Assembly: GCA_007859835.1 (NCBI GenBank)
Contig: SJPJ01000001.1
Location: 3,398,794-3,462,793, forward strand
Source of the DNA: Novipirellula herctigrandis
GTDB lineage: Bacteria; Planctomycetota; Planctomycetia; Pirellulales; Pirellulaceae
Direction: 5' to 3'
Length of the DNA stretch: 64,000 nt
Positions 1 through 64,000 of the stretch are shown here, one piece after another; positions within the stretch are counted from its first letter, which is position 1, and each line of letters begins with the position of its first letter. The translations under genes and the position numbers were made by a program. The notes beneath the pieces are model-generated. The model saw only the letters and a list, made by a program, of their open reading frames with translations. It searched no databases and had not been told where the DNA came from.

Positions 1-984
1 ATCGTATCCACCGAGATCATAGTTGTCGTAGCCGATGCCAAAGTCGCCAACATCGAGATCTTCTTGGAAATCAAGTCGTCCGCCAAAATCAATCGCATGG
101 TCACCCGATCCAATTGCGTCATCACCGAATCGAAAGTTCAAATCGTTCAGGTCAAGGTCGACATCGTCTTGCCAGAAGTCAACGGAATCAATCTCTTCGA
201 AGTCCGCGGTGACATTGTCCCATTCGGCCTCGGACATCAAGTCCCCCAGATCCGCTCGGGCCGCGTCCCAGTCCTCTTCGTCTGCCGTAACCACGTCGTC
301 CCACTGGGCATCGCTCAAACGACTCAAGTCATCAAAGGCATCTCGCAAATCATCCTTATACAACTCAGGAATCTTGCAGTCACGAATCCAATCCTCCAAC
401 TGCTCCCAATCCTCGTCCTCGCGAGCGCGGATCAAGAGATGACGCAGAAGTTCGCGATCCTGTTCGTCACGAACAAATTGATAGATGGTTCCGGCCGCAT
501 ACGCAGCCCGGGCCAACGGAGACCAACGGTTGCGATCAGCGTTGAGCGGCAAACGTCGCACCGGCCGATCGATAATGTGCCTGCGAACGATCCGCGAACT
601 TGGCCTCGCCGCCGATCTTACAACGGGCTTCGCACTGGTCGTTCGCTTCTTCAGTTCGGTCAGTTCCCAGTTGCCACGTTTGAAGTTTAATCCGTAGGTT
701 CCAGGTTTTGTGATTGTCTGCGTCTTCCAGGCGCGCCTGGTGTTGCCTGCCCAAAGCTCGATCGTTACGGGGAAGGACCGAGGCACAAGGACCGAAGCCT
801 TACCAGGCTTGATCTCTCGACGGGTTGTTCTGATCTTCAGGTATGCGTCGTACCTATCCAGGTTTGCTAACACGACTTTGTCAGCCCCGTTCGCAGCCCC
901 CTTGGTTGAGGAGTTAAAGAACGATCCCGCGAGAAGACATGCGGCGGCAACCAGTCGCACCTGATTTGAAAATGTGAATTGCAT
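1..984 (-). CDS. Secreted acidic protein of unknown function (3' end outside window)
   Basis: Reading the minus strand from an ATG at 984 gives 328 uninterrupted codons to the window edge, so the C-terminus is missing. Residues 1-33 look like a signal peptide (basic start, hydrophobic VAAACLLAGSFF core). A short beta-rich segment follows (about residues 38-95), then an Arg-rich stretch (about 105-150) and a strongly acidic half rich in Asp, Glu and Trp with loose repeats such as DLSRLSDAQWDD and DLMSEAEWDN, ending in a Gly/Asp-rich tail. I do not recognise a family. The composition suggests an extracytoplasmic, possibly calcium-binding or cell-surface protein, which is inference only. The gene points away from the transporter gene that follows, across a short spacer with nothing notable. 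Confidence 0.7.
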   Translation of the reverse strand, partial: MQFTFSNQVRLVAAACLLAGSFFNSSTKGAANGADKVVLANLDRYDAYLKIRTTRREIKPGKASVLVPRSFPVTIELWAGNTRRAWKTQTITKPGTYGLNFKRGNWELTELKKRTTSAKPVVRSAARPSSRIVRRHIIDRPVRRLPLNADRNRWSPLARAAYAAGTIYQFVRDEQDRELLRHLLIRAREDEDWEQLEDWIRDCKIPELYKDDLRDAFDDLSRLSDAQWDDVVTADEEDWDAARADLGDLMSEAEWDNVTADFEEIDSVDFWQDDVDLDLNDLNFRFGDDAIGSGDHAIDFGGRLDFQEDLDVGDFGIGYDNYDLGGYD

Positions 985-1192
985 TGTTGTGTTCCAAAGA
1001 TACCGGGCACTTACGCCAAAGAGGGGTGCTGCCAACTATAACTTGAATCGATCGTCGATAGGTGAATACAAACCCTCCAAAATATGCGAAACCAAATAAA
1101 ATGCAGATTCACTGGCTCGGCTCTCAAGCCGAAGCAGTTGTTTGAGATGCCGAAAACCTGCACGATTCGATGACCAACAACAGACCGGAAGC

Positions 1193-2203
1193 CTATCCCA
1201 CTGGTGCGTCGTTGGCGGAGGTTGCCTGGGGTGGTTCCCCGGAAGCCTCATGATCCCGTTTCGAATCGGTTTTGTAACCTACCGAAGCGGCGATCCATTG
1301 AGGATCTCGCGTGAATATCACATCCAACGCTAGGTGATCCAGCGCGCCAGCCAACGCGTTGGCGACTTCGCGTCGACATTCGTCGAGATCTTTCAGGCCG
1401 TAGTCAGCCCTTTCCCCACAGAGAACATACAACTGGATGTAGCTGAGACGCCCTAGCTGTTGCACCCGCATCTTCGTTTGGACGGTCTCGTCACCAGGAA
1501 ACGCCGATTGAATGGCTGCAATGGCGCGATCCTGAAATGCGAGATCGGGTGCTTTGCCGACGATTTGATTCCAGTTGTCGCGAATGATCTTTGCCGGTAT
1601 TGGCAAGCTGAGCAGAACGAGAACAATCACGACCGCTGGGTCAATGTACGGCATCAGATAGGCGAAGCTCGAATTGGCAAGCAGCATCGCGATCAGAAAC
1701 GCAACCGCTACGGCCACCGAAAGGATTCCGTCAACCAACCAATTCTGCGTATCAACCTGCAGCAAGGGAGAGCGCGTCCGCTTTGACAGATTCGATTGCG
1801 CGATGGCTATCGCAAAACAACCGCTGGCCGCGACGAGAGCATAGACCATCGCCCAGCCCGCTGAGACATCCCGTCCGCCATCGATGATGACGATAATTGC
1901 CGACACGAGGGCAAACAAGGTAATGAACGCCATCAACAAACCCTTGGTCAGATTCAGCATCGGCTCGAAGGCCGCATAACCAAAGTGGAACACATCATCG
2001 CCTGGCTGAAGCACGAGCGTTGCCACTCGCAGCGCAACAAATCCAACGGCGCAGCCCACCAGAGAGAACAATCCGTCCAGCAGCACGGCATCGGATGATG
2101 TGACGACAGCGAATCCAATTCCCAGCACCGCCATGAACAGAGCCCCATAGATAGACATCCATAGGCCGCGTTGTTCAAGTTGATTTTCGGTAACCCGTGT
2201 CAT
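1193..2203 (-). CDS. Cation diffusion facilitator (CDF)-type transporter
   Basis: 336-aa integral membrane protein with about six hydrophobic segments in residues 15-205 and a cytoplasmic C-terminal domain (about 210-310), the layout of CDF metal/proton antiporters. Recognisable family features are the TM2 motif LLDGLFSLVG (Asp43), an HFGYAAFEP loop (His73) and the TM5 motif DTQNWLVDGILS (Asp158). Compared from memory with YiiP, whose site A is D45/D49/H153/D157, the equivalents here are Asp43, Ser47, Asn154 and Asp158, so two of four ligands are replaced. It resembles the divergent 'predicted Co/Zn/Cd transporter' branch. The substrate is uncertain. The C-terminal tail (about 312-336) is polar and low complexity. 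Confidence 0.85.
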   Translation of the reverse strand: MTRVTENQLEQRGLWMSIYGALFMAVLGIGFAVVTSSDAVLLDGLFSLVGCAVGFVALRVATLVLQPGDDVFHFGYAAFEPMLNLTKGLLMAFITLFALVSAIIVIIDGGRDVSAGWAMVYALVAASGCFAIAIAQSNLSKRTRSPLLQVDTQNWLVDGILSVAVAVAFLIAMLLANSSFAYLMPYIDPAVVIVLVLLSLPIPAKIIRDNWNQIVGKAPDLAFQDRAIAAIQSAFPGDETVQTKMRVQQLGRLSYIQLYVLCGERADYGLKDLDECRREVANALAGALDHLALDVIFTRDPQWIAASVGYKTDSKRDHEASGEPPQATSANDAPVG

Positions 2204-2352
2204 GATGATTGAGGTTAGATATCTGGCTCGCGTCTAGCGAAAGGTTGCTAGTTATCACGAATGAAAGTCGGCTACATCCTACGAAAGTCATGGCCCCAAC
2301 GCTACTCGTCGATTCGGTACCCCACATGCGAGATCGTGCAGTTTACGAATCC

Positions 2353-2371
2353 ACCCTCCTAGCAGGAGGGT
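2353..2371. repeat. Small hairpin, 8-bp stem
   Basis: ACCCTCCT-AGC-AGGAGGGT is a perfect 8-bp inverted repeat with a 3-nt loop. There is no T-run, so an intergenic palindrome is more likely than an intrinsic terminator. Confidence 0.5.
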
Positions 2372-2452
2372 CGAGCGCAGCGAGGGGAGGTCGAATCGCA
2401 AATGGCCGATCCAACTTCAACTCCCGCTTGGGGTACCTAGCTCTTCAATCGA

Positions 2453-2472
2453 CCCTCTCCCGAAGGGAGAGG
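2453..2472. repeat. Small hairpin CCTCTCCC/GGGAGAGG
   Basis: An 8-bp inverted repeat with a GAA loop, 80 bp from a similar CT/AG-type hairpin. The rest of 2204-2720 shows no convincing gene. Confidence 0.45.
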
Positions 2473-2720
2473 TGACTGGCTGTAACTCCATACAAATTCC
2501 ATACTTAAAAACTGCACGACGTCATGGCTGGAAGGGTTTGATATCAACGGAGACGTCGCTGCCAGCATAAAATGAATTACCGGACCTTGATGCGGCTATT
2601 GCAGACTTGGCCAACTAGTTTGATTGGCACCAACCAAATGAAACGTCGATGGCAGAAGACACGTATAACAATTGAAACCAGTTACCTGTACACGCGGATG
2701 CAGTCGATGCTTCGTCGTGA

Positions 2721-3020
2721 TTGAACGAACTGGTGGCGAGCACAAGGGCTGGTGGCGAGAACAAGGGCTTGGGGGGCGGATTAGGGATCCTGGTGCCGAA
2801 CACGGTATTCGCACATCAAATGGCCGAGAACTCCTCAATCTACACGTTTTCTCGTTACGTGCACTACGACGCGCCGCGGTCGTTTCTCGTTCCCGATAGC
2901 GGGATTTCCGTTTTACCGGATGGGCAAGTCGATCATCCATCCTACACACGTGCCTTCAACATGGAGGTCATGATGACCTCTGGACTTCAGGACGCGATGA
3001 TGGATTGGTATCCACAGTGA
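2721..3020 (+). CDS. Orphan C-terminal fragment or small unknown protein
   Basis: An open frame of 99 codons whose last ~70 codons look protein-like, with mixed hydrophobic/polar composition and GC-ending codons (around YTFSRYVHYDAPRSFLVPDS). Its stop lies 1 bp before the ATG of the porin gene. The first ~30 residues are Gly-rich and poorly convincing, and no ribosome-binding site is visible. It could be the 3' remnant of a longer degraded gene or a small upstream gene co-transcribed with the porin. I do not recognise the family. Confidence 0.3.
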   Translation: MNELVASTRAGGENKGLGGGLGILVPNTVFAHQMAENSSIYTFSRYVHYDAPRSFLVPDSGISVLPDGQVDHPSYTRAFNMEVMMTSGLQDAMMDWYPQ

Positions 3021-3021
3021 A

Positions 3022-4338
3022 ATGATGCACCGATCATTGTTCTACATTCTGCTGGCGTTGATCGTCGCCCTGGTCAGTTCGGTCCCGGTTTGCGCCCAGT
3101 CTTCCACCGGCCCAAACACGCAGTCATCAAGTTCAGGCCAAACCACAACCGGACGTTTACATGGGTTGATTGGTGAACGAGAGTTGAGCAATGTGCCGGA
3201 CGATGTCGGTTACCAATTGCATGAGTCCGACGAGAGCATCGATTCGATTTTCCCCTACGGACCTTTAACGCCACTGAATGATCTTTGGGGTCGCTCAACA
3301 AAACGCGTCAACGAATCGCTTCGACTGGACCTCGGGCTAAACTACACGGCGGTCTATCAAACGGCTGACACGTCGGCGCGTGGCCCGCGTGAAGTGAGTG
3401 GCGGCGACTTTGACTTCTTCGGTCGCTGGCACCTGACTGGACGTGAAGATGATTGGCCTGGTTCGCTTGTCTTCAGTTCGGAAACACGCCATCGCATGTC
3501 GAGTACTTCCCCAAACAAGCTCGATACGGGAACGGTTGGCGGCACGATTGTCGGCTTTGGAGTGCAGGATTTCTCGTTGGTGCAGCTATATTGGGAACAA
3601 GGTTCCTTCGAGGATGGACTCATGATGCGGGCGGGTAAGATAGATCCCGCTTTAATTTATGACGGCGGTCGCTACGTCAGCTCAAACTACGCATTTCTTA
3701 GTCCGGCTTTCGCCGATACAACGCCGATGCCATTGCCCGGTGCCGGGATCGGGATGGCCGGAGCAATCTACCCGACCGATTCCACCTACCTTGTCGCCGG
3801 ACTTCACGATGCCAACGGCCAACGCACCACGTCTGGTCTCAGCACGTTCTTTGATGACGCGGAGTACTTTTCCGCAGTCGAACTGGGCTGGTTCCCAAAC
3901 GAAAATGAGATAGACGAGGGCAGCTACCACATCACGCTGTGGCACATTGATGCGAGAAAACGAGTGGGGCGGCGAAGCGACCAAGGTGTCGCATTGACGA
4001 TGGAGCAGCAGGTCGGATCCGATGGACAGTTCGTACCCTTCTTGCGGTACGCCTACGCCGATCGCGGTCTCAACGGGATTCGCGAAAACCTTTCCGTCGG
4101 AATCGGCTTGGAAGGCCCCTTCTACCAGAACTACGACTTGATCGGCACTGCCTTCTCATGGCAAGAACCATCCGATCGGGGCTTGGGCAATCAGAGTGTT
4201 TTTGAGACGTTCTACCGCTTCTTCATCACGCCGCATACCCATTTGACACCCGACATCCAGGTCGTCATCGACCCCTCGAATGCTCCGACAAAAAGTTCCG
4301 TGACAGTCTTCGGATTGCGAATACGAACGTTGTACTAG
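3022..4338 (+). CDS. OprB-like carbohydrate-selective porin
   Basis: 438 aa with a Sec signal peptide (residues 1-25, cleavage near VCAQ), a Ser/Thr/Gln-rich linker (about 26-50), and a C-terminal region of alternating amphipathic strands ending in an aromatic residue (RIRTLY), as expected for an outer-membrane beta barrel. The order of motifs (LRLDLGLNYTAVYQTA, FDFFGRWHLTG, YWEQGSF, MRAGKIDP, FLRYAYADRG, NYDLIGTAFSW, ETFYRFFITPHTHLTPDIQ) is that of the OprB family, which moves sugars across the outer membrane. A second member lies at 24245-25453. The gene ends exactly at the CTAG that borders a palindromic repeat unit, so its stop codon TAG is part of that border. Confidence 0.85.
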   Translation: MMHRSLFYILLALIVALVSSVPVCAQSSTGPNTQSSSSGQTTTGRLHGLIGERELSNVPDDVGYQLHESDESIDSIFPYGPLTPLNDLWGRSTKRVNESLRLDLGLNYTAVYQTADTSARGPREVSGGDFDFFGRWHLTGREDDWPGSLVFSSETRHRMSSTSPNKLDTGTVGGTIVGFGVQDFSLVQLYWEQGSFEDGLMMRAGKIDPALIYDGGRYVSSNYAFLSPAFADTTPMPLPGAGIGMAGAIYPTDSTYLVAGLHDANGQRTTSGLSTFFDDAEYFSAVELGWFPNENEIDEGSYHITLWHIDARKRVGRRSDQGVALTMEQQVGSDGQFVPFLRYAYADRGLNGIRENLSVGIGLEGPFYQNYDLIGTAFSWQEPSDRGLGNQSVFETFYRFFITPHTHLTPDIQVVIDPSNAPTKSSVTVFGLRIRTLY

Positions 4339-4597
4339 AGCTCTGTCACAGCTAAGACTTCGGGTTGAACCGTAGTGGAATTCGCCAGAATTCCTTGCGA
4401 TTCACAGACCAGGAAGGAATTCTGGCGAATCCCACTACCCTAAAATCAAGCTGTAACAAAGCACTAGTGCTTTGACCAGATTAAAGATTGGGGTTCAGCC
4501 GTAGCGGAAGTCGTCAAGACTTTCGGTGATTTACGGTGTGGGCCGAAACTCTTGACGAGTTCCGCTACCCCAAAATCAAAGTTGGATGAAGCACTAG
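4335..4597. repeat. Two tandem MITE-like long palindromes bounded by CTAG
   Basis: Three CTAG tetranucleotides (4335-4338, 4464-4467, 4594-4597) separate two units of about 126 bp, each a long imperfect inverted repeat. In unit 1 the arms 4372-4396 and 4414-4438 match at 24 of 25 positions. In unit 2 the arms 4501-4526 and 4543-4568 match at 24 of 26. Outside these arms both units continue with weaker symmetry to ends resembling TGCTTTGT. The left arm of each carries the same ~7-nt extra segment (GTTgAaCC/GTTcAgCC). A core-only relative lies at 40613-40681. No gene is present in 4339-4715. Confidence 0.75.
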
Positions 4598-4715
4598 AGC
4601 GTTGCGAAGAAATCGCAGTTTTCTGTTCACCCAGAGAAGTCACGTTCGAAAGCTGCCCCAATCGATGCCGGGGTTTGAATCGCGGGCGGGTCGACTCAAG
4701 TGCAGAACGTAGACG

Positions 4716-6224
4716 TTAAAAACTGTACTTTACCAAACCGTGATACAACATCGTCGAGCTGTTGTTGCTTGGCGCAATGTACGTCGTTTCGAGGTGGCTC
4801 ACCTCAAAGCGAGTCTCCCATTCCTCGCTCAGTCTCCAGATGAAATTCAGCCAGTAGGCTTCGTTCCGGGCGCGCTGTCCCACCGTGCCCGCTGGCGGGA
4901 TCGTACCGAGGTCGCTGTCCCTCGGGTTGTCGATTCCGTATCCGATGGATGTGGTGAAAGAGGGAGACTGATGGAAGAAAAACTCTCCGAATCCGCCCGT
5001 GCTGTAAATGGCCTCGCCGTCATTCGGATTCAGGCTTTGCCCGATTGCTCCGTTGTAAGTGCCAATCGCCTGTCCGGCGAAACACTCACCCTGGAATCCC
5101 CACCTCTCCCACTCCATCCGCAGCTCGGGAATGACCGCCCACGAGGTGGACACATTGCTTGCCGACAGGGCAAGGTTATCGACCGCTCGCGTTTCGCCGA
5201 TCAGTCCTCCGATCGCGAACAGCAACGGCCTTTGACCTTTTTCCGCCGGTCCGAGCGTCACTTCCCAACGCGCTTCGGCATTGGGCAAGCCGTTATCGAT
5301 TCCAGCCACAACTGGATCCGCGATGAAGTCGTTCACGGCTTGTTGCGTCAAGCCGAAATAGAGTGACGATCCGATCATATCAGAACATTGAAAGAATCGT
5401 TCTGCTCGAAAGCCTGGCCGAATCTGGCCAACGTTCCCCTGCATTTTGTGTGAACTCCAAGCGGGCGAGTTCGTGTTTTGGCGACCGATCGCGTCAGCGT
5501 CTTGCCCGACCCAAAAACGCCAATCATCATTTCGTAGCTCTGCGTAGGCCAACAAGGCAAAGAGGCCCGGATTGTTTTGGATTGGTTGTTCACCGAAGAA
5601 GTTCACTGCAACATTCGCCGACGTTCGAAACCCACCAACGTCTGGCCCCGTGATATTAAGACCAAAGATGGACTGTTGGGCGCTCGCTGTAAATCGAGAG
5701 TCGTCAATTCCCGGCGCTGGCCCGGGGAGTAGGAAAAGTGGTGAGCCGCGCAATTGTGTGCTTCTGTTAGTGCCGATCGCTTCTGCGAACACGGCTCCAA
5801 AGGGAAGAATGCGAAACTTCCCTTTCTTCCACGACAGTTTCTCCGCGCAACAATCACATAGTTCAGGCACTCCCGAGCAAACGGACGTTCGACAGTTCGG
5901 ACAGGAATCGCATGCGAAGGCGTTGGCTGCTTGAACCACCGATCCAGATTCGCTGAAACTACTCAATTGGCTCGCTTGATCCAACCCAGTGAACTCCGGC
6001 GAGTCGTGCCACGTCACTTGCGAACTGTCCGCAGCGGATTGCTCACGTAAATGCTGCAACTGCGAGCGAGTGGTGTTGAGTTCGGTTCGTGTCGCCTCAA
6101 GCTGACGAGCAAGCTCCGAAATTCGTTGCGAATTGTCTGCGGCAGTTTGAGCGTCCACCATCGGAGTCATCACGCCCAACAGAAGCGTTGCGGACAGAAA
6201 GACACTTTTAATATTGAAAATCAC
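4716..6224 (-). CDS. Planctomycete outer-membrane beta-barrel protein with coiled-coil/Cys-rich neck
   Basis: I choose the GTG at 6224 because GGAAGG lies 5 nt upstream and a signal peptide follows directly (residues 1-26, ending VDAQ). This gives 502 aa. After the signal come a heptad-rich coiled coil (about 32-60, ISELARQLEATRTELNTTRS), a linker, a Cys cluster (about 105-126, eight Cys) and a ~360-residue region of alternating strands ending in LVKYSF with a terminal Phe, typical of an outer-membrane barrel. It is clearly paralogous to 12369-13859: both share FGLNITGP/LGALLTGP-type strands and a GYGID[ND]P.D.D segment. The family is common in planctomycetes but functionally uncharacterised; a porin-like role is inference. 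The gene is divergent from the amidinotransferase gene. Confidence 0.75.
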   Translation of the reverse strand: MIFNIKSVFLSATLLLGVMTPMVDAQTAADNSQRISELARQLEATRTELNTTRSQLQHLREQSAADSSQVTWHDSPEFTGLDQASQLSSFSESGSVVQAANAFACDSCPNCRTSVCSGVPELCDCCAEKLSWKKGKFRILPFGAVFAEAIGTNRSTQLRGSPLFLLPGPAPGIDDSRFTASAQQSIFGLNITGPDVGGFRTSANVAVNFFGEQPIQNNPGLFALLAYAELRNDDWRFWVGQDADAIGRQNTNSPAWSSHKMQGNVGQIRPGFRAERFFQCSDMIGSSLYFGLTQQAVNDFIADPVVAGIDNGLPNAEARWEVTLGPAEKGQRPLLFAIGGLIGETRAVDNLALSASNVSTSWAVIPELRMEWERWGFQGECFAGQAIGTYNGAIGQSLNPNDGEAIYSTGGFGEFFFHQSPSFTTSIGYGIDNPRDSDLGTIPPAGTVGQRARNEAYWLNFIWRLSEEWETRFEVSHLETTYIAPSNNSSTMLYHGLVKYSF

Positions 6225-6647
6225 TTGAACCTTCCGACTCTGACAATAATGCTGATCACAGGCTTCATCTCTATCGTCTTCGTTATTCCGATTCTCTAGG
6301 TTTGGTATCTCGGTGCGTTTTTTTCGATCCCCACGGTTGGGGTCGTAACGATTACGCAAGGGAACGCGGTTCGTTCAGAGCTTGGGAAAGTGGTGTTCTG
6401 CTGCTATTTCACGATCCTGCGAGGACAACCCCGAGTGTTGCTGGTTGCTGGCAAGAGCGTGTTTGACACAATCGTGCGGATACCAAGCTGGACGCACTCC
6501 ACCTGTCGGGCTTGGTATATTGCGTTGACGACGAGACACACTAAGTCAATACGCGGCATCTTATCTGCTCGAATGCTTAGAATATGCTGCGTTGTTCAAA
6601 CGATTGTTTTCTGGCCTCAAGACGTACTTCCTCAATCGGATACTTAC
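6225..6647. other. Divergent intergenic region
   Basis: This 423-bp gap separates two divergent genes and should hold both promoters. I see only a 5-bp CCCCA/TGGGG hairpin near 6330 and a TTGACA near 6462 without a convincing partner. No gene is supported here: the open frame extending upstream of 6648 lacks coding character and a ribosome-binding site. Confidence 0.4.
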
Positions 6648-7766
6648 ATGAAAGATCCCATTCAACCCGTTCGACGCGACTTTATGAAAACCGCTGCGGC
6701 AGCTGCCTCTGCCGTAGCACTAACCGGAGTGACTTCGACCGCACACGGTGCGGATCAAAAGAAAGGAACGAAGAGCAAGATGATCCAAGTGAACCACGAA
6801 TGGGGCGCCCTGAAAGAAGTGGTCGTCGGAGTACCCAACTTACGCCTCCCTTCAAAGTTGGCGGAAGCTCCCAAACAATTTCTTCCCGACACGTCAATCG
6901 AGTTCATCGAAAAGCACGCGGGGAAACTGGTCAAGGATTGTGCCCCTGATTTGTTTTCGCAATTCGTGGAGCAGGTCAACGGTATCATTCAGATTCTTGA
7001 AGATCGAGGCATCATCGTTCACCAGGTCAAGAAACACCTTCCCTCTGAGGAAGCCTTCTTGGCAGAACTGAATGACACGGTCATGCAGACTTACCCGCGA
7101 GATCCGATGCTAGTGATCGGAAACAAGTTCATCGAAACCGCGATGTACGAGCCAAATCGACGCAAGGAGCGATTTGCCATTCGCCGGACCATTGGCGACC
7201 GATTGGCCAACAGTAACGCTCGAATCGTGTCGATGCCTGAGCCCGAGCCTTTCCCCGCCGACGAGAACGGAAAGTATGGTCCGGGCCCCTTTCTCGAAGG
7301 TGGCGACGTCATGCTAGTCGGCCGCGACATCTACGTGGGAAATACAGGCAACGCGTCGAACAAGGCCGGAATGCGTTGGCTGCAGAATTGCTTGGGCAAC
7401 AAATATCGCGTCCACGAGGTTCCGCTGAGTAGTCACTTCCTGCATCTCGATTGCGTGCTCGCTTTGGTACGCCCCGGACTCGCCGTGATCTGTAAAGAGG
7501 CCTTCATCAAGGGGATCCCTGATTTCCTTAAAGATTGGAAACTCATTGATGTATCAGCCGAAGATGCCGAGCAGAAGCTCGGCTGTAATGGCCTGGTCTT
7601 GGACGAGAATACCATGATCGTGGGCGACGACATGCCGGAGTTGGCAGAGTCCCTAAGCGCCGAGGGCACCGAAGTCCTGACCGCGAGAATCGACGGCATT
7701 TATTGGCAAGGTGGCGGTTTCCGTTGCTGGCATCATCCACTCGTTCGGGAGAGCAAACTTGCCTAG
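6648..7766 (+). CDS. Tat-exported amidinotransferase / arginine deiminase-fold enzyme
   Basis: 372 aa from the ATG at 6648, chosen because a twin-arginine signal (RRDFMKTAAAAASAVALTG, residues 9-27) follows at once. The mature part has the pentein-fold signatures of the amidinotransferase family: EGGD at 217-220, a His in HLDC at 266 and a C-terminal GGGFRCWHHPL with the catalytic Cys at 360. Family members hydrolyse or transfer the guanidino group of arginine-like substrates (arginine deiminase, dimethylargininase, glycine amidinotransferase). The substrate cannot be assigned from sequence. Export through Tat is unusual for this fold, whose well-known members are cytoplasmic, and implies action on an extracytoplasmic guanidino compound or protein arginine. 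It is monocistronic as far as can be seen. Confidence 0.8.
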   Translation: MKDPIQPVRRDFMKTAAAAASAVALTGVTSTAHGADQKKGTKSKMIQVNHEWGALKEVVVGVPNLRLPSKLAEAPKQFLPDTSIEFIEKHAGKLVKDCAPDLFSQFVEQVNGIIQILEDRGIIVHQVKKHLPSEEAFLAELNDTVMQTYPRDPMLVIGNKFIETAMYEPNRRKERFAIRRTIGDRLANSNARIVSMPEPEPFPADENGKYGPGPFLEGGDVMLVGRDIYVGNTGNASNKAGMRWLQNCLGNKYRVHEVPLSSHFLHLDCVLALVRPGLAVICKEAFIKGIPDFLKDWKLIDVSAEDAEQKLGCNGLVLDENTMIVGDDMPELAESLSAEGTEVLTARIDGIYWQGGGFRCWHHPLVRESKLA

Positions 7767-8152
7767 GGTGTCCAGCCTGACTTTCAAGCCGTGGGCTCGT
7801 GGCGGACCTAGTGCCGTCTATCGCATCGGCGGAGGTGGATTGCGCTTCAAGCTAACTCGCATCAGTGAAACGGACCGAAGCGACGAAGGAACCAGACCTC
7901 TTAACGCGATTGCATAAGCAGGGATGAACCAACAAGTGGGGATGATTTGGGGACAGTGTTGACCATTTGCATTGACCTGGAGAAAAGCGTTGGTTCGTAA
8001 GCAGAGTTCCATTCATCTCGTCAAAGCCGGAGTCAATAGCCTTCACTCAATCCGAATCAATCGTAAGATCAAATAGTGTAACCGCATCAGTATGTGGTGT
8101 TGTGATCCTTGAATCACGAAGAGCGAGCGTAGCTGTGAATGATCATTTCAGA
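7767..8152. other. Intergenic, nothing recognised
   Basis: No gene, RNA or repeat could be supported in this stretch. Short open frames here have no coding features. Confidence 0.4.
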
Positions 8153-8442
8153 TGAGAGTTGTTACGAATACTGTTGCCTCCGCTGTACTCTTTTCAATCT
8201 GCGGAATTGACCTTCTCGGCTAGTTCGCAGATTGAGAGTCTCCACCAGCCATTCTTGGCAGGTCAATAAACGCCGTGTCTGGGGCGTTTTTCAAGTTTCG
8301 GTGTTTTGCCGGAAACCTCTCTCTCGGACTAGGCCGTCCCAGTTTCGCATGAGCCAGCGTCCGTCTCAATGGTTTTTGCTCTGCGCACTAGCGCGCTCTC
8401 GGTTCACAAGGTGGCTGCTTGTTACCACGCCGTTTGCTTCCG
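8153..8442 (+). repeat. Dispersed repeat R1, copy 1
   Basis: About 290 bp that is closely similar to 26166-26437, including the segments CGCTGTACTCTT, AATAAACGCC and CTCTCGGACTAGGCCGTCCC. Both copies contain the same terminator hairpin. This copy lies just beyond the 3' end of a serine-recombinase remnant, so it may be the downstream flank of a former mobile element. In the second copy an integrase-derived element interrupts it. Confidence 0.7.
8268..8291 (+). terminator. Intrinsic terminator-like hairpin in R1
   Basis: AAACGCC-(8 nt)-GGCGTTTTT forms a 7-bp stem followed by a T-run. It is conserved in the other R1 copy at 26289-26312. Confidence 0.55.
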
Positions 8443-8461
8443 ACCCACCGAGCCAGACGGT

Positions 8462-8839
8462 TCATGTTTGGTTTGGGTTAACAGGTTGAGAGTCTTTGAT
8501 CGCTCGCCACATCTCGCGTTGCCGATTCCAATCGAGAGTCTTCGCGATGGGGCGGATTTCAGCTTCCTTGATTGGGTCGCGGCCTCTGACCGTGTTGGGT
8601 AGGAACAGAATCTCTTCCTGGATATCAGGGGCGAGATTGTCCATCCACATGATTTGGGTCATGCGCGTGGTTGAGATTTGGCCGTAGTGGGCCAGATCCC
8701 TGTGGAGGCTTATATGGAACGTGATTGCAATGTTGCCGCCGGGGCCTTCGAAGGTGACTGTGTCGAACAGTCTGGAAACGACGCGGGTTTGTTCTCTTGG
8801 CGGGAGCGCATCCTAGGCTTCGTCCAAGCCGGCCAAGAC
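8462..8839 (-). pseudogene. C-terminal remnant of a serine recombinase with HTH tail
   Basis: The minus-strand frame reads GLDEA, stop, DALPPREQTRVV, then LFDTVTFEGPGGNIAITFH and a helix-turn-helix-like tail (TTRMTQIMWMDNLAPDIQEE, LFLPNTVRGRDP, IKEAEIRPIA). This is the arrangement at the C-terminus of large serine site-specific recombinases of planctomycetes, from family knowledge. The in-frame TAG at 8813-8815 sits where such proteins usually have Trp, so a TGG to TAG change is likely (inference). A further stop lies just upstream (8840-8842), and the catalytic N-terminal domain is absent. Only about 115 codons survive. Confidence 0.6.
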
Positions 8840-9414
8840 TCATTGGAATATTTGGCCGACTCGAATTAGCGGGCCACCAAAGACCCAAAGCAGCCTGCTC
8901 AATTGAAACTCACAGTTGGGGTTGACTCACTTTCTCCTTGCGGATCAGCCGAAATCGCGTTGGCATTCTTCTCTGAATCGGAAGTCTATCCGGCGTCGGC
9001 CACCGGGTGGCGCCAGCTCAATGCCAAAACTCTCTTCGGTCTGCACCACCTCCGCGCTGAACTGCAATTGCTTCGAGCTGGCAGGTGGTCCAACCTCTGT
9101 TAGTGAGGAGTGACCGTAGGTGGTTGATTAGGGGCGACTCATGCTCCATTGCGTTTCACTCGCGAGTTGCTATCTGTGTCAGCTCAGTATGGAAAGAACT
9201 TGTGCAATGACGCCCAGTAAACGCTGGCTATTTAGAGTCTCGGGAAGGGAGGCGACTAAGCCGGGTAACGGAGTCCGTCTCTCCGTACTCATGGCGTTGA
9301 CGGTGGTGCCGAAACTGCGTGCGTCGATTTTCGTGACAGTATGTGTCCGTGATTTACCTTGGTGCTACGGCTGATGGGCAACAGCTCAACTATGATCGTT
9401 GGGTCTGACGACGA
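8840..9414. other. Decayed intergenic DNA
   Basis: No intact gene is supported between the recombinase remnant and the regulator gene. The sequence has coding-like patches but stops in all frames. The promoter of the downstream regulator should lie in its last ~150 bp; no motif was recognised. Confidence 0.35.
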
Positions 9415-12234
9415 GTGCACTTTTCGGTCAGACGAAGTACTGAGTCCGAAATTGATGATACAAATAGGAGCGAATCGACCCGCATAGACCAGCCCGGGAA
9501 GAGGATTCCGCGGACGAAGTTGCGACCGCCTGCTGCTGTGCAAGGCCTCGTTACTCGTCCGAGACTACTCGAACTGCTTCAGCGGAATGCTCGCCGTCCG
9601 TTGACGGTCGTGTCGGCGCGGGCTGGCTATGGCAAGACGACGTTGGTGTCGCAGTGGCTACAGGATGCCGAAGTGGAGCCGGCTTGGCTTCAGTTAAGTG
9701 AAGCGGACAGTGAACTGAGGGACTTCTTAAGCGGCTTCGTCGCCGCCGTTCAAGTTCGCTTCTCGGACGCATGCTCTGACACGAGCGTTCTGCTCGACGC
9801 GGCGCAGTTGCCACCGCCATCTTTACTCGCAGAGACCTTGTGCAATGACCTGGATGCGGTCGCCGCCGAGCCTCTGGTTGTTGTGTTGGACGATTACCAT
9901 TTGATTTCAAATCCTGAAATCCACGAGTTGCTCGATAAGTTGTTGCTCTATCCGCCCCGTCCGTTGCACTTGGTGTTGGTAACACGCAATGATCCGCCCA
10001 TCTCGCTGTCCGCACTGCGCGCCAAGGGTTGGTTGACGGAGATTCGCCAAGGCGACCTACGTTTTACGAAAGCGGAAGTCAAAGCAGTGCTGGGCGAGAT
10101 GGTTTCAACATCCGTCAGTGAAGCGACACTCGATCATCTCGAAAAGCAGATCGAAGGGTGGATTGTTGGCCTACATCTAGCTGGTCTTATCCTTCGTAGT
10201 CAATCCGACCCGGAAGCGTTCTTGTCTGGATTGAAAGGCGGTTTTCAGCAGGTATACGATTACCTCTCTGAGCAAGTTCTGGCTGGACAACCTGCGGAAG
10301 TGCGTGATTGCCTGCTACAAACCTCTGTGTTGAATCGATTTTGCTCGTCGCTCGTCGAGGCGGTTTGCGTGTCGGGCAACGACTCCAATGCGAAAAGCAT
10401 CAGCGGCGACGAGTTCATTGCAAAGGCCCAACTTGCCAACCTGTTCGTTGTACCGCTGGATTCAGGTGGCGAATGGTTCCGCTACCACCACCTGTTTCAA
10501 GACCTCTTGAAGCGGCAATTGAAGCGACACCATTCAGAGAGTGATATCGCAGCCTTGCATTCGCGAGCCAGCACGTGGTTTGAAAGTCAGAGTTTGATCA
10601 CGGACTCCATCGAGCACGCGTTGGCGGCCGGCGATGTCGTCGGGGCCGTCGAGATCATCGAGCGGTGTCGACGCGATGAGTTCAACGCGGATCGGTGGTA
10701 TGCGGTCAAGCGCTGGCTCGAAATGCTCCCGGCCAACATCAAACGGCAGCGGCCGAAGCTACTCTTGACCGAAGCTTGGATTGCAAATTGCCGATTTCAA
10801 GTCGCGCGAATCACGGTGATCGTCGAAGAGGTCGACGCCTTGTTACGCGATCAAACGGTGGAGCCAACGGTTCAAGGAGAACTCTCCTTCTTCCGTGGAT
10901 TTCTCGAGTATTGGGAGGGGCATGCCGGACTAAGTCAGCAGCACTTCGAAGAAGCGTTATCAAGATTATCTGGCGATGGGGGGCCCTATGAGGGCGAGGC
11001 CGAACTGTTGTACGGATTGGCGCTCTGCATGGACGGCCAACAAGACTCGGCTGTCCAAAGGTTGGAAGATCGGATCGATCGGACTGACCCGGCCGAGGGC
11101 CAGCTTCTCTCGCGACTGGTCGCAGGGTCGGCTTTTGCGCATCTGATTTCCGGTGACCTGCAGCGAGCTCGCCTCGAAGCACAACGCCTGCACCTTGTGG
11201 CCAGCAGGATCAGTATCCGAAACACCGAGGCCTGGGCATCCTACATGCAGGCGACCACTTGCCTGCACGCCGGCGAGTTCGATGCTGCATCGAGTCATTT
11301 TGCTGAGGTCGCCAAGCTGAGGTACGTGCTGGAGCCCAGGGCGGCAGTTGATGCGCTTGCGGGCCTTGCGTTATCGCAGCAGCTCGGCCAGTTCGAGGCT
11401 GAAGCCGACGAGACAGCGGAGCTGTTGCAGGAATTCACCCGTGACTTGAACGAACGTCAATATCTGTCCGTGGCCCAGGCTTGTCACGTCCGACTTGCGT
11501 TGCTGCGAGGTGACGGGGCGCAAGCCTTGCAGTGGGCTCGCGCCGCCAACGAAGTGGCGATGCCCTCGACGTTGTTCTTCTGGTTAGAGGCTCCGCCAAT
11601 GACTCAAGCGAGAGGTTTGATCACAGCTGGTTCGAAGCAAGACCTGGCAAGTGCGACCGAATCTCTCAGTGCGATTCGCGCGGTGAATGAGTCTGGTCGA
11701 TTCACATACCAGACGATTGAGGCTGCCGCCCTGCAAGCTGTCGCACTGGACATGCAAGGTTCTACCGAAGACACATTTGACTCACTTGACGAGGCATTTG
11801 GGCTGGCGGAGCCGGGAAGATGGGTCCGGCCATTTGTCGAGTTGGGCCAGCCGATGACCAGCCTGCTACAGCGAGCACGCTTGGACAACGTCTCGATTGA
11901 ATATGTCGATCGCCTGCTGCGGGCCTTTCCGAAAAACCCGAAGGCCGAGGCGTCGAAGTCGTCGATTCAGGCGCCGGTCGTGCAATCAGTTCCCACCGGC
12001 GCGGATGTGAAGTCGGGTACAGAGCCGTATGTTGAGCCGTTGACCAATCGGGAACTTGAAACCTTGCAGCTGTTGGCCGAGCGGCTTTACGACAAGGAAA
12101 TCGCCAAGACTTTGTCAATCTCAGTCTGGACGGTGCGGACGCATGTGAAACACATCTTCGAGAAGCTGCATGTCACAAAACGTCGCGAAGCGTTCGTCAA
12201 GGCCGAAGAGCTTGGGTTGTTGAAGGAGAGCTAG
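9415..12234 (+). CDS. MalT/LuxR-family ATP-dependent transcriptional activator (LAL type)
   Basis: 939 aa from a GTG; no in-frame ATG exists for a long distance, and the ribosome-binding site is weak. Domain order is that of large ATP-binding LuxR regulators: a STAND/NB-ARC-like ATPase with Walker A SARAGYGKTT (67-76) and Walker B LVVVLDD (about 154-160), a winged-helix/arm region with RFTKAEV, a long helical tetratricopeptide-like repeat region (about 400-840), and a C-terminal LuxR helix-turn-helix from about residue 876 (LTNRELETLQLLAERL, IAKTLSISVWTVRTHVKHIF). Such proteins activate transcription when a ligand, often a sugar such as maltotriose for MalT, is bound. The target here is unknown. 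It precedes the envelope/ion block with its repeated dyad motif, so it is a candidate regulator, though nothing proves it. Confidence 0.9.
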   Translation: MHFSVRRSTESEIDDTNRSESTRIDQPGKRIPRTKLRPPAAVQGLVTRPRLLELLQRNARRPLTVVSARAGYGKTTLVSQWLQDAEVEPAWLQLSEADSELRDFLSGFVAAVQVRFSDACSDTSVLLDAAQLPPPSLLAETLCNDLDAVAAEPLVVVLDDYHLISNPEIHELLDKLLLYPPRPLHLVLVTRNDPPISLSALRAKGWLTEIRQGDLRFTKAEVKAVLGEMVSTSVSEATLDHLEKQIEGWIVGLHLAGLILRSQSDPEAFLSGLKGGFQQVYDYLSEQVLAGQPAEVRDCLLQTSVLNRFCSSLVEAVCVSGNDSNAKSISGDEFIAKAQLANLFVVPLDSGGEWFRYHHLFQDLLKRQLKRHHSESDIAALHSRASTWFESQSLITDSIEHALAAGDVVGAVEIIERCRRDEFNADRWYAVKRWLEMLPANIKRQRPKLLLTEAWIANCRFQVARITVIVEEVDALLRDQTVEPTVQGELSFFRGFLEYWEGHAGLSQQHFEEALSRLSGDGGPYEGEAELLYGLALCMDGQQDSAVQRLEDRIDRTDPAEGQLLSRLVAGSAFAHLISGDLQRARLEAQRLHLVASRISIRNTEAWASYMQATTCLHAGEFDAASSHFAEVAKLRYVLEPRAAVDALAGLALSQQLGQFEAEADETAELLQEFTRDLNERQYLSVAQACHVRLALLRGDGAQALQWARAANEVAMPSTLFFWLEAPPMTQARGLITAGSKQDLASATESLSAIRAVNESGRFTYQTIEAAALQAVALDMQGSTEDTFDSLDEAFGLAEPGRWVRPFVELGQPMTSLLQRARLDNVSIEYVDRLLRAFPKNPKAEASKSSIQAPVVQSVPTGADVKSGTEPYVEPLTNRELETLQLLAERLYDKEIAKTLSISVWTVRTHVKHIFEKLHVTKRREAFVKAEELGLLKES

Positions 12235-12254
12235 CGGGGCAGCGGCAGGTGATA

Positions 12255-12325
12255 GTCGTATTTCGCTCCGTCGAAATCACGGGACCAAAAATGCACCTGC
12301 GTTATCTCGCGGAGCGAGAGACGAC
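12255..12325. repeat. Palindromic repeat, GTCGTATTTCGCTCCG family, copy 1
   Basis: Arms 12255-12270 and 12310-12325 are inverted with 14 of 16 matches, and weaker outer symmetry (CAGGTGAT / TCGCCTG) extends it. The same core occurs at 19869-19918. It lies between convergent genes and may act as a bidirectional terminator. Confidence 0.6.
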
Positions 12326-12368
12326 TTTGTCACTCGCCTGGTATCGTGATGAACCAGGCGCTGTCCAG

Positions 12369-13859
12369 CTAGAAAGTCCACTGAAACTGAGTGTGGAAGC
12401 CCGCGCCCTCGTTGTCCCTCAGAATTGATTGATAGGCCGTCTCGCGCCAAGTGAACTCCAGTCCCACGCGGACGGACTGTGTCCAATCCCAGAGCAGCGT
12501 CGAAAAGATCGTTTCGTTCCGAACCGGACCGCTGAGACTCACATCGCGATCGATTGGATCGTCAATCCCGTACCCGATATGGCTATGCAAACGCGGTGTC
12601 CAGTGACAGAACCATTCCAACCAACCGCCGACCGAGCGAATGCCTTCCAAGGTATCAGTATTGACCGTTTGAAGAATGCCGCCGCTATAGGTGCCGAGCG
12701 TTTGACCAACAAATCCCTCGCCGGCAACGCCACAGGATTCACTGAATTTCCAACGGAAATCAGTGCCCAAGCCCCACACATCCGAGATGACGCGATTACC
12801 CGGCGCGGGTGGTGTGCTGCGCAGTTGTCCGACCACACCGGAAACGCCAAACTCAAACGGTCGCGACTCGTCCGACTCCGGCGCACCAACACCGAGGGCC
12901 AGACGCAGTTCGATATTGGGCCAACCGTTGTCCTCGCTGAGCAGACGAAACAACGGATCGATGCTGGTTGCGATCGGTTCGCTCAACGCCATTTGGATCG
13001 TCCACTGTACGTCTTCGGAAGGATTGAAATAACGTTCCAGCCGCACTTGTCCACGAAACGCATTGCCTGAGTTTCCTGATCCTGACAGACCCGCGAAAGG
13101 AAGAACGGTTGGCAATCGTGGGTTGAATACGTCGAACTGCAAGCCGGCGGCAAACCGCCAATCCGTATTCTTCAACTCGCCGAACGCCAGCAACGGCAGA
13201 AAACCGTATTGATCGGCCAACACGTTGTCGTTGAAGAACATTGCCAACAGCGTTCCGCCCGCCTGCCAATCTCCGGCCGACGGGCCCGTCAACAACGCAC
13301 CGAGCGTGCTTTGGCGGGCGTGTGTGTCAAACGTCGTCTCATCCAAACCTCGGGGTGATTTGGGCAGTAGCAAGTAGGGGGTTCCCGGCGAGAGTGGACG
13401 TGCAGTGTTGAAAAGCACGTCCGCCTTCAATGCCCCGAACAGATTCACATTAAAGTACGGATTGAGCGTGGTGATGCGCGGGCAATCAATGCAGGGTGCT
13501 TCGGGCTGCGGGCACTGGCACGGATAACAGCCGCAACAGCAATATCCTGAGTGGGGTCCTGGCTGTGCATCACACTCCAAGGTGCCCACTTCGCCGGGGC
13601 CAACCGAGCAAGAGCTTGGAGCCGATTGCTGGTCGGTGAGGGGCTGCTGTGAAGTTTGCGTCGCAGCGTTGCAGTGTTCGAGACGACGCAATTGTTCCTT
13701 CATCGCATCGATTTCGTGAAGCAACTGCTGCACAGTGGGAGCAGCGTCGCCATCGAATTCCTCCGCACCCGCCCTCGGGGGCCAAAAACAGAGAGTGATC
13801 AAGGCAACCAGGGCCATCAAAGTCCGGCTGTATAAGGGGTGATTGCCGTTGGTCCGCAT
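12369..13859 (-). CDS. Outer-membrane beta-barrel protein with Cys-rich neck (paralogue of 4716-6224)
   Basis: 496 aa from the ATG at 13859; a TTG five codons upstream is an alternative. Signal peptide at 10-32 (RTLMALVALITLCFWPPRAGA), short coiled coil (about 41-62, VQQLLHEIDAMKEQLRRLEH), Cys-rich segment at 107-126 with eight Cys in 20 residues, then about 360 residues of alternating strands ending in FHTQFQWTF with terminal Phe. Strand order and the GYGIDDPIDRDV segment match the paralogue at 4716-6224. Outer-membrane location is inferred. The gene is divergent from mscS. The dyad motif at 14088-14102 lies between them and could serve both. Confidence 0.75.
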   Translation of the reverse strand: MRTNGNHPLYSRTLMALVALITLCFWPPRAGAEEFDGDAAPTVQQLLHEIDAMKEQLRRLEHCNAATQTSQQPLTDQQSAPSSCSVGPGEVGTLECDAQPGPHSGYCCCGCYPCQCPQPEAPCIDCPRITTLNPYFNVNLFGALKADVLFNTARPLSPGTPYLLLPKSPRGLDETTFDTHARQSTLGALLTGPSAGDWQAGGTLLAMFFNDNVLADQYGFLPLLAFGELKNTDWRFAAGLQFDVFNPRLPTVLPFAGLSGSGNSGNAFRGQVRLERYFNPSEDVQWTIQMALSEPIATSIDPLFRLLSEDNGWPNIELRLALGVGAPESDESRPFEFGVSGVVGQLRSTPPAPGNRVISDVWGLGTDFRWKFSESCGVAGEGFVGQTLGTYSGGILQTVNTDTLEGIRSVGGWLEWFCHWTPRLHSHIGYGIDDPIDRDVSLSGPVRNETIFSTLLWDWTQSVRVGLEFTWRETAYQSILRDNEGAGFHTQFQWTF

Positions 13860-14087
13860 GGCGTATTGAATCAAAACGGAATGGATGGATGTGCTCTCCG
13901 AAGTGGGCGCACAACGCGTACATTCGTTTGGATCGGTTCAACCAGTCGCTGCAAGGGCAGCAAATCGCGTCTCTTCGCCCGCTCCCCAGGCTGTTTGCCG
14001 TCACGACCGGAGCAATCGATACAGGTTGCCACGTTTGGATTGTTGCTGCAGGGACCGCGTCGGTGGGGGGCTTTTTTTGCCCGCGAT

Positions 14088-14102
14088 CGCTAAGTGTTAG
14101 CG
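14088..14102. promoter_or_regulatory. Dyad motif, copy A (between barrel gene and mscS)
   Basis: CGCTAAGTGTTAGCG is a perfect 6+6 bp palindrome with a 3-nt spacer, 80 bp before the mscS start in the divergent intergenic region 13860-14182. It is followed by ATGTGC, as in copy D. The remainder of that region shows nothing else recognisable. Confidence 0.6.
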
Positions 14103-14182
14103 ATGTGCACTAGCTCAGATGGTTTCAAACTCAATCATGATTCGGCGGTATTTTGTAAACCGAAAAATGATGATTTGACGGG

Positions 14183-15931
14183 ATGAGAACTCTACACCGA
14201 AATGCTTGTCTTTTATTTTGTTCGTTCGCCTTCTGCGTTCACGCGAATGTTGCCGGTGCTCAGCAGATTGGGCAATTCAAGGCTGCGGATACATCCAGTC
14301 CGCATGATACACTCCGGAGTTTCTTGGAAGCCTGCAACGAACTGCATGACTTGATTCAGGAAAGGCAGTGCGTCGACAGGAACTCGCGTCCGCATCGTGA
14401 AGTCGCTTGGCGGGTTCTGGACTGCATCGACTCCAGCGAAATTCCCGCTTTCGCACGCGATCAGCGGACAGGCGAGGTTGCCGCGGCACTCAAGGAAATC
14501 CTCGATCGCGTTGAACTTCCTCCATGGGAACAGATTCCCGACGCGGCAGAGATTCAAGCTGCAGGAGGTTACGAAGAATTCTCGCGTTGGCGGATCCCGG
14601 ATACGCGGATCACCATCGAACGTGTCGAGGAAGGGCCGCAAAAGCACGAGTATCTTTTCTCAAGCGGGACAGTCCAGCGAGCGATTGGATACTTCCAGGA
14701 AATCGACCACCGACCGTATCGCACCGACGGACCGCCGACTTCTCCCGACTTCTACAAATGGTATCTCTCCGCTCCCGGAAGCCCGTTGCTCGGATCGCTG
14801 GTCCAGCGACTTCCCGAGTGGATGCGGTTTGGCAGGACGCTAGGGCTGACCAACTGGAAATGGCCCGGCGTGATTCTTCTGCTGATCATCGCGGTTTCGG
14901 TGATGTGGGTGCTCTACTCGCTGCAAATCTCAGTCACCAACCGGGTATCGCCGCAAAAACGCCTGCAATATTTTCCGACCCTCATTTTTCCATTGGCCGC
15001 CGTCGCGGTGCCTCCCGTTTTCCTGGCCATCTGCGAACGTTATCTCACGATCCGCAGCACGCCGCTCTATGTAATCAGTTTCGCCTCCTATGTGGTGACG
15101 ATCGTCGCAGCCATCGTTGCGTTATTCGCGGCCTCGACACGAGTCGCGGAGTCGATCATTGCATCACCCAAAATCAACACCTATGGGCTCAACGCGCAAC
15201 TGATCCGAATTTCGTCAAAACTGGTGGCAATTCTGTTGTCCGTCGTGCTGCTGGTTACAGGTGGACAGTACTTGGGAATCCCGATCGCCACGCTGCTGGC
15301 GAGTGCAGGCATTGGTGGCATTGCGCTCGCGCTGGGGGCTCAGGATACGCTCAAGAATCTTTTCGCCACGATCGCCCTGATGGCTGATAAACCTTGTCGC
15401 GTGGGTGACAGAATCCGGTTCGAGGGTTACGACGGATTCGTTGAAGACATTGGTTTGCGTTCAACAAAGTTGCGTTTGCTGGACGGGCACGTAGTCACGA
15501 TCCCGAACGAACAAATCGCCGGCCAGCATGTGGAGAATATCTCGCAGCGCGAGCACATTCGCAGAAGTGCCGAGATTCGCATACCACTGGACACACCGCG
15601 CGAGCAGGTCGAGCGGGCGATCGCGATCATTCGTGAAAAGCTCGATCAACACGAGGGGATGGATAACGAGTTCCCGCCGAGGGTGTTCTTTGATGAGTTT
15701 GGCGATGACGCGTTTCGCATTCGTTTCATCTACTGGTATTCGCCGGCACATTTCTGGGACTTCAAGGCTTTCGGTGAAAAGCTCAACCTTGAGATTTTCG
15801 CCGCCTATGAAGCCGAAGGCATCCAGTTTTCCCTGCCGCTGCGGCATTCCTACTGGAAGCAAGACGCGCGGCAAGGGCCATTGGAGATTCAACTCACGGA
15901 ACGTTCCACGGGCGACCTTATCACTAACTAA
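14183..15931 (+). CDS. MscS-family mechanosensitive channel with periplasmic N-terminal domain
   Basis: 582 aa. Signal peptide 1-26 (ending VAGAQQ), a ~180-residue polar periplasmic domain, then transmembrane segments from about 228 (VILLLIIAVSVMWVLYSL) through 260-380 and the pore-lining helix TLLASAGIGGIALALGAQD (about 369-387). The cytoplasmic MscS beta domain follows (VGDRIRFEGYDGFVEDIGLR, VTIPNEQI) and then the vestibule alpha/beta domain. MscS channels open under membrane tension and release osmolytes on hypo-osmotic shock. At 582 aa it is about twice the size of E. coli MscS, as in other members with extra N-terminal domains. The stop codon is followed at once by dyad copy B. The neighbours are other membrane and ion-transport proteins. 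Confidence 0.9.
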   Translation: MRTLHRNACLLFCSFAFCVHANVAGAQQIGQFKAADTSSPHDTLRSFLEACNELHDLIQERQCVDRNSRPHREVAWRVLDCIDSSEIPAFARDQRTGEVAAALKEILDRVELPPWEQIPDAAEIQAAGGYEEFSRWRIPDTRITIERVEEGPQKHEYLFSSGTVQRAIGYFQEIDHRPYRTDGPPTSPDFYKWYLSAPGSPLLGSLVQRLPEWMRFGRTLGLTNWKWPGVILLLIIAVSVMWVLYSLQISVTNRVSPQKRLQYFPTLIFPLAAVAVPPVFLAICERYLTIRSTPLYVISFASYVVTIVAAIVALFAASTRVAESIIASPKINTYGLNAQLIRISSKLVAILLSVVLLVTGGQYLGIPIATLLASAGIGGIALALGAQDTLKNLFATIALMADKPCRVGDRIRFEGYDGFVEDIGLRSTKLRLLDGHVVTIPNEQIAGQHVENISQREHIRRSAEIRIPLDTPREQVERAIAIIREKLDQHEGMDNEFPPRVFFDEFGDDAFRIRFIYWYSPAHFWDFKAFGEKLNLEIFAAYEAEGIQFSLPLRHSYWKQDARQGPLEIQLTERSTGDLITN

Positions 15932-15948
15932 TCCCTAATCGTTAGTGA
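15921..15948 (+). promoter_or_regulatory. Dyad motif, copy B, inside a larger inverted repeat
   Basis: CCCTAATCGTTAGTG (15933-15947) is a copy of the dyad, 77 bp before the ATG at 16025. It also forms part of a longer repeat TCACTAAC-(12 nt)-GTTAGTGA that overlaps the end of mscS, so it might act as a terminator instead of, or as well as, an operator. Confidence 0.5.
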
Positions 15949-16024
15949 TTCCTCTCATTCTATCCTTTGGACAATGAGTGAATTGATTGGCGGAATCGCA
16001 ATTCGGCAAACGGAGACTCCTTCT

Positions 16025-16300
16025 ATGTCAGAAAGTAACTGGCCACAGCTTACCCCAGGGCAACCGGCTAGCTATCGCATCGAGGTCGATGGCTCATTGG
16101 ATGAAAAGTGGTCAGGGCGATTGGGCGGGATGCAAATCGACACTGCATCACGAGTCGACCAGAGGCCGGTCACAACCCTGACAGGCACGGTTCGTGACCA
16201 AGCCGTGCTGATGGGCGTACTCAACGGGCTCTACCAGTTGCATATGAAAATCCTGTCAGTCAATTGCACCAGTTGCGAACAAACAGAAGAAACAACGTGA
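16025..16300 (+). CDS. Small conserved-type protein of unknown function
   Basis: 91 aa from the ATG at 16025. This start, rather than one 17 codons upstream, is preferred because GGAG lies about 10 nt before it and it keeps the 77-bp spacing to the dyad motif seen at the other genes. The sequence pattern (YRIEVDGSLDEKWSGRLGGM, then VTTLTGTVRDQAVLMGVLNG) is that of a short alpha/beta protein found as 'hypothetical' in many bacteria. No enzyme motif or membrane segment is visible; the C-terminus has two Cys (CTSC). It is probably cytoplasmic. It sits between mscS and the arylsulfatase gene. Confidence 0.65.
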   Translation: MSESNWPQLTPGQPASYRIEVDGSLDEKWSGRLGGMQIDTASRVDQRPVTTLTGTVRDQAVLMGVLNGLYQLHMKILSVNCTSCEQTEETT

Positions 16301-16401
16301 CGACGACAAACTGCCTGCGGTCTTCTTTGTTGAAGGTCACGATTTTGAGTCGGTCAAGCAATTCACGAAATTACACACCCAAAACACCGTACCTAATTTA
16401 T

Positions 16402-16416
16402 CCCCAATCGTTGGCG
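16402..16416 (+). promoter_or_regulatory. Dyad motif, copy C (upstream of arylsulfatase)
   Basis: CCCCAATCGTTGGCG, with GATGT continuing as in copies A and D. It lies 74 bp before the arylsulfatase ATG. The changed half-site bases are compensated on the other side (CCAA/TTGG), so the symmetry is kept. Confidence 0.55.
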
Positions 16417-16490
16417 ATGTTCGACCGGTCGTACGATGAGATGATTGGAAAACAGACACTCTAACTTACACCAGATATTCAGGAGACTAA

Positions 16491-18884
16491 ATGATGCTAA
16501 ACAAGAACTTCATTCCGTTGCTTTCCGCCACTGTATTGCTGGTTTTTTGCAACTCATTTGCCGCGGCGCAAACTCAATCAACTACGGCCTACGAACTGGA
16601 CCGCACCGTCCTGCCGATCGACCCGCCGTATCGCAACCCCATCACGGTGTTTGACGCCCGCGATGCCGAGAAGCCCCCGAGGTTCAAGGTCACGCCTCCG
16701 GAAGGAGCCCCGAACGTCGTCATCGTGCTGATCGATGACATCGGCTTCGGCGCAGTCTCCAGCTTCGGCGGCGGCGTCCAAACGCCGACCTTCGATCGCT
16801 TGGCCAACGATGGCCTGCGTTTCAACCACTTCCACACCACGGCACTCTGCTCGCCGACGCGCTGTGCTCTGCTGTCAGGGCGAAACCACCACCAGGTCAA
16901 CGTCGGCTGCGTGATGGAAATCGCCACCGGTTTCCCCGGTATGCAGGGCGAACGCACCAACCGAGGCGAGTACTTCGCCGAGACCCTACGCCACAACGGT
17001 TACAGCACGGCGGCGTTCGGCAAGTGGCACGAGACGCCGACCTGGGAAGTCTCCGTGTCCGGCCCCTACGATCGCTGGCCAACGAACTCGGGCTTCGACA
17101 AGTTCTACGGCTTCATCGGTGGCGAGACCAACCAGTGGGACCCGGTGATCTTCGACGGGGTGACCAAGGTCCAGAAGAAGGAAGACCCCGACTATCACTT
17201 CACCAAGGACATGACCGACGAAGCCATCGCGTGGATGAAGTTCCAGCAGGCGATGACGCCGGACAAGCCGTTCTTCGTCTACTTCGCGCCGGGTGCGGTG
17301 CACGCCCCGCACCACGCCCCCAAGGAGTTCATCGAGAAGTACAAGGGCAAGTTCGACGGCGGCTGGATGAAGTACCGCGAGGAGACCTTCGCTCGCCAGA
17401 AGGAGATGGGCATCATTCCTCCGAACACCAAGCTGGCGCCCATGCCCGACGACATCGAGGACTGGGAGAAGCTGAGCGACAAAGAGCAGGCGCTCTACGC
17501 CTTGCAGATGGAAGCCTTCGCCGGATTCATGGAACACACGGACGTCGAGATTGGCCGGATGGTGGACGCGATCGACGATATAGGCGTTCTGGACAACACC
17601 CTGTTCATCTACATCATGGGTGACAACGGCTCGAGCGGCGAAGGCGGCCTGACCGGCACTTACAACGAGTTGGTGCACCTCAACGGCATCTTCGACGCCG
17701 AGACCACCGAGAGCATGCTGGAACGCGCGGATGATTGGGGTGGCCCCAACTCCTTCCCGCACTTCTCTTCGGCCTGGGCAGTCGCCACCGACGCACCGTT
17801 CACCTGGACCAAGCAGATGGCCGGGGACTATGGCGGCACTCGCAACCCGATGGTCATGCACTGGCCGGCGGGCATCAAGGCCAAGGGTGAGATCCGCCAG
17901 CAGTGGCATCACGTCAATGATGTGGCCGCCACCGTGCTCGAGGCGGCCAAGCTCCCGCAGCCCAGGATGGTGAACGGCATCCCACAGATGCCGTTGTCCG
18001 GGGTGAGCATGCTGTACGCAGCGCATGACGCCGACGCGTTCAACCGTCGCCACACCCAGTACTTCGAGATCTTCTCGAACCGCGCGATCTATCACGATGG
18101 CTGGTACGCTCGTGTCGTGCACCGCGTCCCGTGGGAGAACCTGCCGATCAACACGCTCCAGGATGACGTTTGGGAACTCTACGATGCGAAGGAGGACTTC
18201 AGCCTCACGAATGACTTGGCGAGCGAGTATCCGCAACGGCTCGCCGCGATGAAGGACCTGTTCGAACGGGAAGCCATTGCCAACAGTGTCTACCCGCTGG
18301 ATGACCGGGCCTACGAACGCTTCAACGCCGCCATCGCCGGACGGCCCGACCTGATGGGCGATCGGACCAGCCTAACCCTCGCCCAGGGCATGACCGGCAT
18401 CCTGGAGAACACCTTCATCAACGAGAAGAACACCTCCAAGACGATCACCGCCAAGGTCCAACTCGAGGGCAACGACCGGGGCATCATCCTCTGTCAGGGC
18501 GGCAAGTTCGGCGGCTGGGCTCTGTACATGGATCAGGGCAAGCCGGCCTACACCTACAACTGGTTCGGCCTGCATAGTTACACGGTGGCCGCCACCGAGG
18601 CCATCACTGGCAACGATGCGGAGATCAAGTTGCAGTTCGACTACGACGAAGCCGGCGAAGGCACCGGCAAGGGCGGCAAGGCAACCCTCTACGTGAACGG
18701 CAAGCAGGTTGCCGAGGGCCGCATCGACAAGACCCAACCCGCGCTCTACTCCGCGGACGAGACGGCAGACGTGGGCCTAGACGAGGCCACGCAGGTCGCC
18801 GACAAGGTCTTCAAGGACATCGAGGATTCCGAGTTCACGGGATATGTGGACGAGGTCACGATCAGCATCCCCAAGAGGAAGTAA
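16491..18884 (+). CDS. Arylsulfatase, AtsA type (GC-rich, possibly acquired)
   Basis: 797 aa, preceded by a strong AGGAGA ribosome-binding site. Signal peptide 1-27, then an alkaline-phosphatase-fold sulfatase domain. Visible features are the metal-binding LIDDIGFG (80-87), the formylglycine site C120 in CSPTR, GKWHETP and MGDNGSSG. A C-terminal extension (about 620-797) has lectin/jelly-roll-like character (ILCQGGKFGGWALYMDQG, ATLYVNGKQVAEGRI). The large size and ALCSPTRCALLSGRNHHQV resemble the Pseudomonas AtsA group, which hydrolyses aryl or alkyl sulfate esters. Codons are far more often C- or G-ending than in neighbouring genes, producing long shadow frames on both strands; this suggests recent transfer. 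It is the only sulfatase outside the 29-61 kb block and carries dyad copy C. Confidence 0.93.
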   Translation: MMLNKNFIPLLSATVLLVFCNSFAAAQTQSTTAYELDRTVLPIDPPYRNPITVFDARDAEKPPRFKVTPPEGAPNVVIVLIDDIGFGAVSSFGGGVQTPTFDRLANDGLRFNHFHTTALCSPTRCALLSGRNHHQVNVGCVMEIATGFPGMQGERTNRGEYFAETLRHNGYSTAAFGKWHETPTWEVSVSGPYDRWPTNSGFDKFYGFIGGETNQWDPVIFDGVTKVQKKEDPDYHFTKDMTDEAIAWMKFQQAMTPDKPFFVYFAPGAVHAPHHAPKEFIEKYKGKFDGGWMKYREETFARQKEMGIIPPNTKLAPMPDDIEDWEKLSDKEQALYALQMEAFAGFMEHTDVEIGRMVDAIDDIGVLDNTLFIYIMGDNGSSGEGGLTGTYNELVHLNGIFDAETTESMLERADDWGGPNSFPHFSSAWAVATDAPFTWTKQMAGDYGGTRNPMVMHWPAGIKAKGEIRQQWHHVNDVAATVLEAAKLPQPRMVNGIPQMPLSGVSMLYAAHDADAFNRRHTQYFEIFSNRAIYHDGWYARVVHRVPWENLPINTLQDDVWELYDAKEDFSLTNDLASEYPQRLAAMKDLFEREAIANSVYPLDDRAYERFNAAIAGRPDLMGDRTSLTLAQGMTGILENTFINEKNTSKTITAKVQLEGNDRGIILCQGGKFGGWALYMDQGKPAYTYNWFGLHSYTVAATEAITGNDAEIKLQFDYDEAGEGTGKGGKATLYVNGKQVAEGRIDKTQPALYSADETADVGLDEATQVADKVFKDIEDSEFTGYVDEVTISIPKRK

Positions 18885-18899
18885 ACCAGTGTCACGATT

Positions 18900-18930
18900 G
18901 CATAAGGGGCATGATGAATGCCCCTTATGC
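18900..18930 (+). terminator. Perfect 13-bp hairpin after arylsulfatase
   Basis: GCATAAGGGGCAT-GATGA-ATGCCCCTTATGC is a perfect stem starting 15 bp after the stop codon. The T-run is weak (CTTTGC), but the position fits a terminator. Confidence 0.65.
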
Positions 18931-19034
18931 CTTTGCGGGACCGGCACGTTGTCCCGATGCTGAGCGTCCAACTTAGAGGACTCATTGAATGCATGCACAC
19001 ACGAAAGCCTTTCGGATGCGGCTCCCTCATTTAT

Positions 19035-19049
19035 CCCTAATCGTTAGCG
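19035..19049 (+). promoter_or_regulatory. Dyad motif, copy D (upstream of coiled-coil gene)
   Basis: CCCTAATCGTTAGCG flanked by TTTAT and ATGTGCCGACC, nearly identical to copy C over more than 20 positions. It lies 96 bp before the ATG at 19146. Confidence 0.6.
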
Positions 19050-19145
19050 ATGTGCCGACCTTTGGGACACGCAAGAATCAATTCCTGCAAGATCGGCAGC
19101 GCTGCTGTAAATCGGACCACTCAATCCTAAGCTGGAGCACGGAAA

Positions 19146-19823
19146 ATGAAATCTCAACAAGATACCGAGACTGTTTCGAATACGACCCAGGAGATCCGTC
19201 AGAGCATCAGCCATAAGGTCAGCAGAATGGAGGCGCAAACGACCGCGTTTGATGCGCAGCTGCATGCGAAAACCGACGAGGCACGCCAGCGTCTGGAGGA
19301 GCGCAAGGAAAAGGTCGAGAAGGCGGGTCAGAACCTCTGCCAGGCGATGGAACAGGCCGGTTCGCAGTCCAAGCAGGCGCTCGATCCGCTGAAGGCCGCT
19401 TTCCAACAGGTGCAAATTCAACTTGCTCTCGGCTGGATGGAGGGACGTGACGCGTACGAAAAACAAAAGGAGAAAATCGCGTCGAGCCTCGCCAATTTCG
19501 AGAGTGAAGTGGACCTCGCCGCGGCGACAGCGGATCAGCAAGCGGCTGAAAGCTTGAATAAATCAAAACGCGCCTTCATCGCCGAGGTTGATGCGCTGGA
19601 TGCCGAACTCACTGCGGCAGAACTCCATTACGTCGAGGAGAAGGAAAAAGCCAAAGCCGAGTGGGCGCAACAGAAACAGGCTGTCGAAGACCAGCTTCGC
19701 CAGTTCAAGAGCGATCTGGAGTCGAAGAGCCAACTGGCAAGCGACAAACTCGAAAAGTTCGGAGGCGAACTCTCCGAAGGGTTCTCACAAGTGAAGAAAG
19801 CCTTCACCAACCTGTTCAGTTAG
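19146..19823 (+). CDS. Coiled-coil protein of unknown function
   Basis: 225 aa, almost entirely helical and charged (Glu, Lys, Gln, Ala), with heptad patterns across residues 10-215 and no membrane segment or signal peptide. Pairs of helices such as RQRLEERKEKVEKAGQNL and KQALDPLKAAFQQVQ recall apolipoprotein- or phasin-like amphipathic coiled coils. It precedes a membrane-transport operon and follows dyad copy D. A role in membrane-surface binding or stress is possible but is inference. GGAG lies upstream of the ATG. Confidence 0.7.
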   Translation: MKSQQDTETVSNTTQEIRQSISHKVSRMEAQTTAFDAQLHAKTDEARQRLEERKEKVEKAGQNLCQAMEQAGSQSKQALDPLKAAFQQVQIQLALGWMEGRDAYEKQKEKIASSLANFESEVDLAAATADQQAAESLNKSKRAFIAEVDALDAELTAAELHYVEEKEKAKAEWAQQKQAVEDQLRQFKSDLESKSQLASDKLEKFGGELSEGFSQVKKAFTNLFS

Positions 19824-19843
19824 CTGCTGATGTTGCTTAGTAC

Positions 19844-19934
19844 TCGTTCGCAAATAAGTTACCGGATTGTCGTATTTTGCTCCGCAAAATCACGTTGTTT
19901 CGCGGAGCGAAACACGACTTTTATTTGCGAACGA
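19844..19934. repeat. Nested palindrome, GTCGTATTTCGCTCCG family, copy 2
   Basis: The outer arms TCGTTCGCAAATAA (19844-19857) and TTATTTGCGAACGA (19921-19934) are perfect 14-bp inverted repeats. The inner arms 19869-19884 and 19903-19918 match at 14 of 16 and share their core with 12255-12325. It separates the coiled-coil gene from the permease operon and ends in a T-rich run, so it may terminate transcription. Confidence 0.7.
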
Positions 19935-19998
19935 ATCCTTTCGGCCGTTGTAGACCTAGTTCCAACCAATTGCTCATCGCATACACGCACGCAACACG

Positions 19999-21147
19999 AT
20001 GACTCAGAATATCAGTCCCAAAGAGCGCTATCACCGCAGCTTCGTGCTGTTGATCACGATCGGCTACACGGTCGCCTTCCTGGCGATGATGAGTGGTTTT
20101 TTCGAGGCGATCCTGCTGGCCGCCGTATTCAGCAGCATCATCTATCCACTCTATGTTTGGCTGCATCAGAAGCTGGGTGGCCGAGACACGCTTGCCTCAG
20201 TACTGACGTTGGTGATCGTTCTGTTTGCACTGGTGGTGCCGCTGGTCACCTTACTGGGGCTGATTGCAGACCAGGCCGTTAACGTGTCGCGAGACGTGAA
20301 GCCTTGGGTCGAACAGCAGCTCAGCCAGTCGGGTCAGGAAGAATACGAGCTGCCAAGTTGGTTACCGCTGAAAGAACAGCTCGAACCTCATCGCGACAAC
20401 ATCATGGCCAAACTCGGCGAGCTCACGGGTCAAGTCGGCGGAATTCTTGCCGGTGGACTAGCCCGTTTGTCTCAGGGAACGTTCGAGTTCTTTTTCCAGC
20501 TATTCATCATGCTGTACGCGATGTTCTATTTCCTTGTCAGCGGCCCGACGCTGATGAATCAAATCTTGAGCTACGTGCCATTATCGCAAGCCGACAAAGA
20601 CAAGATGCTCGAAGTCGGGCTGTCGGTTAGCCGCGCGACGGTCAAGGGAACCTTGATTATCGGCATCATCCAGGGTGCGCTGGGCGGTCTTGGTTTCGCC
20701 GTTGCCGGCATCAATGCTGCCGTGTTCTGGGGTGCGGTGATGGCCGTTTTGTCCGTCCTGCCCGGCATCGGCGCCACACTGGTTTGGGCGCCAGCCGTGG
20801 TCTATCTGCTGGTAAACGGTCATTCGATTGCTGCATTTGGACTGCTGATTTGGTCGGCAGGCGTTGTGGGGACGATCGACAATGTTCTCAGACCCATCCT
20901 GGTCGGCCGCGACACCAAAATGCCGGATTTGCTTGTCCTGCTAAGCACGCTGGGTGGGCTGGGGCTGTTCGGTGCATCGGGCCTCGTGCTTGGTCCGATC
21001 CTCGCCGCGTTGTTCATGACAGTGTTAGCGGTCTACAGCCAAGTCTTTGCAGACTGGCTGAATCTGGACCAGACGGCGGGGAATCGGCCTGCCGATGAAG
21101 TCTCACCTTCAGAAAACCCGGCCGAACAAGGCGGAGCCATCGCATGA
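19999..21147 (+). CDS. AI-2E family transporter (permease)
   Basis: 382 aa with paired N-terminal membrane helices (about 14-50), another at 60-95, a polar loop (about 95-150), and a C-terminal cluster of helices containing the family-typical FYFLVSGP, GTLIIGIIQGALGG, ALMxVLSVLPGIGA-like and LRPILVGRDTKMPDLLVLLSTLGGL stretches. The AI-2E/PerM family includes exporters and Na+/H+ antiporters; the substrate here is not known. It is the first gene of a five-gene operon: its stop overlaps the next start by 4 bp (ATGA). The last ~25 residues are polar. Confidence 0.88.
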   Translation: MTQNISPKERYHRSFVLLITIGYTVAFLAMMSGFFEAILLAAVFSSIIYPLYVWLHQKLGGRDTLASVLTLVIVLFALVVPLVTLLGLIADQAVNVSRDVKPWVEQQLSQSGQEEYELPSWLPLKEQLEPHRDNIMAKLGELTGQVGGILAGGLARLSQGTFEFFFQLFIMLYAMFYFLVSGPTLMNQILSYVPLSQADKDKMLEVGLSVSRATVKGTLIIGIIQGALGGLGFAVAGINAAVFWGAVMAVLSVLPGIGATLVWAPAVVYLLVNGHSIAAFGLLIWSAGVVGTIDNVLRPILVGRDTKMPDLLVLLSTLGGLGLFGASGLVLGPILAALFMTVLAVYSQVFADWLNLDQTAGNRPADEVSPSENPAEQGGAIA

Positions 21148-21482
21148 CCAAATCGAAAAACGAGATCGATGAACTGAAGGCATTGGAGCGGGAAGCTGCC
21201 AAGCGGAGGCCGCCGCAAAAGCGATCCCGATCGTCGGCAAGGACGCCGGTTTCCCCGTCGCAAACAGAAACCGCGACAGACGCGGCGATCGATCCCGTGC
21301 CGAAAGCTCCAGAGGACGTCGAGCAGGCAACTGAAACAGAGGAAACACTTTACGAGCTCGCGGAGCAGATCGAATTCGTTGTGAAAGAGATGGAGCAAGC
21401 CGCGAGGGAACGCCCGGCGATAGCGTTGCTGTCCGCGTTTGCCGTCGGTATCGTCGTTGGTCAGATTTTCGCTCGCAGATAG
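21144..21482 (+). CDS. YqjD/ElaB-like (DUF883-type) tail-anchored protein
   Basis: 112 aa. The Lys/Arg-rich N-terminus (LKALEREAAKRRPPQKRSR) and low-complexity linker lead to a short amphipathic helix (LYELAEQIEFVVKEMEQAAR) and one C-terminal membrane segment ending ALLSAFAVGIVVGQIFARR, the hallmark of DUF883 proteins. In E. coli YqjD and ElaB are inner-membrane, ribosome-associated stress proteins; the role here is inferred. It overlaps the AI-2E gene by 4 bp and is followed after 9 bp by a YqjE-like gene, the order YqjD-YqjE also seen in enterobacteria. Confidence 0.7.
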   Translation: MTKSKNEIDELKALEREAAKRRPPQKRSRSSARTPVSPSQTETATDAAIDPVPKAPEDVEQATETEETLYELAEQIEFVVKEMEQAARERPAIALLSAFAVGIVVGQIFARR

Positions 21483-21491
21483 GTCGTAGCT

Positions 21492-21962
21492 ATGGAACGA
21501 TTCACACACAGTCTGAAATTGCTTTGGCGGTCGGAACGGCTGTTACGCCAGAACGATTTTCGACTGGCCTCCCAGAAGATTCAATTCGTTGCACTCGCCG
21601 CTCTGGTTGCCGTGTTTGGTCTGGTGATGGTCAGCCTGGCGGTGTTCTTCGCCCTGGTGCCTTACTGGGGACAATCGCTTGCCGCGCTCGCGGTCGGCGG
21701 CGCGGATCTGGTGCTAGCTGTGGCATTGGTCGTGTACGCAGGTTCGATAAAGCCGGCCGCAGAATCCGAAATGGTCAAAGAGATGCGTGACATGGCGCTG
21801 GATGATATCGAACAGGAAGTGGCTCGGGCCGAGGCAGAGTTGGTGGAACTGAAAGACGACGTCCACAAATTTATCAGCAATCCAGTCGACACACTGCTGC
21901 CGGCGGCGATCGGGCCAATCATGGGTGCAGTGGCTCGCGGTTTGGGAACTGGGAAGGAATAG
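21492..21962 (+). CDS. YqjE-like/phage-holin-family membrane protein
   Basis: 156 aa with two membrane segments (about 31-55 and 62-88) separated by a tight turn, then an amphipathic helix and coiled-coil tail (VKEMRDMALDDIEQEVARAEAELVELK by position 95-122) and a hydrophobic C-terminal stretch. This matches the YqjE/holin-X type of small stress-related membrane proteins. It lies within the AI-2E to K+ channel operon. Confidence 0.65.
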   Translation: MERFTHSLKLLWRSERLLRQNDFRLASQKIQFVALAALVAVFGLVMVSLAVFFALVPYWGQSLAALAVGGADLVLAVALVVYAGSIKPAAESEMVKEMRDMALDDIEQEVARAEAELVELKDDVHKFISNPVDTLLPAAIGPIMGAVARGLGTGKE

Positions 21963-21973
21963 GGCCGCAAACT

Positions 21974-22945
21974 GTGATCATCAACAGCTTTCAAATCACT
22001 GAAGATCTGCAACTGCAACCTCTCGATTCAGAGGAAGCCGTCAAAGCCACCGGATCGTCGGGCGCAAGAACTTGGATCGATTTGCAGGATTTCGAACCTG
22101 ACGAACTCGAAGACTGGCTGGACAGACTGGAATGCAAACGACTGTCGAAGCAGCTCTGTCTTGAGGCGCGTGATCGCTCTGGGTTCTATCCGCTGAAGAA
22201 CGAGATTCTTGTCGTCATTCCCTTCCTGAGTGCCCATACCGGCGATAAGCATGAAGTGGACTACCTTGCGTTGCTTTGTCGCGAGCATCTGCTGGTTACG
22301 GCACACCGTACATCAATCATGACGCCGCAAAGGCGCGCAGAGATACAAGACTCACACGAGTGGCTCGCGGAACGCAGCATCTCCGCGCTGGTCTCCGCTC
22401 TAATGAACGACCTGTCATTGGAATCCGTGGACAGCACGACGGAACTGAAGAAGACGATCCTTGCTCTAGAAGAACGAATGGATCGGGACGCGAACGACGT
22501 TCAGGCAGAGGAGATTCTTGACGTACGATCGAAATTACTCGCTGTGGCCAGCGTCGTTAGCGACCAACTGCCTCCCGTTCAATCGTTGAGCACGACGGAT
22601 AAGGGCTTTTTTAAACTCACCGATTCGCGCGACTTCATGAATTGCGCATTGGCTAACCTGCATGCAGCGGAGCGAACATTGGAATGGCTGGACCGACGTA
22701 TTGGTGACTTGCGGTCTGGCTTTCAGATGAACGCCCAAGACAAGACGAACCGCCGGCTGAATCTGCTCACGATTCTTACTGCGATCTTTACACCAATCAC
22801 GTTGTTGGCGGGAATCTGGGGAATGAACTTCGAAACCATGCCCGAGTTGAGTTTTCCATTTGCCTACCCGGCCGCACTCGTCCTCATGGTTATTATTGGC
22901 ACCGGCATGTACCAATTTTTCCGCCGAAATGGCTGGTTCGATTAG
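21974..22945 (+). CDS. CorA-family Mg2+/divalent cation transporter
   Basis: 323 aa from a GTG. The N-terminal cytoplasmic alpha/beta domain (1-230) is followed by the long stalk helix and two C-terminal membrane segments (about 262-282 and 292-313), with the signature GIWGMNFETMPE (about 279-290, GMN motif) that forms the channel mouth in CorA. The short loop MPE after GMN is typical. CorA proteins form pentameric Mg2+ (also Co2+/Zn2+) channels in the inner membrane. It is fourth in the operon, separated by 11 and 9 bp from its neighbours. Confidence 0.92.
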   Translation: MIINSFQITEDLQLQPLDSEEAVKATGSSGARTWIDLQDFEPDELEDWLDRLECKRLSKQLCLEARDRSGFYPLKNEILVVIPFLSAHTGDKHEVDYLALLCREHLLVTAHRTSIMTPQRRAEIQDSHEWLAERSISALVSALMNDLSLESVDSTTELKKTILALEERMDRDANDVQAEEILDVRSKLLAVASVVSDQLPPVQSLSTTDKGFFKLTDSRDFMNCALANLHAAERTLEWLDRRIGDLRSGFQMNAQDKTNRRLNLLTILTAIFTPITLLAGIWGMNFETMPELSFPFAYPAALVLMVIIGTGMYQFFRRNGWFD

Positions 22946-22954
22946 AGGAAATAT

Positions 22955-23398
22955 ATGATTGAAAATCTGGCTATCGGCTGCGCGACAATTGTTGCCTGTA
23001 TGATCATCCAGTGCGTTTTTGTGGGCGTGCTAGTCGCAATACTCCTTCATTTGGAAAAGAAACGGTTCCTCAAGAGGACCTTTGCCGGGCTGTCAGCTCT
23101 GCTTTTGTTTACCATGATCACAATGTTTGCTGGCAATCTCCTGCAAATGGCTCTTTGGGCTGCGTTGTTTGTCGCCTTCGGTGAGTTCCAAACATTTGAC
23201 GCGGCCTTTTACCACTCCGTCGTCAACTTCACGTCCCTCGGTTACGGAGACGTGGTCATGGGGGAAGAAAGACGTTTGCTTGGAGCCTTGGAAGCGGCCA
23301 ACGGTGTGATGATGTTTGGCTTGATCACCGCGTTCTTGTTCGCGATCATATATGAGCTCATGCAAGAAGTATGGGATACTCGAATTGGAAGAGCGTAA
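22955..23398 (+). CDS. Two-TM potassium channel-like protein
   Basis: 147 aa with an N-terminal membrane segment (about 10-32), a Lys/Arg-rich turn (KKRFLKR), a second helix (43-75), a re-entrant pore loop with TSLGYGDVV (K+ selectivity filter, about 93-101) and an outer helix (108-138). It is an Ion_trans_2-type subunit without an N-terminal voltage sensor or C-terminal RCK domain. The ribosome-binding site GAGGA precedes the ATG. It closes the operon with the CorA and AI-2E permeases, supporting a role in ion homeostasis. Confidence 0.85.
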   Translation: MIENLAIGCATIVACMIIQCVFVGVLVAILLHLEKKRFLKRTFAGLSALLLFTMITMFAGNLLQMALWAALFVAFGEFQTFDAAFYHSVVNFTSLGYGDVVMGEERRLLGALEAANGVMMFGLITAFLFAIIYELMQEVWDTRIGRA

Positions 23399-23407
23399 AA
23401 GGGGGCT

Positions 23408-23457
23408 GGAACCAATGGCCGCCAGCGCCCCTTTGGGTGCTTCGCACTATTGGTTCC
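23408..23457. repeat. Inverted repeat GGAACCAAT/ATTGGTTCC after the operon
   Basis: Perfect 9-bp arms (23408-23416 and 23449-23457) start 10 bp after the K+ channel stop. They may end the operon's transcript. Confidence 0.5.
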
Positions 23458-23484
23458 TTACCGCGGAGCGGTTGCAGCAATTAG

Positions 23485-23510
23485 CCGTGGGTCGCGCAGC
23501 GCACCCACGG
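23485..23510. repeat. Palindrome CCGTGGGT/ACCCACGG
   Basis: Perfect 8-bp arms around a CGCGCAGCGC loop, itself GC-symmetric. It is an intergenic palindromic element. Confidence 0.5.
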
Positions 23511-23557
23511 AGGAGCACGATACTCGGGGGCGAATTGCGCGCGCTGATTCGGTTCCG

Positions 23558-23972
23558 GTCGAGTAGGCCCAGGGGATTACTCTCCCTGGGCCTCTCACAG
23601 AACCGGACTTGTGGGACACACATCCGGCTCTTCAAATCAATCGTCTCCGATCTGTGGACCCACAGAGATCTCTTGGGGTAAGATTGAGAAATGTCTCGCC
23701 GCTCCCGCCTTCACTACTGAATGACCACGATCGGATATCGGGCGTCGCTCGTCCACGCTTGCTAACCCAGGTCAAACAGCCTGCACGAAGGTTCACTCTC
23801 ATTCGGTGCTGCGATTCGCTACAAGCTTCCATCTCACACGACCTCACGGCGTACCTCCGGCTCAGACCTCGATCTGGCAGTCAGTTCGTGCAATTGCTTT
23901 TCACTCATGGTTGCCTCCAATTGGCTCCATAAAGGACTTTCACCTTCAATCTCTCAATCGTGCCCAACGCAC
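23558..23972 (-). ncRNA. ORF-less group II intron-like structure (degenerate)
   Basis: Read on the minus strand, the segment begins GTGCGTTGGGC at 23972 (group II 5' consensus GUGYG). It contains a domain V-like hairpin at 23598-23630: GAGCCGGA pairs with TCCGGTTC around a small inner stem, with the AGC triad at its base. A domain VI-like hairpin follows at 23566-23592 (GGCCCAGGG...CCCTGGGCC with unpaired A's), then TACTCGACC at the likely 3' end. The domain V loop is not a GNRA tetraloop. About 415 nt is short for domains I-IV, and no reverse transcriptase is encoded. It is probably a deleted, immobile relic. I infer this from structure read by eye. Confidence 0.45.
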
Positions 23973-24244
23973 GTGGTGTTCGCTGCGCTCGACCACCGGC
24001 TAATGGCTGTGATCCCTTCGGGATAAAGATGTGGGGACTAAGTTCCTTACCCTTTTACGCGGACCTGATTGACCGTGCGAAGATATACGGAGTATGAGGG
24101 TTGCGGCGGATGTGCGGAAAACAATCACTTGCAGCCGCACGTCCAGTCGAAAAACGAAGTGGATCGTCGTGTTTAAGGCGACGCTCCCTGCGCGATGCAG
24201 CCGACGAATCATCGCGTTCACTTCGTTCGCTCCTGTGGTTCACG

Positions 24245-25453
24245 ATGCGGTCCTTTCTGACAGTAACAGTGTTGACGCTCTGCATCCTATCGCGGAGCGC
24301 TATGGCACAGTGCGACGACTCCGCACGCGATGAACACGGGCTGCTCCCTTTTCTGGGTCGAGTATCCAGTGAATGCCTTGGGGGAGATGGACCCGTCACG
24401 GTCGAGCCCGTGTACTACGGTGAAGTCTTCACAAACGCGCGAGGCGGAATTACGACAAACGGTGCAACGCAGTACGAAGGATTGCTCGATCTGGCAATGA
24501 CCGTCGAGTTGGACAAGACGCAGCTTCCGCTCCCGGGAAGATTCTTCCTGCTGGCCCAGAATACTCATGGCCGTGGGTTGACCGAGGATTTCATCGGTGA
24601 CACGCAAGTGCTCAGCAACATCGACTCGGGTGACAACATCATGCAAGTCAGCGAGTACTGGTGGGAGTTCGGGCTGCTCGGCGATGACGTAACGCTCCGC
24701 TTGGGCAAGCAGGACGTCAATTCGGAATTCCTACTCGTGGAGATGGCGGAAGACTTCATCCAGTCGTCCTTCGGGCTTTCGCCTTCGTCAGCGGGCCTGC
24801 CGACCTATCCCGACCCCAGCATGGCAGCCGTCTTGCTCAGCCAACTCACCGATCAAACGCGACTCAAACTCGGCATTTGGGACGGGTTGGCAAGCGGAGG
24901 CAGCTGGGGGTTTTCCGACAACGATGTCATCCTGCTGATCGGCGAGTTGGAACACAAGTATTCGCTCGATGGTGGACGCCTTCCGGGAATCTTTGAACTC
25001 GGACTCGCATACAACAGCGATGGAATTGTCGACGGCGAGCAGTTTCCATCGGAATGGGGTTACTACCTGCAGTGGCAGCAACTCGTCTTCCGCGAAAGAC
25101 CGTGTGACCCAGCAGACTCGCAGGGCCTTGGTATCTTCGCGTTGTATCTACCACGATTCGGAGGCGGGCCGGTCACCGCATCTCCGCTGGAAGTCATCGA
25201 AGAGAGCGCGGCTGCAGGCTTTGTGTACCGAGGCTTATTGCCTGGTCGCGACGAAGACGTGATCGGCGCGGGCATCGCCTGGACTCAATTGAACCTCGGC
25301 GGCACGAACCGGGAAACCGTCGTGGAAACATTCTACAAAGCGCAGGTCACCGACACCGTCAGTGTGCAGCCAGACATTCAGTACATTGCCAGCCCATCCG
25401 GAATCTACGATGACGCACTAACGGTCGGACTCCGATTCACGGTGACCCCGTAG
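24245..25453 (+). CDS. OprB-like carbohydrate porin
   Basis: 402 aa from the ATG at 24245, chosen because a signal peptide follows directly (MRSFLTVTVLTLCILSRSAMA, residues 1-21). The upstream extension is Arg/Ser-rich and looks non-coding. The mature protein has the OprB strand pattern: YEGLLDLAMTVELDK, GRFFLLAQNTHGRGL, YWWEFGLLGDDVTLRLGKQD, FIQSSFGLSP, RLKLGIWDGL, GLAYNSDG, and a C-terminal VQPDIQYIASPSGI...LRFTVTP. Its DVNSEF motif after LGKQD is common in the family. It would import sugars through the outer membrane. It stands alone between the intron-like relic and dead insertion sequences. Confidence 0.82.
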   Translation: MRSFLTVTVLTLCILSRSAMAQCDDSARDEHGLLPFLGRVSSECLGGDGPVTVEPVYYGEVFTNARGGITTNGATQYEGLLDLAMTVELDKTQLPLPGRFFLLAQNTHGRGLTEDFIGDTQVLSNIDSGDNIMQVSEYWWEFGLLGDDVTLRLGKQDVNSEFLLVEMAEDFIQSSFGLSPSSAGLPTYPDPSMAAVLLSQLTDQTRLKLGIWDGLASGGSWGFSDNDVILLIGELEHKYSLDGGRLPGIFELGLAYNSDGIVDGEQFPSEWGYYLQWQQLVFRERPCDPADSQGLGIFALYLPRFGGGPVTASPLEVIEESAAAGFVYRGLLPGRDEDVIGAGIAWTQLNLGGTNRETVVETFYKAQVTDTVSVQPDIQYIASPSGIYDDALTVGLRFTVTP

Positions 25454-25489
25454 CGCTGGGATCAGATCCGCTAGAAAGGAGAACTAGTG

Positions 25490-25985
25490 ATGTCAGATAC
25501 GACACGGAAGTTGAGCGTTGAATTGTCGAGCGCAGAACGGGAAGAGTTGGCCAGAATTGTTCGCCAACAATCCTTTGGTACTGCAAAACAACGGCGTGCG
25601 CGCATTTTGTTACTCGCCGACGCGAATCACCCAGACGGTCGCTGAACTGATGCCAACATTGCAGAACTGGAAGGGCTCTCGTCCAGACAAGTTGTTCGTA
25701 TTGGACAGCGATTCGCGAGTGAGCGTGATACCCATTCCATCGAGGATGCCTGTGGTCGCAAGCCACGTCCACGTGCCCGAGCGACGATGGCGTGATGCAG
25801 AGGCTAACTCGTCGTTTTCGCTTGCAGCGATCCGCCTGATGGTCGCAACCATTGGACGTTGCAATTGCTTTGCGACGAACTTTCGCGGCTGGAAGTCGTC
25901 GAATCGGCATGTCCCGAAACGATGTAAAAGTGCCTGAAAAAACATGTACTGCAGCCCTGTCGAACCGAGAGTGGGTGGCCGACCG
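25490..25985 (+). pseudogene. IS630-family transposase remnant
   Basis: From an ATG at 25490 with AAAGGAGA upstream, the frame reads like the IS630 N-terminal helix-turn-helix region (LSSAEREELARIVRQQSFGT, AKQRRARILLLADANHPDGR), then a TGA replaces an expected Arg codon (CGA). It continues TDANIAELEGLSSRQVVRI and later, in another frame, HWTLQLLCDELSRLEVVES before another stop. Several frameshifts and stops and a missing catalytic DDE region show that it is dead. The exact 3' limit is uncertain. Nothing is recognised in 25986-26165. Confidence 0.65.
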
Positions 25986-26165
25986 CAACACAAGACGCTG
26001 TGGTGCTCGATGGCGATTCACCACCGATGACGCGAGAATTAAACTGCAGGGACCCTATCCTCAACGCAACATTTAGAGATAGATCAACCAATCGTGCGGA
26101 CGTTAATTGCGCTAGAGTGCCTGCGTTGCTGATCACAGGCTGCCCTACGAGTATTGGACTTCAGT

Positions 26166-26437
26166 GGTACACACGAGAGTCATCACGAAAACTGTTGCTT
26201 CCGCTGTACTCTTCACGATCTGCGGAATTGGCCCGACCGGCCAGTTCGCAGGTTGAGAGTCTCCATCGGCCATTTCTGGCTGGTCAATAAACGCCGTGTT
26301 TGGGGCGTTTTTCAAGTTTCGGTGTTTTGTCCGAAACCTCTCTCTCGGACTAGGCCGTCCCGAGCCAGCATCCGTCTCAACGTTTTTTTCTTTGCGAACT
26401 ATCGCGCTCTCGGTTCACAGAGTGGCTGCTTGTTACC
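26166..26437 (+). repeat. Dispersed repeat R1, copy 2 (cut by element insertion)
   Basis: Closely similar to 8153-8442. Similarity stops at 26437, where an integrase-derived element begins; copy 1 continues with other sequence at the corresponding point. The shared terminator hairpin AAACGCC/GGCGTTTTT is at 26289-26312. Confidence 0.7.
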
Positions 26438-27453
26438 CGTGTGGTCAAAAAAGTCGAACGAGTATTTGGGTCTGTGAAATCGGAGGTTGGTTTGCCATAG
26501 AAGGTCGAATTCTTGATCGAGATCGAGCCCATATTCATCGGTGCCTTTAAAACCGGTTCAAAACGGCCGCGCCGCGCAACAGATATCAAACCGATTGTTT
26601 TGAAACCGGAGTGCTGCGAGTGAGTGAATGTCGATCGAATTATGCAGCGCGTCGATACGATCGAAGCAAGCCACCAAGGCGGTCGGTCGTTTCGATTTCA
26701 GCATCCATGTTTGGCGGTCGATCCATCGGCACGATCAGTACGATCAGCACGTTGCCCAATCCTTGGTAGTTTCTTTCAGTGTGATAGTGAACGAGGAAAC
26801 CCCGAACAGCTCTACGGGTTGCGTTCTCACCAAAGAGAATCAGTTTGTAAAGGCACTCGGATTTCAAGGATTCTAAAAATCGCTCTAAGTTTGCGTTCAA
26901 GTTCGCACTCTTGGCCGGCCATATCTCTTCTCTTTGCGATCGGAGTAGTCCCATTTTTTGGCAACCAATTGACGATGCCAACGGAGGATTGTACCCGGTG
27001 TGAACAGAGTCCCAAACTGCTCGAGTATTTTGCTTCCGAGAACCTTGCCTTTGACTGCCAAACGACGCCGCTGATCATCGGTCGGCAAGATTCGCTTCTT
27101 GCCGAACTGCTCTTTGAGAACGGCATTCTCGGTGCGAAGGTACTCAATGACTTCTTGTTGTTGTCGATTGATCCAACTAGCAAGAATGACCAGCATCAAC
27201 TGCCACGGTTGCAGAATGAATTTCATCGACGTCTCGGAGTTGGAAAATCCGAGACGATCATGAGTATGCGTTAGTGTAAACCCGCGGGAGCAGGCTTCAA
27301 TGCGATCAGATCTTGTAGTCGATCCGATGAGAACAGTTGCACAAAGATTACCGACGCCTATCTGAAAGTTGGATCGGCTGAGAAACATGGCTCACAAATG
27401 CTTGATTGTTTGATTTTTGCCGTGTCTAAGTGGTGGGCGGAGTTTTTTGACTG
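26438..27453. mobile_element. Non-autonomous integrase-derived element, copy 1
   Basis: About 1 kb, homologous to 35533-36545. The left end begins CGTGTGGTCAAAAAAGTC, and the right end, read inverted, contains AGTCAAAAAACTC, giving imperfect terminal repeats. The minus strand encodes the first ~110 residues of a planctomycete integrase/transposase (MKF at 27223: WINRQQQEVIEYLRTENAVL, KKRILPTDDQRRRLAVKGKV) and then, after a deletion junction near 26900, its last ~75 residues in another frame (NLNANLERFLESLKSECLYK, RLGGLLRSYRRAA). The central DDE catalytic core is missing, so it cannot move itself. It differs from copy 2 by a small tandem duplication (CGATCAGTA) near 26735. Confidence 0.75.
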
Positions 27454-27745
27454 GACGGTGTTAACTTCGAATCAACGTTGTTCGTGAGCGTTGGGTTAGA
27501 TTCAAGAGCAACTGAACCGGGCACAAATCTGTAAGTAGCTCATCACCAAACACTCACGTCGCTCCAGAAAAGAGAGACAATTTACCGAGAACGTCTTGTA
27601 CTGGAAGCCAAGGCACGCTTCGCCTCGAAAAAAAAACGCCTGGAGATAGTTGGAGCGTATAGTTCGCAAGGGGCGTCATTTGCAGTCAGTATTCACCGGT
27701 CTTCGCCAACTTGAAACCGCCTCAGTGGGCAGGGCAATCGCACGT
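27454..27745. other. Intergenic between dead elements
   Basis: No gene or clear repeat is recognised in this stretch. Confidence 0.35.
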
Positions 27746-28426
27746 TCAAACTCCCCTAAAACTGGCGTAAATGTTGTCGAGGACGCTGCCATCCCTTCCT
27801 GCTCGGAGTCGTTTGCCTCGAATCGAGTGTTTGACAGTAGTGTCGCGTTGCAAAACATTCAGAGCCATGCGTCGAAATGCGGCTGAAATTTCGAGCGAGT
27901 TACCGACGCGAGTTCGGCTTGCGTCCTCTGAAAATGTTACATCGAGCATATAATGCTGACTGTTCTCAATCTTCCAATGGTCACGTAGCAAGCGACTCAA
28001 ACGCTTTACTTTGGGAGGCAGACTGCTGAAGAAAAACGTGTTCTCGTCATGTTCGCTTACACCACCTTCACGATGACGGTAAACCATGCCGATCGACTTG
28101 AGCAGTTCCGCGGCGGCAGGAATTTCGTTGTTTTTCTTCTCAACCGATCTCTGCCGAAGCACCATCCGTGTATCGGTCGCGAAAGCAGTGATGATGTGGA
28201 GCAGATCTTGTCCGGCGGCTCGATCAAAGGAACGACGTAAGACTTTTTCATCGATTGCGATTCCTTTCTCGCGAAGCGAACCGGCGAACCGATCAACCCA
28301 AGCGTGCATTGCGGTAAAGAACTCTGCAGTATCGAGTTTCGAAAAGACACGTCTTAGCGTATCGTGGCTGGGGATGCCTTGCTCCGATTTGAGGTAACGG
28401 CTGAACCAATCAATTGCACACCGCAA
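27746..28426 (-). pseudogene. ISAs1-family (H-repeat) transposase, truncated and internally deleted
   Basis: 226 codons open on the minus strand. The first part (IPSHDTLRRVFSKLDTAEFF, GIAIDEKVLRRSFDRAAGQ, DLLHIITAFATDTRMVLRQR) and last part (LSRLLRDHWKIENSQHYMLD, VTFSEDASRTRVGN, AAFRRMALNVLQRDTT) are typical of ISAs1 transposases, which are about 370 aa. The block that normally follows the ELLxxL segment, with the catalytic Asp and the KGNQ motif, is missing between about residues 110 and 112. The N-terminal ~50 residues before WFSRYLKSEQGIPSHD are also absent. It is non-functional, yet the reading frame stays open across the deletion. Confidence 0.8.
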
Positions 28427-28767
28427 CCCTTGTACCGAAAACTAAATCAACGTGCGATTGCTCTGTAAAAGGAGCCTGTTACACTGGCTTCGTTTTTCCT
28501 TATGACCATTCCGTCTTTGATATCTCAACGGGCGCGGCCATACCGAATCTAAAGTTCACAAAACTGTATGTTAAGTAGAGGCTCTCAGCACGTCATAGCA
28601 TGAAAACGCCATCCGCCGGAGAGCAACCGCGGGGTAAAAAACTTTGCGACTCGTTTTCCTTCCGGTTCGTGGAGTCGTTGAGCGATCGGCGGATTGAAGA
28701 AAAGCGAATTTTCACGTCGTGACTAGGCCAGTGATATAGTGAGTAAAGACCGATCCAGGAGACGCTG
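28427..28767. other. Intergenic, nothing recognised
   Basis: 341 bp upstream of the SGNH esterase gene. No repeat, RNA or gene is supported. The promoter of the plus-strand esterase/sulfatase pair should lie here. Confidence 0.35.
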
Positions 28768-28863
28768 ATGCGAATTTCTCTCGTACCGCTCAGCAGCGAA
28801 CGATTGTTCTTTGACAATTTGGTTTTCACGAGCTCGGCGGCACTCGTCTACGCAGCAGGTTGA
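28768..28863 (+). CDS. Possible 31-aa leader peptide
   Basis: An ATG preceded by AGGAG at 7 nt opens a 31-codon frame (MRISLVPLSSERLFFDNLVF...) that stops 5 bp before the ATG of the SGNH hydrolase. The spacing suggests translational coupling or a leader peptide. No similarity is recognised and chance is possible. Confidence 0.3.
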   Translation: MRISLVPLSSERLFFDNLVFTSSAALVYAAG

Positions 28864-28868
28864 TACGA

Positions 28869-29636
28869 ATGATCACAAAGAACAATTCCGTCATGCACGC
28901 AGGGTTGTTTGCGACGTGTTGGTTGACCATTGGCTTCAATGCTGCCGCCCAAGTTGGCCCGAAATTTGGTTCGGGCCAAGTGAGGTCGGTCCAAACGGTT
29001 AACCGGCAGAGCTTTGACGAACTGAAACGCGAACTGCAACTGAAATGGCCAAACAACCGTTTAGTACGTTTCGTGTTCCATGGCCACTCCGTCCCCGCCG
29101 GTTACTTTCGGGCGGGCCGTGTCCGTCGATTTGATTCTTATCCGATCTTGTTCCATCAAGAGCTTTGCGAGCGATATCCCACTGCGGTCATCGACGTTTG
29201 CACCACAGCGATAGGGGGCGAAAATGCCAAGAGTGGCTCCCAACGTTTCGCTGACGATGTCTTGTCATTGAAACCGGACGTCGTCTTCATTGACTATTGC
29301 CTGAATGATCGATCGCTTGGCGTTGACGTTGCCGAAGAAAGTTGGCGAAAGATGATTGAGCAATCGCTGGACAAAGACATTCATGTCGTGCTGCTCACCC
29401 CCACACCTGATTCGCACGAAGATATTCTTGACCCTGAGACAAAGCTAGCGAAACACTCGGAATCCATTCGGCAATTGGGCCGGGAGTTTGGTCTGCCGGT
29501 GGTAGACTCTTATGCTCTCTTTCGTGAATTGGTGTCCGAAGGAACAAACGTGAGCAAGTTCCTTTCGCAACCGAATCATCCCAATCGAAAGGGACATGAG
29601 CTTGTTGCAGATCAGATTCTGCGATTGTTCCGTTAA
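28869..29636 (+). CDS. Secreted SGNH/GDSL-type hydrolase (esterase)
   Basis: 255 aa from the ATG at 28869. Signal peptide 1-27 (ending FNAAAQ). Catalytic blocks are FHGHSVPAGYF with the presumed nucleophile Ser74 (GHS instead of GDS), a Gly/Asn region at TTAIGGENAKSG (block II-like), DYCLND (146-147, block III) and NHPNRKGHE (about 236-244, His of block V). SGNH enzymes of this kind deacylate carbohydrates. It sits 44 bp upstream of the multi-domain sulfatase-GH2 gene on the same strand, so the two are probably co-transcribed and may act on one acylated, sulfated glycan. Confidence 0.85.
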   Translation: MITKNNSVMHAGLFATCWLTIGFNAAAQVGPKFGSGQVRSVQTVNRQSFDELKRELQLKWPNNRLVRFVFHGHSVPAGYFRAGRVRRFDSYPILFHQELCERYPTAVIDVCTTAIGGENAKSGSQRFADDVLSLKPDVVFIDYCLNDRSLGVDVAEESWRKMIEQSLDKDIHVVLLTPTPDSHEDILDPETKLAKHSESIRQLGREFGLPVVDSYALFRELVSEGTNVSKFLSQPNHPNRKGHELVADQILRLFR

Positions 29637-29680
29637 CGCCAAACACCCCAACTCCTTTGAAGATTCGACTAGGTGACACA

Positions 29681-32600
29681 ATGGCAAGAGATGTAGGCAT
29701 CGTTGCGATCGGTTTGGTGATGGCGATGTCGCTTTCGAGCATCGCTGTGGAGCGTGCCGATCTTCCCGGCACGGGGCGAGGTGCTTCGGACAAGAGCGAT
29801 TCCTCAGCACAGAACCAGCCCAACATCATCTTCTTCATCACAGATGATTATGGGTGGCAGGATACGTCTGAGCCGATGTGGGAGGAACAGACCGACCTCA
29901 ACAAGACTTTCCGTACTCCAAATATGGAAAGGCTGGCCCGCCGGGGCGTGAAGCTCACTAACGCCTACACGTCCTGTAGTGTGTGCTCCGCTTCACGGAT
30001 CTCGATCCTTACGGGACAGAATCCCGTCCGGCACGGAACGACCTTTATCACCGGTACTCCCGGCAAAAACACGAAGACCATGCGCTCGGCCATGCAGGAT
30101 CTTGACGGTATTCAGAAAGGGGACGTGCTGCTGCCGGAGTTGCTCAGGAAGGCGAGCTACCGTACGGTCTGCATCGGCAAGTCGCACTTTGGCAGGGAAG
30201 ACAGCTTCGGTGCCGACCCGCTCAACCTAGGCTTCGACCGAAAGCATTACGCCAATCACCACGGCTCGCCGATCGGCAAGTCCTGTGGAGGTCGTGACGC
30301 TTATCACGTCGAGCGTACCGGCCAACAGGTACATCTTACGGAAGCGTTAACGTTGGAGGCCAAAAACGAGATCAGCGCAGCGGTCAACGACGGGAAGCCC
30401 TTCTTTCTCTACCTGTCCCACTATGCAATTCACACCCCGATACTTGAGGATCCACGTTTCAAAAAAAACTACCCGAATTTGGAGGGAACTCAACGCGCCT
30501 ACGCGACCCTAATCGAAGGGGTAGACAAGAGCCTGGGCGATATAGTGGATCATGTCGAAACACTCGGCATTGCCAAGAACACGTTGATCATCTGGACAGC
30601 CGACAACGGTGGTCTTGTCAACAACGTACCGCTTAGGGGCTTGAAGAACGATGCGTACGAAGGCGGTCACCGCGTTCCAAACATCGTCGCCTGGGGGGCA
30701 CAGGATGTGGCGTCGCAATGGCAACGACATTTGCCCCTCACACCGGGTCGCGTCGATCACCGCCCGTACATCCACACCGACTGGATGCCAACCCTGCTGC
30801 GGCTAACCGGTGCCGCGCACCCCAAGCCGGAACTCCTGGACGGCTACGACATCACGGATCTTCTCAGTGGCCGAGAAGAGGTCGCTCGCCCCGAGCTCTT
30901 TTTCTGGCATGAGCCTAACTTCTGGGCTCATAGCGGTCCGGAGTCATCGATTCGCGAGGGGAGTTGGAAACTGATCTACCTTTACGACAAGTCGGCGTGG
31001 GAACTGTATGACCTCACCCAGGACATCGGCGAACGGACCAATCAGGCAAACCGACATCCTGAAGTCGTGAGCCGGCTGGCTCGCAAGTTAATCGACCACC
31101 TGGATCAGAACGGCGCGAACTATCCAATTGACGTCGCCACGGGGAAGGAACTGCCGCCTCGACTGACCTCTTACGTTCCGCCCGCGATACGACCACCGGG
31201 CACACAGCCCGGTGGCCCGGTCGACCTGTCGGGTCAGTGGCGGTTCGTTCTCGATCCTGAAGACCTCGGGCTCCGCAGTGGTTCCCACACCTTGCACTTC
31301 CCCGACACGATTCATCTCCCGGGAACCACCGCAGCACAAGGCAAGGGACGTGCTCTCAAGATGGAACTGCGCATGGACAAGGAGACGATGAACCGTCTCC
31401 GTGAACGTCACCCCTACATCGGCCCGGCCTGGTATCAACGCGAGATCACCATTCCTGCCGATTGGTCAGGTCAGGACATCCTCCTCACTCTCGAACGCGT
31501 CCTCTGGGAGTCACGTGTTTGGATCGACAAGAAGCCGGTCGGTAATCCACAACGTTCACTTTCGGTTCCCCATCGTTACGACCTCACTTCGCACGTCAAG
31601 CCAGGCGAAACACACACACTGACGATGCGCATCGACAACCGCCAGATTGTCGATATCGGCAATATCGGTCACGCATACACGGCCGGAACCCAGACGATTT
31701 GGAATGGCGTCCTTGGTGAGCTGAAGCTCGAGGCGCTGCCGAAGTCTCGGATCGAACACGTGGAGCTTTCGACAAAGGCCGATGGTCGACTCACAGTCAA
31801 CGCCCACGGCCGCTTCCGTTCCGCTCAGAAGCTGATTGCGTCCGTCGATGGCGTGGCGATCGCAACGGCCCCCGCATCCGGAGGTGACGTGTCTCTTTCC
31901 GGGCAATCTCACGACGCCAAACCGTGGTCCGAACTCTCGCCTGCTCTTCACGAACTCACCGTTTCCCTCATCGCCCCCGACGGTACGATCCTCCACACTC
32001 TCACCCGTCGCTTCGGTTTCCGGGAGTTCACCGCCGAGGGACGCGATTTGCGGATCAACGGCACCCGCACCTTCCTACGCGGGAATCTCGAATGCGCCAT
32101 TTTCCCACAGACCGGTCATCCCGATGTTGAGGGCCCGCAGTGGGAGAAGATCATGCGGACGAGCCGCGACTATGGTCTCAACCACCTTCGCTTTCACTCG
32201 TGGTGCCCACCCGAGGCCGCCTTCGAGTCCGCAGATCGTCACGGAATCTACCTCCAGGTCGAACTGCCGAATTGGACGTTCTCGATGGGCGGCAAACCAG
32301 CAGTCGACGCCTTCTTCCTGGCCGAAGGCGAACGTATCTTCCGCGAATACGGGCATCATCCCTCCTTCGTCATGTTCTCCCTCGGCAACGAGCTGAAAGG
32401 CGATCTTGAGGCAATGGATCGTCTAGTCGAACGTTTCCGCACGATGGCACCGGGCATCCTTTTCACCTCCACTACGTTCGCCTTCTCCCCACGCGGCAGC
32501 CTACCGGGCCCCGCCGACGATTTCTTCATCTCCCAGCGCACGCAGTCTGGCTGGGTCCGGGGCCAGGGTTTCCTCAACGCGACCTTCCCCTCAACCGACA

Positions 32601-35572
32601 GCGACTACGCCGAGGGCCTTGCTTGTCTTGACATCCCCCTCGTCACCCATGAGGTCGGCCAGTATGTGGTCTACCCGAATCTTGCCGAGTTGCCGAAATA
32701 CGAATCGACCCCGCTGCGTTCCCCGTCGCTCGAAGTGATCCAGCACGACCTTCGTGAGAAGGGACTACTCGCCGACGCCAGCCGTTTTACCCGTGACTCC
32801 GGCAAGCTCGCCGCCTTGCTCTACAAGGAAGACATCGAGCGCGCGCTGCGAACCAAGGGGCTCGCCGGCATCCAACTCCTCCAGCTCCAGGATTTTCCCG
32901 GACAAAGCACGGCCACCGTGGGCCTGCTGGATGCATTCTGGGACAGCAAGGGCCTGATCACGCCAAAAGCGTTCCGCGAATTCTGCTCCCCTGTCGTCCC
33001 CCTCGTGCGGATGAACAAATTCGTTTGGGAGAACTCCGAGACCTTCGTGGCCAGGTTCGAGCTTGCCAACTTCTCCGAAGCCGCACGGGAAGTGGGATTC
33101 AATGCCTGCTTGGCTACTCCCAGCGGCAAGGCCTTTGCCACAGTACAGTTTGACCCGCGCAAGTACGGAGTCGGTAACGGCCACCCGATCGGTCACCTAG
33201 AAGCGTCCCTCGCCAACCTCACCGAACCCACCCGCCTTGACCTCATTATTGAGGCCTTAGACGGCACTGCGCGAAACACCTGGCCGGTTTGGGTCTATCC
33301 GAAAAAGGCCTCCCTGCCGGAGGTCAGCACCTACCAAACCGTGACCGATGCCTGCCTTGCCGATCTGGCACAGGGCAAGACCGTGCTCCTTTTGCCCCAG
33401 GCAAACACCATCCGCAATCCCGTCCCCGCCCGCTTCATTCCCGTCTTCTGGTCGCCGCTCCACTTCCCCAACCAACCTGGAACACTTGGTGCAACCATCG
33501 ATGCAAAGCACCCACTGTGGAAGAATTTTCCGACCGACACGTATACCAACTGGCAGTGGTGGGAACTGACCGCCGAATCGACCGCCATTGATCTGACCGG
33601 CTTCGATCCCAAAATCGAAAAGCCGTTTCGCTTCATTGACAAGTACAATCGCAACGCAGTGCCGACTGCCATTTTCGAAGCAAGAGTCGGAACCGGCAAA
33701 CTTCTCGTTTGTACCCTCGATGTCACCTCGGATTCTGGGACCCGCATCGTCGCCCGCCAACTGCATCGCGCACTGACCCACTATGCAGGCAGTACCGAAT
33801 TCGAGCCCGCTGCGTCACTCACACCTGAAAGGCTACGCACGCTCTTCCGCGATAGCGGCGGCATCACCGCGGATTCCTCGAGCAGTCATCCGGACTTCCC
33901 TGCCGACCTTGCGATCGACGGCGACCCGGCAACCATCTGGCACTCCGAATGGCGCGACGCGAACAGGGCATTTCCGATCACCTTCACCCTTGACCTGCAG
34001 CAGCCCACCGAGCTTGCCGGCCTGCGCCTGCGCAACCGCGCCGGCAACCAAAACGGGCGTATCCGCGACTTCCGAATCGACGTGTCTCTCGACAACCAGC
34101 GCTGGCGTTCGTGCGGCGATTCGTCGCTCCCCAATGGTCCGGATGTTGAGAGCGTCAAGTTTGAGGAGCCGGTCGAGGCCCGATACGTGCGCATCAGCGC
34201 CACATCCAGTCATGCCGGCCCTGTGTTCGCCAGCCTCGCCGAAGTCGAACCGATCCCTGCTGATTCCGGCGATGTACGCGACCTGGGGATTGTCCCGGGC
34301 TTCAACGACAAACCCAACATCGTGTGGATCATGGCCGAAGACATAAGCACGGAACTCTCGTGCTATGGTCACCCGGCGGTGAAGACACCCAATCTTGACG
34401 CCCTGGCCCGACAAGGGGCGCGGTATACGCAAGCCTTCTGCACGGCTCCATCCTGTACGCCATCTCGCAATGCGATGATGACCGGCGTTTACCAGACACG
34501 GACCGACACGCAAGATCAGAGACGACGTGGCGTCATACTGCCGGAAGGGATGAAGCCGATTACACACCTGCTGCGCGAGGCAGGCTATTTCACCGCCTTG
34601 GGGTGTGGGTACTCCACAAAGACAGACCTCAATTTCGAGGCCGAGCCCCTTTTCGATGGTAGAGACTGGTCACAACGAAAGAAGGGCCAGCCCTTCTTCG
34701 CTCAGATTACCCTGAACATATCGCACCGACAGCCGAAGGAAGGCTGGGCTCCCGTACGAGGGGCGTCCGAGCATCCGGTCAAGCTGGATGAAGTCGAGCT
34801 CCCACCCTATTTCCCCGATCACCCGGTCTGCAGGCAAGACTGGGCGGAGTACCTCGATTCCATCGAGAAGGTCGACAGCCAAGTGGCTGCCATCCTTGAG
34901 CGTCTGAGGACCGAGGGCATTGAGGATAACACGATTGTGATCTTCATCGGCGACAACGGTCGCTGCCATTTGCGCGGGAAATGCTGGCTCTACGACGGAG
35001 GCATCCATGTGCCTCTGATCATACGCTGGCCTGGCGCCATTAAGTCTGGAATGGTCAACGATGACATGGTCAGCATGATCGACATTTCGGCAACGATCCT
35101 GGATATTGCAGGAGCAGAGTTGCCAACCTATCTCGACGGTCACTCAATTCTCGGGGAGAGAGCGAAGAAAAGAGATCACATCTTTGCCGCGCGGGACCTT
35201 GTAGACGAAGTCATGGATCACATCCGTTGTGTACGAACCAAGCGGTTCAAATACATACGAAATTACACGCCAGAAAACGGCTATCGCGAGTGTAGTTACG
35301 TTCAGAACTACCGACCTATGCTGGCTGTCATCAGAGACCTCCACGCACGAGACGAACTCACGGAGGCACAGCAGTTGATTCTCGCTGAAACGAAACCCGA
35401 AGAAGAACTCTACGACGTGCAGGACGATCCGCACGAGCTCAGCAACCTGGCTCAATCCCCGAAGCATCAGAAAACGCTTGCTGAGCTGCGAGTTCGATTG
35501 GATGAATGGATAGCCGATACGAAAGACAAGGGCGTGTGGTCAAAAAAGTCGAACGAGTATTTAGGTCGGTGA
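29681..35572 (+). CDS. Multi-domain sulfatase - GH2 glycosidase - F5/8C - sulfatase
   Basis: One open frame of 1963 aa from the ATG at 29681 (AGGTGA five nt upstream; signal peptide 1-25). Domains: S1 sulfatase 1 (about 45-490; ITDDYG, Cys102 in CSASR, TADNGG); GH2 glycosidase (about 513-1120; YQREITIP and ESRVWIDKKPVG in the sugar-binding domain, presumed acid/base Glu904 in LGNE, nucleophile Glu991 in THEVGQ); a GH2-associated region (about 1120-1385); F5/8C/CBM32-like lectin (about 1397-1523; AIDGDPATIWHS, ARYVRISA); sulfatase 2 (about 1544-1940; AEDIS, Cys1592 in CTPSR, GDNGRCH). Each catalytic set looks intact. The last ~12 residues (VWSKKSNEYLGR) are encoded by the inserted element at 35533, so the native C-terminus is lost. 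It probably desulfates and cleaves a sulfated polysaccharide. Confidence 0.88.
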   Translation: MARDVGIVAIGLVMAMSLSSIAVERADLPGTGRGASDKSDSSAQNQPNIIFFITDDYGWQDTSEPMWEEQTDLNKTFRTPNMERLARRGVKLTNAYTSCSVCSASRISILTGQNPVRHGTTFITGTPGKNTKTMRSAMQDLDGIQKGDVLLPELLRKASYRTVCIGKSHFGREDSFGADPLNLGFDRKHYANHHGSPIGKSCGGRDAYHVERTGQQVHLTEALTLEAKNEISAAVNDGKPFFLYLSHYAIHTPILEDPRFKKNYPNLEGTQRAYATLIEGVDKSLGDIVDHVETLGIAKNTLIIWTADNGGLVNNVPLRGLKNDAYEGGHRVPNIVAWGAQDVASQWQRHLPLTPGRVDHRPYIHTDWMPTLLRLTGAAHPKPELLDGYDITDLLSGREEVARPELFFWHEPNFWAHSGPESSIREGSWKLIYLYDKSAWELYDLTQDIGERTNQANRHPEVVSRLARKLIDHLDQNGANYPIDVATGKELPPRLTSYVPPAIRPPGTQPGGPVDLSGQWRFVLDPEDLGLRSGSHTLHFPDTIHLPGTTAAQGKGRALKMELRMDKETMNRLRERHPYIGPAWYQREITIPADWSGQDILLTLERVLWESRVWIDKKPVGNPQRSLSVPHRYDLTSHVKPGETHTLTMRIDNRQIVDIGNIGHAYTAGTQTIWNGVLGELKLEALPKSRIEHVELSTKADGRLTVNAHGRFRSAQKLIASVDGVAIATAPASGGDVSLSGQSHDAKPWSELSPALHELTVSLIAPDGTILHTLTRRFGFREFTAEGRDLRINGTRTFLRGNLECAIFPQTGHPDVEGPQWEKIMRTSRDYGLNHLRFHSWCPPEAAFESADRHGIYLQVELPNWTFSMGGKPAVDAFFLAEGERIFREYGHHPSFVMFSLGNELKGDLEAMDRLVERFRTMAPGILFTSTTFAFSPRGSLPGPADDFFISQRTQSGWVRGQGFLNATFPSTDSDYAEGLACLDIPLVTHEVGQYVVYPNLAELPKYESTPLRSPSLEVIQHDLREKGLLADASRFTRDSGKLAALLYKEDIERALRTKGLAGIQLLQLQDFPGQSTATVGLLDAFWDSKGLITPKAFREFCSPVVPLVRMNKFVWENSETFVARFELANFSEAAREVGFNACLATPSGKAFATVQFDPRKYGVGNGHPIGHLEASLANLTEPTRLDLIIEALDGTARNTWPVWVYPKKASLPEVSTYQTVTDACLADLAQGKTVLLLPQANTIRNPVPARFIPVFWSPLHFPNQPGTLGATIDAKHPLWKNFPTDTYTNWQWWELTAESTAIDLTGFDPKIEKPFRFIDKYNRNAVPTAIFEARVGTGKLLVCTLDVTSDSGTRIVARQLHRALTHYAGSTEFEPAASLTPERLRTLFRDSGGITADSSSSHPDFPADLAIDGDPATIWHSEWRDANRAFPITFTLDLQQPTELAGLRLRNRAGNQNGRIRDFRIDVSLDNQRWRSCGDSSLPNGPDVESVKFEEPVEARYVRISATSSHAGPVFASLAEVEPIPADSGDVRDLGIVPGFNDKPNIVWIMAEDISTELSCYGHPAVKTPNLDALARQGARYTQAFCTAPSCTPSRNAMMTGVYQTRTDTQDQRRRGVILPEGMKPITHLLREAGYFTALGCGYSTKTDLNFEAEPLFDGRDWSQRKKGQPFFAQITLNISHRQPKEGWAPVRGASEHPVKLDEVELPPYFPDHPVCRQDWAEYLDSIEKVDSQVAAILERLRTEGIEDNTIVIFIGDNGRCHLRGKCWLYDGGIHVPLIIRWPGAIKSGMVNDDMVSMIDISATILDIAGAELPTYLDGHSILGERAKKRDHIFAARDLVDEVMDHIRCVRTKRFKYIRNYTPENGYRECSYVQNYRPMLAVIRDLHARDELTEAQQLILAETKPEEELYDVQDDPHELSNLAQSPKHQKTLAELRVRLDEWIADTKDKGVWSKKSNEYLGR

Positions 35573-36545
35573 AATCGGAGGTTGGTTTGCCATAGAAGGT
35601 CGAATTCTTGATCGAGATCGAGCCCATATTCATCGGTGCCTTTAAAAACCGGTTCAAAACGGCCGCACCGCGCAACAGATTTCAAACCGATTGTCTTGAA
35701 ACCGGAGTGCTGCGAGTGAGTGAATGCCGATCGAATTATGCAGCGCGTCGATACGATCGAAGCAAGCCACCAAGACGCTCGATTGGTTCGATCTTGGCAC
35801 CCATGTCAGGCGGACGATCTATCGGCACGATCAGCACGTTGCCCAATCCTTGGTAGTTTCTTTCAGTGTGATAGTGAACGAGGAAACCCCGAACAGCTCT
35901 ACGGGTTGCGTTCTCACCAAAGAGAATCAGTTTGTAAAGGCACTCGGATTTCAAAGATTCAAAAAACCGCTCTAAGTTTGCGTTCAAGTTCGCACTCTTG
36001 GCCGGCCATCTCTCTTCTCTTTGCGATCGGAGCAGTTCCATTTTTTGGCAACCAATTGACGATGCCAACGGAGGATTGTACCCGGTGTGAACAGAGTCCC
36101 AAACTGCTCGAGTATTTTGCTTCCGAGAACCTTGCCTTTGACTGCCAAACGACGCCGCTGATCATCGGTCGGCAAGATTCGCTTCTTGCCGAACTGCTCT
36201 TTGAGAACGGCATTCTCGATGCGAAGGTACGCGATGACTTCTTGTTGTTGTCGATTGATCCAACTAGCAAGAATGATCAGCATCAACTGTCGCGGTTGTG
36301 GAATGAACTTCATCCGCGTCTCGGTAGTCTGGCAAATCCGAGACGATCATTGGTGTGAGAAGAAATGTAAACCAGCATTGACAAGCTTCGGAGCGATCAG
36401 AGTTTGTAGCTGGTCCAGCGAGAACGGTTGCGGGAAGATTGTGGACGCGATTAAGCATGTCAATTCAGCTGAGTTACATTGCTCACAGAACATAAATTCT
36501 TGTTTTTCTTGTGTCGAATGGTCGGCTGAGTTTATTTCCCCCACG
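35533..36545. mobile_element. Non-autonomous integrase-derived element, copy 2
   Basis: Homologous to 26438-27453 with the same left end and the same internal deletion. The minus strand encodes the N-terminal part of the integrase (MKF at 36313) and, in another frame, its C-terminal part (35736-35990). It was inserted into the 3' end of the multi-domain sulfatase gene on the left, and its right edge abuts a truncated minus-strand gene. The right end is more diverged than in copy 1. Confidence 0.75.
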
Positions 36546-36554
36546 CGTCAGGCT

Positions 36555-36950
36555 TCATCTTTTGATGGGCCCAATAGCAGGAAGGACAAAGCCGATGCCA
36601 TTCTCCAACATCGTCGTCTTCAAGCCATCAAACTCTTTGTAAACCGTCGGCCCGAGGTTACCGTAAGAAACGATAAAACGGCAGGCTTGTTTCGCATTTG
36701 GAACCACATAAGTAATCGGTATCCGTACCTTTCTTCCGTTTTCAAAATCGCAGAGAGTAATCTCTACTATTTTTTGCTGAGTTGGCGGGGTGGTCGCCAC
36801 CGGATGCCAATCTCGCAAGACTTCCAGTTCTAGCAAAGAGACATCCTTCATCTCGTCCATGTTGTAGATGGATGCTGTTTGCCCGTAGGCAAAACTGGAT
36901 GCAATGCCGAGACTCAGGAATATAACTTTGATGAATCGTTGATACTGCAA
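36555..36950 (-). pseudogene. N-terminal part of a secreted hydrolase-like protein, truncated by element
   Basis: From a TTG at 36950 with GAGGA upstream, a signal peptide (FIKVIFLSLGIASSFAYG) is followed by WHPVATTPPTQQKIVEITLC and IPITYVVPNAKQACRFIVSYG, then the frame stops after GFVLPAIGPIKR beside the inserted element. This resembles the start of a longer secreted planctomycete protein of the alpha/beta-hydrolase or PhoPQ-type group (recognised only tentatively). At about 131 aa it is surely incomplete. Its start lies 37 bp after the tandem-esterase gene, so it was the last gene of the minus-strand array. Confidence 0.5.
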
Positions 36951-36987
36951 TTGCTTAGTCCTCAGGAAACGTACGGAAAGAGTCTCT

Positions 36988-38673
36988 CTATTCTCCCCTT
37001 GAAAATCCAAGCATCCAGTCGACCAGTTCCACTGAACTGAAGACCGCCGCATTTCCTGCAGCATGATCCGCTCCAGGAAATTCCGTGTACTTCACATGTT
37101 TGTTCCCCGCAGCTCGCAGGCGTTCCACCATCCGTTTGATTCCGGCTACCCTGTCTTTCTTGTCGTCTCCACCAACCATGCCCCAAATCGGCAAATCAAC
37201 AAGACTCGCGACATCGCCGCTATCGCCAATCGGAATACCGCTGGGCGACGCTGCCGCAAAACGATCGGCCGACTCATTTATCCAGGCCCAAGTTCCATAG
37301 CCACCCATGCTGTGCCCCATCACATAGATACGATTCGTGTCAACCTCTGGGTGGTTCTCCAAAATGTAATCGAGCATCGTATTCAACGATTCCACACGCC
37401 AGGTATCTGCTGTGTTCGGCTCCAGCAAAATCAAATCTCTCCCAGCAAGTTCCGCCAAAGCGAGTGCCTTCACCTCCGCTGATCTCGCAAGCTGCTCTTG
37501 CAAACTCATGTTCCTTCCGCCCGCGCCATGCAACGAAATAAGCAACGGCAATTTTCCCTTGGGCCTGTTCGCCGGGTACGCCATAAAGGCGATCTTCTTG
37601 AGCTTGCCGAACGGTTGATGCAATGGTTCAGGCCACTCAACCAACTCAACATCAACTTGCTTGAATCGATCGTTGATCTCCTGCAGCGTCTTATTGATGT
37701 CAGTACTCACCAACTTGCCCGACCGCTTTTGCTTGAATAACCAATCCCAGACATGATCGGTCTTGTCCGGTCGATTCGAAGCGTACTCAGTCAAATAGCC
37801 TTTGTCGGGATCGTCGCCGGTGTAGTTGAAGGCGAGACTGTTGGATCCGTGCCCGACACCCGTGACGGTGGTGAACTTGGCGTTGGCGCCCAATTTCTTG
37901 AGCCGCTCGAACGGATGGCGTGAGCCACCGTAGTCGACGACTTTGTCGTCGTTGCCATGGAAGATCCAGAGCGGCACGTCTTTGATACGTTTGGCGTCGA
38001 GCCAGGGAAAAAAACCGCCGGCCGAGGGGATGGCAGCGGCGAAGCGGTCCGGGTGCTGATAGACGGCGGCGAAGGTTCCAAAGCCGCCCATGGAATGGCC
38101 GAGGCAATAGACGCGGTCGGCGTCAATCTTGTATTTCACGCTGAGTTCGGTGTCGATGTACTCGAAAACCTTGCCGAGCACGCCGTCTTTGATGCGCGGG
38201 TCATCGGGGTTTTTGGCGACGTCGGCGGCAAGTTCAAGCGCACGCTGGCCGAACTTGCGCATGCCCTCGGGAATCTCTTCCAGAGTGACCGTGCCGTGCT
38301 CGGGCAGGATGCTGTGCTCGGCAGCGGGATCAAACCAGGATGTGGGCGACTGCGGAGCAAGCACAAAGCAGGGATGCTTGCGTCGGAGTTCTTCATCAGC
38401 CAGCCACTCGTTCCAGTTGCGCAGACTTTTGATGTTCTGCAAACCTTTCCCACCTGCGCCGTGCAGGCTCAGGATCAGTGGGTAGGTCCTGTCCGGGTCG
38501 AAGTCGATGGGTTTCAGCAGGCGGTACTTGACGCCTTTGAACTCACCGGGCTTGTAAAGGGCAAGGGTCTCGGGAGAGACCGCAGGCTTGGGGCCGCGCT
38601 GGTTTTGCGCGAAGGTGACGGAGAAAGTCGTGGTCGAGAGGACCAGAGCAGCGACAAGTAAGTGAATTCGCAT
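36988..38673 (-). CDS. Secreted tandem alpha/beta-hydrolase (two esterase domains)
   Basis: 561 aa with signal peptide 1-22 and two consecutive alpha/beta-hydrolase domains. Domain 1 (about 45-315) has an oxyanion-type LILSLHGAGG, nucleophile Ser194 in GHSMGGFG, Asp near 242 (FHGNDDKVVD) and His275 (GVGHG). Domain 2 (about 340-561) repeats these as LLISLHGAGG, Ser455 in GHSMGGYG, GGDDKKD and PGADHAAG. Both look catalytically complete. Each resembles CE1/phospholipase-carboxylesterase-type enzymes that remove acyl groups from polysaccharides. The first half is more GC-rich in third positions than the second, so the halves may have different histories rather than being a recent duplication. It follows two sulfatase genes in the array. 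Confidence 0.85.
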   Translation of the reverse strand: MRIHLLVAALVLSTTTFSVTFAQNQRGPKPAVSPETLALYKPGEFKGVKYRLLKPIDFDPDRTYPLILSLHGAGGKGLQNIKSLRNWNEWLADEELRRKHPCFVLAPQSPTSWFDPAAEHSILPEHGTVTLEEIPEGMRKFGQRALELAADVAKNPDDPRIKDGVLGKVFEYIDTELSVKYKIDADRVYCLGHSMGGFGTFAAVYQHPDRFAAAIPSAGGFFPWLDAKRIKDVPLWIFHGNDDKVVDYGGSRHPFERLKKLGANAKFTTVTGVGHGSNSLAFNYTGDDPDKGYLTEYASNRPDKTDHVWDWLFKQKRSGKLVSTDINKTLQEINDRFKQVDVELVEWPEPLHQPFGKLKKIAFMAYPANRPKGKLPLLISLHGAGGRNMSLQEQLARSAEVKALALAELAGRDLILLEPNTADTWRVESLNTMLDYILENHPEVDTNRIYVMGHSMGGYGTWAWINESADRFAAASPSGIPIGDSGDVASLVDLPIWGMVGGDDKKDRVAGIKRMVERLRAAGNKHVKYTEFPGADHAAGNAAVFSSVELVDWMLGFSRGE

Positions 38674-38810
38674 GAAGTTGTTCTCTGTATGAAGTTAAGC
38701 ATCCCACATCCCCATAGCTTCTTGTTTCTTGCGTACCATGGGGTTGCTCCTTCCGATTCAAGTAGAATCCAATGCAACCAGTTACACAAATCTTCTTGCA
38801 GGCCCTGGGA

Positions 38811-40571
38811 CTATTTATCGGAGTCTTTCTGATTGTTTGATTTGGCTTTTTTGCGAGCCTTTTTACGCGCTGCGCGTTCCGCTTTCTTTTTTGCTTTGTC
38901 GTCGGGAGCTGGTTCATCCGTCACTCCCAGCTCTTGCTTCAACGCTTGTGGCACCGTTACCGTTTTGCCTTTGATTTCGAGTTGTTTGACGATTTCGATT
39001 TGTTTGTCGATCTGGCCGGGTTCAGCCGCGTTCCCTCCGGGGATGAACTCTCCAAAAGGACGACCAATGACTTCGAGGTCCTGCTGCATGAGATTGCGCA
39101 TCTCTTTCATGCGAGTGGCCTGAGCGTTTTTATAAGCCACGTTCTTCATTTCTTTCGGATCCCGCTGCAGGTGGTAGAGTTGATCTTCGTCAAAGAAGCC
39201 GGGGCGATCTGCCCCTCTGACTCCGATGCCTAGACGTCCAATGTAGGACATGGCTTTGGGTAAGTTGTTCGGCGTGGCTTTCTTAATGGCAGCGATCTGT
39301 TCTTTGGTGTGGCGAACGGCAATGTAGGACCAATCTTTCGTGACTGTTGCCCTCGCGGCTCCCATTTCGAGATAAAGATGATCCCGCCAATCTTCGGCTT
39401 GTCCGTCCTTGAAAAGAGGGGTGAGACTCTGTCCATCGATCCGGTAAGAGTTCGGTTTCTCTGCTTCACCCAAGTCGAAGAAAGTCGGTACGAGGTCGAT
39501 ATTCTGCACGAGTTCTTCACACACTTGCCCTGCGGCGATTCCGTTTGGCCAACGCATGATCATGGGCACCTGGCAACCACCGTGTGAAAAGACGGATCCT
39601 TTGCCATCGCGACCATGATCCGGCGCAAAAATCACCAGCGTGTTGTCATCGATTCCGAGTTCCTTGAGCTTTCGGAAAATCGCTCCGAGCGAATCGTCGA
39701 TCCACGCTTCACCAGCCACATGGCTGTCGGGATCGAAACCTTTTTCAGTGATTGTTTCGAGAAGCTCTGCGCGAGGTGTCATGACCTCTGGAAGGCTTCG
39801 GGCTTCTCCCTCTCCGGTGATGAGCGGGTGATCCATGGATTTTCGCCAGGACTTGTCCGGCCCGTGCAGCAGGGTGCTGCAAAGATGAAGATAGAAAGGG
39901 CCGTCCTTGTTTTCTTCAATGAATTCCAGAGCGGCCACCGTCGTCCATTCAGGGTTGTGCGAGGAATAGGGCGAGTGGATGTTTTCCGGGTAGACGTTCT
40001 TTGCCCAGGAAAAGCCCAGCGTTTGGAGGTAACGACGCATCCAGAGTTCGTTGTGTTTGAACTGAGCCGAGGTTTCGGGCCCAGGACTCGCGTCTTTGGG
40101 AATGTTGATCCATTTGTCTTTCCCTTTGTAAAACTCTGGAAAATCCAAATCTGAAGTGAGGTGAAATTTCCCAACGAATCCGGTGGTGTAGCCGGCTTCA
40201 CGGAGAACATTTCCAACGTTCATATTGTCGCGTTCCAGTGCGACATTGAAATTGGGAAGCCCCTGATTCTCTTTGCCGCCGACCGCTTCGGCGTAACGAT
40301 TGCTATGCGAGTTACCCGCAAACCGACCGGTCAGGAAGGTGTATCGAGAAGGAGTACAAACCGAGCTGCTGACGTAGGCGCGAGTGAACTTCATCCCTTC
40401 CTTTGCCATGCGGTCGAGATTGGGAGTGTAGGTATCGCCCCCAAATGCGGCGATGCTCGAAGGGTTCTGATCGTCGATCAGAAACATGATGATGTTAGGA
40501 CGCTCTCCGCGAGCGACTGAAGCAAACATTGCCGACAAACAGAAGATCGAAAATGTAGTAAAGGTTTTCAT
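38811..40571 (-). CDS. Sulfatase (S1 family) with Lys/Arg-rich C-terminal tail
   Basis: 586 aa. Signal peptide 1-22, metal-binding LIDDQNPSS (31-39), formylglycine site Cys72 in CTPSR, GKFHLTSD, and the catalytic-domain motif APDHGRDG. It belongs to the choline-/iduronate-sulfatase-like branch of S1. The final ~45 residues form a highly charged Ala/Lys/Arg/Glu helix (KAKKKAERAARKKARKKAKS), similar in kind to the tail of the upstream sulfatase at 40706-42139. The tail could anchor the enzyme to an acidic polymer or to the cell surface; this is inference. A palindromic repeat (40613-40681) separates it from the preceding gene. Confidence 0.92.
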   Translation of the reverse strand: MKTFTTFSIFCLSAMFASVARGERPNIIMFLIDDQNPSSIAAFGGDTYTPNLDRMAKEGMKFTRAYVSSSVCTPSRYTFLTGRFAGNSHSNRYAEAVGGKENQGLPNFNVALERDNMNVGNVLREAGYTTGFVGKFHLTSDLDFPEFYKGKDKWINIPKDASPGPETSAQFKHNELWMRRYLQTLGFSWAKNVYPENIHSPYSSHNPEWTTVAALEFIEENKDGPFYLHLCSTLLHGPDKSWRKSMDHPLITGEGEARSLPEVMTPRAELLETITEKGFDPDSHVAGEAWIDDSLGAIFRKLKELGIDDNTLVIFAPDHGRDGKGSVFSHGGCQVPMIMRWPNGIAAGQVCEELVQNIDLVPTFFDLGEAEKPNSYRIDGQSLTPLFKDGQAEDWRDHLYLEMGAARATVTKDWSYIAVRHTKEQIAAIKKATPNNLPKAMSYIGRLGIGVRGADRPGFFDEDQLYHLQRDPKEMKNVAYKNAQATRMKEMRNLMQQDLEVIGRPFGEFIPGGNAAEPGQIDKQIEIVKQLEIKGKTVTVPQALKQELGVTDEPAPDDKAKKKAERAARKKARKKAKSNNQKDSDK

Positions 40572-40612
40572 GGTGTTATTTTTGGCTAAGGATCGTCGTG
40601 GAAATTGCTGTC

Positions 40613-40681
40613 GTAGCGGAACTCGTCAAGAGTTTCGGCCAGACACTGAAAATGCCCAAAAGTCTTGACGACTTCCGCTAC
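40613..40681. repeat. Palindromic repeat, core-only relative of 4335-4597
   Basis: The inverted arms (about 40613-40639 and 40656-40681) carry GTAGCGGAACTCGTCAAGAG and its near-complement, matching unit 2 at 4501-4568 but without the CTAG-bounded outer arms. It lies between two sulfatase genes and may reduce read-through. Confidence 0.7.
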
Positions 40682-40705
40682 AAAAGCGGGCTTCCTACAA
40701 GCGGA

Positions 40706-42139
40706 TCATTTGGATGATTCTGGAGTTTGGCCGCTCTTGTTTGATTCGCGTGCTTTGCTGCGTGCGGCTTTCTGTTTTTCGCGTTCCGCTTTCTTTTCTT
40801 CTTTCGTCATTTTCTTGGCTGGTGCACCGGCATCAGGATTCCAGCGTTTTTCCTGCTTGCCTACCGGGTCAGCCATTTCGTCGAGCCATGCGTTGTATTT
40901 GGCTGTGAGTTCGGAAACCACTTTCGGGTGTTTTGCAGCAAGGTCGGTGGTTTCGCTGAGATCTTTTTCGAGATCGAAGAGTTCAATACGATCTTTCTGT
41001 GCGACCAACTTCCAATTCCCGCTGCGGATGGCCCATTTTCCATTGGCCCCCGCAGAACTCCAGTACAATTCGTTGTGGAGTTTGTCGGTTTCACCTTTGA
41101 GGGCGGGCAGGATGCTCTTACCATCCAGAGGTTTGTCCTTTGGCATGGGAAGCCCAGCAGCGTCGAGAGCCGTGGCAAACAGATCAGTCGACCACATGGG
41201 AACGTCGCATTTCTTCGCGCCATCCAGTTGAGCCGGCCACGACACAATGAACGGGACATGAATTCCCCCTTCGTAGTCCATCTGCTTGAAGCCGCGAAGC
41301 GGTGCATTGTTGGCGTTCATGGCACCGGAACCGCCATTGTCCGTGAGAAAGATTAGCAGTGTATTGTCAAAAATGTCGTTCTTCTTCAACGAATTCACAA
41401 TCTCCCCAACTCCCATATCGAGGTGCTTGATCATGGCCATCAGGATGTCGCGAGTTTCGTCGCCAGTAACTTTCTTGATGTCTTCTTCGGGGGCCTCCGG
41501 TGGAGCATGCACTGCGTTGTAAGCGACATAGAGGAAGAAAGGCTCCTTCTTGTGGCGGTTGATAAAATCGACTGCTTCCTCAGTGATTCGAGTGGTGAGG
41601 TAGCCTTCTTCTTTGATCGGTTTGAGGCCACGATAAATGGGGTGGTCCATGTCTGTGTGGTCAAAGTAAGGATGCGCCCCGCGTCCCATAAAGCCATAGA
41701 ACTCATCGAACCCTCGATTCATGGCGTGGTACTCTTCAGTGAGTCCGAGATGCCACTTACCCAATGCACCAGAGACGTAACCGGCTGGCCCCAGTCGCTG
41801 AGGAATAAACACTTCATCAAGCGGAACGCCTGAGCCTCCCTCACCTGCTGTATAGATTCCAAATCGTTGCTGATAACGACCTGTCATCAGTCCTGCACGA
41901 GTCGGCGAACACACGTGTCCACTGGTATAGCCCTGAGTACAGGTGATGGACGAAAGTGCGAGGGCATCGATATTCGGTGTACTGACTTCTGGCGGGGAGT
42001 GCGGATTGTAGCTGACATCGGCATAGCCCTGGTCATCTGTGAGAATGATGACGATGTTCGGTTTCTCTTCCGCCAAGACGATGGTGGGCATTCCGATCAA
42101 ACAAAGGACCAGTGCTTTCAGTGCGTGTTGAAGTTTCAT
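40706..42139 (-). CDS. Sulfatase (S1 family) with charged C-terminal tail
   Basis: 477 aa. Signal peptide 1-23, ILTDDQGYAD (32-41), formylglycine site Cys77 in CSPTR, GKWHLG, HAPPEAPE and LTDNGGSG. Size and motif order fit an exo-acting arylsulfatase/N-acetylgalactosamine-sulfatase-like S1 enzyme. The last ~45 residues are a charged helix (MTKEEKKAEREKQKAARSKA) followed by a polar end. It is first after the FecR gene in the minus-strand array, so its transcription may be tied to the ECF/FecR unit. Confidence 0.93.
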   Translation of the reverse strand: MKLQHALKALVLCLIGMPTIVLAEEKPNIVIILTDDQGYADVSYNPHSPPEVSTPNIDALALSSITCTQGYTSGHVCSPTRAGLMTGRYQQRFGIYTAGEGGSGVPLDEVFIPQRLGPAGYVSGALGKWHLGLTEEYHAMNRGFDEFYGFMGRGAHPYFDHTDMDHPIYRGLKPIKEEGYLTTRITEEAVDFINRHKKEPFFLYVAYNAVHAPPEAPEEDIKKVTGDETRDILMAMIKHLDMGVGEIVNSLKKNDIFDNTLLIFLTDNGGSGAMNANNAPLRGFKQMDYEGGIHVPFIVSWPAQLDGAKKCDVPMWSTDLFATALDAAGLPMPKDKPLDGKSILPALKGETDKLHNELYWSSAGANGKWAIRSGNWKLVAQKDRIELFDLEKDLSETTDLAAKHPKVVSELTAKYNAWLDEMADPVGKQEKRWNPDAGAPAKKMTKEEKKAEREKQKAARSKARESNKSGQTPESSK

Positions 42140-42215
42140 GGTTACTATTCAGGTTTAAGATTATTCGGGGTGAGTTGAAAAAGGTTATTGAGGGCGGAGC
42201 CCGGCGAAATCTCTG

Positions 42216-42235
42216 CCGGTGGCGTCAGCCACCGG
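42216..42235. repeat. Palindrome CCGGTGGC-GTCA-GCCACCGG
   Basis: Perfect 8-bp stem with a 4-nt loop in the 234-bp gap between the FecR gene and the downstream sulfatase gene. No other feature is seen in this gap. Confidence 0.55.
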
Positions 42236-42373
42236 TGAGGAGTTGTCAAGCAGCAAGGCCGGAAGCCGACACAAGTCTGAGGTGCGGTGAATCGGTGTCA
42301 ATGTGTCGCCCTCCGGGCTGAAACGACGATTTCTCGACTCTGGTGCTATTGGGCTTGTAGCGGCGGCTCACTA

Positions 42374-43786
42374 TTACTGCTCCGAAACAATCACTCGGAT
42401 CTGATCGACAGCCGAACTCGCTGAAAGATCAAGCGACAAAGTCCGGCGGTCCCGGCTGAGTGTCACATTGTCTCGGCCTGAGTCAGGCAGGTCATCCGGA
42501 CGGGTTGGCTCAATGCCGCGCAGGGTGTCTCCATAGTCGCCCAGAGGATGCCCGAGCTGTTCGTCTGACGCGTTGAGCAGCTTCGTCCCACCAATCAGTC
42601 CGAGAATCGGCCGATCAAATGTGATCTGTCCGATGACTCGTGCGCCGTCGGCTTCTTTCCGGCCGAACTCACCGATCGGATTGAATTGCAGCAGATAACT
42701 CCGAACCACCTGCCCGGCAGCGATCGGCTGTTTGTCCTGGCGTCGAACTCGGATGTACTGGCCTAGTTCGGTCACGTTGACTTTGAGATCCGATTTCAGC
42801 AGAACTTGCGAACGCTCAAGGAATACCAGAATGCGCTCGCTGTCCTCGTATCTTCCCGGGACGAAGTCGGGACCAGGGGAAACAAATTTCGTCAGTCCGG
42901 TCGCCTGCAACACACCGGACGTGACCGGCCAGGCGTCTTCGTAACGCTCTGTCGAGTAGTCCACTGAGTCGATCGAGTCGGCTTCAGGTTTGGACCGGAC
43001 CGCGTTGCCTTCTCGAACAAGCTGTGGCACGTCCTCACTTACGGAATGACTGACCTCGACTTCACCTTCAAATACGCAGACGTCGGTTTCGCCGTCTGCT
43101 CCCACCGAAACACCAAACGCAGTTCCCAGATCGACGACATCCATTGCCGGCGTGACGACTTCGAACCCCACCGCAGACTCCGGTATGGACGCCGTGAGGA
43201 TTCCACTGCTCAGGATTGTTCTGTCAGTCGACAAAATCTCAAACTCGGCAGGCCCCTGAAGCGTGACAGTGGCACCATTACAAAAATCCAATCGTGCCAG
43301 GCCAACCTCCAAATGCAGTTTGCCCTTGCCGAACCCGTCTCCCAGCGCTCGTTCTTCGCTTCCCCATCTCGCATGGGATGTATACGCCAGTGTGGCAATC
43401 GCGGTAGCAGTCTCATCGCGTTGGCGGGTCGTGTCAGGCCAGTTCAATACAAGCAAAAGCGTTGCAGCTGTAGCCAGTACCGCCAATGCGATAGCTGTTG
43501 CCCGCCGTGACGGGAAGTGTGACTCTGCGTTCGCTCCAGAGCTGCCAGCGGGAGAATTGAAGTTTGCAGATTCCGCGGGACTGTTCGTTTCGAGATCAGT
43601 AGCGCCCTCCGATTCGACTGCATAACCATGTTCATTGATCAAACCTGCCAGCAGACGGAGGTCGTTGAATTGCCGAACGCGATCAGGTGAGTTTGCAAGG
43701 TCGCGATTGAGCAAGTCCAGATCGCAGGCATCGATCGCTTCTTCCAGATACAAGGTGGTCAGACGCAGGAATTGTTCATCATTCAT
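42374..43786 (-). CDS. FecR-domain membrane protein, partner of ECF sigma factor
   Basis: 470 aa from the ATG at 43786, which overlaps the sigma-factor stop (ATGA). An N-terminal cytoplasmic segment with helices (FLRLTTLYLEEAIDACDLDL) is typical of planctomycete anti-sigma-like proteins. One membrane helix follows (about 95-115, ATAIALAVLATAATLLLVLN), then a periplasmic FecR domain (LHLEVGLARLDFCNGATVTL, ILTASIPESAVGFEVVTP, DLGTAFGV) and a ~170-residue C-terminal domain of beta character. In Fec-type systems the FecR protein passes an outer-membrane signal to the sigma factor; whether it acts that way here is inferred. Confidence 0.85.
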   Translation of the reverse strand: MNDEQFLRLTTLYLEEAIDACDLDLLNRDLANSPDRVRQFNDLRLLAGLINEHGYAVESEGATDLETNSPAESANFNSPAGSSGANAESHFPSRRATAIALAVLATAATLLLVLNWPDTTRQRDETATAIATLAYTSHARWGSEERALGDGFGKGKLHLEVGLARLDFCNGATVTLQGPAEFEILSTDRTILSSGILTASIPESAVGFEVVTPAMDVVDLGTAFGVSVGADGETDVCVFEGEVEVSHSVSEDVPQLVREGNAVRSKPEADSIDSVDYSTERYEDAWPVTSGVLQATGLTKFVSPGPDFVPGRYEDSERILVFLERSQVLLKSDLKVNVTELGQYIRVRRQDKQPIAAGQVVRSYLLQFNPIGEFGRKEADGARVIGQITFDRPILGLIGGTKLLNASDEQLGHPLGDYGDTLRGIEPTRPDDLPDSGRDNVTLSRDRRTLSLDLSASSAVDQIRVIVSEQ

Positions 43787-44313
43787 GAGATGGAATCTCC
43801 CGTGTCGAGTGCAGTCAACTTCCTTTGAATGCACTGGGCAAGCGTGACGTAAATGCGTTGCAGAGCCTTGTAGACAGCCGCCGGTTTACTACCGAGCTTC
43901 TCTGCCACCTGCTTCCCACGCAAACCCTCAAAGTAGCGCATCCTGATCGTTTCACGTGACTTTTCGCTCAATCCGTCAATGCAGTTGCGAAGTGCGTCGG
44001 CCCGCAGCGGCATATCACTGGTGTCGCGGCGCTCAAGCTCTGCATCCACTAGATTCAGAATAGATTCGTCAAGCAAAGTGACCTGGTACTTTTGTTGACG
44101 AATCAACTCGAAACATCGGTTTCGAAGCACTTTCCACGACCAATCACGCAGATGTTGAGGCCCCTCAAAAATGCCATCATTCTCGAACACTCTTGCCAAC
44201 ATGTCCTGATAGGCATCTTCTGACAGGTGGGACTGACGCAGGATCGACCACGCCAGGGCGATCTGCTTCGTCCGTTCGGGCATCAAAACTCTGAGGATTT
44301 CACTGCGGTCCAT
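43783..44313 (-). CDS. ECF sigma factor, Rhodopirellula/Verrucomicrobium type
   Basis: 176 aa. Region 2 (about 15-80; AYQDMLARVFEN, LRDWSWKVLRNRCFELIRQQ) and region 4 (about 110-165; GLSEKSRETIRMRYFEGL, GKQVAEKLGSKPAAVYKALQ helix-turn-helix) are clear. The family directs RNA polymerase to alternative promoters. Translational coupling with the FecR gene through a 4-bp overlap shows they work as a pair. Their place in the middle of a sulfatase array suggests control of polysaccharide-degrading genes. The 182-bp gap to the upstream fusion gene (44314-44495) shows no recognised motif. Confidence 0.9.
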   Translation of the reverse strand: MDRSEILRVLMPERTKQIALAWSILRQSHLSEDAYQDMLARVFENDGIFEGPQHLRDWSWKVLRNRCFELIRQQKYQVTLLDESILNLVDAELERRDTSDMPLRADALRNCIDGLSEKSRETIRMRYFEGLRGKQVAEKLGSKPAAVYKALQRIYVTLAQCIQRKLTALDTGDSIS

Positions 44314-44495
44314 AAACTACATCATGCGCGAGATGAAAAGTGTGGACATACTTTCTGAAAACTTTTTACGCTGATTCAGAGGACACCGTGAAAACCGTAT
44401 TTGGCGGGCCGCGTGTCGGTCTTCTTCCAGCCGGCGGGAAGTCGACATGCATTTTCAGTTGTCTTGCTCCGATGGTTTTGTAGACGACCTCTTTT

Positions 44496-47183
44496 TTATT
44501 TCTCCGGACCATGTCCGTCGGATCCGTCAAAGTAGATTCCGTCCACGTTGACACCTTCGGGGGAGCGCGGGTCGCCGCTGAGTCCGAAATAGACGATGCG
44601 GCAGTTATTGCCTTTGCTCAGCTCGTTTCGTTTGTCACTGATTCGAACGGTTAAGGTGTGTTCCGCTTCCGGGTCGAGTCCTTCGCGCAGGATGTAGATC
44701 CGGTTCAGGTGCAGTTTGAAGCTGTTCTTGGCAACAAATAAATCCTGTTTCACCCAATCGGAGCCATCGACGCTGTGTTCGATGATGCCAGCTTTCGGTC
44801 CGGCGATAATCTGGATGGCTACAGCGGAACCTTTGAATGTGATGTCAAAGCTGTCGCCCGGATTGTGTCCGATCAACTGGGGCCGCTCGTTCCAACCTGT
44901 TCGCACTTTGCCGCCTTCTGCAGCGGCATCGTAGTCGGTCTGGACGGCAAACCCGTTCAGGTTTGCAGCCGTTTGCGGCGGAAACAGTTTGCCTTGGTCG
45001 TAGGAGGAGGGATCGAGTTTCTCAGGCATCGCATGAGCAACGACCGGACGGGGCTTTCCCGACCACGCTTCATCGAGCAGTCGCTCGATGCTGTCTGCGT
45101 AAAGTTGCTGTCCGAAGGGCGATGGGTGCACGCCTTTGATGCCACCCTTCCAAGTGAACTCTCCGCGCTTGATGCGCTCGTAAATCTCCTCGGTTATATC
45201 AAGCGTCGGCACGCCATAATGCGCTGCTACTTTGTCGAAACTTTGAAGCACCTCGGGCGTCTTCCCGTTTTCGTAATCTTCGAGCTTGTCCGGGCAGGCA
45301 AAATGCATCATGACGATGTCCATGTCAGGATTGGCCCGCCGCGCGCGCCGAACAATGCCTTCCATGCCACGAACCGCCTGGTCGGCCGTTCGTCCAATCG
45401 ATACATCGTTCACCGCCGCTTCTTCGAACAGCAGATCGACTTTTCCCTTTTGAATGACGTCCCGATCCAGTCGAAATGAACCATACATGGTTCCGGTTGA
45501 ACCGACTCCGGCAAGGATGAACTTGAACTCTGTCGACGGGAAACGCCGTTTGAGGTTTTCCATCACCTTCTTTCGCCAGGGCATTCCGGTAATGGAGCCA
45601 CCGACAAAAGCGACCGTCCCTTTCTTGGTCGTCGCAAAGATATACTGCGAATTCTTCAACCCGTCGTGCAATTCGAACCAGTTCTGTTGCAACGGTCCGT
45701 TGTAGTTTTGCCACGGGTACGAAGCAGGTTCTGCTTTCGATTCTTTTTTTTCTTGTTTCGTGGTAGGAGCCGTTTGCGACTTGGGGCGATCCGTTTTTTT
45801 CTTTGTCTTTGGTTTTAAAGGAGTCGCAGGTCGCGGCAGTGCCGGCAGGGATTCGTCCCAAGCCGTAATGGACTTGAGCATGCTCGACGCCTTTTCTGGG
45901 TGCTTGGCGATGACGTTCACGGTTTCATTCGGGTCATTCACCAAATCATAAAGCTCGTCGCCATCACGCCTGTTCACATGGTATTTCCAATCGCCGTGCA
46001 GTGCGGTCGGATACTGCTTCTTCCAATAAAGGTAACGCTCCGGATTCCGTTCCTTTCCGAGCCAGACATCGGCAACATTCAGTCCCTCGAACTGATCCTT
46101 GTCATAAGGCGTGTCGGTCAGATGGCACAGTGTTGGCAGAAAATCCAAGCCGGAGAGAATGCTGGTCTCGTTGACCGTATCGACAGGCACCTTGCCCGGC
46201 CAACGGACGATGAATGGGATGCGCACCCCGCCTTCGTACATCTCGTGCTTTCCGCCGCGAAGTTCTTTTGGCCACCCCATCATGTTCGCGCGGGTCGTGT
46301 CGCCGACCTGGTTGGCTTTACTTGTATTGAGCGTGTTTCTGGCGGGTCCCTGATCACTGGCAAAGACGACGATCGTGTTCTGCGAAAGCCCCAGCTGATC
46401 GAGCTTTTTCAGCAACCGGCCGATCGCTGCGTCCAGGCTCCAGACGTCGGCGAGGTAGTTCTTCATGCAGTCATCGACACTCCGTCCCCATTCATCTCTG
46501 CATATATCGAACTTGTTGGCTTTCATGTACGGACCGAAGAGTGATTCATCGACCTGCAGGTCTCTGAACTTTTCGGCAAACACGGTATCCGATGGGATGC
46601 TGAAATGCGTAATGTGGGCCCACACATTGACATAGAACGGCTCGTCCTTGTGGCGCTGGATGAAGTCAATGGTAGCCTCAAAGGTGTCGTCGTCACGCCC
46701 CTTCGTGCGGTCCTTCAGGGAACCGATAATCTTGACCTCATCAATGCCATAATTGGGTACTGGCGGGATCTTTTCCGATGCCTTCTTCCCTTCGGCTCCG
46801 GGGCCGATGTGCCACTTCCCAAAATGCCCGGTGGCATATCCGTTGTTCTTGAGCAGCTGCGTGATTGTCGCGCGATCCGCAAACCCAAAGTCACCGATCC
46901 GACGCTCGAAACTGCGAGGATGACGACTGGTCATGAAGCCCGTTCGACTGGGCTGGCAAGTCACTCCCGTGGCGTAAAACCGGCTGAACCGCGTTCCACT
47001 TTTGGCAAGGCCATCGATGTTCGGCGTTTTTGCATAAGGATGGCCATAGCAACCGAGATCACCGTAGCCAAGATCATCGGCGAGGATGAAAACGATGTTC
47101 GGTTTCTCCTGAGCGTCAGCGAAGGATGCCGACACCAAAAGTATCAGTGAGAATAGGCTGAAGATGCCAAGTGTTCGTTTCAT
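44496..47183 (-). CDS. Sulfatase - SGNH esterase - C-terminal beta-domain fusion
   Basis: 895 aa. Signal peptide 1-24; S1 sulfatase (about 27-440) with ILADDLGYGD (33-42), formylglycine site Cys76 in CQPSR, GKWHIG and ASDQGP, where Gln replaces the usual Asn of DNG. A Lys/Pro/Thr-rich linker (about 450-490) leads to an SGNH/GDSL hydrolase domain (about 500-720) with FVGGSITGM (Ser near 528), EEAAVND and a C-terminal HPSPFGQ. A beta-rich domain of about 150 residues follows (FKGSAVAIQIIAGP, EHTLTVRISD), similar in arrangement to the accessory module of CE2-like esterases. One protein could thus remove both sulfate and acyl groups. The metal-site change DNG to DQG should be kept in mind when judging sulfatase activity. 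Confidence 0.88.
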   Translation of the reverse strand: MKRTLGIFSLFSLILLVSASFADAQEKPNIVFILADDLGYGDLGCYGHPYAKTPNIDGLAKSGTRFSRFYATGVTCQPSRTGFMTSRHPRSFERRIGDFGFADRATITQLLKNNGYATGHFGKWHIGPGAEGKKASEKIPPVPNYGIDEVKIIGSLKDRTKGRDDDTFEATIDFIQRHKDEPFYVNVWAHITHFSIPSDTVFAEKFRDLQVDESLFGPYMKANKFDICRDEWGRSVDDCMKNYLADVWSLDAAIGRLLKKLDQLGLSQNTIVVFASDQGPARNTLNTSKANQVGDTTRANMMGWPKELRGGKHEMYEGGVRIPFIVRWPGKVPVDTVNETSILSGLDFLPTLCHLTDTPYDKDQFEGLNVADVWLGKERNPERYLYWKKQYPTALHGDWKYHVNRRDGDELYDLVNDPNETVNVIAKHPEKASSMLKSITAWDESLPALPRPATPLKPKTKKKTDRPKSQTAPTTKQEKKESKAEPASYPWQNYNGPLQQNWFELHDGLKNSQYIFATTKKGTVAFVGGSITGMPWRKKVMENLKRRFPSTEFKFILAGVGSTGTMYGSFRLDRDVIQKGKVDLLFEEAAVNDVSIGRTADQAVRGMEGIVRRARRANPDMDIVMMHFACPDKLEDYENGKTPEVLQSFDKVAAHYGVPTLDITEEIYERIKRGEFTWKGGIKGVHPSPFGQQLYADSIERLLDEAWSGKPRPVVAHAMPEKLDPSSYDQGKLFPPQTAANLNGFAVQTDYDAAAEGGKVRTGWNERPQLIGHNPGDSFDITFKGSAVAIQIIAGPKAGIIEHSVDGSDWVKQDLFVAKNSFKLHLNRIYILREGLDPEAEHTLTVRISDKRNELSKGNNCRIVYFGLSGDPRSPEGVNVDGIYFDGSDGHGPEK

Positions 47184-47322
47184 ACTATTTGTCCAATGAA
47201 ACTGTTTTCAGTTCTACTTTAATTTACCCTTTGTCGGAACCAAGCCGTGTGTCAGATCGTCGGCCAGGACGAAAACGCCGGTCGGCATTTCGAAAGCCGC
47301 TTCAAAAAGGTCCGCGTCGCGT

Positions 47323-48549
47323 CTATAGCGAATACTGCGGAATCTTCATCGTTTCGCCGTCCTTCATTGCAGACAGGTGCGCATAGTAGCCGGGCGTGGT
47401 CATATTCAGTGCGTCGATGACGTCAACTCTCGGCTTGCGACCTTGCAATATCGAGTCGATAAAGTCGTGTCCCAGGTAGCCATGTGAGCCGCCGTGTCCT
47501 CCGGGTTTCACGCCCGGCGGCAACGCGTATTTCTTCAGCTTTAGGCCGCCCTTGATCGCTTCGGCGTAGCGCCGCTTTCCGACCTTGTCGCCCCTGAACG
47601 TCTTGTGAAACCCGGCATATTCGCCCCGAAGGCGGCCTGCTTCGAGGTACTCGCCTTGTGAACCGCAAATGATCATTCGGGAAAGTCCTGCTTCGGCGGT
47701 GCGGAACAGGCCGACTTCAGAGGTGAACATGTTCCCAATTGCGTTGGGGATACGCTTGTCCTCGTCAAACGGCAGCGTGCCCTGGCAGGAGACGTCAAGC
47801 AAAGACTTGTGGGTTACGCCAACATAGTAAGCCGTCGCGTGCGTCGGATACCACATCCGAGCTCCATTCATTCGCCAGTCTTTGTAAGAGCCCAGCCTAG
47901 GTGCCCCGATCGAATGAGGGTGACAGTATTCGCCCTCGGAATAGATGATTCGACCAAAAACATCGGCGGCAAAGAGCTTTTCCATAGCGTAGAGATCGTC
48001 ATGAAAACATGAGGTTTCGAACATGGCATAAACCAGACTCTTGTTCTTCTGACAGCATTCCAAGAGTCTTTCGGCGTCCTCAATATCGCCAAAAAACGCC
48101 GGAACCGCCGTCGCAACGTGTTTGCCGTGCTCCATACAAAGAACCGCGTGTTTGGCATGGGAAGGCGCATCGGTGGCGCAAAAGATTGCCTCGATGGACT
48201 CGTCCTTGACCATCTCCTCGAGCGACGGGTACGTCTTGGCGCAATTGGCTATCTGAGCCATTTCGGCGCAGCGGTCTGGAAATAAATCACTGACTGCAAC
48301 CAGCTCGACGTTGGGATGATTTTGGAGTTCAAACTTCAGACCGAATTTGCACACGCCGTGGCCGACAATACCCAACCGAATCTTGCGGTCGCTGAAGGGT
48401 GTCCAGACTTGTGATGTGTCGACGTCAGTGTCCGTCTGGTCGAAACCGGGAATGACTTTGTCCTCTTGGGCAAAACCGGGTGCTGAAGAGCCCGCAGCGG
48501 TTGCAGCCGCAGCCGCGGTCAGGAACGATCGACGAGTGATATTGGACAT
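47323..48549 (-). CDS. Tat-exported Gfo/Idh/MocA-family oxidoreductase
   Basis: 408 aa. Tat signal RRSFLTAAAAATAAGSS (6-22), then a Rossmann domain with IRLGIVGHGVCKFGL (about 57-71), the HAKHAVLCMEHGKHV segment and the C-terminal alpha/beta sheet domain with GGHGGSHGYLGHDFIDSI. Family members bind NAD(P) and act on sugars or, in GH109, as glycosidases; the exact reaction is unknown. AGGAG precedes the ATG. It lies between the EF-hand hydrolase and the sulfatase-SGNH fusion. Export through Tat fits folding with bound nucleotide before secretion. Confidence 0.88.
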   Translation of the reverse strand: MSNITRRSFLTAAAAATAAGSSAPGFAQEDKVIPGFDQTDTDVDTSQVWTPFSDRKIRLGIVGHGVCKFGLKFELQNHPNVELVAVSDLFPDRCAEMAQIANCAKTYPSLEEMVKDESIEAIFCATDAPSHAKHAVLCMEHGKHVATAVPAFFGDIEDAERLLECCQKNKSLVYAMFETSCFHDDLYAMEKLFAADVFGRIIYSEGEYCHPHSIGAPRLGSYKDWRMNGARMWYPTHATAYYVGVTHKSLLDVSCQGTLPFDEDKRIPNAIGNMFTSEVGLFRTAEAGLSRMIICGSQGEYLEAGRLRGEYAGFHKTFRGDKVGKRRYAEAIKGGLKLKKYALPPGVKPGGHGGSHGYLGHDFIDSILQGRKPRVDVIDALNMTTPGYYAHLSAMKDGETMKIPQYSL

Positions 48550-48588
48550 GGTTAGATAACTCCTAATAGATACTACGTGACAAACCGG

Positions 48589-49776
48589 CTACGGCGTGGA
48601 TTGCTCTTCCAGCAACTTGGCCGCGAAGAAATCGACAAGTGATTGGTACTTGGTTTTCGCACCGGGGTGTTTCAAGTGGGCTTCCACTTTGATCGCGTCG
48701 GCTTTCTCCTTTAGTGCGATTCCAAGGTTTACGTGATGAATGAGCCATCCGCGTACCCGCTTGGGATCAGTTGGCATTTTGTCAGTGGGCGACATTCCGT
48801 AGCTCATAAAAATCGGCGGATCGTCAGCAGAGACGATGTCCAGAGCAGAATGGCGGAAAGCGATTTCGTTGGCTTCGCCCAGTGTCTTTGCGCCCCACAT
48901 CGCCATTCGGACCTTCTTCGGATCGCTTTCTCCGTTCAAAGGGAGGGAGAGCGATTCGATCTTTTTGTTCTCTCCCAGCAGAGGCCCAATGGTCTTGCTC
49001 CAAAATTCGACCCCATTGGATGTCTGTCCTCCGGCGGTTGCAACGCATGTCAGCCGAGTCGATTCTCGCTCAATGGGATCCAGACTATCAGGCTTCGCCA
49101 TCTCGTCGCTGAAGGCCAGCCACATGCAGATTTGCGCTCCAGCCGACCCACCGAATGCAGCAACCTTGTTTTTATTGATGTTCCACTGGACTGCTTTGGA
49201 ACGCATGAATTGCAAAGCCCGCCGAGCGTCGTGATGGGCTGCAGGCAAAGGGGCAATCGTGAGGTAGCGGTAATTGATGGCGGCAACCGATATCCCCGCG
49301 TCTAGCAGTTCAGAAAGCTCGTTCGGCTTCAGCTTGTCTTTGCTGCCGTTCTTGAATCCTCCCCCATGAATGTAGATGGCTAATGGAGTCGGCTCGTCTG
49401 CGTCAGCCAGCCAAATGTCGAAAACCTGTCGCTCGTGTTCACCATACTTCACATTGGCAAAGCTCGGCGTCTTCTTTGCTTTGTCCGTTGATGTTGTGGA
49501 TGGCTTCGGCTTTGCTCTGTTCGCAGCCATCCGAAGCAGAGACTGCTTTTCCGCATCGGAAAGAACACCGTCTCCATCTTTGTCGGCCTTGGGATGTCTC
49601 TTCAAAGCCTGCCGGCTCACCATTGCCTCTTCCGCATCAGAGATGACGCCATCGCCGTTGGTGTCAGCTTGGGGATAGAGTTCCAGGATCTTCGTCTTGA
49701 TCGCATCGTTTGCGTTCACGGATGAAAACGCTGACATTGTCACGATCACAAAGCAGATGAGAAATGTTTTTGACAA
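48589..49776 (-). CDS. Secreted alpha/beta hydrolase with N-terminal EF-hand pair
   Basis: 395 aa. Signal peptide 1-22; two EF-hand loops, DTNGDGVISDAE (38-49) and DKDGDGVLSDAE (65-76); a Lys/Pro/Thr linker (about 85-105); then an HSL/BD-FAE-like alpha/beta-hydrolase domain (about 108-395) with HGGG (137-140), nucleophile Ser211 in GGSAGA, DDPP and a C-terminal His region. Such esterases remove feruloyl or acetyl groups from polysaccharides. The EF hands suggest calcium-dependent stability or attachment. A paralogue without EF hands lies at 52619-53638. Confidence 0.87.
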   Translation of the reverse strand: MSKTFLICFVIVTMSAFSSVNANDAIKTKILELYPQADTNGDGVISDAEEAMVSRQALKRHPKADKDGDGVLSDAEKQSLLRMAANRAKPKPSTTSTDKAKKTPSFANVKYGEHERQVFDIWLADADEPTPLAIYIHGGGFKNGSKDKLKPNELSELLDAGISVAAINYRYLTIAPLPAAHHDARRALQFMRSKAVQWNINKNKVAAFGGSAGAQICMWLAFSDEMAKPDSLDPIERESTRLTCVATAGGQTSNGVEFWSKTIGPLLGENKKIESLSLPLNGESDPKKVRMAMWGAKTLGEANEIAFRHSALDIVSADDPPIFMSYGMSPTDKMPTDPKRVRGWLIHHVNLGIALKEKADAIKVEAHLKHPGAKTKYQSLVDFFAAKLLEEQSTP

Positions 49777-49830
49777 GATTGGACCTTGGGGTGAAATGAT
49801 GGAGTTTTGGATTCAGGTTTGGTTTAAAAA

Positions 49831-49850
49831 GTGGGATAGGCTTCCAGCCC
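49831..49850. repeat. Half-copy of GTGGGATAGGCTTCCAG repeat
   Basis: GTGGGATAGGCTTCCAGCCC lies in the 81-bp gap between two genes. The full palindrome of this family is inside a coding region at 57188-57250. Confidence 0.6.
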
Positions 49851-49857
49851 ACGTTTA

Positions 49858-52545
49858 TTAACTACCTTTCGATCCAATTGCGGGAACAATTCGTTCTGGT
49901 GCCGTCTTGAGCATTTTGCCCATGCCCTTATTGTGCGAAGTGATGGCGATGATCAAATTCAGTTCGTCAATCATCATGATGAACTGACCACCGGCCCCGC
50001 GACCTGATTTCATGTCGTATGTCTTCCCATCGACGTCGACGTTGTTGCGCCACCAGAAAAATCCGTATGACGTGTCTTGTGGATTGGTGTGGATTTTGGA
50101 TGTCGCTTTTTGGACAAAGTCGGCCGGTATCAATTGCTCGCCATCCCACTGACCACCGCTTTGAACCAGCATCCCCCACTTGATCATGTCGCGCGACCGC
50201 ATGCTGCTGCCGGCGGCTGATTTCGGCAGTCCACTCACGTCATCCTGCCATCCAAATTTGGAAATTCCCAGCGACCCCAGCAATTCCTTGTTGATGAATT
50301 CCGTCGCGGTCCCGGGCACCACCGTTTCGATCACCTGCATCACGATCGACGGGTCCGATGACTGGTACTTGTATTGCTTGGACTCAGTCGTGATCGGCGC
50401 TGTGTTTTCAAGGTACGCCTGAATCTGACCTTGGCCCTTCAACGTGCTCCGTGACTTTCGCAGTTTCTCGACTGTCTCTTTGGCAACTCGAATCCCCGAG
50501 TGCATGTTCAGCGCGTCATTCAACGTGATCGTGTCACAGCCCGTGGCGAGTCTGCTTTGATCGATGTTCGTTAGGAAATCGAGCACAGGTCGATTCAAGT
50601 CGGACATTTTCAGATAGTCAAGTTGAATGGCGCGGCCCAGAGCCAATGCCGTGTAGGACTTGGTGATCGACATCTGGTAGTGAGGATAGTTGGCTCGCCC
50701 GCGCCGGTAGTACGACTCAAAAATCAGTCGACCATCATGGTGGATCAACAGGCTATCGACTTCACCATGTTGCCCTACCGCAATCTCTCGCGCCAAAGCC
50801 AAGATCATCTCCTTATTTCCACTGTCCAATCCAAGTTCACCCACTTCGATCCCGTCCGCCATGTCCTCAGGCGACGTGTCAAGAAACGGTCGCTTGAGAT
50901 CCGGAAGATGCTGCTCTTGGGCGAATGAAATGTCATCGGACGATAAGTCCGTGACTTCTGGCGCAAGTCCATTATCTTCCGTCAGTACACCACCATCAGC
51001 GTCCTCTGCTTTCATTGCTTTGGCTGGCGATGGTTTGCCCGAAGGCGTCTGTTGTTCGGCACGTTTTGCGAGTCGGCTTGCTTTCCGCGTGGTCCATTCG
51101 GCTTCGGTGAGTTCTCTCTTTGGCGCGTGCTGCGTGATTGGTTCTCGCGGCGGCTTGAAGTCATCCGTTATGAAGCTCGATGCAGGCAGGCCCGCTGAGT
51201 TGACAAGGCTGATGGCGGGATCAGGCTCTGGCTTACGAAAAAGATATCGCACGTATTTCGGCGTATTGATCTGCGGACTGGTCACATGAACCTGGTCACC
51301 AACAATCATTGCGTTAGCCGGAACGTACTTGCCGTCTTTGCCGGCGATTTCAAAGAAGTCGAGGTTTGAGTCGTCGCCGATGGGGTTGCTGAGCCCGTCT
51401 GCGACATGGTCGAAGGAAAGTTGCGCCGTGTTACCGCGAAATTCAACGTTCTGCAGCAATGGCCCCGAATAGGGCAGCTCCGATCTGCCGTAGTCTTTCG
51501 CCAGTGCCCAGAGAGCCAGCCGCTGTCCCGCATACTGTTTGTCATGCGGATGCAGGCTGGGGCCGTGGTCGTAGAAGACCGCCATCCCGGTGTTTTGAGT
51601 GGTCGCAAGCGCGCGTCGCATGGCGTCTCGCAGCCAAGGCCACTCGCCCGTTGCGTCTTGAGTTGGAACCTGAACGTAATAGAAGGGAAACTTTCGTTCT
51701 GGCAATCCCGCGCGACGCGCAAATAGTTGTCGCCAATTTTCGATCATGAAGGGCAGGAGTTGTCGGTACTCAAAGCCCGTTTGTGCTTTGGCATTTCGCT
51801 CGCCTTGGTACCAGATCGCGCCTCGAAAGCAGACCGGTACGATCGGATCAATCTTGTCGGCGTACTGAACGCCTGGGTTACGGTTGTCCTGGACGTCATT
51901 CCAGCCTTCGGGGATGCCAAGCCGTTTTCGGATGACTTCCGAGTCGTCTTTCGGAATCCAAGCCTGGATCGGTGTCCCGGAGTTGTAACGCAGGATCAAA
52001 CCGACCGGGACATCCAGTTCACGGTACAGCCTTTCGCCAAAGTAGAATCCAACGCGCGAGACTGTCCGTTGTGTCCTTTCGTCGATTCCTGTCCAACCGT
52101 GCCGAGTCGAGACTCGCATTCGGGTCAAGCCTTTCTCGAAATACTCCGGTTCGATGTGTCGGTTCTTACTGGAGTTAAACGAATCAGCCATGTTCGACTG
52201 CCCGCTGCACAGCCAAACTTCGCCAACCAGTACACCAGAAAGTTCCAGCCTATTCTTTCCTTCCACAAGCAACGGCCGTTCCTGGCTGGATGTGGCGAGC
52301 GGATCTAGCAAGACCATCCACTTACCATCCGAGTCTGCCTTCGTGTGTTTGGACTGGCCTGCAAACTTCACAGCGACTTTTTCTGTCGGATCAGCCATTC
52401 CCCAAATCGGCACGGGCAATTCACGTTGCAGCACCATGTTGCTGGAGAAGATCTTTGGAAGTGTCACGTCTGCATGTGCCAGCGACGGCGTCAATGCAAG
52501 GAGCAGGACAAATAGAACACTGGCGAGTCGGGTTGTTCGATTCAT
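49858..52545 (-). CDS. Sialate O-acetylesterase (SASA) - serine beta-lactamase-like fusion
   Basis: 895 aa from the ATG at 52545, which gives a signal peptide at once (residues 1-25, ending AHA); an ATG 14 codons upstream is the alternative. The N-terminal half (about 28-470) is a SASA-type carbohydrate esterase with GEVWLCSGQSNM (Ser117) and GAIWYQGERNA. A ~110-residue charged linker follows (rich in Lys, Ala, Glu and Pro). The C-terminal half (about 570-885) is a penicillin-binding-protein/beta-lactamase-fold hydrolase with MSITKSY (Ser626, Lys629), YQSSDP as the YxN-like motif and MKSGRGAGGQ as the KTG-like site. Such C-terminal domains are often esterases. The two active sites suggest stepwise deacylation. 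Confidence 0.85.
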   Translation of the reverse strand: MNRTTRLASVLFVLLLALTPSLAHADVTLPKIFSSNMVLQRELPVPIWGMADPTEKVAVKFAGQSKHTKADSDGKWMVLLDPLATSSQERPLLVEGKNRLELSGVLVGEVWLCSGQSNMADSFNSSKNRHIEPEYFEKGLTRMRVSTRHGWTGIDERTQRTVSRVGFYFGERLYRELDVPVGLILRYNSGTPIQAWIPKDDSEVIRKRLGIPEGWNDVQDNRNPGVQYADKIDPIVPVCFRGAIWYQGERNAKAQTGFEYRQLLPFMIENWRQLFARRAGLPERKFPFYYVQVPTQDATGEWPWLRDAMRRALATTQNTGMAVFYDHGPSLHPHDKQYAGQRLALWALAKDYGRSELPYSGPLLQNVEFRGNTAQLSFDHVADGLSNPIGDDSNLDFFEIAGKDGKYVPANAMIVGDQVHVTSPQINTPKYVRYLFRKPEPDPAISLVNSAGLPASSFITDDFKPPREPITQHAPKRELTEAEWTTRKASRLAKRAEQQTPSGKPSPAKAMKAEDADGGVLTEDNGLAPEVTDLSSDDISFAQEQHLPDLKRPFLDTSPEDMADGIEVGELGLDSGNKEMILALAREIAVGQHGEVDSLLIHHDGRLIFESYYRRGRANYPHYQMSITKSYTALALGRAIQLDYLKMSDLNRPVLDFLTNIDQSRLATGCDTITLNDALNMHSGIRVAKETVEKLRKSRSTLKGQGQIQAYLENTAPITTESKQYKYQSSDPSIVMQVIETVVPGTATEFINKELLGSLGISKFGWQDDVSGLPKSAAGSSMRSRDMIKWGMLVQSGGQWDGEQLIPADFVQKATSKIHTNPQDTSYGFFWWRNNVDVDGKTYDMKSGRGAGGQFIMMIDELNLIIAITSHNKGMGKMLKTAPERIVPAIGSKGS

Positions 52546-52618
52546 TCTGGATCGTTGGAGAGGATTGTGTTGAAGCTTTGCGCTCATTGTAGATGCCCCG
52601 CAACGTCGCGTTGTCCAG

Positions 52619-53638
52619 CTAGTTCTTGTCCTTGAGCATTGCGATCAAGTAATCCGTGGTCGTCGTATGCTTCACATCCGGAGCGCCGGGATAGACCAGT
52701 TCGCAGGTGACGCCGATCGCCTTGCAATGTTCCTGCAGTTTGACGCCGAAGTTGGAGGTGTGAGTCGGGTCTTTTTGTGGCTCGCCGATCGCGGGCGGCG
52801 TTTTGTAGAGCAGGTACACCGGTGGATCGTCGGCGCTGACCAATGCGTAAGGTGAATATTCGGCGATCCAAGGCAGGATCTTTTCGCGTCCGTCGAGGAA
52901 CGCCGTGAAATTCGGCAGGCCAAACGCGTGGCCACCGTATTTGCTGTTGGGCGTCCACTGCTTCATCTGCTTGGGATCGAGCGTGGTCTGCGCGCCAATG
53001 ACGGCCGCGCACCACAGACGAGTTGACTCCCGCGCGACCGGGTCCGTGCTCTTGGGATCGGCAAGGTCGTCGTGGAAAGCGATCCACAAGCTGGAACAGG
53101 CTCCGGCGGAGCCACCCGCCGCGCCGATGCGATTCTTATCGATGTTCCACGCCGTGGCTTTGCTGCGAACAAACTGGAGCGCGCGGGCCGCGTCATGCAG
53201 CGGCGCCTTGACGGGCGGTTCGATTCCTTGCTCCGCCGCTTGCCGCACGTAGCGATAGTTCAGCGACGTGACGGAGATGCCGGCATTCAACAACTGCGCG
53301 ACATCGGCGAAACGGTTGGCACGCTCCTTGGTACCGCCCTGCCACCCGCCACCATGAATGATGAACACTAGAGGTGTGGGCTTGTCCGAATCAGCCTTCC
53401 AGAAATCAAGCACGTGACGCTGGTGATCACCGTATCGGACCAGCGACTGCGTCGGCTTGGGGACCGACGCGTCATAGACGTCGGGCTTCTTGGTTGATTT
53501 AGTCGAGGTTTGTTTCGCGGACGGTTTCACTGGCGTCGCTACGTTTGGTTTGTCCTGACAGAACGCGGGCGAAGCGGCAAACGCGGGCGAAGCGATAGCC
53601 AAGACAGCGGCCAGACAGCAAGTAATGTGGCTTCTCAT
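52619..53638 (-). CDS. Secreted alpha/beta hydrolase (BD-FAE/lipase-like)
   Basis: 339 aa from the ATG at 53638, chosen for the signal peptide (residues 1-22, then SPAFCQ). A Lys/Thr/Ser-rich linker leads to the hydrolase domain with LVFIIHGGGWQGG, LNYRYV, nucleophile Ser in AAGGSAGA (about residue 175), SADDPPVYLLY and a late HTTTTDY where the catalytic His would be. It is a paralogue of the EF-hand hydrolase at 48589-49776, sharing YGDHQRHVLDFWKAD-like and RALQFVRSKA-like segments. It probably removes acyl groups from polysaccharide. It lies 73 bp before the SASA fusion and is likely co-transcribed with it. Confidence 0.87.
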   Translation of the reverse strand: MRSHITCCLAAVLAIASPAFAASPAFCQDKPNVATPVKPSAKQTSTKSTKKPDVYDASVPKPTQSLVRYGDHQRHVLDFWKADSDKPTPLVFIIHGGGWQGGTKERANRFADVAQLLNAGISVTSLNYRYVRQAAEQGIEPPVKAPLHDAARALQFVRSKATAWNIDKNRIGAAGGSAGACSSLWIAFHDDLADPKSTDPVARESTRLWCAAVIGAQTTLDPKQMKQWTPNSKYGGHAFGLPNFTAFLDGREKILPWIAEYSPYALVSADDPPVYLLYKTPPAIGEPQKDPTHTSNFGVKLQEHCKAIGVTCELVYPGAPDVKHTTTTDYLIAMLKDKN

Positions 53639-53737
53639 GTATATGATCCTAAAAGTTTCTGCGTCAATTGTGTTGCAACCGCACATCCTATTCGACGGAG
53701 CGGTCTCAAGTTCTTGCGAATTCTCCGAGTCGAGTAT

Positions 53738-54937
53738 TCACCTGCCGTCATTCCAAATGATGTGCGTGCCGCTTTTTCCTGGGACAACGATGTCCTTCCA
53801 ACCATTGCCGTCGAGGTCGTGGACGCGAATCTGCAATCCGATTCCAGGTCCTTCACCTGCGGGGGCTGTTGAGATCAAGTGCTTTGCCCAGGTTCCTGTT
53901 TTCGGAGCCCAGTCATAATACTGCACGGTGATGTCGTCATGTGCGCCTGAATCGCGGCCTGAGTGGCCGTGGAAGCGTTTGCCTGTGATCAGTTCAGGTT
54001 CGCCGTCGTTATCAACGTCGTCCCAGGCAAGGGCGTGGCCCTGTGAAAACTTCTTATCAATCAGGTGCTGACGCCAAGCGGTTAAACCGTCGGGGCGCGA
54101 CTCCAGTTGCTCGTGCCAGTAGAGACCGTAGCTGTGACCGTCCGCCCAAATGAGATCGTTTCTGCCGTCGCCATTCAGGTCCTGAATAAGCAGTGGGCAG
54201 CTTGCATGTGGCAAATCGAAATCGTGATGATAGGTCCAAGGGCCTGAGAAAGCGCCCGCTGCGGGTTGCTCATACCAACCAGCTTGGAAAACGATGTCCT
54301 GTTTTCCGTCGCCGCTGATGTCGCCGAACCCCATGCCATGTCCATTGCCGCTTTCGCAAACAACATGTCGCTCGACGGTGACACTGCCGTCGTCGCCTTT
54401 GATCAGTCGAAAGATCTGCGTGGGATTTTTCACGTTCCATGAGTTCTCGATGAATTCAGGTGTGCCATCTCCGTCGATGTCATGCAGAAACGTGGCTTCG
54501 TTGTGCGCGGTCCCCGTATCGACGATTCGGTGGACGGGCCATGCTTCCACGTCGTAGTTCCCTACGCCGGGGTTCTCGTACCAATTCACAAGGGTTTCTT
54601 TGAAGGTTCCGGCAAGCACGTCAAGATCACCGTCACCGTCCATGTCGTAAAGGTGCTCGGAGTTGTTTGACAAGTAGTCGTCGCCGAAAGCTGTGAGTGC
54701 ACGGACCGGCCGTTGTTTGAAGTCGGGAGCCTGATACCAGAATTCGCCGGCGGTGATATCAGGTTTGCCATCGCCATCAATGTCACCAACGGCGATGCCT
54801 TCGTTGTTGTCCTTGTGAAGCAATTGCACGCGCCACGTTTGCTTCGGCGCGTTCTTGTTGTTGCGTTTTTCCTGAGCAAACGCGCCAACCGCGAACGTTG
54901 AAATGAGAACAGCAGGCAGGAGGTAATTGAGTTTCAT
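53738..54937 (-). CDS. Secreted FG-GAP/VCBS-repeat beta-propeller protein
   Basis: 399 aa from the ATG at 54937 with signal peptide 1-21 (ending GAFAQ). At least six repeats carry calcium-binding DxDGDGxxD loops: VGDIDGDGKPDI, YDMDGDGDLDVL, HDIDGDGTPEFI, GDISGDGKQDIV, QDLNGDGRNDLI, DDVDNDGEPELI and HDLDGNGWKDIV. These form a beta propeller, found in extracellular binding proteins and lyase-associated modules. No catalytic motif is visible. It may bind polysaccharide or scaffold the secreted enzymes. It lies between a sulfatase gene and an esterase gene on the same strand. Confidence 0.88.
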   Translation of the reverse strand: MKLNYLLPAVLISTFAVGAFAQEKRNNKNAPKQTWRVQLLHKDNNEGIAVGDIDGDGKPDITAGEFWYQAPDFKQRPVRALTAFGDDYLSNNSEHLYDMDGDGDLDVLAGTFKETLVNWYENPGVGNYDVEAWPVHRIVDTGTAHNEATFLHDIDGDGTPEFIENSWNVKNPTQIFRLIKGDDGSVTVERHVVCESGNGHGMGFGDISGDGKQDIVFQAGWYEQPAAGAFSGPWTYHHDFDLPHASCPLLIQDLNGDGRNDLIWADGHSYGLYWHEQLESRPDGLTAWRQHLIDKKFSQGHALAWDDVDNDGEPELITGKRFHGHSGRDSGAHDDITVQYYDWAPKTGTWAKHLISTAPAGEGPGIGLQIRVHDLDGNGWKDIVVPGKSGTHIIWNDGR

Positions 54938-55122
54938 CGCTGTAATGTTCGGATTTGGTTGGATTGTTGATATCCTAGCGACGTTCGCCAGGGCGTGGAA
55001 TTTAGTAGTGCCAAGTCCTCCCGGCCGCATCATGTCCTCTGGCCGTTGGGAACTGGCACTGTTTGTCTATCCTTGTCTGTCACGAGTTGAGGATCAACCC
55101 GGAATTCAAGCATTGATGACAT

Positions 55123-56607
55123 TCACGGCTGAGGTCGCCGAAAGTATGGCTTTGAGGCCGCTTTTTCGAAGCGATCGCCGAAGGCCTTGATGTCCAGTTC
55201 TTCCTGAGTACTCCGTGAGTACCACAGATGCGCCTTTGCCGCATTCGCCTTCGGATTCGGTATTGGCATCTTCGCTCCGACCTGTGTCCGCCATTGTTTG
55301 AGCTCTGCCGCCATGCTTGCGGTGCGTTCCGGGTGCGATGCCGCCAGATTCGTTGACTCGCCGATATCCGCGTTCAGATCATAAAGCTCCAAGCGTCCGT
55401 CCTCCAACCATTCGATGAGCTTAAAATTCCCTTGGCGCATCGCGCTGGCCGGCCGCGAATGATGATAGTGCGGATAGTGAAAGTAGATGGCGTCGCGTGC
55501 CAGGTTGGCGGTCGGGTTCTCAAGCAGCGGCATCAAGTTGACGCCGTCTATCGTCTGCGTCGGTTGCTTGGCCTGCCCCATGGCACAGAAGGTTGGCAGC
55601 AGGTCCCACGTTGCGGTTGGGACTGTGCTCGTCTTGCCCTTTGGTACGACGCCGGGCCATTTGACAATCAAAGGCACCCGGATGCCGCCTTCGTAAATGG
55701 TGCCTTTTTCGCTGCGCAGCGGCGCGTTGGTTGAAACGATCTGGCCGCCGCCCGTATAGACCTCTACCAGTCCGCCGTTATCGGAGGCCAGCACCACGGC
55801 GGTGTTGTCGCTGAGTTTGAGCTCGTCAAGTTTGTTGAGCAGCTTGCCGATCGCGGTATCCAGGTCTTCGATCATGGCGGCGTAGACGGGATGGTTAACG
55901 CCGGATTCGGGCTTCTCCTTTTTGACGTACTTGGCGATCGTCTCCTCCCGCGCCTGAATCGGGATATGCACCGCACGATGCGACAGGTGCAAGAAGAACG
56001 GCTTGTCTTTGCCCGCGTAGTTTTCGAGAAAGTAGACAGCCTGATCAGTAAACAGATCGATACTCTTCGGTCCAGCTGGGCGTTTTCCGCGCCGCTTGAT
56101 AAAACCGATCTCTTTCAAAGTCTGCTCGGTATGCTGATAGCCGTGTGTATCCGGTGCAAACTCCGCCCCACGACCCAAATGCCATTTGCCGAAATAGCCA
56201 GTGACGTAGCCTGCCGCCCTGAGCGCCTCGCCCGGTGTCGTCAGATCATGGCGGAGCTGTTGCGGCATCGGCGGTACGATCTGTTTCTCAAACGGCCGCC
56301 AATGGCCGGGCAGAAAGTCGGTAATGCCGGTACGCGCCGAATTCTGACCGCTCTCAATGGTACTGCGTGACGACGAGCAAACGGGCGTGGCATAGAAGTC
56401 GGTAAAACGTACGCCCTCAGCCGCCAGTGAATCGATCACCGGTGTTTCGTGAAACGGGTGCCCGTAGCAGGCCAGGTCTGGCCAGCCCATGTCGTCGATC
56501 AGGATGAACAGAATATTCGGCTTGCCGGGATGATCGGCTGCATTGGCGGTAAATCCGCTGAGCAAAGCAAACGCCGCGCACAGGAGGGTGGTTCTACAGT
56601 TCTTCAT
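55123..56607 (-). CDS. Sulfatase (S1 family) with non-canonical CSSSR active-site motif
   Basis: 494 aa from the ATG at 56607, chosen for the signal peptide (residues 1-23, ending ANAAD); the upstream extension is acidic and overlaps the preceding gene. FILIDDMGWPD (about 35-45), the active-site Cys77 in CSSSR, GKWHLGRG, HRAVHIP, ASDNGG and EGGIRVP are present, so the fold is a complete S1 sulfatase. The formylglycine motif has Ser where Pro or Ala is standard (CxP/AxR), which may affect recognition by the maturation enzyme. It starts 14 bp after the 888-aa sulfatase stop, indicating one operon. Confidence 0.9.
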   Translation of the reverse strand: MKNCRTTLLCAAFALLSGFTANAADHPGKPNILFILIDDMGWPDLACYGHPFHETPVIDSLAAEGVRFTDFYATPVCSSSRSTIESGQNSARTGITDFLPGHWRPFEKQIVPPMPQQLRHDLTTPGEALRAAGYVTGYFGKWHLGRGAEFAPDTHGYQHTEQTLKEIGFIKRRGKRPAGPKSIDLFTDQAVYFLENYAGKDKPFFLHLSHRAVHIPIQAREETIAKYVKKEKPESGVNHPVYAAMIEDLDTAIGKLLNKLDELKLSDNTAVVLASDNGGLVEVYTGGGQIVSTNAPLRSEKGTIYEGGIRVPLIVKWPGVVPKGKTSTVPTATWDLLPTFCAMGQAKQPTQTIDGVNLMPLLENPTANLARDAIYFHYPHYHHSRPASAMRQGNFKLIEWLEDGRLELYDLNADIGESTNLAASHPERTASMAAELKQWRTQVGAKMPIPNPKANAAKAHLWYSRSTQEELDIKAFGDRFEKAASKPYFRRPQP

Positions 56608-56621
56608 GTGTTTGAATTCTC

Positions 56622-59288
56622 TTATGGGTTCGTCTTGTTCATTTTCTTCTTCGGGGCAGCAGGAGTAAAGGGAGCCGCTGTCTTGCTCATTTCCACTTCC
56701 CATTGGTCGAGCAGATCGCCAAGTGCTTTCAACTTCTCAGGGACGGATGCGGAGAGATCCCTCTCTTCGGCGATGTCGCCCGAGAGATTGCAAAGTTCAG
56801 CCATGAATTTCATATTGTCGCGTGTGCTGTATGTCCGCAGGTATTTCCAATCTCCGCGACGAACCGCTGATTGCCGGATGACGTTCTGGTTCTGACGCAC
56901 GCTGACCGTGCGGCGACGAAAGAACAGTGGCCGGTCCGCTTCGAGTTCTGTTTTGCCGTTGAGAGCGGGCAGCAGGTCTACCCCGTCAAACGGTGTGTCC
57001 GGACGTGGCTCGGCGCCGCTGAGTGGCAGGTTGCGCGATGTGCCCTGCGCGCCGCCGTTGTCGCTGGTCACGAAGACGAGCGTATGCTCTGCGATCTTCT
57101 GATCGTCGAGCGTCTTGATGTCTGGACAGACATAGCATCCGACGTCACCGTAACCAAGGTCATTGGCGAGAATGATGTTGGGGGAATGTGGGATAGGCTT
57201 CCAGACTGTCTTTTCTTTCTTGTTCTCGACAGGCTGGAAGCCTATCCCACTTTGGAACTGAACTTTCTCCGCAGCATCGAAATCCCATCGCTTTCGGTCT
57301 TCGTCGTTTCCATCTTTCGGTCCGATTTCAATCCAGTCGATCTCCGTTGGCCGCTTGGAGTCCGACAGAAAAAATCGTACATGTACGAGGCGGCCTTTGA
57401 CATCGAGTGGCACGGTCAACTCCTGCCAGTCTCCGCCAGCGACTTGGAATGATTTGCTCTGGCTGTCCTTTGGAAAGAGCTGCTGGCCTTCGGTGCGCCA
57501 CTGCAGCCGGGCCGCTGCGTCCACGCGTGTTCGGACTCGAAGCTTGAATTCCACCGGGCCGCTGGCTCGCACGCTAGCGTTGGCAATAAAGGCCTGCCGC
57601 CCGCTCGGTGTCAGTCGCAATGAATCGCCCTCGACCGTTACGTCGGCGCCTTTGGCGATCCATCCCAGCATGGATTCTTTTTTGACAGTCGCCGCAGGTT
57701 TGCCAGCGCCGGGTTTCGCTTGCAGCTTGTTCGATGGAGGCATCTTCAAACCGCCCGCCTGCACGCCGATCAAGGACGGATCGAACTTGGCGGGGTCGAA
57801 GTTCGGATTGGGTACAGGGACGACGACTTTCGCCTCGGCAATGTAATCCTCAATCAACTGGTCGAGTGCTTTGACCTTCTCCGGGTGAACCGCCGCGAGG
57901 TTGTTGTTTTCGCCGATGTCTTCCCGAAGATTGTACAGCCGATAATCATGATTCCCGTCTTCGCCGTAGTGGAAGGTGCGGATCAGTTTCCAGTCACCGT
58001 GATGCACGGACATCGACGGCGGAAGCCACTGCGGCGTGTTTCCATGACTTGGTACAAGTGTGAACATCGGCCCGCGATCCATCTCTTCACCGCGAAGAGC
58101 CTTTGCAAAGTCAACGCCATCGATTGGATGGTCCTTCGGTCGGTCCACGTTCAACATGCGAAGAATCGTCGGGTACAGATCGTTCGATTGAATGCGAGCG
58201 TTACTGCGCGAGTCGGGTTTGGTGACACCGGGCCAGACGACCACGGCTGGAACGCGAACGCCACCTTCATGGATGCCTCCCTTGCCGCCGCGCAACGGGT
58301 GGTTGCTGGTGATGGCCGTGATGTATTTTTCGCCCGCAGCATCGGTCTCCTCGAGGCCGCAGTGAATGTTTCCGCCGTTATCCGAATAGAAGACGATGAC
58401 GGTTTCGTCCGCAATTCCTTCGGCGTCGAGTGCATCGAGCAGACTTCCGACCGCATCATCCAAAGAATGCACCATCGCGGCATAGGTCGGCGACTGCTGA
58501 GCTGTGTAGTCTTTTTTGGGACCGCGCCGGATCTTCCTGCGATAGCGTTCGATCAACTCAGGCTTCGCTCCGAACGGAGCATGCACGGAAAATTGCCAGT
58601 AGTTCAGGAAGAACGGCTTGGTGCGATCGCGTTTTTTCAACCACGCCACGGCCTCCTCCGCCATGCGATCTTCGATATGTTCCCCCGGCTCGCCCTCATT
58701 GAAATCCGGATTCTCATAGCCCCAAGGCGCAAGGTAACTGGTTTTCGGTCCGGGGCCGTGCCAGTGAGGGATGTCCACATCGAAACCGAGTTCCAGCGGA
58801 GAATGTGGTTCAGGTCCCAGATGCCACTTGCCGAAATGCGCGGTCGAGTAACCGGCATCCTTCAGAACCTTCCCCAGAGTCGGCACAGACGGATCAAGCC
58901 GCGTCGACGACTTGACGTTGGTGCATTTCTGATGTGGCGGTCCGTTCGTATTCGCAAACGCCTCAGAGCGAACCTCCGGTAAGTGCGCGGCGGGCGCGGT
59001 CATCCCATGCCGGGCGGGATTCTGGCCAGACATGATGCTGGCTCGCGTCGGCGAACAGATTGGACTGGCGTACGCGCTGGTAAACGTCATGCCACGCGCG
59101 GCGAGCCGTTGAATGTTCGGCGTCTCATAGAGAGACGTCGTTCCGTACAACGTGGTGTCCGCCCATCCAAGATCATCCGCCAAAATAAGGACGACGTTCC
59201 TGGGTCGTTCGGCGGCGGTCGCGGCTGTTGTGGACACGACGGCCACTAGAACGAGGAAACACTGATAAATGAATTTGGTGTGAGTCAT
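56622..59288 (-). CDS. Sulfatase with jelly-roll domain and degenerate second sulfatase
   Basis: 888 aa. Signal peptide 1-26; S1 sulfatase (about 30-515) with LILADDLGWAD, Cys78 in CSPTR, GKWHLG and YSDNGGN. A beta-sandwich region (about 555-675; VEFKLRVRTR, WQELTVPLDVKGR) is followed by residues about 680-700 (IGFQPVENKKEKTVWKPIPH) encoded by a palindromic repeat. Then comes a ~185-residue stretch that starts like a new sulfatase (NIILANDLGYGDVGCY) but jumps to late sulfatase motifs (LVFVTSDNGG, GVDLLPALNGK, RRGDWKYLRTY). The part with the CxPxR site is missing, so the second unit must be inactive as a sulfatase. The C-terminus is Lys-rich (PKKKMNKTNP). It looks like two genes merged through a repeat and a deletion. 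Confidence 0.88.
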   Translation of the reverse strand: MTHTKFIYQCFLVLVAVVSTTAATAAERPRNVVLILADDLGWADTTLYGTTSLYETPNIQRLAARGMTFTSAYASPICSPTRASIMSGQNPARHGMTAPAAHLPEVRSEAFANTNGPPHQKCTNVKSSTRLDPSVPTLGKVLKDAGYSTAHFGKWHLGPEPHSPLELGFDVDIPHWHGPGPKTSYLAPWGYENPDFNEGEPGEHIEDRMAEEAVAWLKKRDRTKPFFLNYWQFSVHAPFGAKPELIERYRRKIRRGPKKDYTAQQSPTYAAMVHSLDDAVGSLLDALDAEGIADETVIVFYSDNGGNIHCGLEETDAAGEKYITAITSNHPLRGGKGGIHEGGVRVPAVVVWPGVTKPDSRSNARIQSNDLYPTILRMLNVDRPKDHPIDGVDFAKALRGEEMDRGPMFTLVPSHGNTPQWLPPSMSVHHGDWKLIRTFHYGEDGNHDYRLYNLREDIGENNNLAAVHPEKVKALDQLIEDYIAEAKVVVPVPNPNFDPAKFDPSLIGVQAGGLKMPPSNKLQAKPGAGKPAATVKKESMLGWIAKGADVTVEGDSLRLTPSGRQAFIANASVRASGPVEFKLRVRTRVDAAARLQWRTEGQQLFPKDSQSKSFQVAGGDWQELTVPLDVKGRLVHVRFFLSDSKRPTEIDWIEIGPKDGNDEDRKRWDFDAAEKVQFQSGIGFQPVENKKEKTVWKPIPHSPNIILANDLGYGDVGCYVCPDIKTLDDQKIAEHTLVFVTSDNGGAQGTSRNLPLSGAEPRPDTPFDGVDLLPALNGKTELEADRPLFFRRRTVSVRQNQNVIRQSAVRRGDWKYLRTYSTRDNMKFMAELCNLSGDIAEERDLSASVPEKLKALGDLLDQWEVEMSKTAAPFTPAAPKKKMNKTNP
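57188..57250. repeat. Palindromic repeat inside the 888-aa sulfatase gene
   Basis: Arms 57188-57210 and 57228-57250 are inverted with 22 of 23 matches; the first 17 bp (GTGGGATAGGCTTCCAG) are perfect. A half-copy is at 49831-49850. The repeat is translated in frame. Confidence 0.85.
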
Positions 59289-59330
59289 CGATGAAAGTGT
59301 TTGGAGTGTTGGTGAGCGGCAATGTCGCCC

Positions 59331-60737
59331 CTATCGAGGCTCTCTTCTCGACTCCCGCTGTGGCTTTGCGGCTGCAGCAAAGACTTTGCCGGACTGGCGT
59401 TCGGTCGGGTCATACCAATCTGTGAGAAGGCCGCTGAGGTCCTTCACGAGATCGGGCTTCTTTGAAGCGAGGTTAACCATCTCGTCAGGATCCCCCTTCA
59501 GGTCATAAAGCTGGGGTTCGCCACCTTCGGGCGGATATTGCATCTTCCCCGGCGCTCCGTCGTAGGTCAGCAGCAGCTTGTCGTGACCGCGAATCACCCA
59601 GCGATAGAGAAGCGACGCCTGCGGATTCTCGATGTCGGCGATGTCGTGTGCAAACGATTCGCCGAACAACGTGTCGCGTTCAATGGCCTTACCGGTTTTC
59701 AACTGCGGAAAAAGATTGAGCCCGGGGAAGTCGTGTGGTCCTTTCGCTCCAGTGGCGGCGAGAATCGTCGGGACAAAATCAATTGACGAACAAAGCTCAG
59801 GCCGATCGGCCGCGGGAATGGTTCCCGGCCAGCGGAACATGATTGGCGTGCGTGTGCCAAATTCGTTGGGGCTGATTTTGGATCGCGGTGCGTAGCTGCC
59901 TTGTTCGGTCTGAATCCAGCCGTTGTCGCAGACGTATAGCACGAGTGTGTTTTCTTTGATACCCGAGTCATCGATGTGATTCACTAACGCGCCGCAGGTT
60001 TCATCGAACCACTCGCACATCGCATAGTACTTGGCGATTCGTTCCTGTACTCCCTTGTTGATATACTTTTCAAATAGTCGATCTGGAGGAGTATGCGGTG
60101 TATGTGGCATGAAGGGTGCGTACCAAACAAAGAATGGCTTTTCTGCTGCCACGGAGCGATCGATGAAATCAAAGACCGGCTCCATTCCATCGCGTCCGAT
60201 CCTGAGACCCGCATCGCCGTGTCGTCCGCCCCTGTTGGGAAACCCCTTGGTCATGCCCTCGGTAAATCCCCCTCGTTGATAGGAACCTTCCCACCACTTA
60301 CCGCTCTGGTGGCTGACATAGCCTTTCTTTGCCAGCCACCTGGGAAGAGCACCGGCCTGATCAATGTGGGAGATGAGTACTTCCCTGGCGTCTTTCCCCG
60401 CTTTTTCGGCGTGAGCCTTGTTAGCTGGCGTACCTACGGGGTCGTTTCCGGTGGTCTTATTCTGATGCGAATACAAACCGGTGATCAGCGTCATCAGCGA
60501 CGGTCGGCACAACGCGGTCGGAACATAGCCACGCCGAAACACCGCGCTTTCCTTCGCAAGCTTGTCGAGATTGGGCGTTGCGATTTCCGGATGCCCCATG
60601 AAACCGTAGTCGGTGTAGCCTTGGTCGTCGGAAAGAATCAAAACGATGTTCGGAGGTCTCGATTCAGCAGCGGTCGCGGTTGTCACGATCAAAAAAAATG
60701 ACAGTAGGCAGAGGATGATTTTCATGTTGTTCTTCAT
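59331..60737 (-). CDS. Sulfatase (S1 family), CRPSL active-site variant
   Basis: 468 aa. Signal peptide 1-24, LILSDDQGYTDYG (33-45), active-site Cys77 in CRPSL, SGKWWEG, YAPFMPHTPHTPP, VCDNGW. The Arg normally at the fifth position of CxPxR is Leu (residue 81). CRPSL is, from memory, a recurring variant in planctomycete and verrucomicrobial sulfatases, so the enzyme may still be matured and active, but the missing Arg also contacts formylglycine in classical enzymes. The C-terminal ~20 residues are basic (KPQRESRREPR). It lies 42 bp before the 888-aa sulfatase and is probably co-transcribed. Confidence 0.92.
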   Translation of the reverse strand: MKNNMKIILCLLSFFLIVTTATAAESRPPNIVLILSDDQGYTDYGFMGHPEIATPNLDKLAKESAVFRRGYVPTALCRPSLMTLITGLYSHQNKTTGNDPVGTPANKAHAEKAGKDAREVLISHIDQAGALPRWLAKKGYVSHQSGKWWEGSYQRGGFTEGMTKGFPNRGGRHGDAGLRIGRDGMEPVFDFIDRSVAAEKPFFVWYAPFMPHTPHTPPDRLFEKYINKGVQERIAKYYAMCEWFDETCGALVNHIDDSGIKENTLVLYVCDNGWIQTEQGSYAPRSKISPNEFGTRTPIMFRWPGTIPAADRPELCSSIDFVPTILAATGAKGPHDFPGLNLFPQLKTGKAIERDTLFGESFAHDIADIENPQASLLYRWVIRGHDKLLLTYDGAPGKMQYPPEGGEPQLYDLKGDPDEMVNLASKKPDLVKDLSGLLTDWYDPTERQSGKVFAAAAKPQRESRREPR

Positions 60738-60872
60738 AGAGACGGTTTAAAAATTATTGGTAACCCGCATCGGGTTTTCCTTTTTGGTTTCGCCACGAAT
60801 CACTTTGCCGCTTTCCAAACGGCATGTTCCGTGAAGGGAAAACGATCCTATCGTTCTCTCCTCAAGGTCATT

Positions 60873-62816
60873 CTATTTCGACATCGAACGCGAGATGAGT
60901 ACTTTTGCTCGGTCGGCGATTATCGAGTCTTTTGTCACGGCGATGACTTTCGGCATCACGGCCGCAACCGATGCTGGATCGTTGTCGACGATCTTTTCAC
61001 CAATCGTAACGGCCGCCTTGCTCGCGTCTTCACTGAGTGACGAGTTGTTCAGGTGCGGTGTGATGAACTTGAGGCCTTGCGCGGACGGGAACCTCGTGAG
61101 CGTGTCGAGCACAAGTTTGCGTTCTTCATCTCGTGTCGCTGCGGCGAATGCTTGCTTGCTCATCTTCAAACGCTGACCAGATTTCAGGCCGAATTGCCGA
61201 ATGATACGGATGTAGCCGCGAAGGCAACGGACACGGTATTCAGAATTTCCTGATTGAGCCAACTCCAGCAGCACCGGGGCGGCGTCTGGTGTCAACCATC
61301 TTCCGAGCGCCTGCGTCGCAGCATCAGCAGCAGAATTCTCGCCGCCTTCGGCTGCGGCCTTCACGCCAGCCAAAGCCTCTTCGCCACCGACATAGATAAG
61401 CAGGTCCATCAACTCGGTTTGGTCCGCAGCCGACACGCCATTCATTCGATCCAGCAGTACCTTGGACGCGGCATCGCGGTTGCCCATGCGTTGACACGCT
61501 TTCCGCAGAGCTTCCTTCATCGGTTTGGCGGACTCCGAAGATCCCATCGCCAACATTTGATCGACTAGCGGTGGAAAATCTTTGAGTCCGACGGTCATCC
61601 CCAGGCCATCGATGGCAGAATTACGTAACTCCGGATCATCGGCCGAAACGAATTTCAACAGCAACGGGATCACACGCTTGATCCCGCGTCGACCGGCAAC
61701 ATCAACGAGTACCAAACGTTCTTGTCCGTCGCTGTTTTCCAAGCGTGTTGCTAGCTGCGAGTCGATATCGTCTCCACCAAGTATCGCCAAGCTGTCGCGT
61801 GCTTCGGTTGCAAGAGTTTCGTCGTCGGAGAGCGTCGCCTTTAGCAGGATAGGAAGCACGGTGCCATCACCCAATTTGCCGATGACTCGAGTGGCCGCGA
61901 TTTTCATACTCGCATCACCAGACTCTGCCGCATCGACTACCGCCTTTAGCGCTGACGTGTCACCGCGATCACCCAGCACATGCATCAACAGGATTTGGCG
62001 GTCGGATGAGAGTGAATCGAGTTGAGTCAACAATTGCTCCGTGGTCTTCGCATCTGCCAAATTGTGTGCGAGTTCCAAACCGATGCGAAACAGAGCTTGA
62101 TCGTCATCGCTCAAATAGGAAGCCATCAACTCGTTCACGTTCTGTGAACCTGCTCGGATTTCGCCGAAGCGCGACGCCACGTTGATATGCTTCGGTAATT
62201 CGGCTGAGCGCAAGTCCGCCAAAACCTTCAGCGCATCCGCGTTCTTTTCTTGCATCAGCAATCTGTCTGCTGCGGTCAGCAAGGCGTCTGCTGCGGTGAC
62301 ATGTAGCGATTCCTTGCCACGTAGCGCCTGCTGAACTGCCGCGATAGACTCTGGGGTGGCGAGCGCACCCAATGCAGAAACAGCCGCCACCGCAACCTCG
62401 TTGTCACCGCTGGCCGCAAGACGAACCAACGCGCCGGCGGCCTGCGTATCTCGACGAGCAGCGATGGAATTGATCACACCGACAAGCTGCCGTCCTTCTA
62501 ATTCTGCGAGCGAATCGCGAAACGCCTGATCAACTTCTGAACTAGGATTCGATTCCAAAGCGGTTCGTGCGTAATGTGACAATTCCGGAACGGCCAGCAG
62601 CTTCGCCACCACAGGCACCGACTTTGACGTGCCGATAATCGCCAGTCGCTGGCAAGCTTTGGCTTTGTCGAACAACTCGGCATCGGAATCTAAAACCGCC
62701 AACAATTGCGATTCATCACCCTCGGCCGGAAGAGGCTGCTGTGCCGATGCGGATAGAGGAAACGAGAGAAGTAAAACGAGGACGGAACCGAAATATCTTG
62801 GGCGAAGTGTGGTCAT
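60873..62816 (-). CDS. Secreted HEAT-repeat protein
   Basis: 647 aa from the ATG at 62816, chosen for the signal peptide (MTTLRPRYFGSVLVLLLSFP...SASAQQ, residues 1-25). The rest is a continuous series of HEAT/armadillo-like helical pairs, for example VAVAAVSALGALATPESIAA, MKIAATRVIGKLGDGTVLPI, LRNSAIDGLGMTVGLKDFPP and RLVLVDVAGRRGIKRVIPLL. No catalytic motif is seen. Such superhelical proteins bind partners and are common in secreted planctomycete proteins next to sulfatases and Gfo/Idh enzymes. Its start is 25 bp from the inverted repeat bordering the four-helix-bundle cassette. Confidence 0.85.
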   Translation of the reverse strand: MTTLRPRYFGSVLVLLLSFPLSASAQQPLPAEGDESQLLAVLDSDAELFDKAKACQRLAIIGTSKSVPVVAKLLAVPELSHYARTALESNPSSEVDQAFRDSLAELEGRQLVGVINSIAARRDTQAAGALVRLAASGDNEVAVAAVSALGALATPESIAAVQQALRGKESLHVTAADALLTAADRLLMQEKNADALKVLADLRSAELPKHINVASRFGEIRAGSQNVNELMASYLSDDDQALFRIGLELAHNLADAKTTEQLLTQLDSLSSDRQILLMHVLGDRGDTSALKAVVDAAESGDASMKIAATRVIGKLGDGTVLPILLKATLSDDETLATEARDSLAILGGDDIDSQLATRLENSDGQERLVLVDVAGRRGIKRVIPLLLKFVSADDPELRNSAIDGLGMTVGLKDFPPLVDQMLAMGSSESAKPMKEALRKACQRMGNRDAASKVLLDRMNGVSAADQTELMDLLIYVGGEEALAGVKAAAEGGENSAADAATQALGRWLTPDAAPVLLELAQSGNSEYRVRCLRGYIRIIRQFGLKSGQRLKMSKQAFAAATRDEERKLVLDTLTRFPSAQGLKFITPHLNNSSLSEDASKAAVTIGEKIVDNDPASVAAVMPKVIAVTKDSIIADRAKVLISRSMSK

Positions 62817-62841
62817 GGAAGACTGTTGGGATGGAATGTTG

Positions 62842-63375
62842 GTGGAGAAGAATTGAAAAAGTGAAATTGACAATTGAAAGATGCAAAGTGAATTGTGTGG
62901 GTCGTCAGGGCGGTGACGACGCGCGTTTTGAGCTTTCTTGATTTGATTTCGCGGTGACGATTGACTTACCGACAATGTTGCAAAGCTGACTGACTTCATC
63001 TAGCAATGGTGAGACTCGAGTTAACGGCAAGAGCTCGGCTTTGATGTTCAACTTGATCCACGTCCGTGACTCACGTAGTTCTTTTAGAGCAATCCCCAGC
63101 TTGTGAATGAAGTCACGCTTGCTCTCTGCTGCACAGGCTTCTGAATAGTTGGGAGCTGGTGACGTACCACTGCGGACCAATTGCTCTGCGATGTGTCGTC
63201 CCAACCGAGTGTCAGGAAGTGCGTCCACGGCTTTTCCAATACGGGCCGCAATGTCCAATAGCCGATTTTCAAGATTTTCACCTCTTCGATCCATAGCAAT
63301 CATCTCCGATGCTCATTGAGATTCATTCATTTTGAAATTTGCAGTTCTCATTTTAACTTTTTCAATCTCCACTTC
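62842..63375. mobile_element. Possible four-helix-bundle cassette with inverted-repeat ends
   Basis: The left border 62842-62886 (GTGGAGAAGAATTGAAAAAG...) and the inverted right border 63331-63374 (reverse complement GTGGAGATTGAAAAAGTTAA...) are similar over about 40 bp with a few gaps. They enclose only the four-helix-bundle gene. The unit fits between two functionally linked genes, as an inserted cassette would. 23S rRNA intervening sequences with this gene also have paired ends (general knowledge). Confidence 0.5.
62905..63303 (-). CDS. Four-helix-bundle protein (23S rRNA IVS/Avd-like family)
   Basis: 132 aa, all helical. The pattern LLDIAARIGKAVDALPDTRL, GRHIAEQLVRSGTSPAPNYS EACAA split by EACAAESKRDFIHKLGIALK and ELRESRTWIKL is the signature of the four-helix-bundle family found in 23S rRNA intervening sequences and related to the Avd protein of diversity-generating retroelements. 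No reverse transcriptase or variable repeat is seen here. The start could also be the ATG three codons later (63294). The Lys/Ser/Pro-rich C-terminus reaches into the intergenic region. It sits between the Gfo/Idh gene and the HEAT gene, flanked by inverted repeats. Confidence 0.88.
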   Translation of the reverse strand: MIAMDRRGENLENRLLDIAARIGKAVDALPDTRLGRHIAEQLVRSGTSPAPNYSEACAAESKRDFIHKLGIALKELRESRTWIKLNIKAELLPLTRVSPLLDEVSQLCNIVGKSIVTAKSNQESSKRASSPP

Positions 63376-63407
63376 CCCACAAACAACCGCTCAACGCAAT
63401 CCGACGT

Positions 63408-64000
63408 TTAAACTCGCCATGGTTCACGCATGGCGCGAGAACGCATGCGGTTGGCTTCTTCGTCGCCTGCGAATTCCTCCGTCATGGGATCGAACTTCAA
63501 TGTTCGACCGAGTTGCCAGGCGATGTAGGCAGCGTGACACACGACGTGTGACTGCGCCACGACCGCAGCGTTCGCATTGGTCAACGCTCGCGTCTTCACA
63601 CAATCCAGAAAGTTGCGGATGTGGGTTGTCGGATCCGTTCCCGCACGATGGAAGACCGATTGCTGAGTACGCAGCGATTCCGGTTCGAGGATAAAGTTCC
63701 CCGAATCACCGGTTTCAATCCAACCGTCGTCGCCTTCATAGCGGACACTGCACGTGCCCATGCCCATCCAGCCTTCGCTACGCATGACCAGCTTCAAGCC
63801 ATCGGCATAAATGCATTCCACTCCATCGGCATTCGGGATGTACTGAACCGGTGCGGTGTTGTCTCTGCCGGCTGCCCATTGGCAGAGGTCAACCGTGTGT
63901 GAACCCCATTCGAGAATTCCGCCACCATGAAAATCAAAATGCCCACGCCAGCGACCGGCAACGTACTGTGAGTTATACGGTCGCCACGGACATGCACCGA
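63408..64000 (-). CDS. Gfo/Idh/MocA-family oxidoreductase, C-terminal part (5' end outside window)
   Basis: The minus-strand frame is open from the window edge (first full codon at 63998) to the stop at 63408, giving 197 residues. WRPYNSQYVAGRWRGHFDFH and GGGILEWGSHTVDLCQWAAG are typical of the catalytic alpha/beta domain of planctomycete Gfo/Idh proteins, followed by the usual ECIYADGLKLVMRSEG and PTTHIRNFLDCVKTR segments and a short polar C-terminus (RSRAMREPWRV). The N-terminal Rossmann domain and any Tat signal lie outside. It is upstream of the cassette, HEAT and sulfatase genes in the same direction. Confidence 0.88.
   Translation of the reverse strand, partial: GACPWRPYNSQYVAGRWRGHFDFHGGGILEWGSHTVDLCQWAAGRDNTAPVQYIPNADGVECIYADGLKLVMRSEGWMGMGTCSVRYEGDDGWIETGDSGNFILEPESLRTQQSVFHRAGTDPTTHIRNFLDCVKTRALTNANAAVVAQSHVVCHAAYIAWQLGRTLKFDPMTEEFAGDEEANRMRSRAMREPWRV

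Follow-up and report, generated by a model that had tools for sequence, protein, structure and literature searches.

A predicted exported protein of Novipirellula herctigrandis joining two sulfatases of different subtypes to a GH2 and F5/8 type C core in one open frame

Sulfated glycans withstand breakdown, as specific enzymes must remove the sulfates before a glycosidase can act. In the window analysed here, a stretch of 64,000 nucleotides from the planctomycete Novipirellula herctigrandis, a single open frame appears to carry two sulfatases and a glycosidase, which raises the question of whether such a chain exists and whether its active sites serve one glycan. The favoured reading, given a probability of roughly 0.6, is a real secreted single-chain three-enzyme protein, likely trimming a galactose-rich sulfated glycan stepwise from its non-reducing end; we infer all of its activities, its substrate, the order of the steps and the benefit of fusion.

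The gene occupies positions 29681–35572 of the forward strand, where ORF analysis found 1963 codons and a stop without interruption, as proposed by an earlier sequence-only reading of this DNA. The chance of an equally long random open frame at the same base composition is about 1e-28, and the remaining five frames contain 24–80 stops each across the gene. Open frame, Pfam and NCBIfam together give the order leader, sulfatase 1, GH2, F5/8 type C domain (F5/8C) and sulfatase 2 over 1963 aa; the domain search, which that reading had asked for, recovered both GH2 and the second sulfatase, and its residue numbering was right (CSASR from Cys102, CTPSR from Cys1592, Glu904 in GNEL, Glu991 in THEVGQ). 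In a hydropathy scan of 18 residues, all top windows start at residues 1–9, where a putative signal peptide was placed (about residues 1–24; 29681–29752, forward strand), and this N-terminal maximum is what would be expected of one exported chain.

The GH2 module (residues 514–1393; 31220–33859, forward strand) was recognised through Pfam, NCBIfam, PDB, alignment and fold evidence as resembling BT4151 and 8u01. Pfam matched Glyco_hydro_2_N (PF02837) at residues 516–651 and Glyco_hydro_2 (PF00703) at 721–781; the TIM barrel gave no Pfam report, its region being covered by the NF049890 match and the alignment with PDB 8u01. The match to NF049890, the NCBIfam equivalog of the BT4151 exo-beta-1,4-galactosidase, extends over residues 577–1393 and scores 687.7 bits, below the membership cut-off of 1500. 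The nearest solved structure is 8u01 (557 bits), also the top fold match, and the likeness to this GH2_20/BT4151 type (8U01; NF049890) comprises an alignment over most of the GH2 length and both catalytic Glu residues. The two candidates put forward earlier, Glu904 (codon 32390–32392) and Glu991 (codon 32651–32653), indeed fall in columns invariant in 17/17 aligned GH2 rows, the window included. According to passages of the structural literature, 8U01 is assigned to GH2_20, whose deep site, lengthened by a groove, may account for action on decorated substrates (PMC12243196), and pectic galactan side chains are the substrate of BT4151 (PMC8002723); the GH2 of the window stays below the cut-off of the BT4151 equivalog. 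Behind GH2 lies the F5/8 type C domain (residues 1398–1522; 33872–34246, forward strand; PF00754, E 3.4e-23); it had been described as a lectin-like module, and an extra domain is present there, its proper identity being F5/8 type C.

The Pfam Sulfatase family (PF00884) matched three stretches of the chain, the best at residues 47–378, and covered both sulfatase domains; SGSH_C (PF16347) likewise matched three stretches, the best at 1767–1866. Sulfatase 2 (residues 1544–1953; 34310–35539, forward strand; PF16347 and PF00884) carries the CTPSR motif, with Cys1592 encoded at 34454–34456. Its PDB matches are headed by 9bb9 (S1_8A, 352 bits), 9bbd (S1_8B, 251) and 9bba (S1_8C, 169), the next different protein being 7stt (146), and the catalytic Cys, the EDIS start, the His of NISHR and the GDNGR...K residues align with S1_8A. 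These comparisons point to S1_8 as its nearest characterised relatives. In passages of the carrageenan study, S1_8A, S1_8B and S1_8C are Gal-2-sulfate 2-O-sulfohydrolases, S1_8A being read as monosaccharide-specific, and the GH2 beta-galactosidase works only once S1_8C has acted (PMC12549532). Further S1_8 members have xylose-2-sulfate and N-sulfoglucosamine as substrates (PMC12549532), so galactose is likely for sulfatase 2 but not certain.

Sulfatase 1 (residues 47–493; 29819–31159, forward strand; PF00884), with Cys102 encoded at 29984–29986, is S1_16-like, its nearest PDB entries by sequence and fold being 7oz9, 6uss and 7oza. The sequence matches comprised 7oz9 (306.7 bits), 7oza (271.6) and 9fo1 (208.6), and a fold search with an AlphaFold model (mean pLDDT 67.9, six alignment rows) ranked 7oz9 first at 36% identity; its nearest characterised relatives are S1_16 enzymes. 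The suggestion of two sulfatases of different subtypes around GH2 and F5/8C is thus borne out, the nearest relatives being S1_16 on one side and S1_8 on the other. Sulfatases usually mature at CxPxR; sulfatase 2 has CTPSR at residue 1592, and the earlier description of a complete active site is too strong for CSASR at residue 102, where Ala replaces Pro. The FGE-sulfatase family, which also includes proteins other than FGE, has 12 matches in the genome. Sulfatase 1 further lacks the Trp present 21 residues past the catalytic residue in 7oz9, 7oza, 6uss and 9s8f, TTFI standing where these four have TNW. The Trp position holds Ile in the ungapped alignment, or Phe in one alignment with a one-residue gap, a placement not decidable on the AlphaFold model at its modest quality. 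Sulfatase 1 keeps the residues DD, DN, K and H in alignment with S1_16 enzymes.

In the phylogenetic tree, sulfatase 1 groups with three others, G564 and G459 of the Verrucomicrobiota and G171 of its own family, in a clade supported at 100/100; their identities to it are 72%, 65% and 70%, respectively, and the next matches reach 46% or less. All four members share CxASR and TTFI, with the Trp position alike, whereas 13/13 planctomycete relatives checked (L070–L082) have CSP[ST]R and a Trp at that same distance. Such a contrast could mean that sulfatase 1 has been retuned to a new specificity or is inactive, a mere binding module leaving a two-enzyme protein; this is quite improbable, as the clade is kept at 65–72% identity across two phyla and the window retains DD, DN, K and H, unlike a decaying domain. 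Characterised S1_16 enzymes are described as active on 4S-Gal/4S-GalNAc, with the Trp required in two of them (PMC10154612, PMC11760155); in AMOR_S1_16A, W79 at subsite 0 is required for 4S-Gal/GalNAc activity (PMC11760155). As the subsite 0 Trp is reported in only 37% of S1_16 sequences (PMC10154612), its absence concerns specificity more than membership. With CSASR and the missing substrate-stacking Trp, the specificity of characterised S1_16 enzymes cannot simply be carried over to sulfatase 1.

Evidence for one natural chain comes from the joints between the modules. At the first joint, the stand-alone 483-aa sulfatase of G171 terminates ...GEELPPRWQ in the alignment, and the window, with ...GKELPPRLTSYVPPAIRPPGTQPGGPVDLSGQWRF, has the same end, then a Pro-rich linker (about residues 494–513; 31160–31219, forward strand), which starts at this end point and occupies the leader position of the GH2 relatives, and then GH2 without their hydrophobic leader. 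At the second, four GH2-F5/8C proteins of Verrucomicrobiota (L098, L099, L100, L135) terminate ...LGIIPGFND; in the window, ...LGIVPGFNDKPNIVWIMAED, this end passes straight into KPNIVWIMAED of sulfatase 2. KPNIVWI corresponds to the beginning of the sulfatase 2 domain, and the sulfatase 2 relatives in L190, L191 and L053 carry leaders, judged by eye, upstream of that point. Both GH2 and sulfatase 2 are therefore without the N-terminal leaders of their stand-alone relatives. The tail between F5/8C and sulfatase 2 (residues 1523–1543; 34247–34309, forward strand) ends ...DVRDLGIVPGFND at the end point of the stand-alone GH2-F5/8C proteins; in the structure model, residues 1529–1544 have a pLDDT under 50, and a tail so poorly modelled would fit a flexible connection to sulfatase 2.

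Because the modules join where their stand-alone relatives naturally end, and leaders are missing, the fusion looks real. An assembly or base-calling error joining neighbouring genes might be suspected, since no sulfatase is fused to any of the 16 close GH2 orthologs described below; yet a stop lost by error would leave leaders and intergenic sequence at the joints, where both are missing. Neither GC nor GC3 changes abruptly along the gene (the four modules have GC3 values of 0.69, 0.71, 0.75 and 0.65), and the window lies in a contig of 8.58 Mb (genome of 9.5 Mb in 23 contigs). An artefact is thus extremely improbable, and a lost stop in particular was rejected on the clean meeting of the modules at natural protein ends. 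Internal starts yielding separate proteins were also judged unlikely: no in-frame ATG, GTG or TTG occurs at residues 470–537 around the first joint, and at the second only GTG codons (1503 and 1515) lie upstream of sulfatase 2, with no leader behind either.

The family is taken to be Pirellulaceae, as sequences of its genome set are identical to named loci of Rhodopirellula sallentina and of an uncultured Pirellulaceae bacterium (L050/L104 and L054/L105). A GH2 query against 241 genomes of the family returned seven orthologs of 45–53% identity besides the window, and a whole-protein query returned eight (49–71%) from eight Verrucomicrobiota genomes reached via named loci and one further ortholog (68%) from 387 Verrucomicrobiota genomes. 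None of these 16 close GH2 orthologs (7 of the own family and 9 of Verrucomicrobiota, at 45% identity or more) has a sulfatase in the GH2 frame. In the own-phylum sample of 294 genomes, the remaining GH2 frames with an E of 1e-100 or better span 743–1297 aa, and longer frames with a more distant GH2 (G347, G507, G866 and L193–L195, G866 being the longest of the own-phylum sample) contain no detectable sulfatase. The genome sets are samples, with a few genomes present in two of them, and the count stems from two or three scored candidates per genome in assemblies that are often fragmented; within these bounds, the complete fusion is known from one genome only. Conservation therefore cannot vouch for the fusion, and inheritance of the whole from an ancestor is unsupported, given the absence of sulfatases from the close GH2 orthologs.

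The histories of the modules differ. In a GH2 tree of 80 rows, built by a quick method with SH-aLRT as the sole support measure, the window falls inside Verrucomicrobiota, where successively larger groups of 5, 6 and 9 rows have supports of 100, 99 and 98; its closest neighbour is L098 (74% identity), at a last fork with a support of only 80, and the seven own-family orthologs form a separate clade (98). The Cohnella rows of that tree (L167) bear a Bacteroidota label although they are Bacillota, which leaves the branch of the window unaffected. In the sulfatase 2 tree, the remaining members of its clade all belong to the own family (62–69% identity, support 96/97); the best match in Verrucomicrobiota reaches 46%, and the strict threshold of the 387-genome search is a poor test of this module. 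With GH2-F5/8C within Verrucomicrobiota, sulfatase 2 with its own family and the sulfatase 1 clade in both phyla, the trees depict the gene as a mosaic of modules with different histories, which would most simply have arisen by acquisition of a verrucomicrobial GH2-F5/8C gene that was then joined to sulfatase genes.

The fusion gene is preceded, at a distance of 44 bases, by a gene for an SGNH/GDSL esterase (28860–29636, forward strand; PF13472, E 3.3e-18), with a called TTG start at 28860 and an in-frame ATG at 28869, and the two genes probably share one operon. The sequence-only reading had pointed to this neighbour as a possible source of deacylation, and SGNH does recur as a partner, by fusion or adjacency, in four other genomes. 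In G149 and G159, which both belong to the 16 close GH2 orthologs, a GH2-F5/8C-SGNH protein has SGNH at its C-terminus, and the next gene encodes 752 aa with a GH5-type domain N-terminal and sulfatase 2 C-terminal (domains from a Pfam run on the G149 copy only). G115 has SGNH behind sulfatase 2 in one fusion, the frame of which reaches the edge of the stretch examined, and G049 has separate sulfatase 2, GH2-F5/8C and SGNH genes, with SGNH 523 bases downstream of GH2-F5/8C and a GH2 that is probably split across two contigs. SGNH homologs also occur in several GH2 loci of Verrucomicrobiota and Bacteroidota. The recurrent association of GH2-F5/8C, sulfatase 2 and SGNH supports a shared pathway for these three, sulfatase 1 not being covered: in G171, G564 and G459, no link between sulfatase 1 and GH2 was seen, the two lying on different contigs in G171, and no GH2 reaching E 1e-150 among the two candidates scored in each of G564 and G459.

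The genome is rich in sulfatases: of 325 candidate places, 150 were scored, all of them (150/150) above the Pfam cut-off, and 19 of these, counted by eye, sit in frames 750 aa or longer, the window gene being outside the 150. A Pfam scan of 12 long frames picked by length (11 of the 19 and one more) revealed a further domain in 10 and a second enzymatic domain in 8. One chain carries three sulfatases (L178) and two carry two each (L182, L184); the others include sulfatase-GH2-GH43 (L179), an S1_8-like sulfatase with GH97 (L183), sulfatase-GH43 (L185), sulfatase-SASA (L180) and a sulfatase with a beta-lactamase fold (L187). The fusion in the window is one of a series of sulfatase fusions in this genome, and the varied partners of the others suggest a habit of fusion. 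A real fusion could accordingly ensure only joint secretion and equal dose, its three active sites serving different residues or glycans, as might also be read from the three other genomes in which a close sulfatase 1 is not a neighbour of GH2. In G146, of the same genus, sulfatase 2 shares a gene row with GH95, from which a single unassigned gene separates it, and no GH2 was detected in the stretch around it, which counts against a fixed tie between sulfatase 2 and GH2. Such a division of labour is possible, though on balance doubtful, because several genomes again show GH2-F5/8C, sulfatase 2 and SGNH side by side or fused, and because galactose is the sugar handled by the closest characterised relatives of all three enzymes, the ground on which galactose is proposed as the common substrate.

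On the favoured reading of one secreted chain trimming one glycan, an S1_16-type sulfatase, a GH2-F5/8C protein of exo-beta-galactosidase type and an S1_8-type sulfatase would have been fused. Sulfatase 1 would take off one sulfate at the non-reducing end. Sulfatase 2 would remove a 2-O-sulfate, acting in the manner of S1_8C on the chain end ahead of cleavage or in that of S1_8A on the sugar once released; GH2 would split off the terminal sugar, F5/8C may anchor the chain to the glycan, and the paired SGNH enzyme would probably strip acyl groups. Against this reading stand the NF049890 score of 687.7 bits versus 1500, the CSASR site and missing Trp of sulfatase 1, the G146 sulfatase 2 in a row with GH95, the lack of any link seen between sulfatase 1 and GH2 outside this gene, and the occurrence of the exact fusion in a single genome. 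The sequence-only reading had suggested that loss of two sulfates is coupled to cleavage of one bond, which would go beyond these results, sulfatase 1 lacking the Trp tied to 4S-Gal activity. A bolder version, in which a two-sulfate non-reducing sugar is passed among three tethered active sites (an S1_16-derived sulfatase of new specificity, an S1_8 2-O-sulfatase and GH2) faster than among separate enzymes, the verrucomicrobial GH2-F5/8C being fused between sulfatases of other histories, is unlikely in this full form.

Among the PDB matches of both sulfatases was 6hr5, a chain named rhamnosidase/sulfatase GH78. A sulfatase and a glycosidase also share one chain in the GH78-S1_25 enzyme of the Formosa ulvan pathway, called P36. 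There, as described in passages of the source, the sulfatase prepares the non-reducing end and the glycosidase on the same chain removes it (PMC8360166); the architecture is similar, but that enzyme has one sulfatase, other families (GH78, S1_25) and a rhamnose substrate. The lambda-carrageenan cascade of Pseudoalteromonas distincta U2A, in the portions of the report available, likewise combines S1_8 sulfatases with a GH2 beta-galactosidase acting in sequence, but as separate proteins and with S1_15 instead of the S1_16 of the window (PMC12549532); the GH2 among the PDB entries of that study (9bey) is only distantly related to that of the window (E 8.5e-6), which is near 8u01 instead.

Closer in lineage, Kim et al. 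(2016) described, in Planctomycetes associated with Porphyra, a gene with two sulfatase domains that differ in ancestry, one being nearest to Verrucomicrobia, and multi-domain sulfatases, often with GH domains, estimated at 34 and 21 in two strains (PMC4807772). In the passages of that paper, the gene resembles that of the window in being planctomycete and having two sulfatases of mixed ancestry, and the window gene differs in having GH2 and F5/8C between them (PMC4807772). Sulfatase-GH fusion genes, in which both enzymes likewise share a chain, were also reported from Kiritimatiellales, Polaribacter and Rhodopirellula (PMC6388578); the partners named in the available text are GH10, GH32 and GH29, with one S1_16 gene annotated as amylopullulanase, as opposed to a GH2 between two sulfatases. 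The order S1_16-like, GH2, F5/8C, S1_8 was not found in the titles, abstract openings and passages searched (preprints and most subscription journals being outside this scope), in agreement with the earlier statement that no characterised enzyme is known to have this order. To speak of an undescribed enzyme system is nevertheless too strong, as the literature already contains sulfatase-GH fusions and a planctomycete gene with two sulfatases (PMC4807772, PMC6388578, PMC8360166, as far as their excerpts go). Fusions of the general kind are already known, and no other genome searched showed this exact combination.

A natural chain of two sulfatases and a glycosidase suggests which activities go together, and thereby hints at the structure of the substrate; the other sulfatase fusions of this genome are a source of further such hints. 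The fusion also offers a ready test of whether tethering accelerates the sequence of desulfation and cleavage.

Among minor observations, a transposase remnant lies near the fusion gene at 27746–28426, which proves nothing. No RNA family reached the gathering threshold in 24000–40000, and in a plasmid search, the matches to residues 1–273 all stayed below 60% identity. A promoter scan of 28400–37000 gave a weak signal, 8 candidates against 3.7 expected, one of them at 28711–28740, ahead of the SGNH gene.

The tail D[VA]R-LGI-PGFND is conserved at the C-termini of the Verrucomicrobiota GH2-F5/8C proteins L098, L099, L100 and L135 and at residues 1531-1543 of the window fusion protein, where it forms the point at which sulfatase 2 joins GH2-F5/8C. 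In genomes G149 and G159, SGNH is joined to GH2-F5/8C at a related form of this tail. A DDE_Tnp_1 transposase remnant (window 27746-28426, minus strand) closely precedes the SGNH gene and the fusion gene, on their upstream side.

Sulfatase 1 belongs, with L189, L247 and L248, to an S1_16-like clade spanning two phyla, in which CxASR replaces CxPxR and the subsite Trp is absent (residues 102-124 of the fusion protein). These CxASR sulfatases may constitute a new specificity group.

Contig C1 of the source genome (G000), which holds the window, encodes other multi-domain sulfatase frames: a 1592-aa frame (L178:1377-6155; C1 about 7946876-7951654, minus strand) with three tandem sulfatase domains at about residues 19-481, 537-967 and 1140-1564; a 1703-aa sulfatase, GH2 and GH43 frame (L179:3540-8651, plus strand); and a 1131-aa S1_8-like sulfatase-GH97 fusion (L183:999-4394, minus strand), whose GH97 part comprises N-terminal, catalytic and C-terminal domains. 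Within the window lie two further minus-strand fusions, namely a sulfatase-GDSL esterase domain protein (44496-47183, 895 aa) and a SASA esterase-beta-lactamase-fold domain protein (49858-52587, 909 aa).
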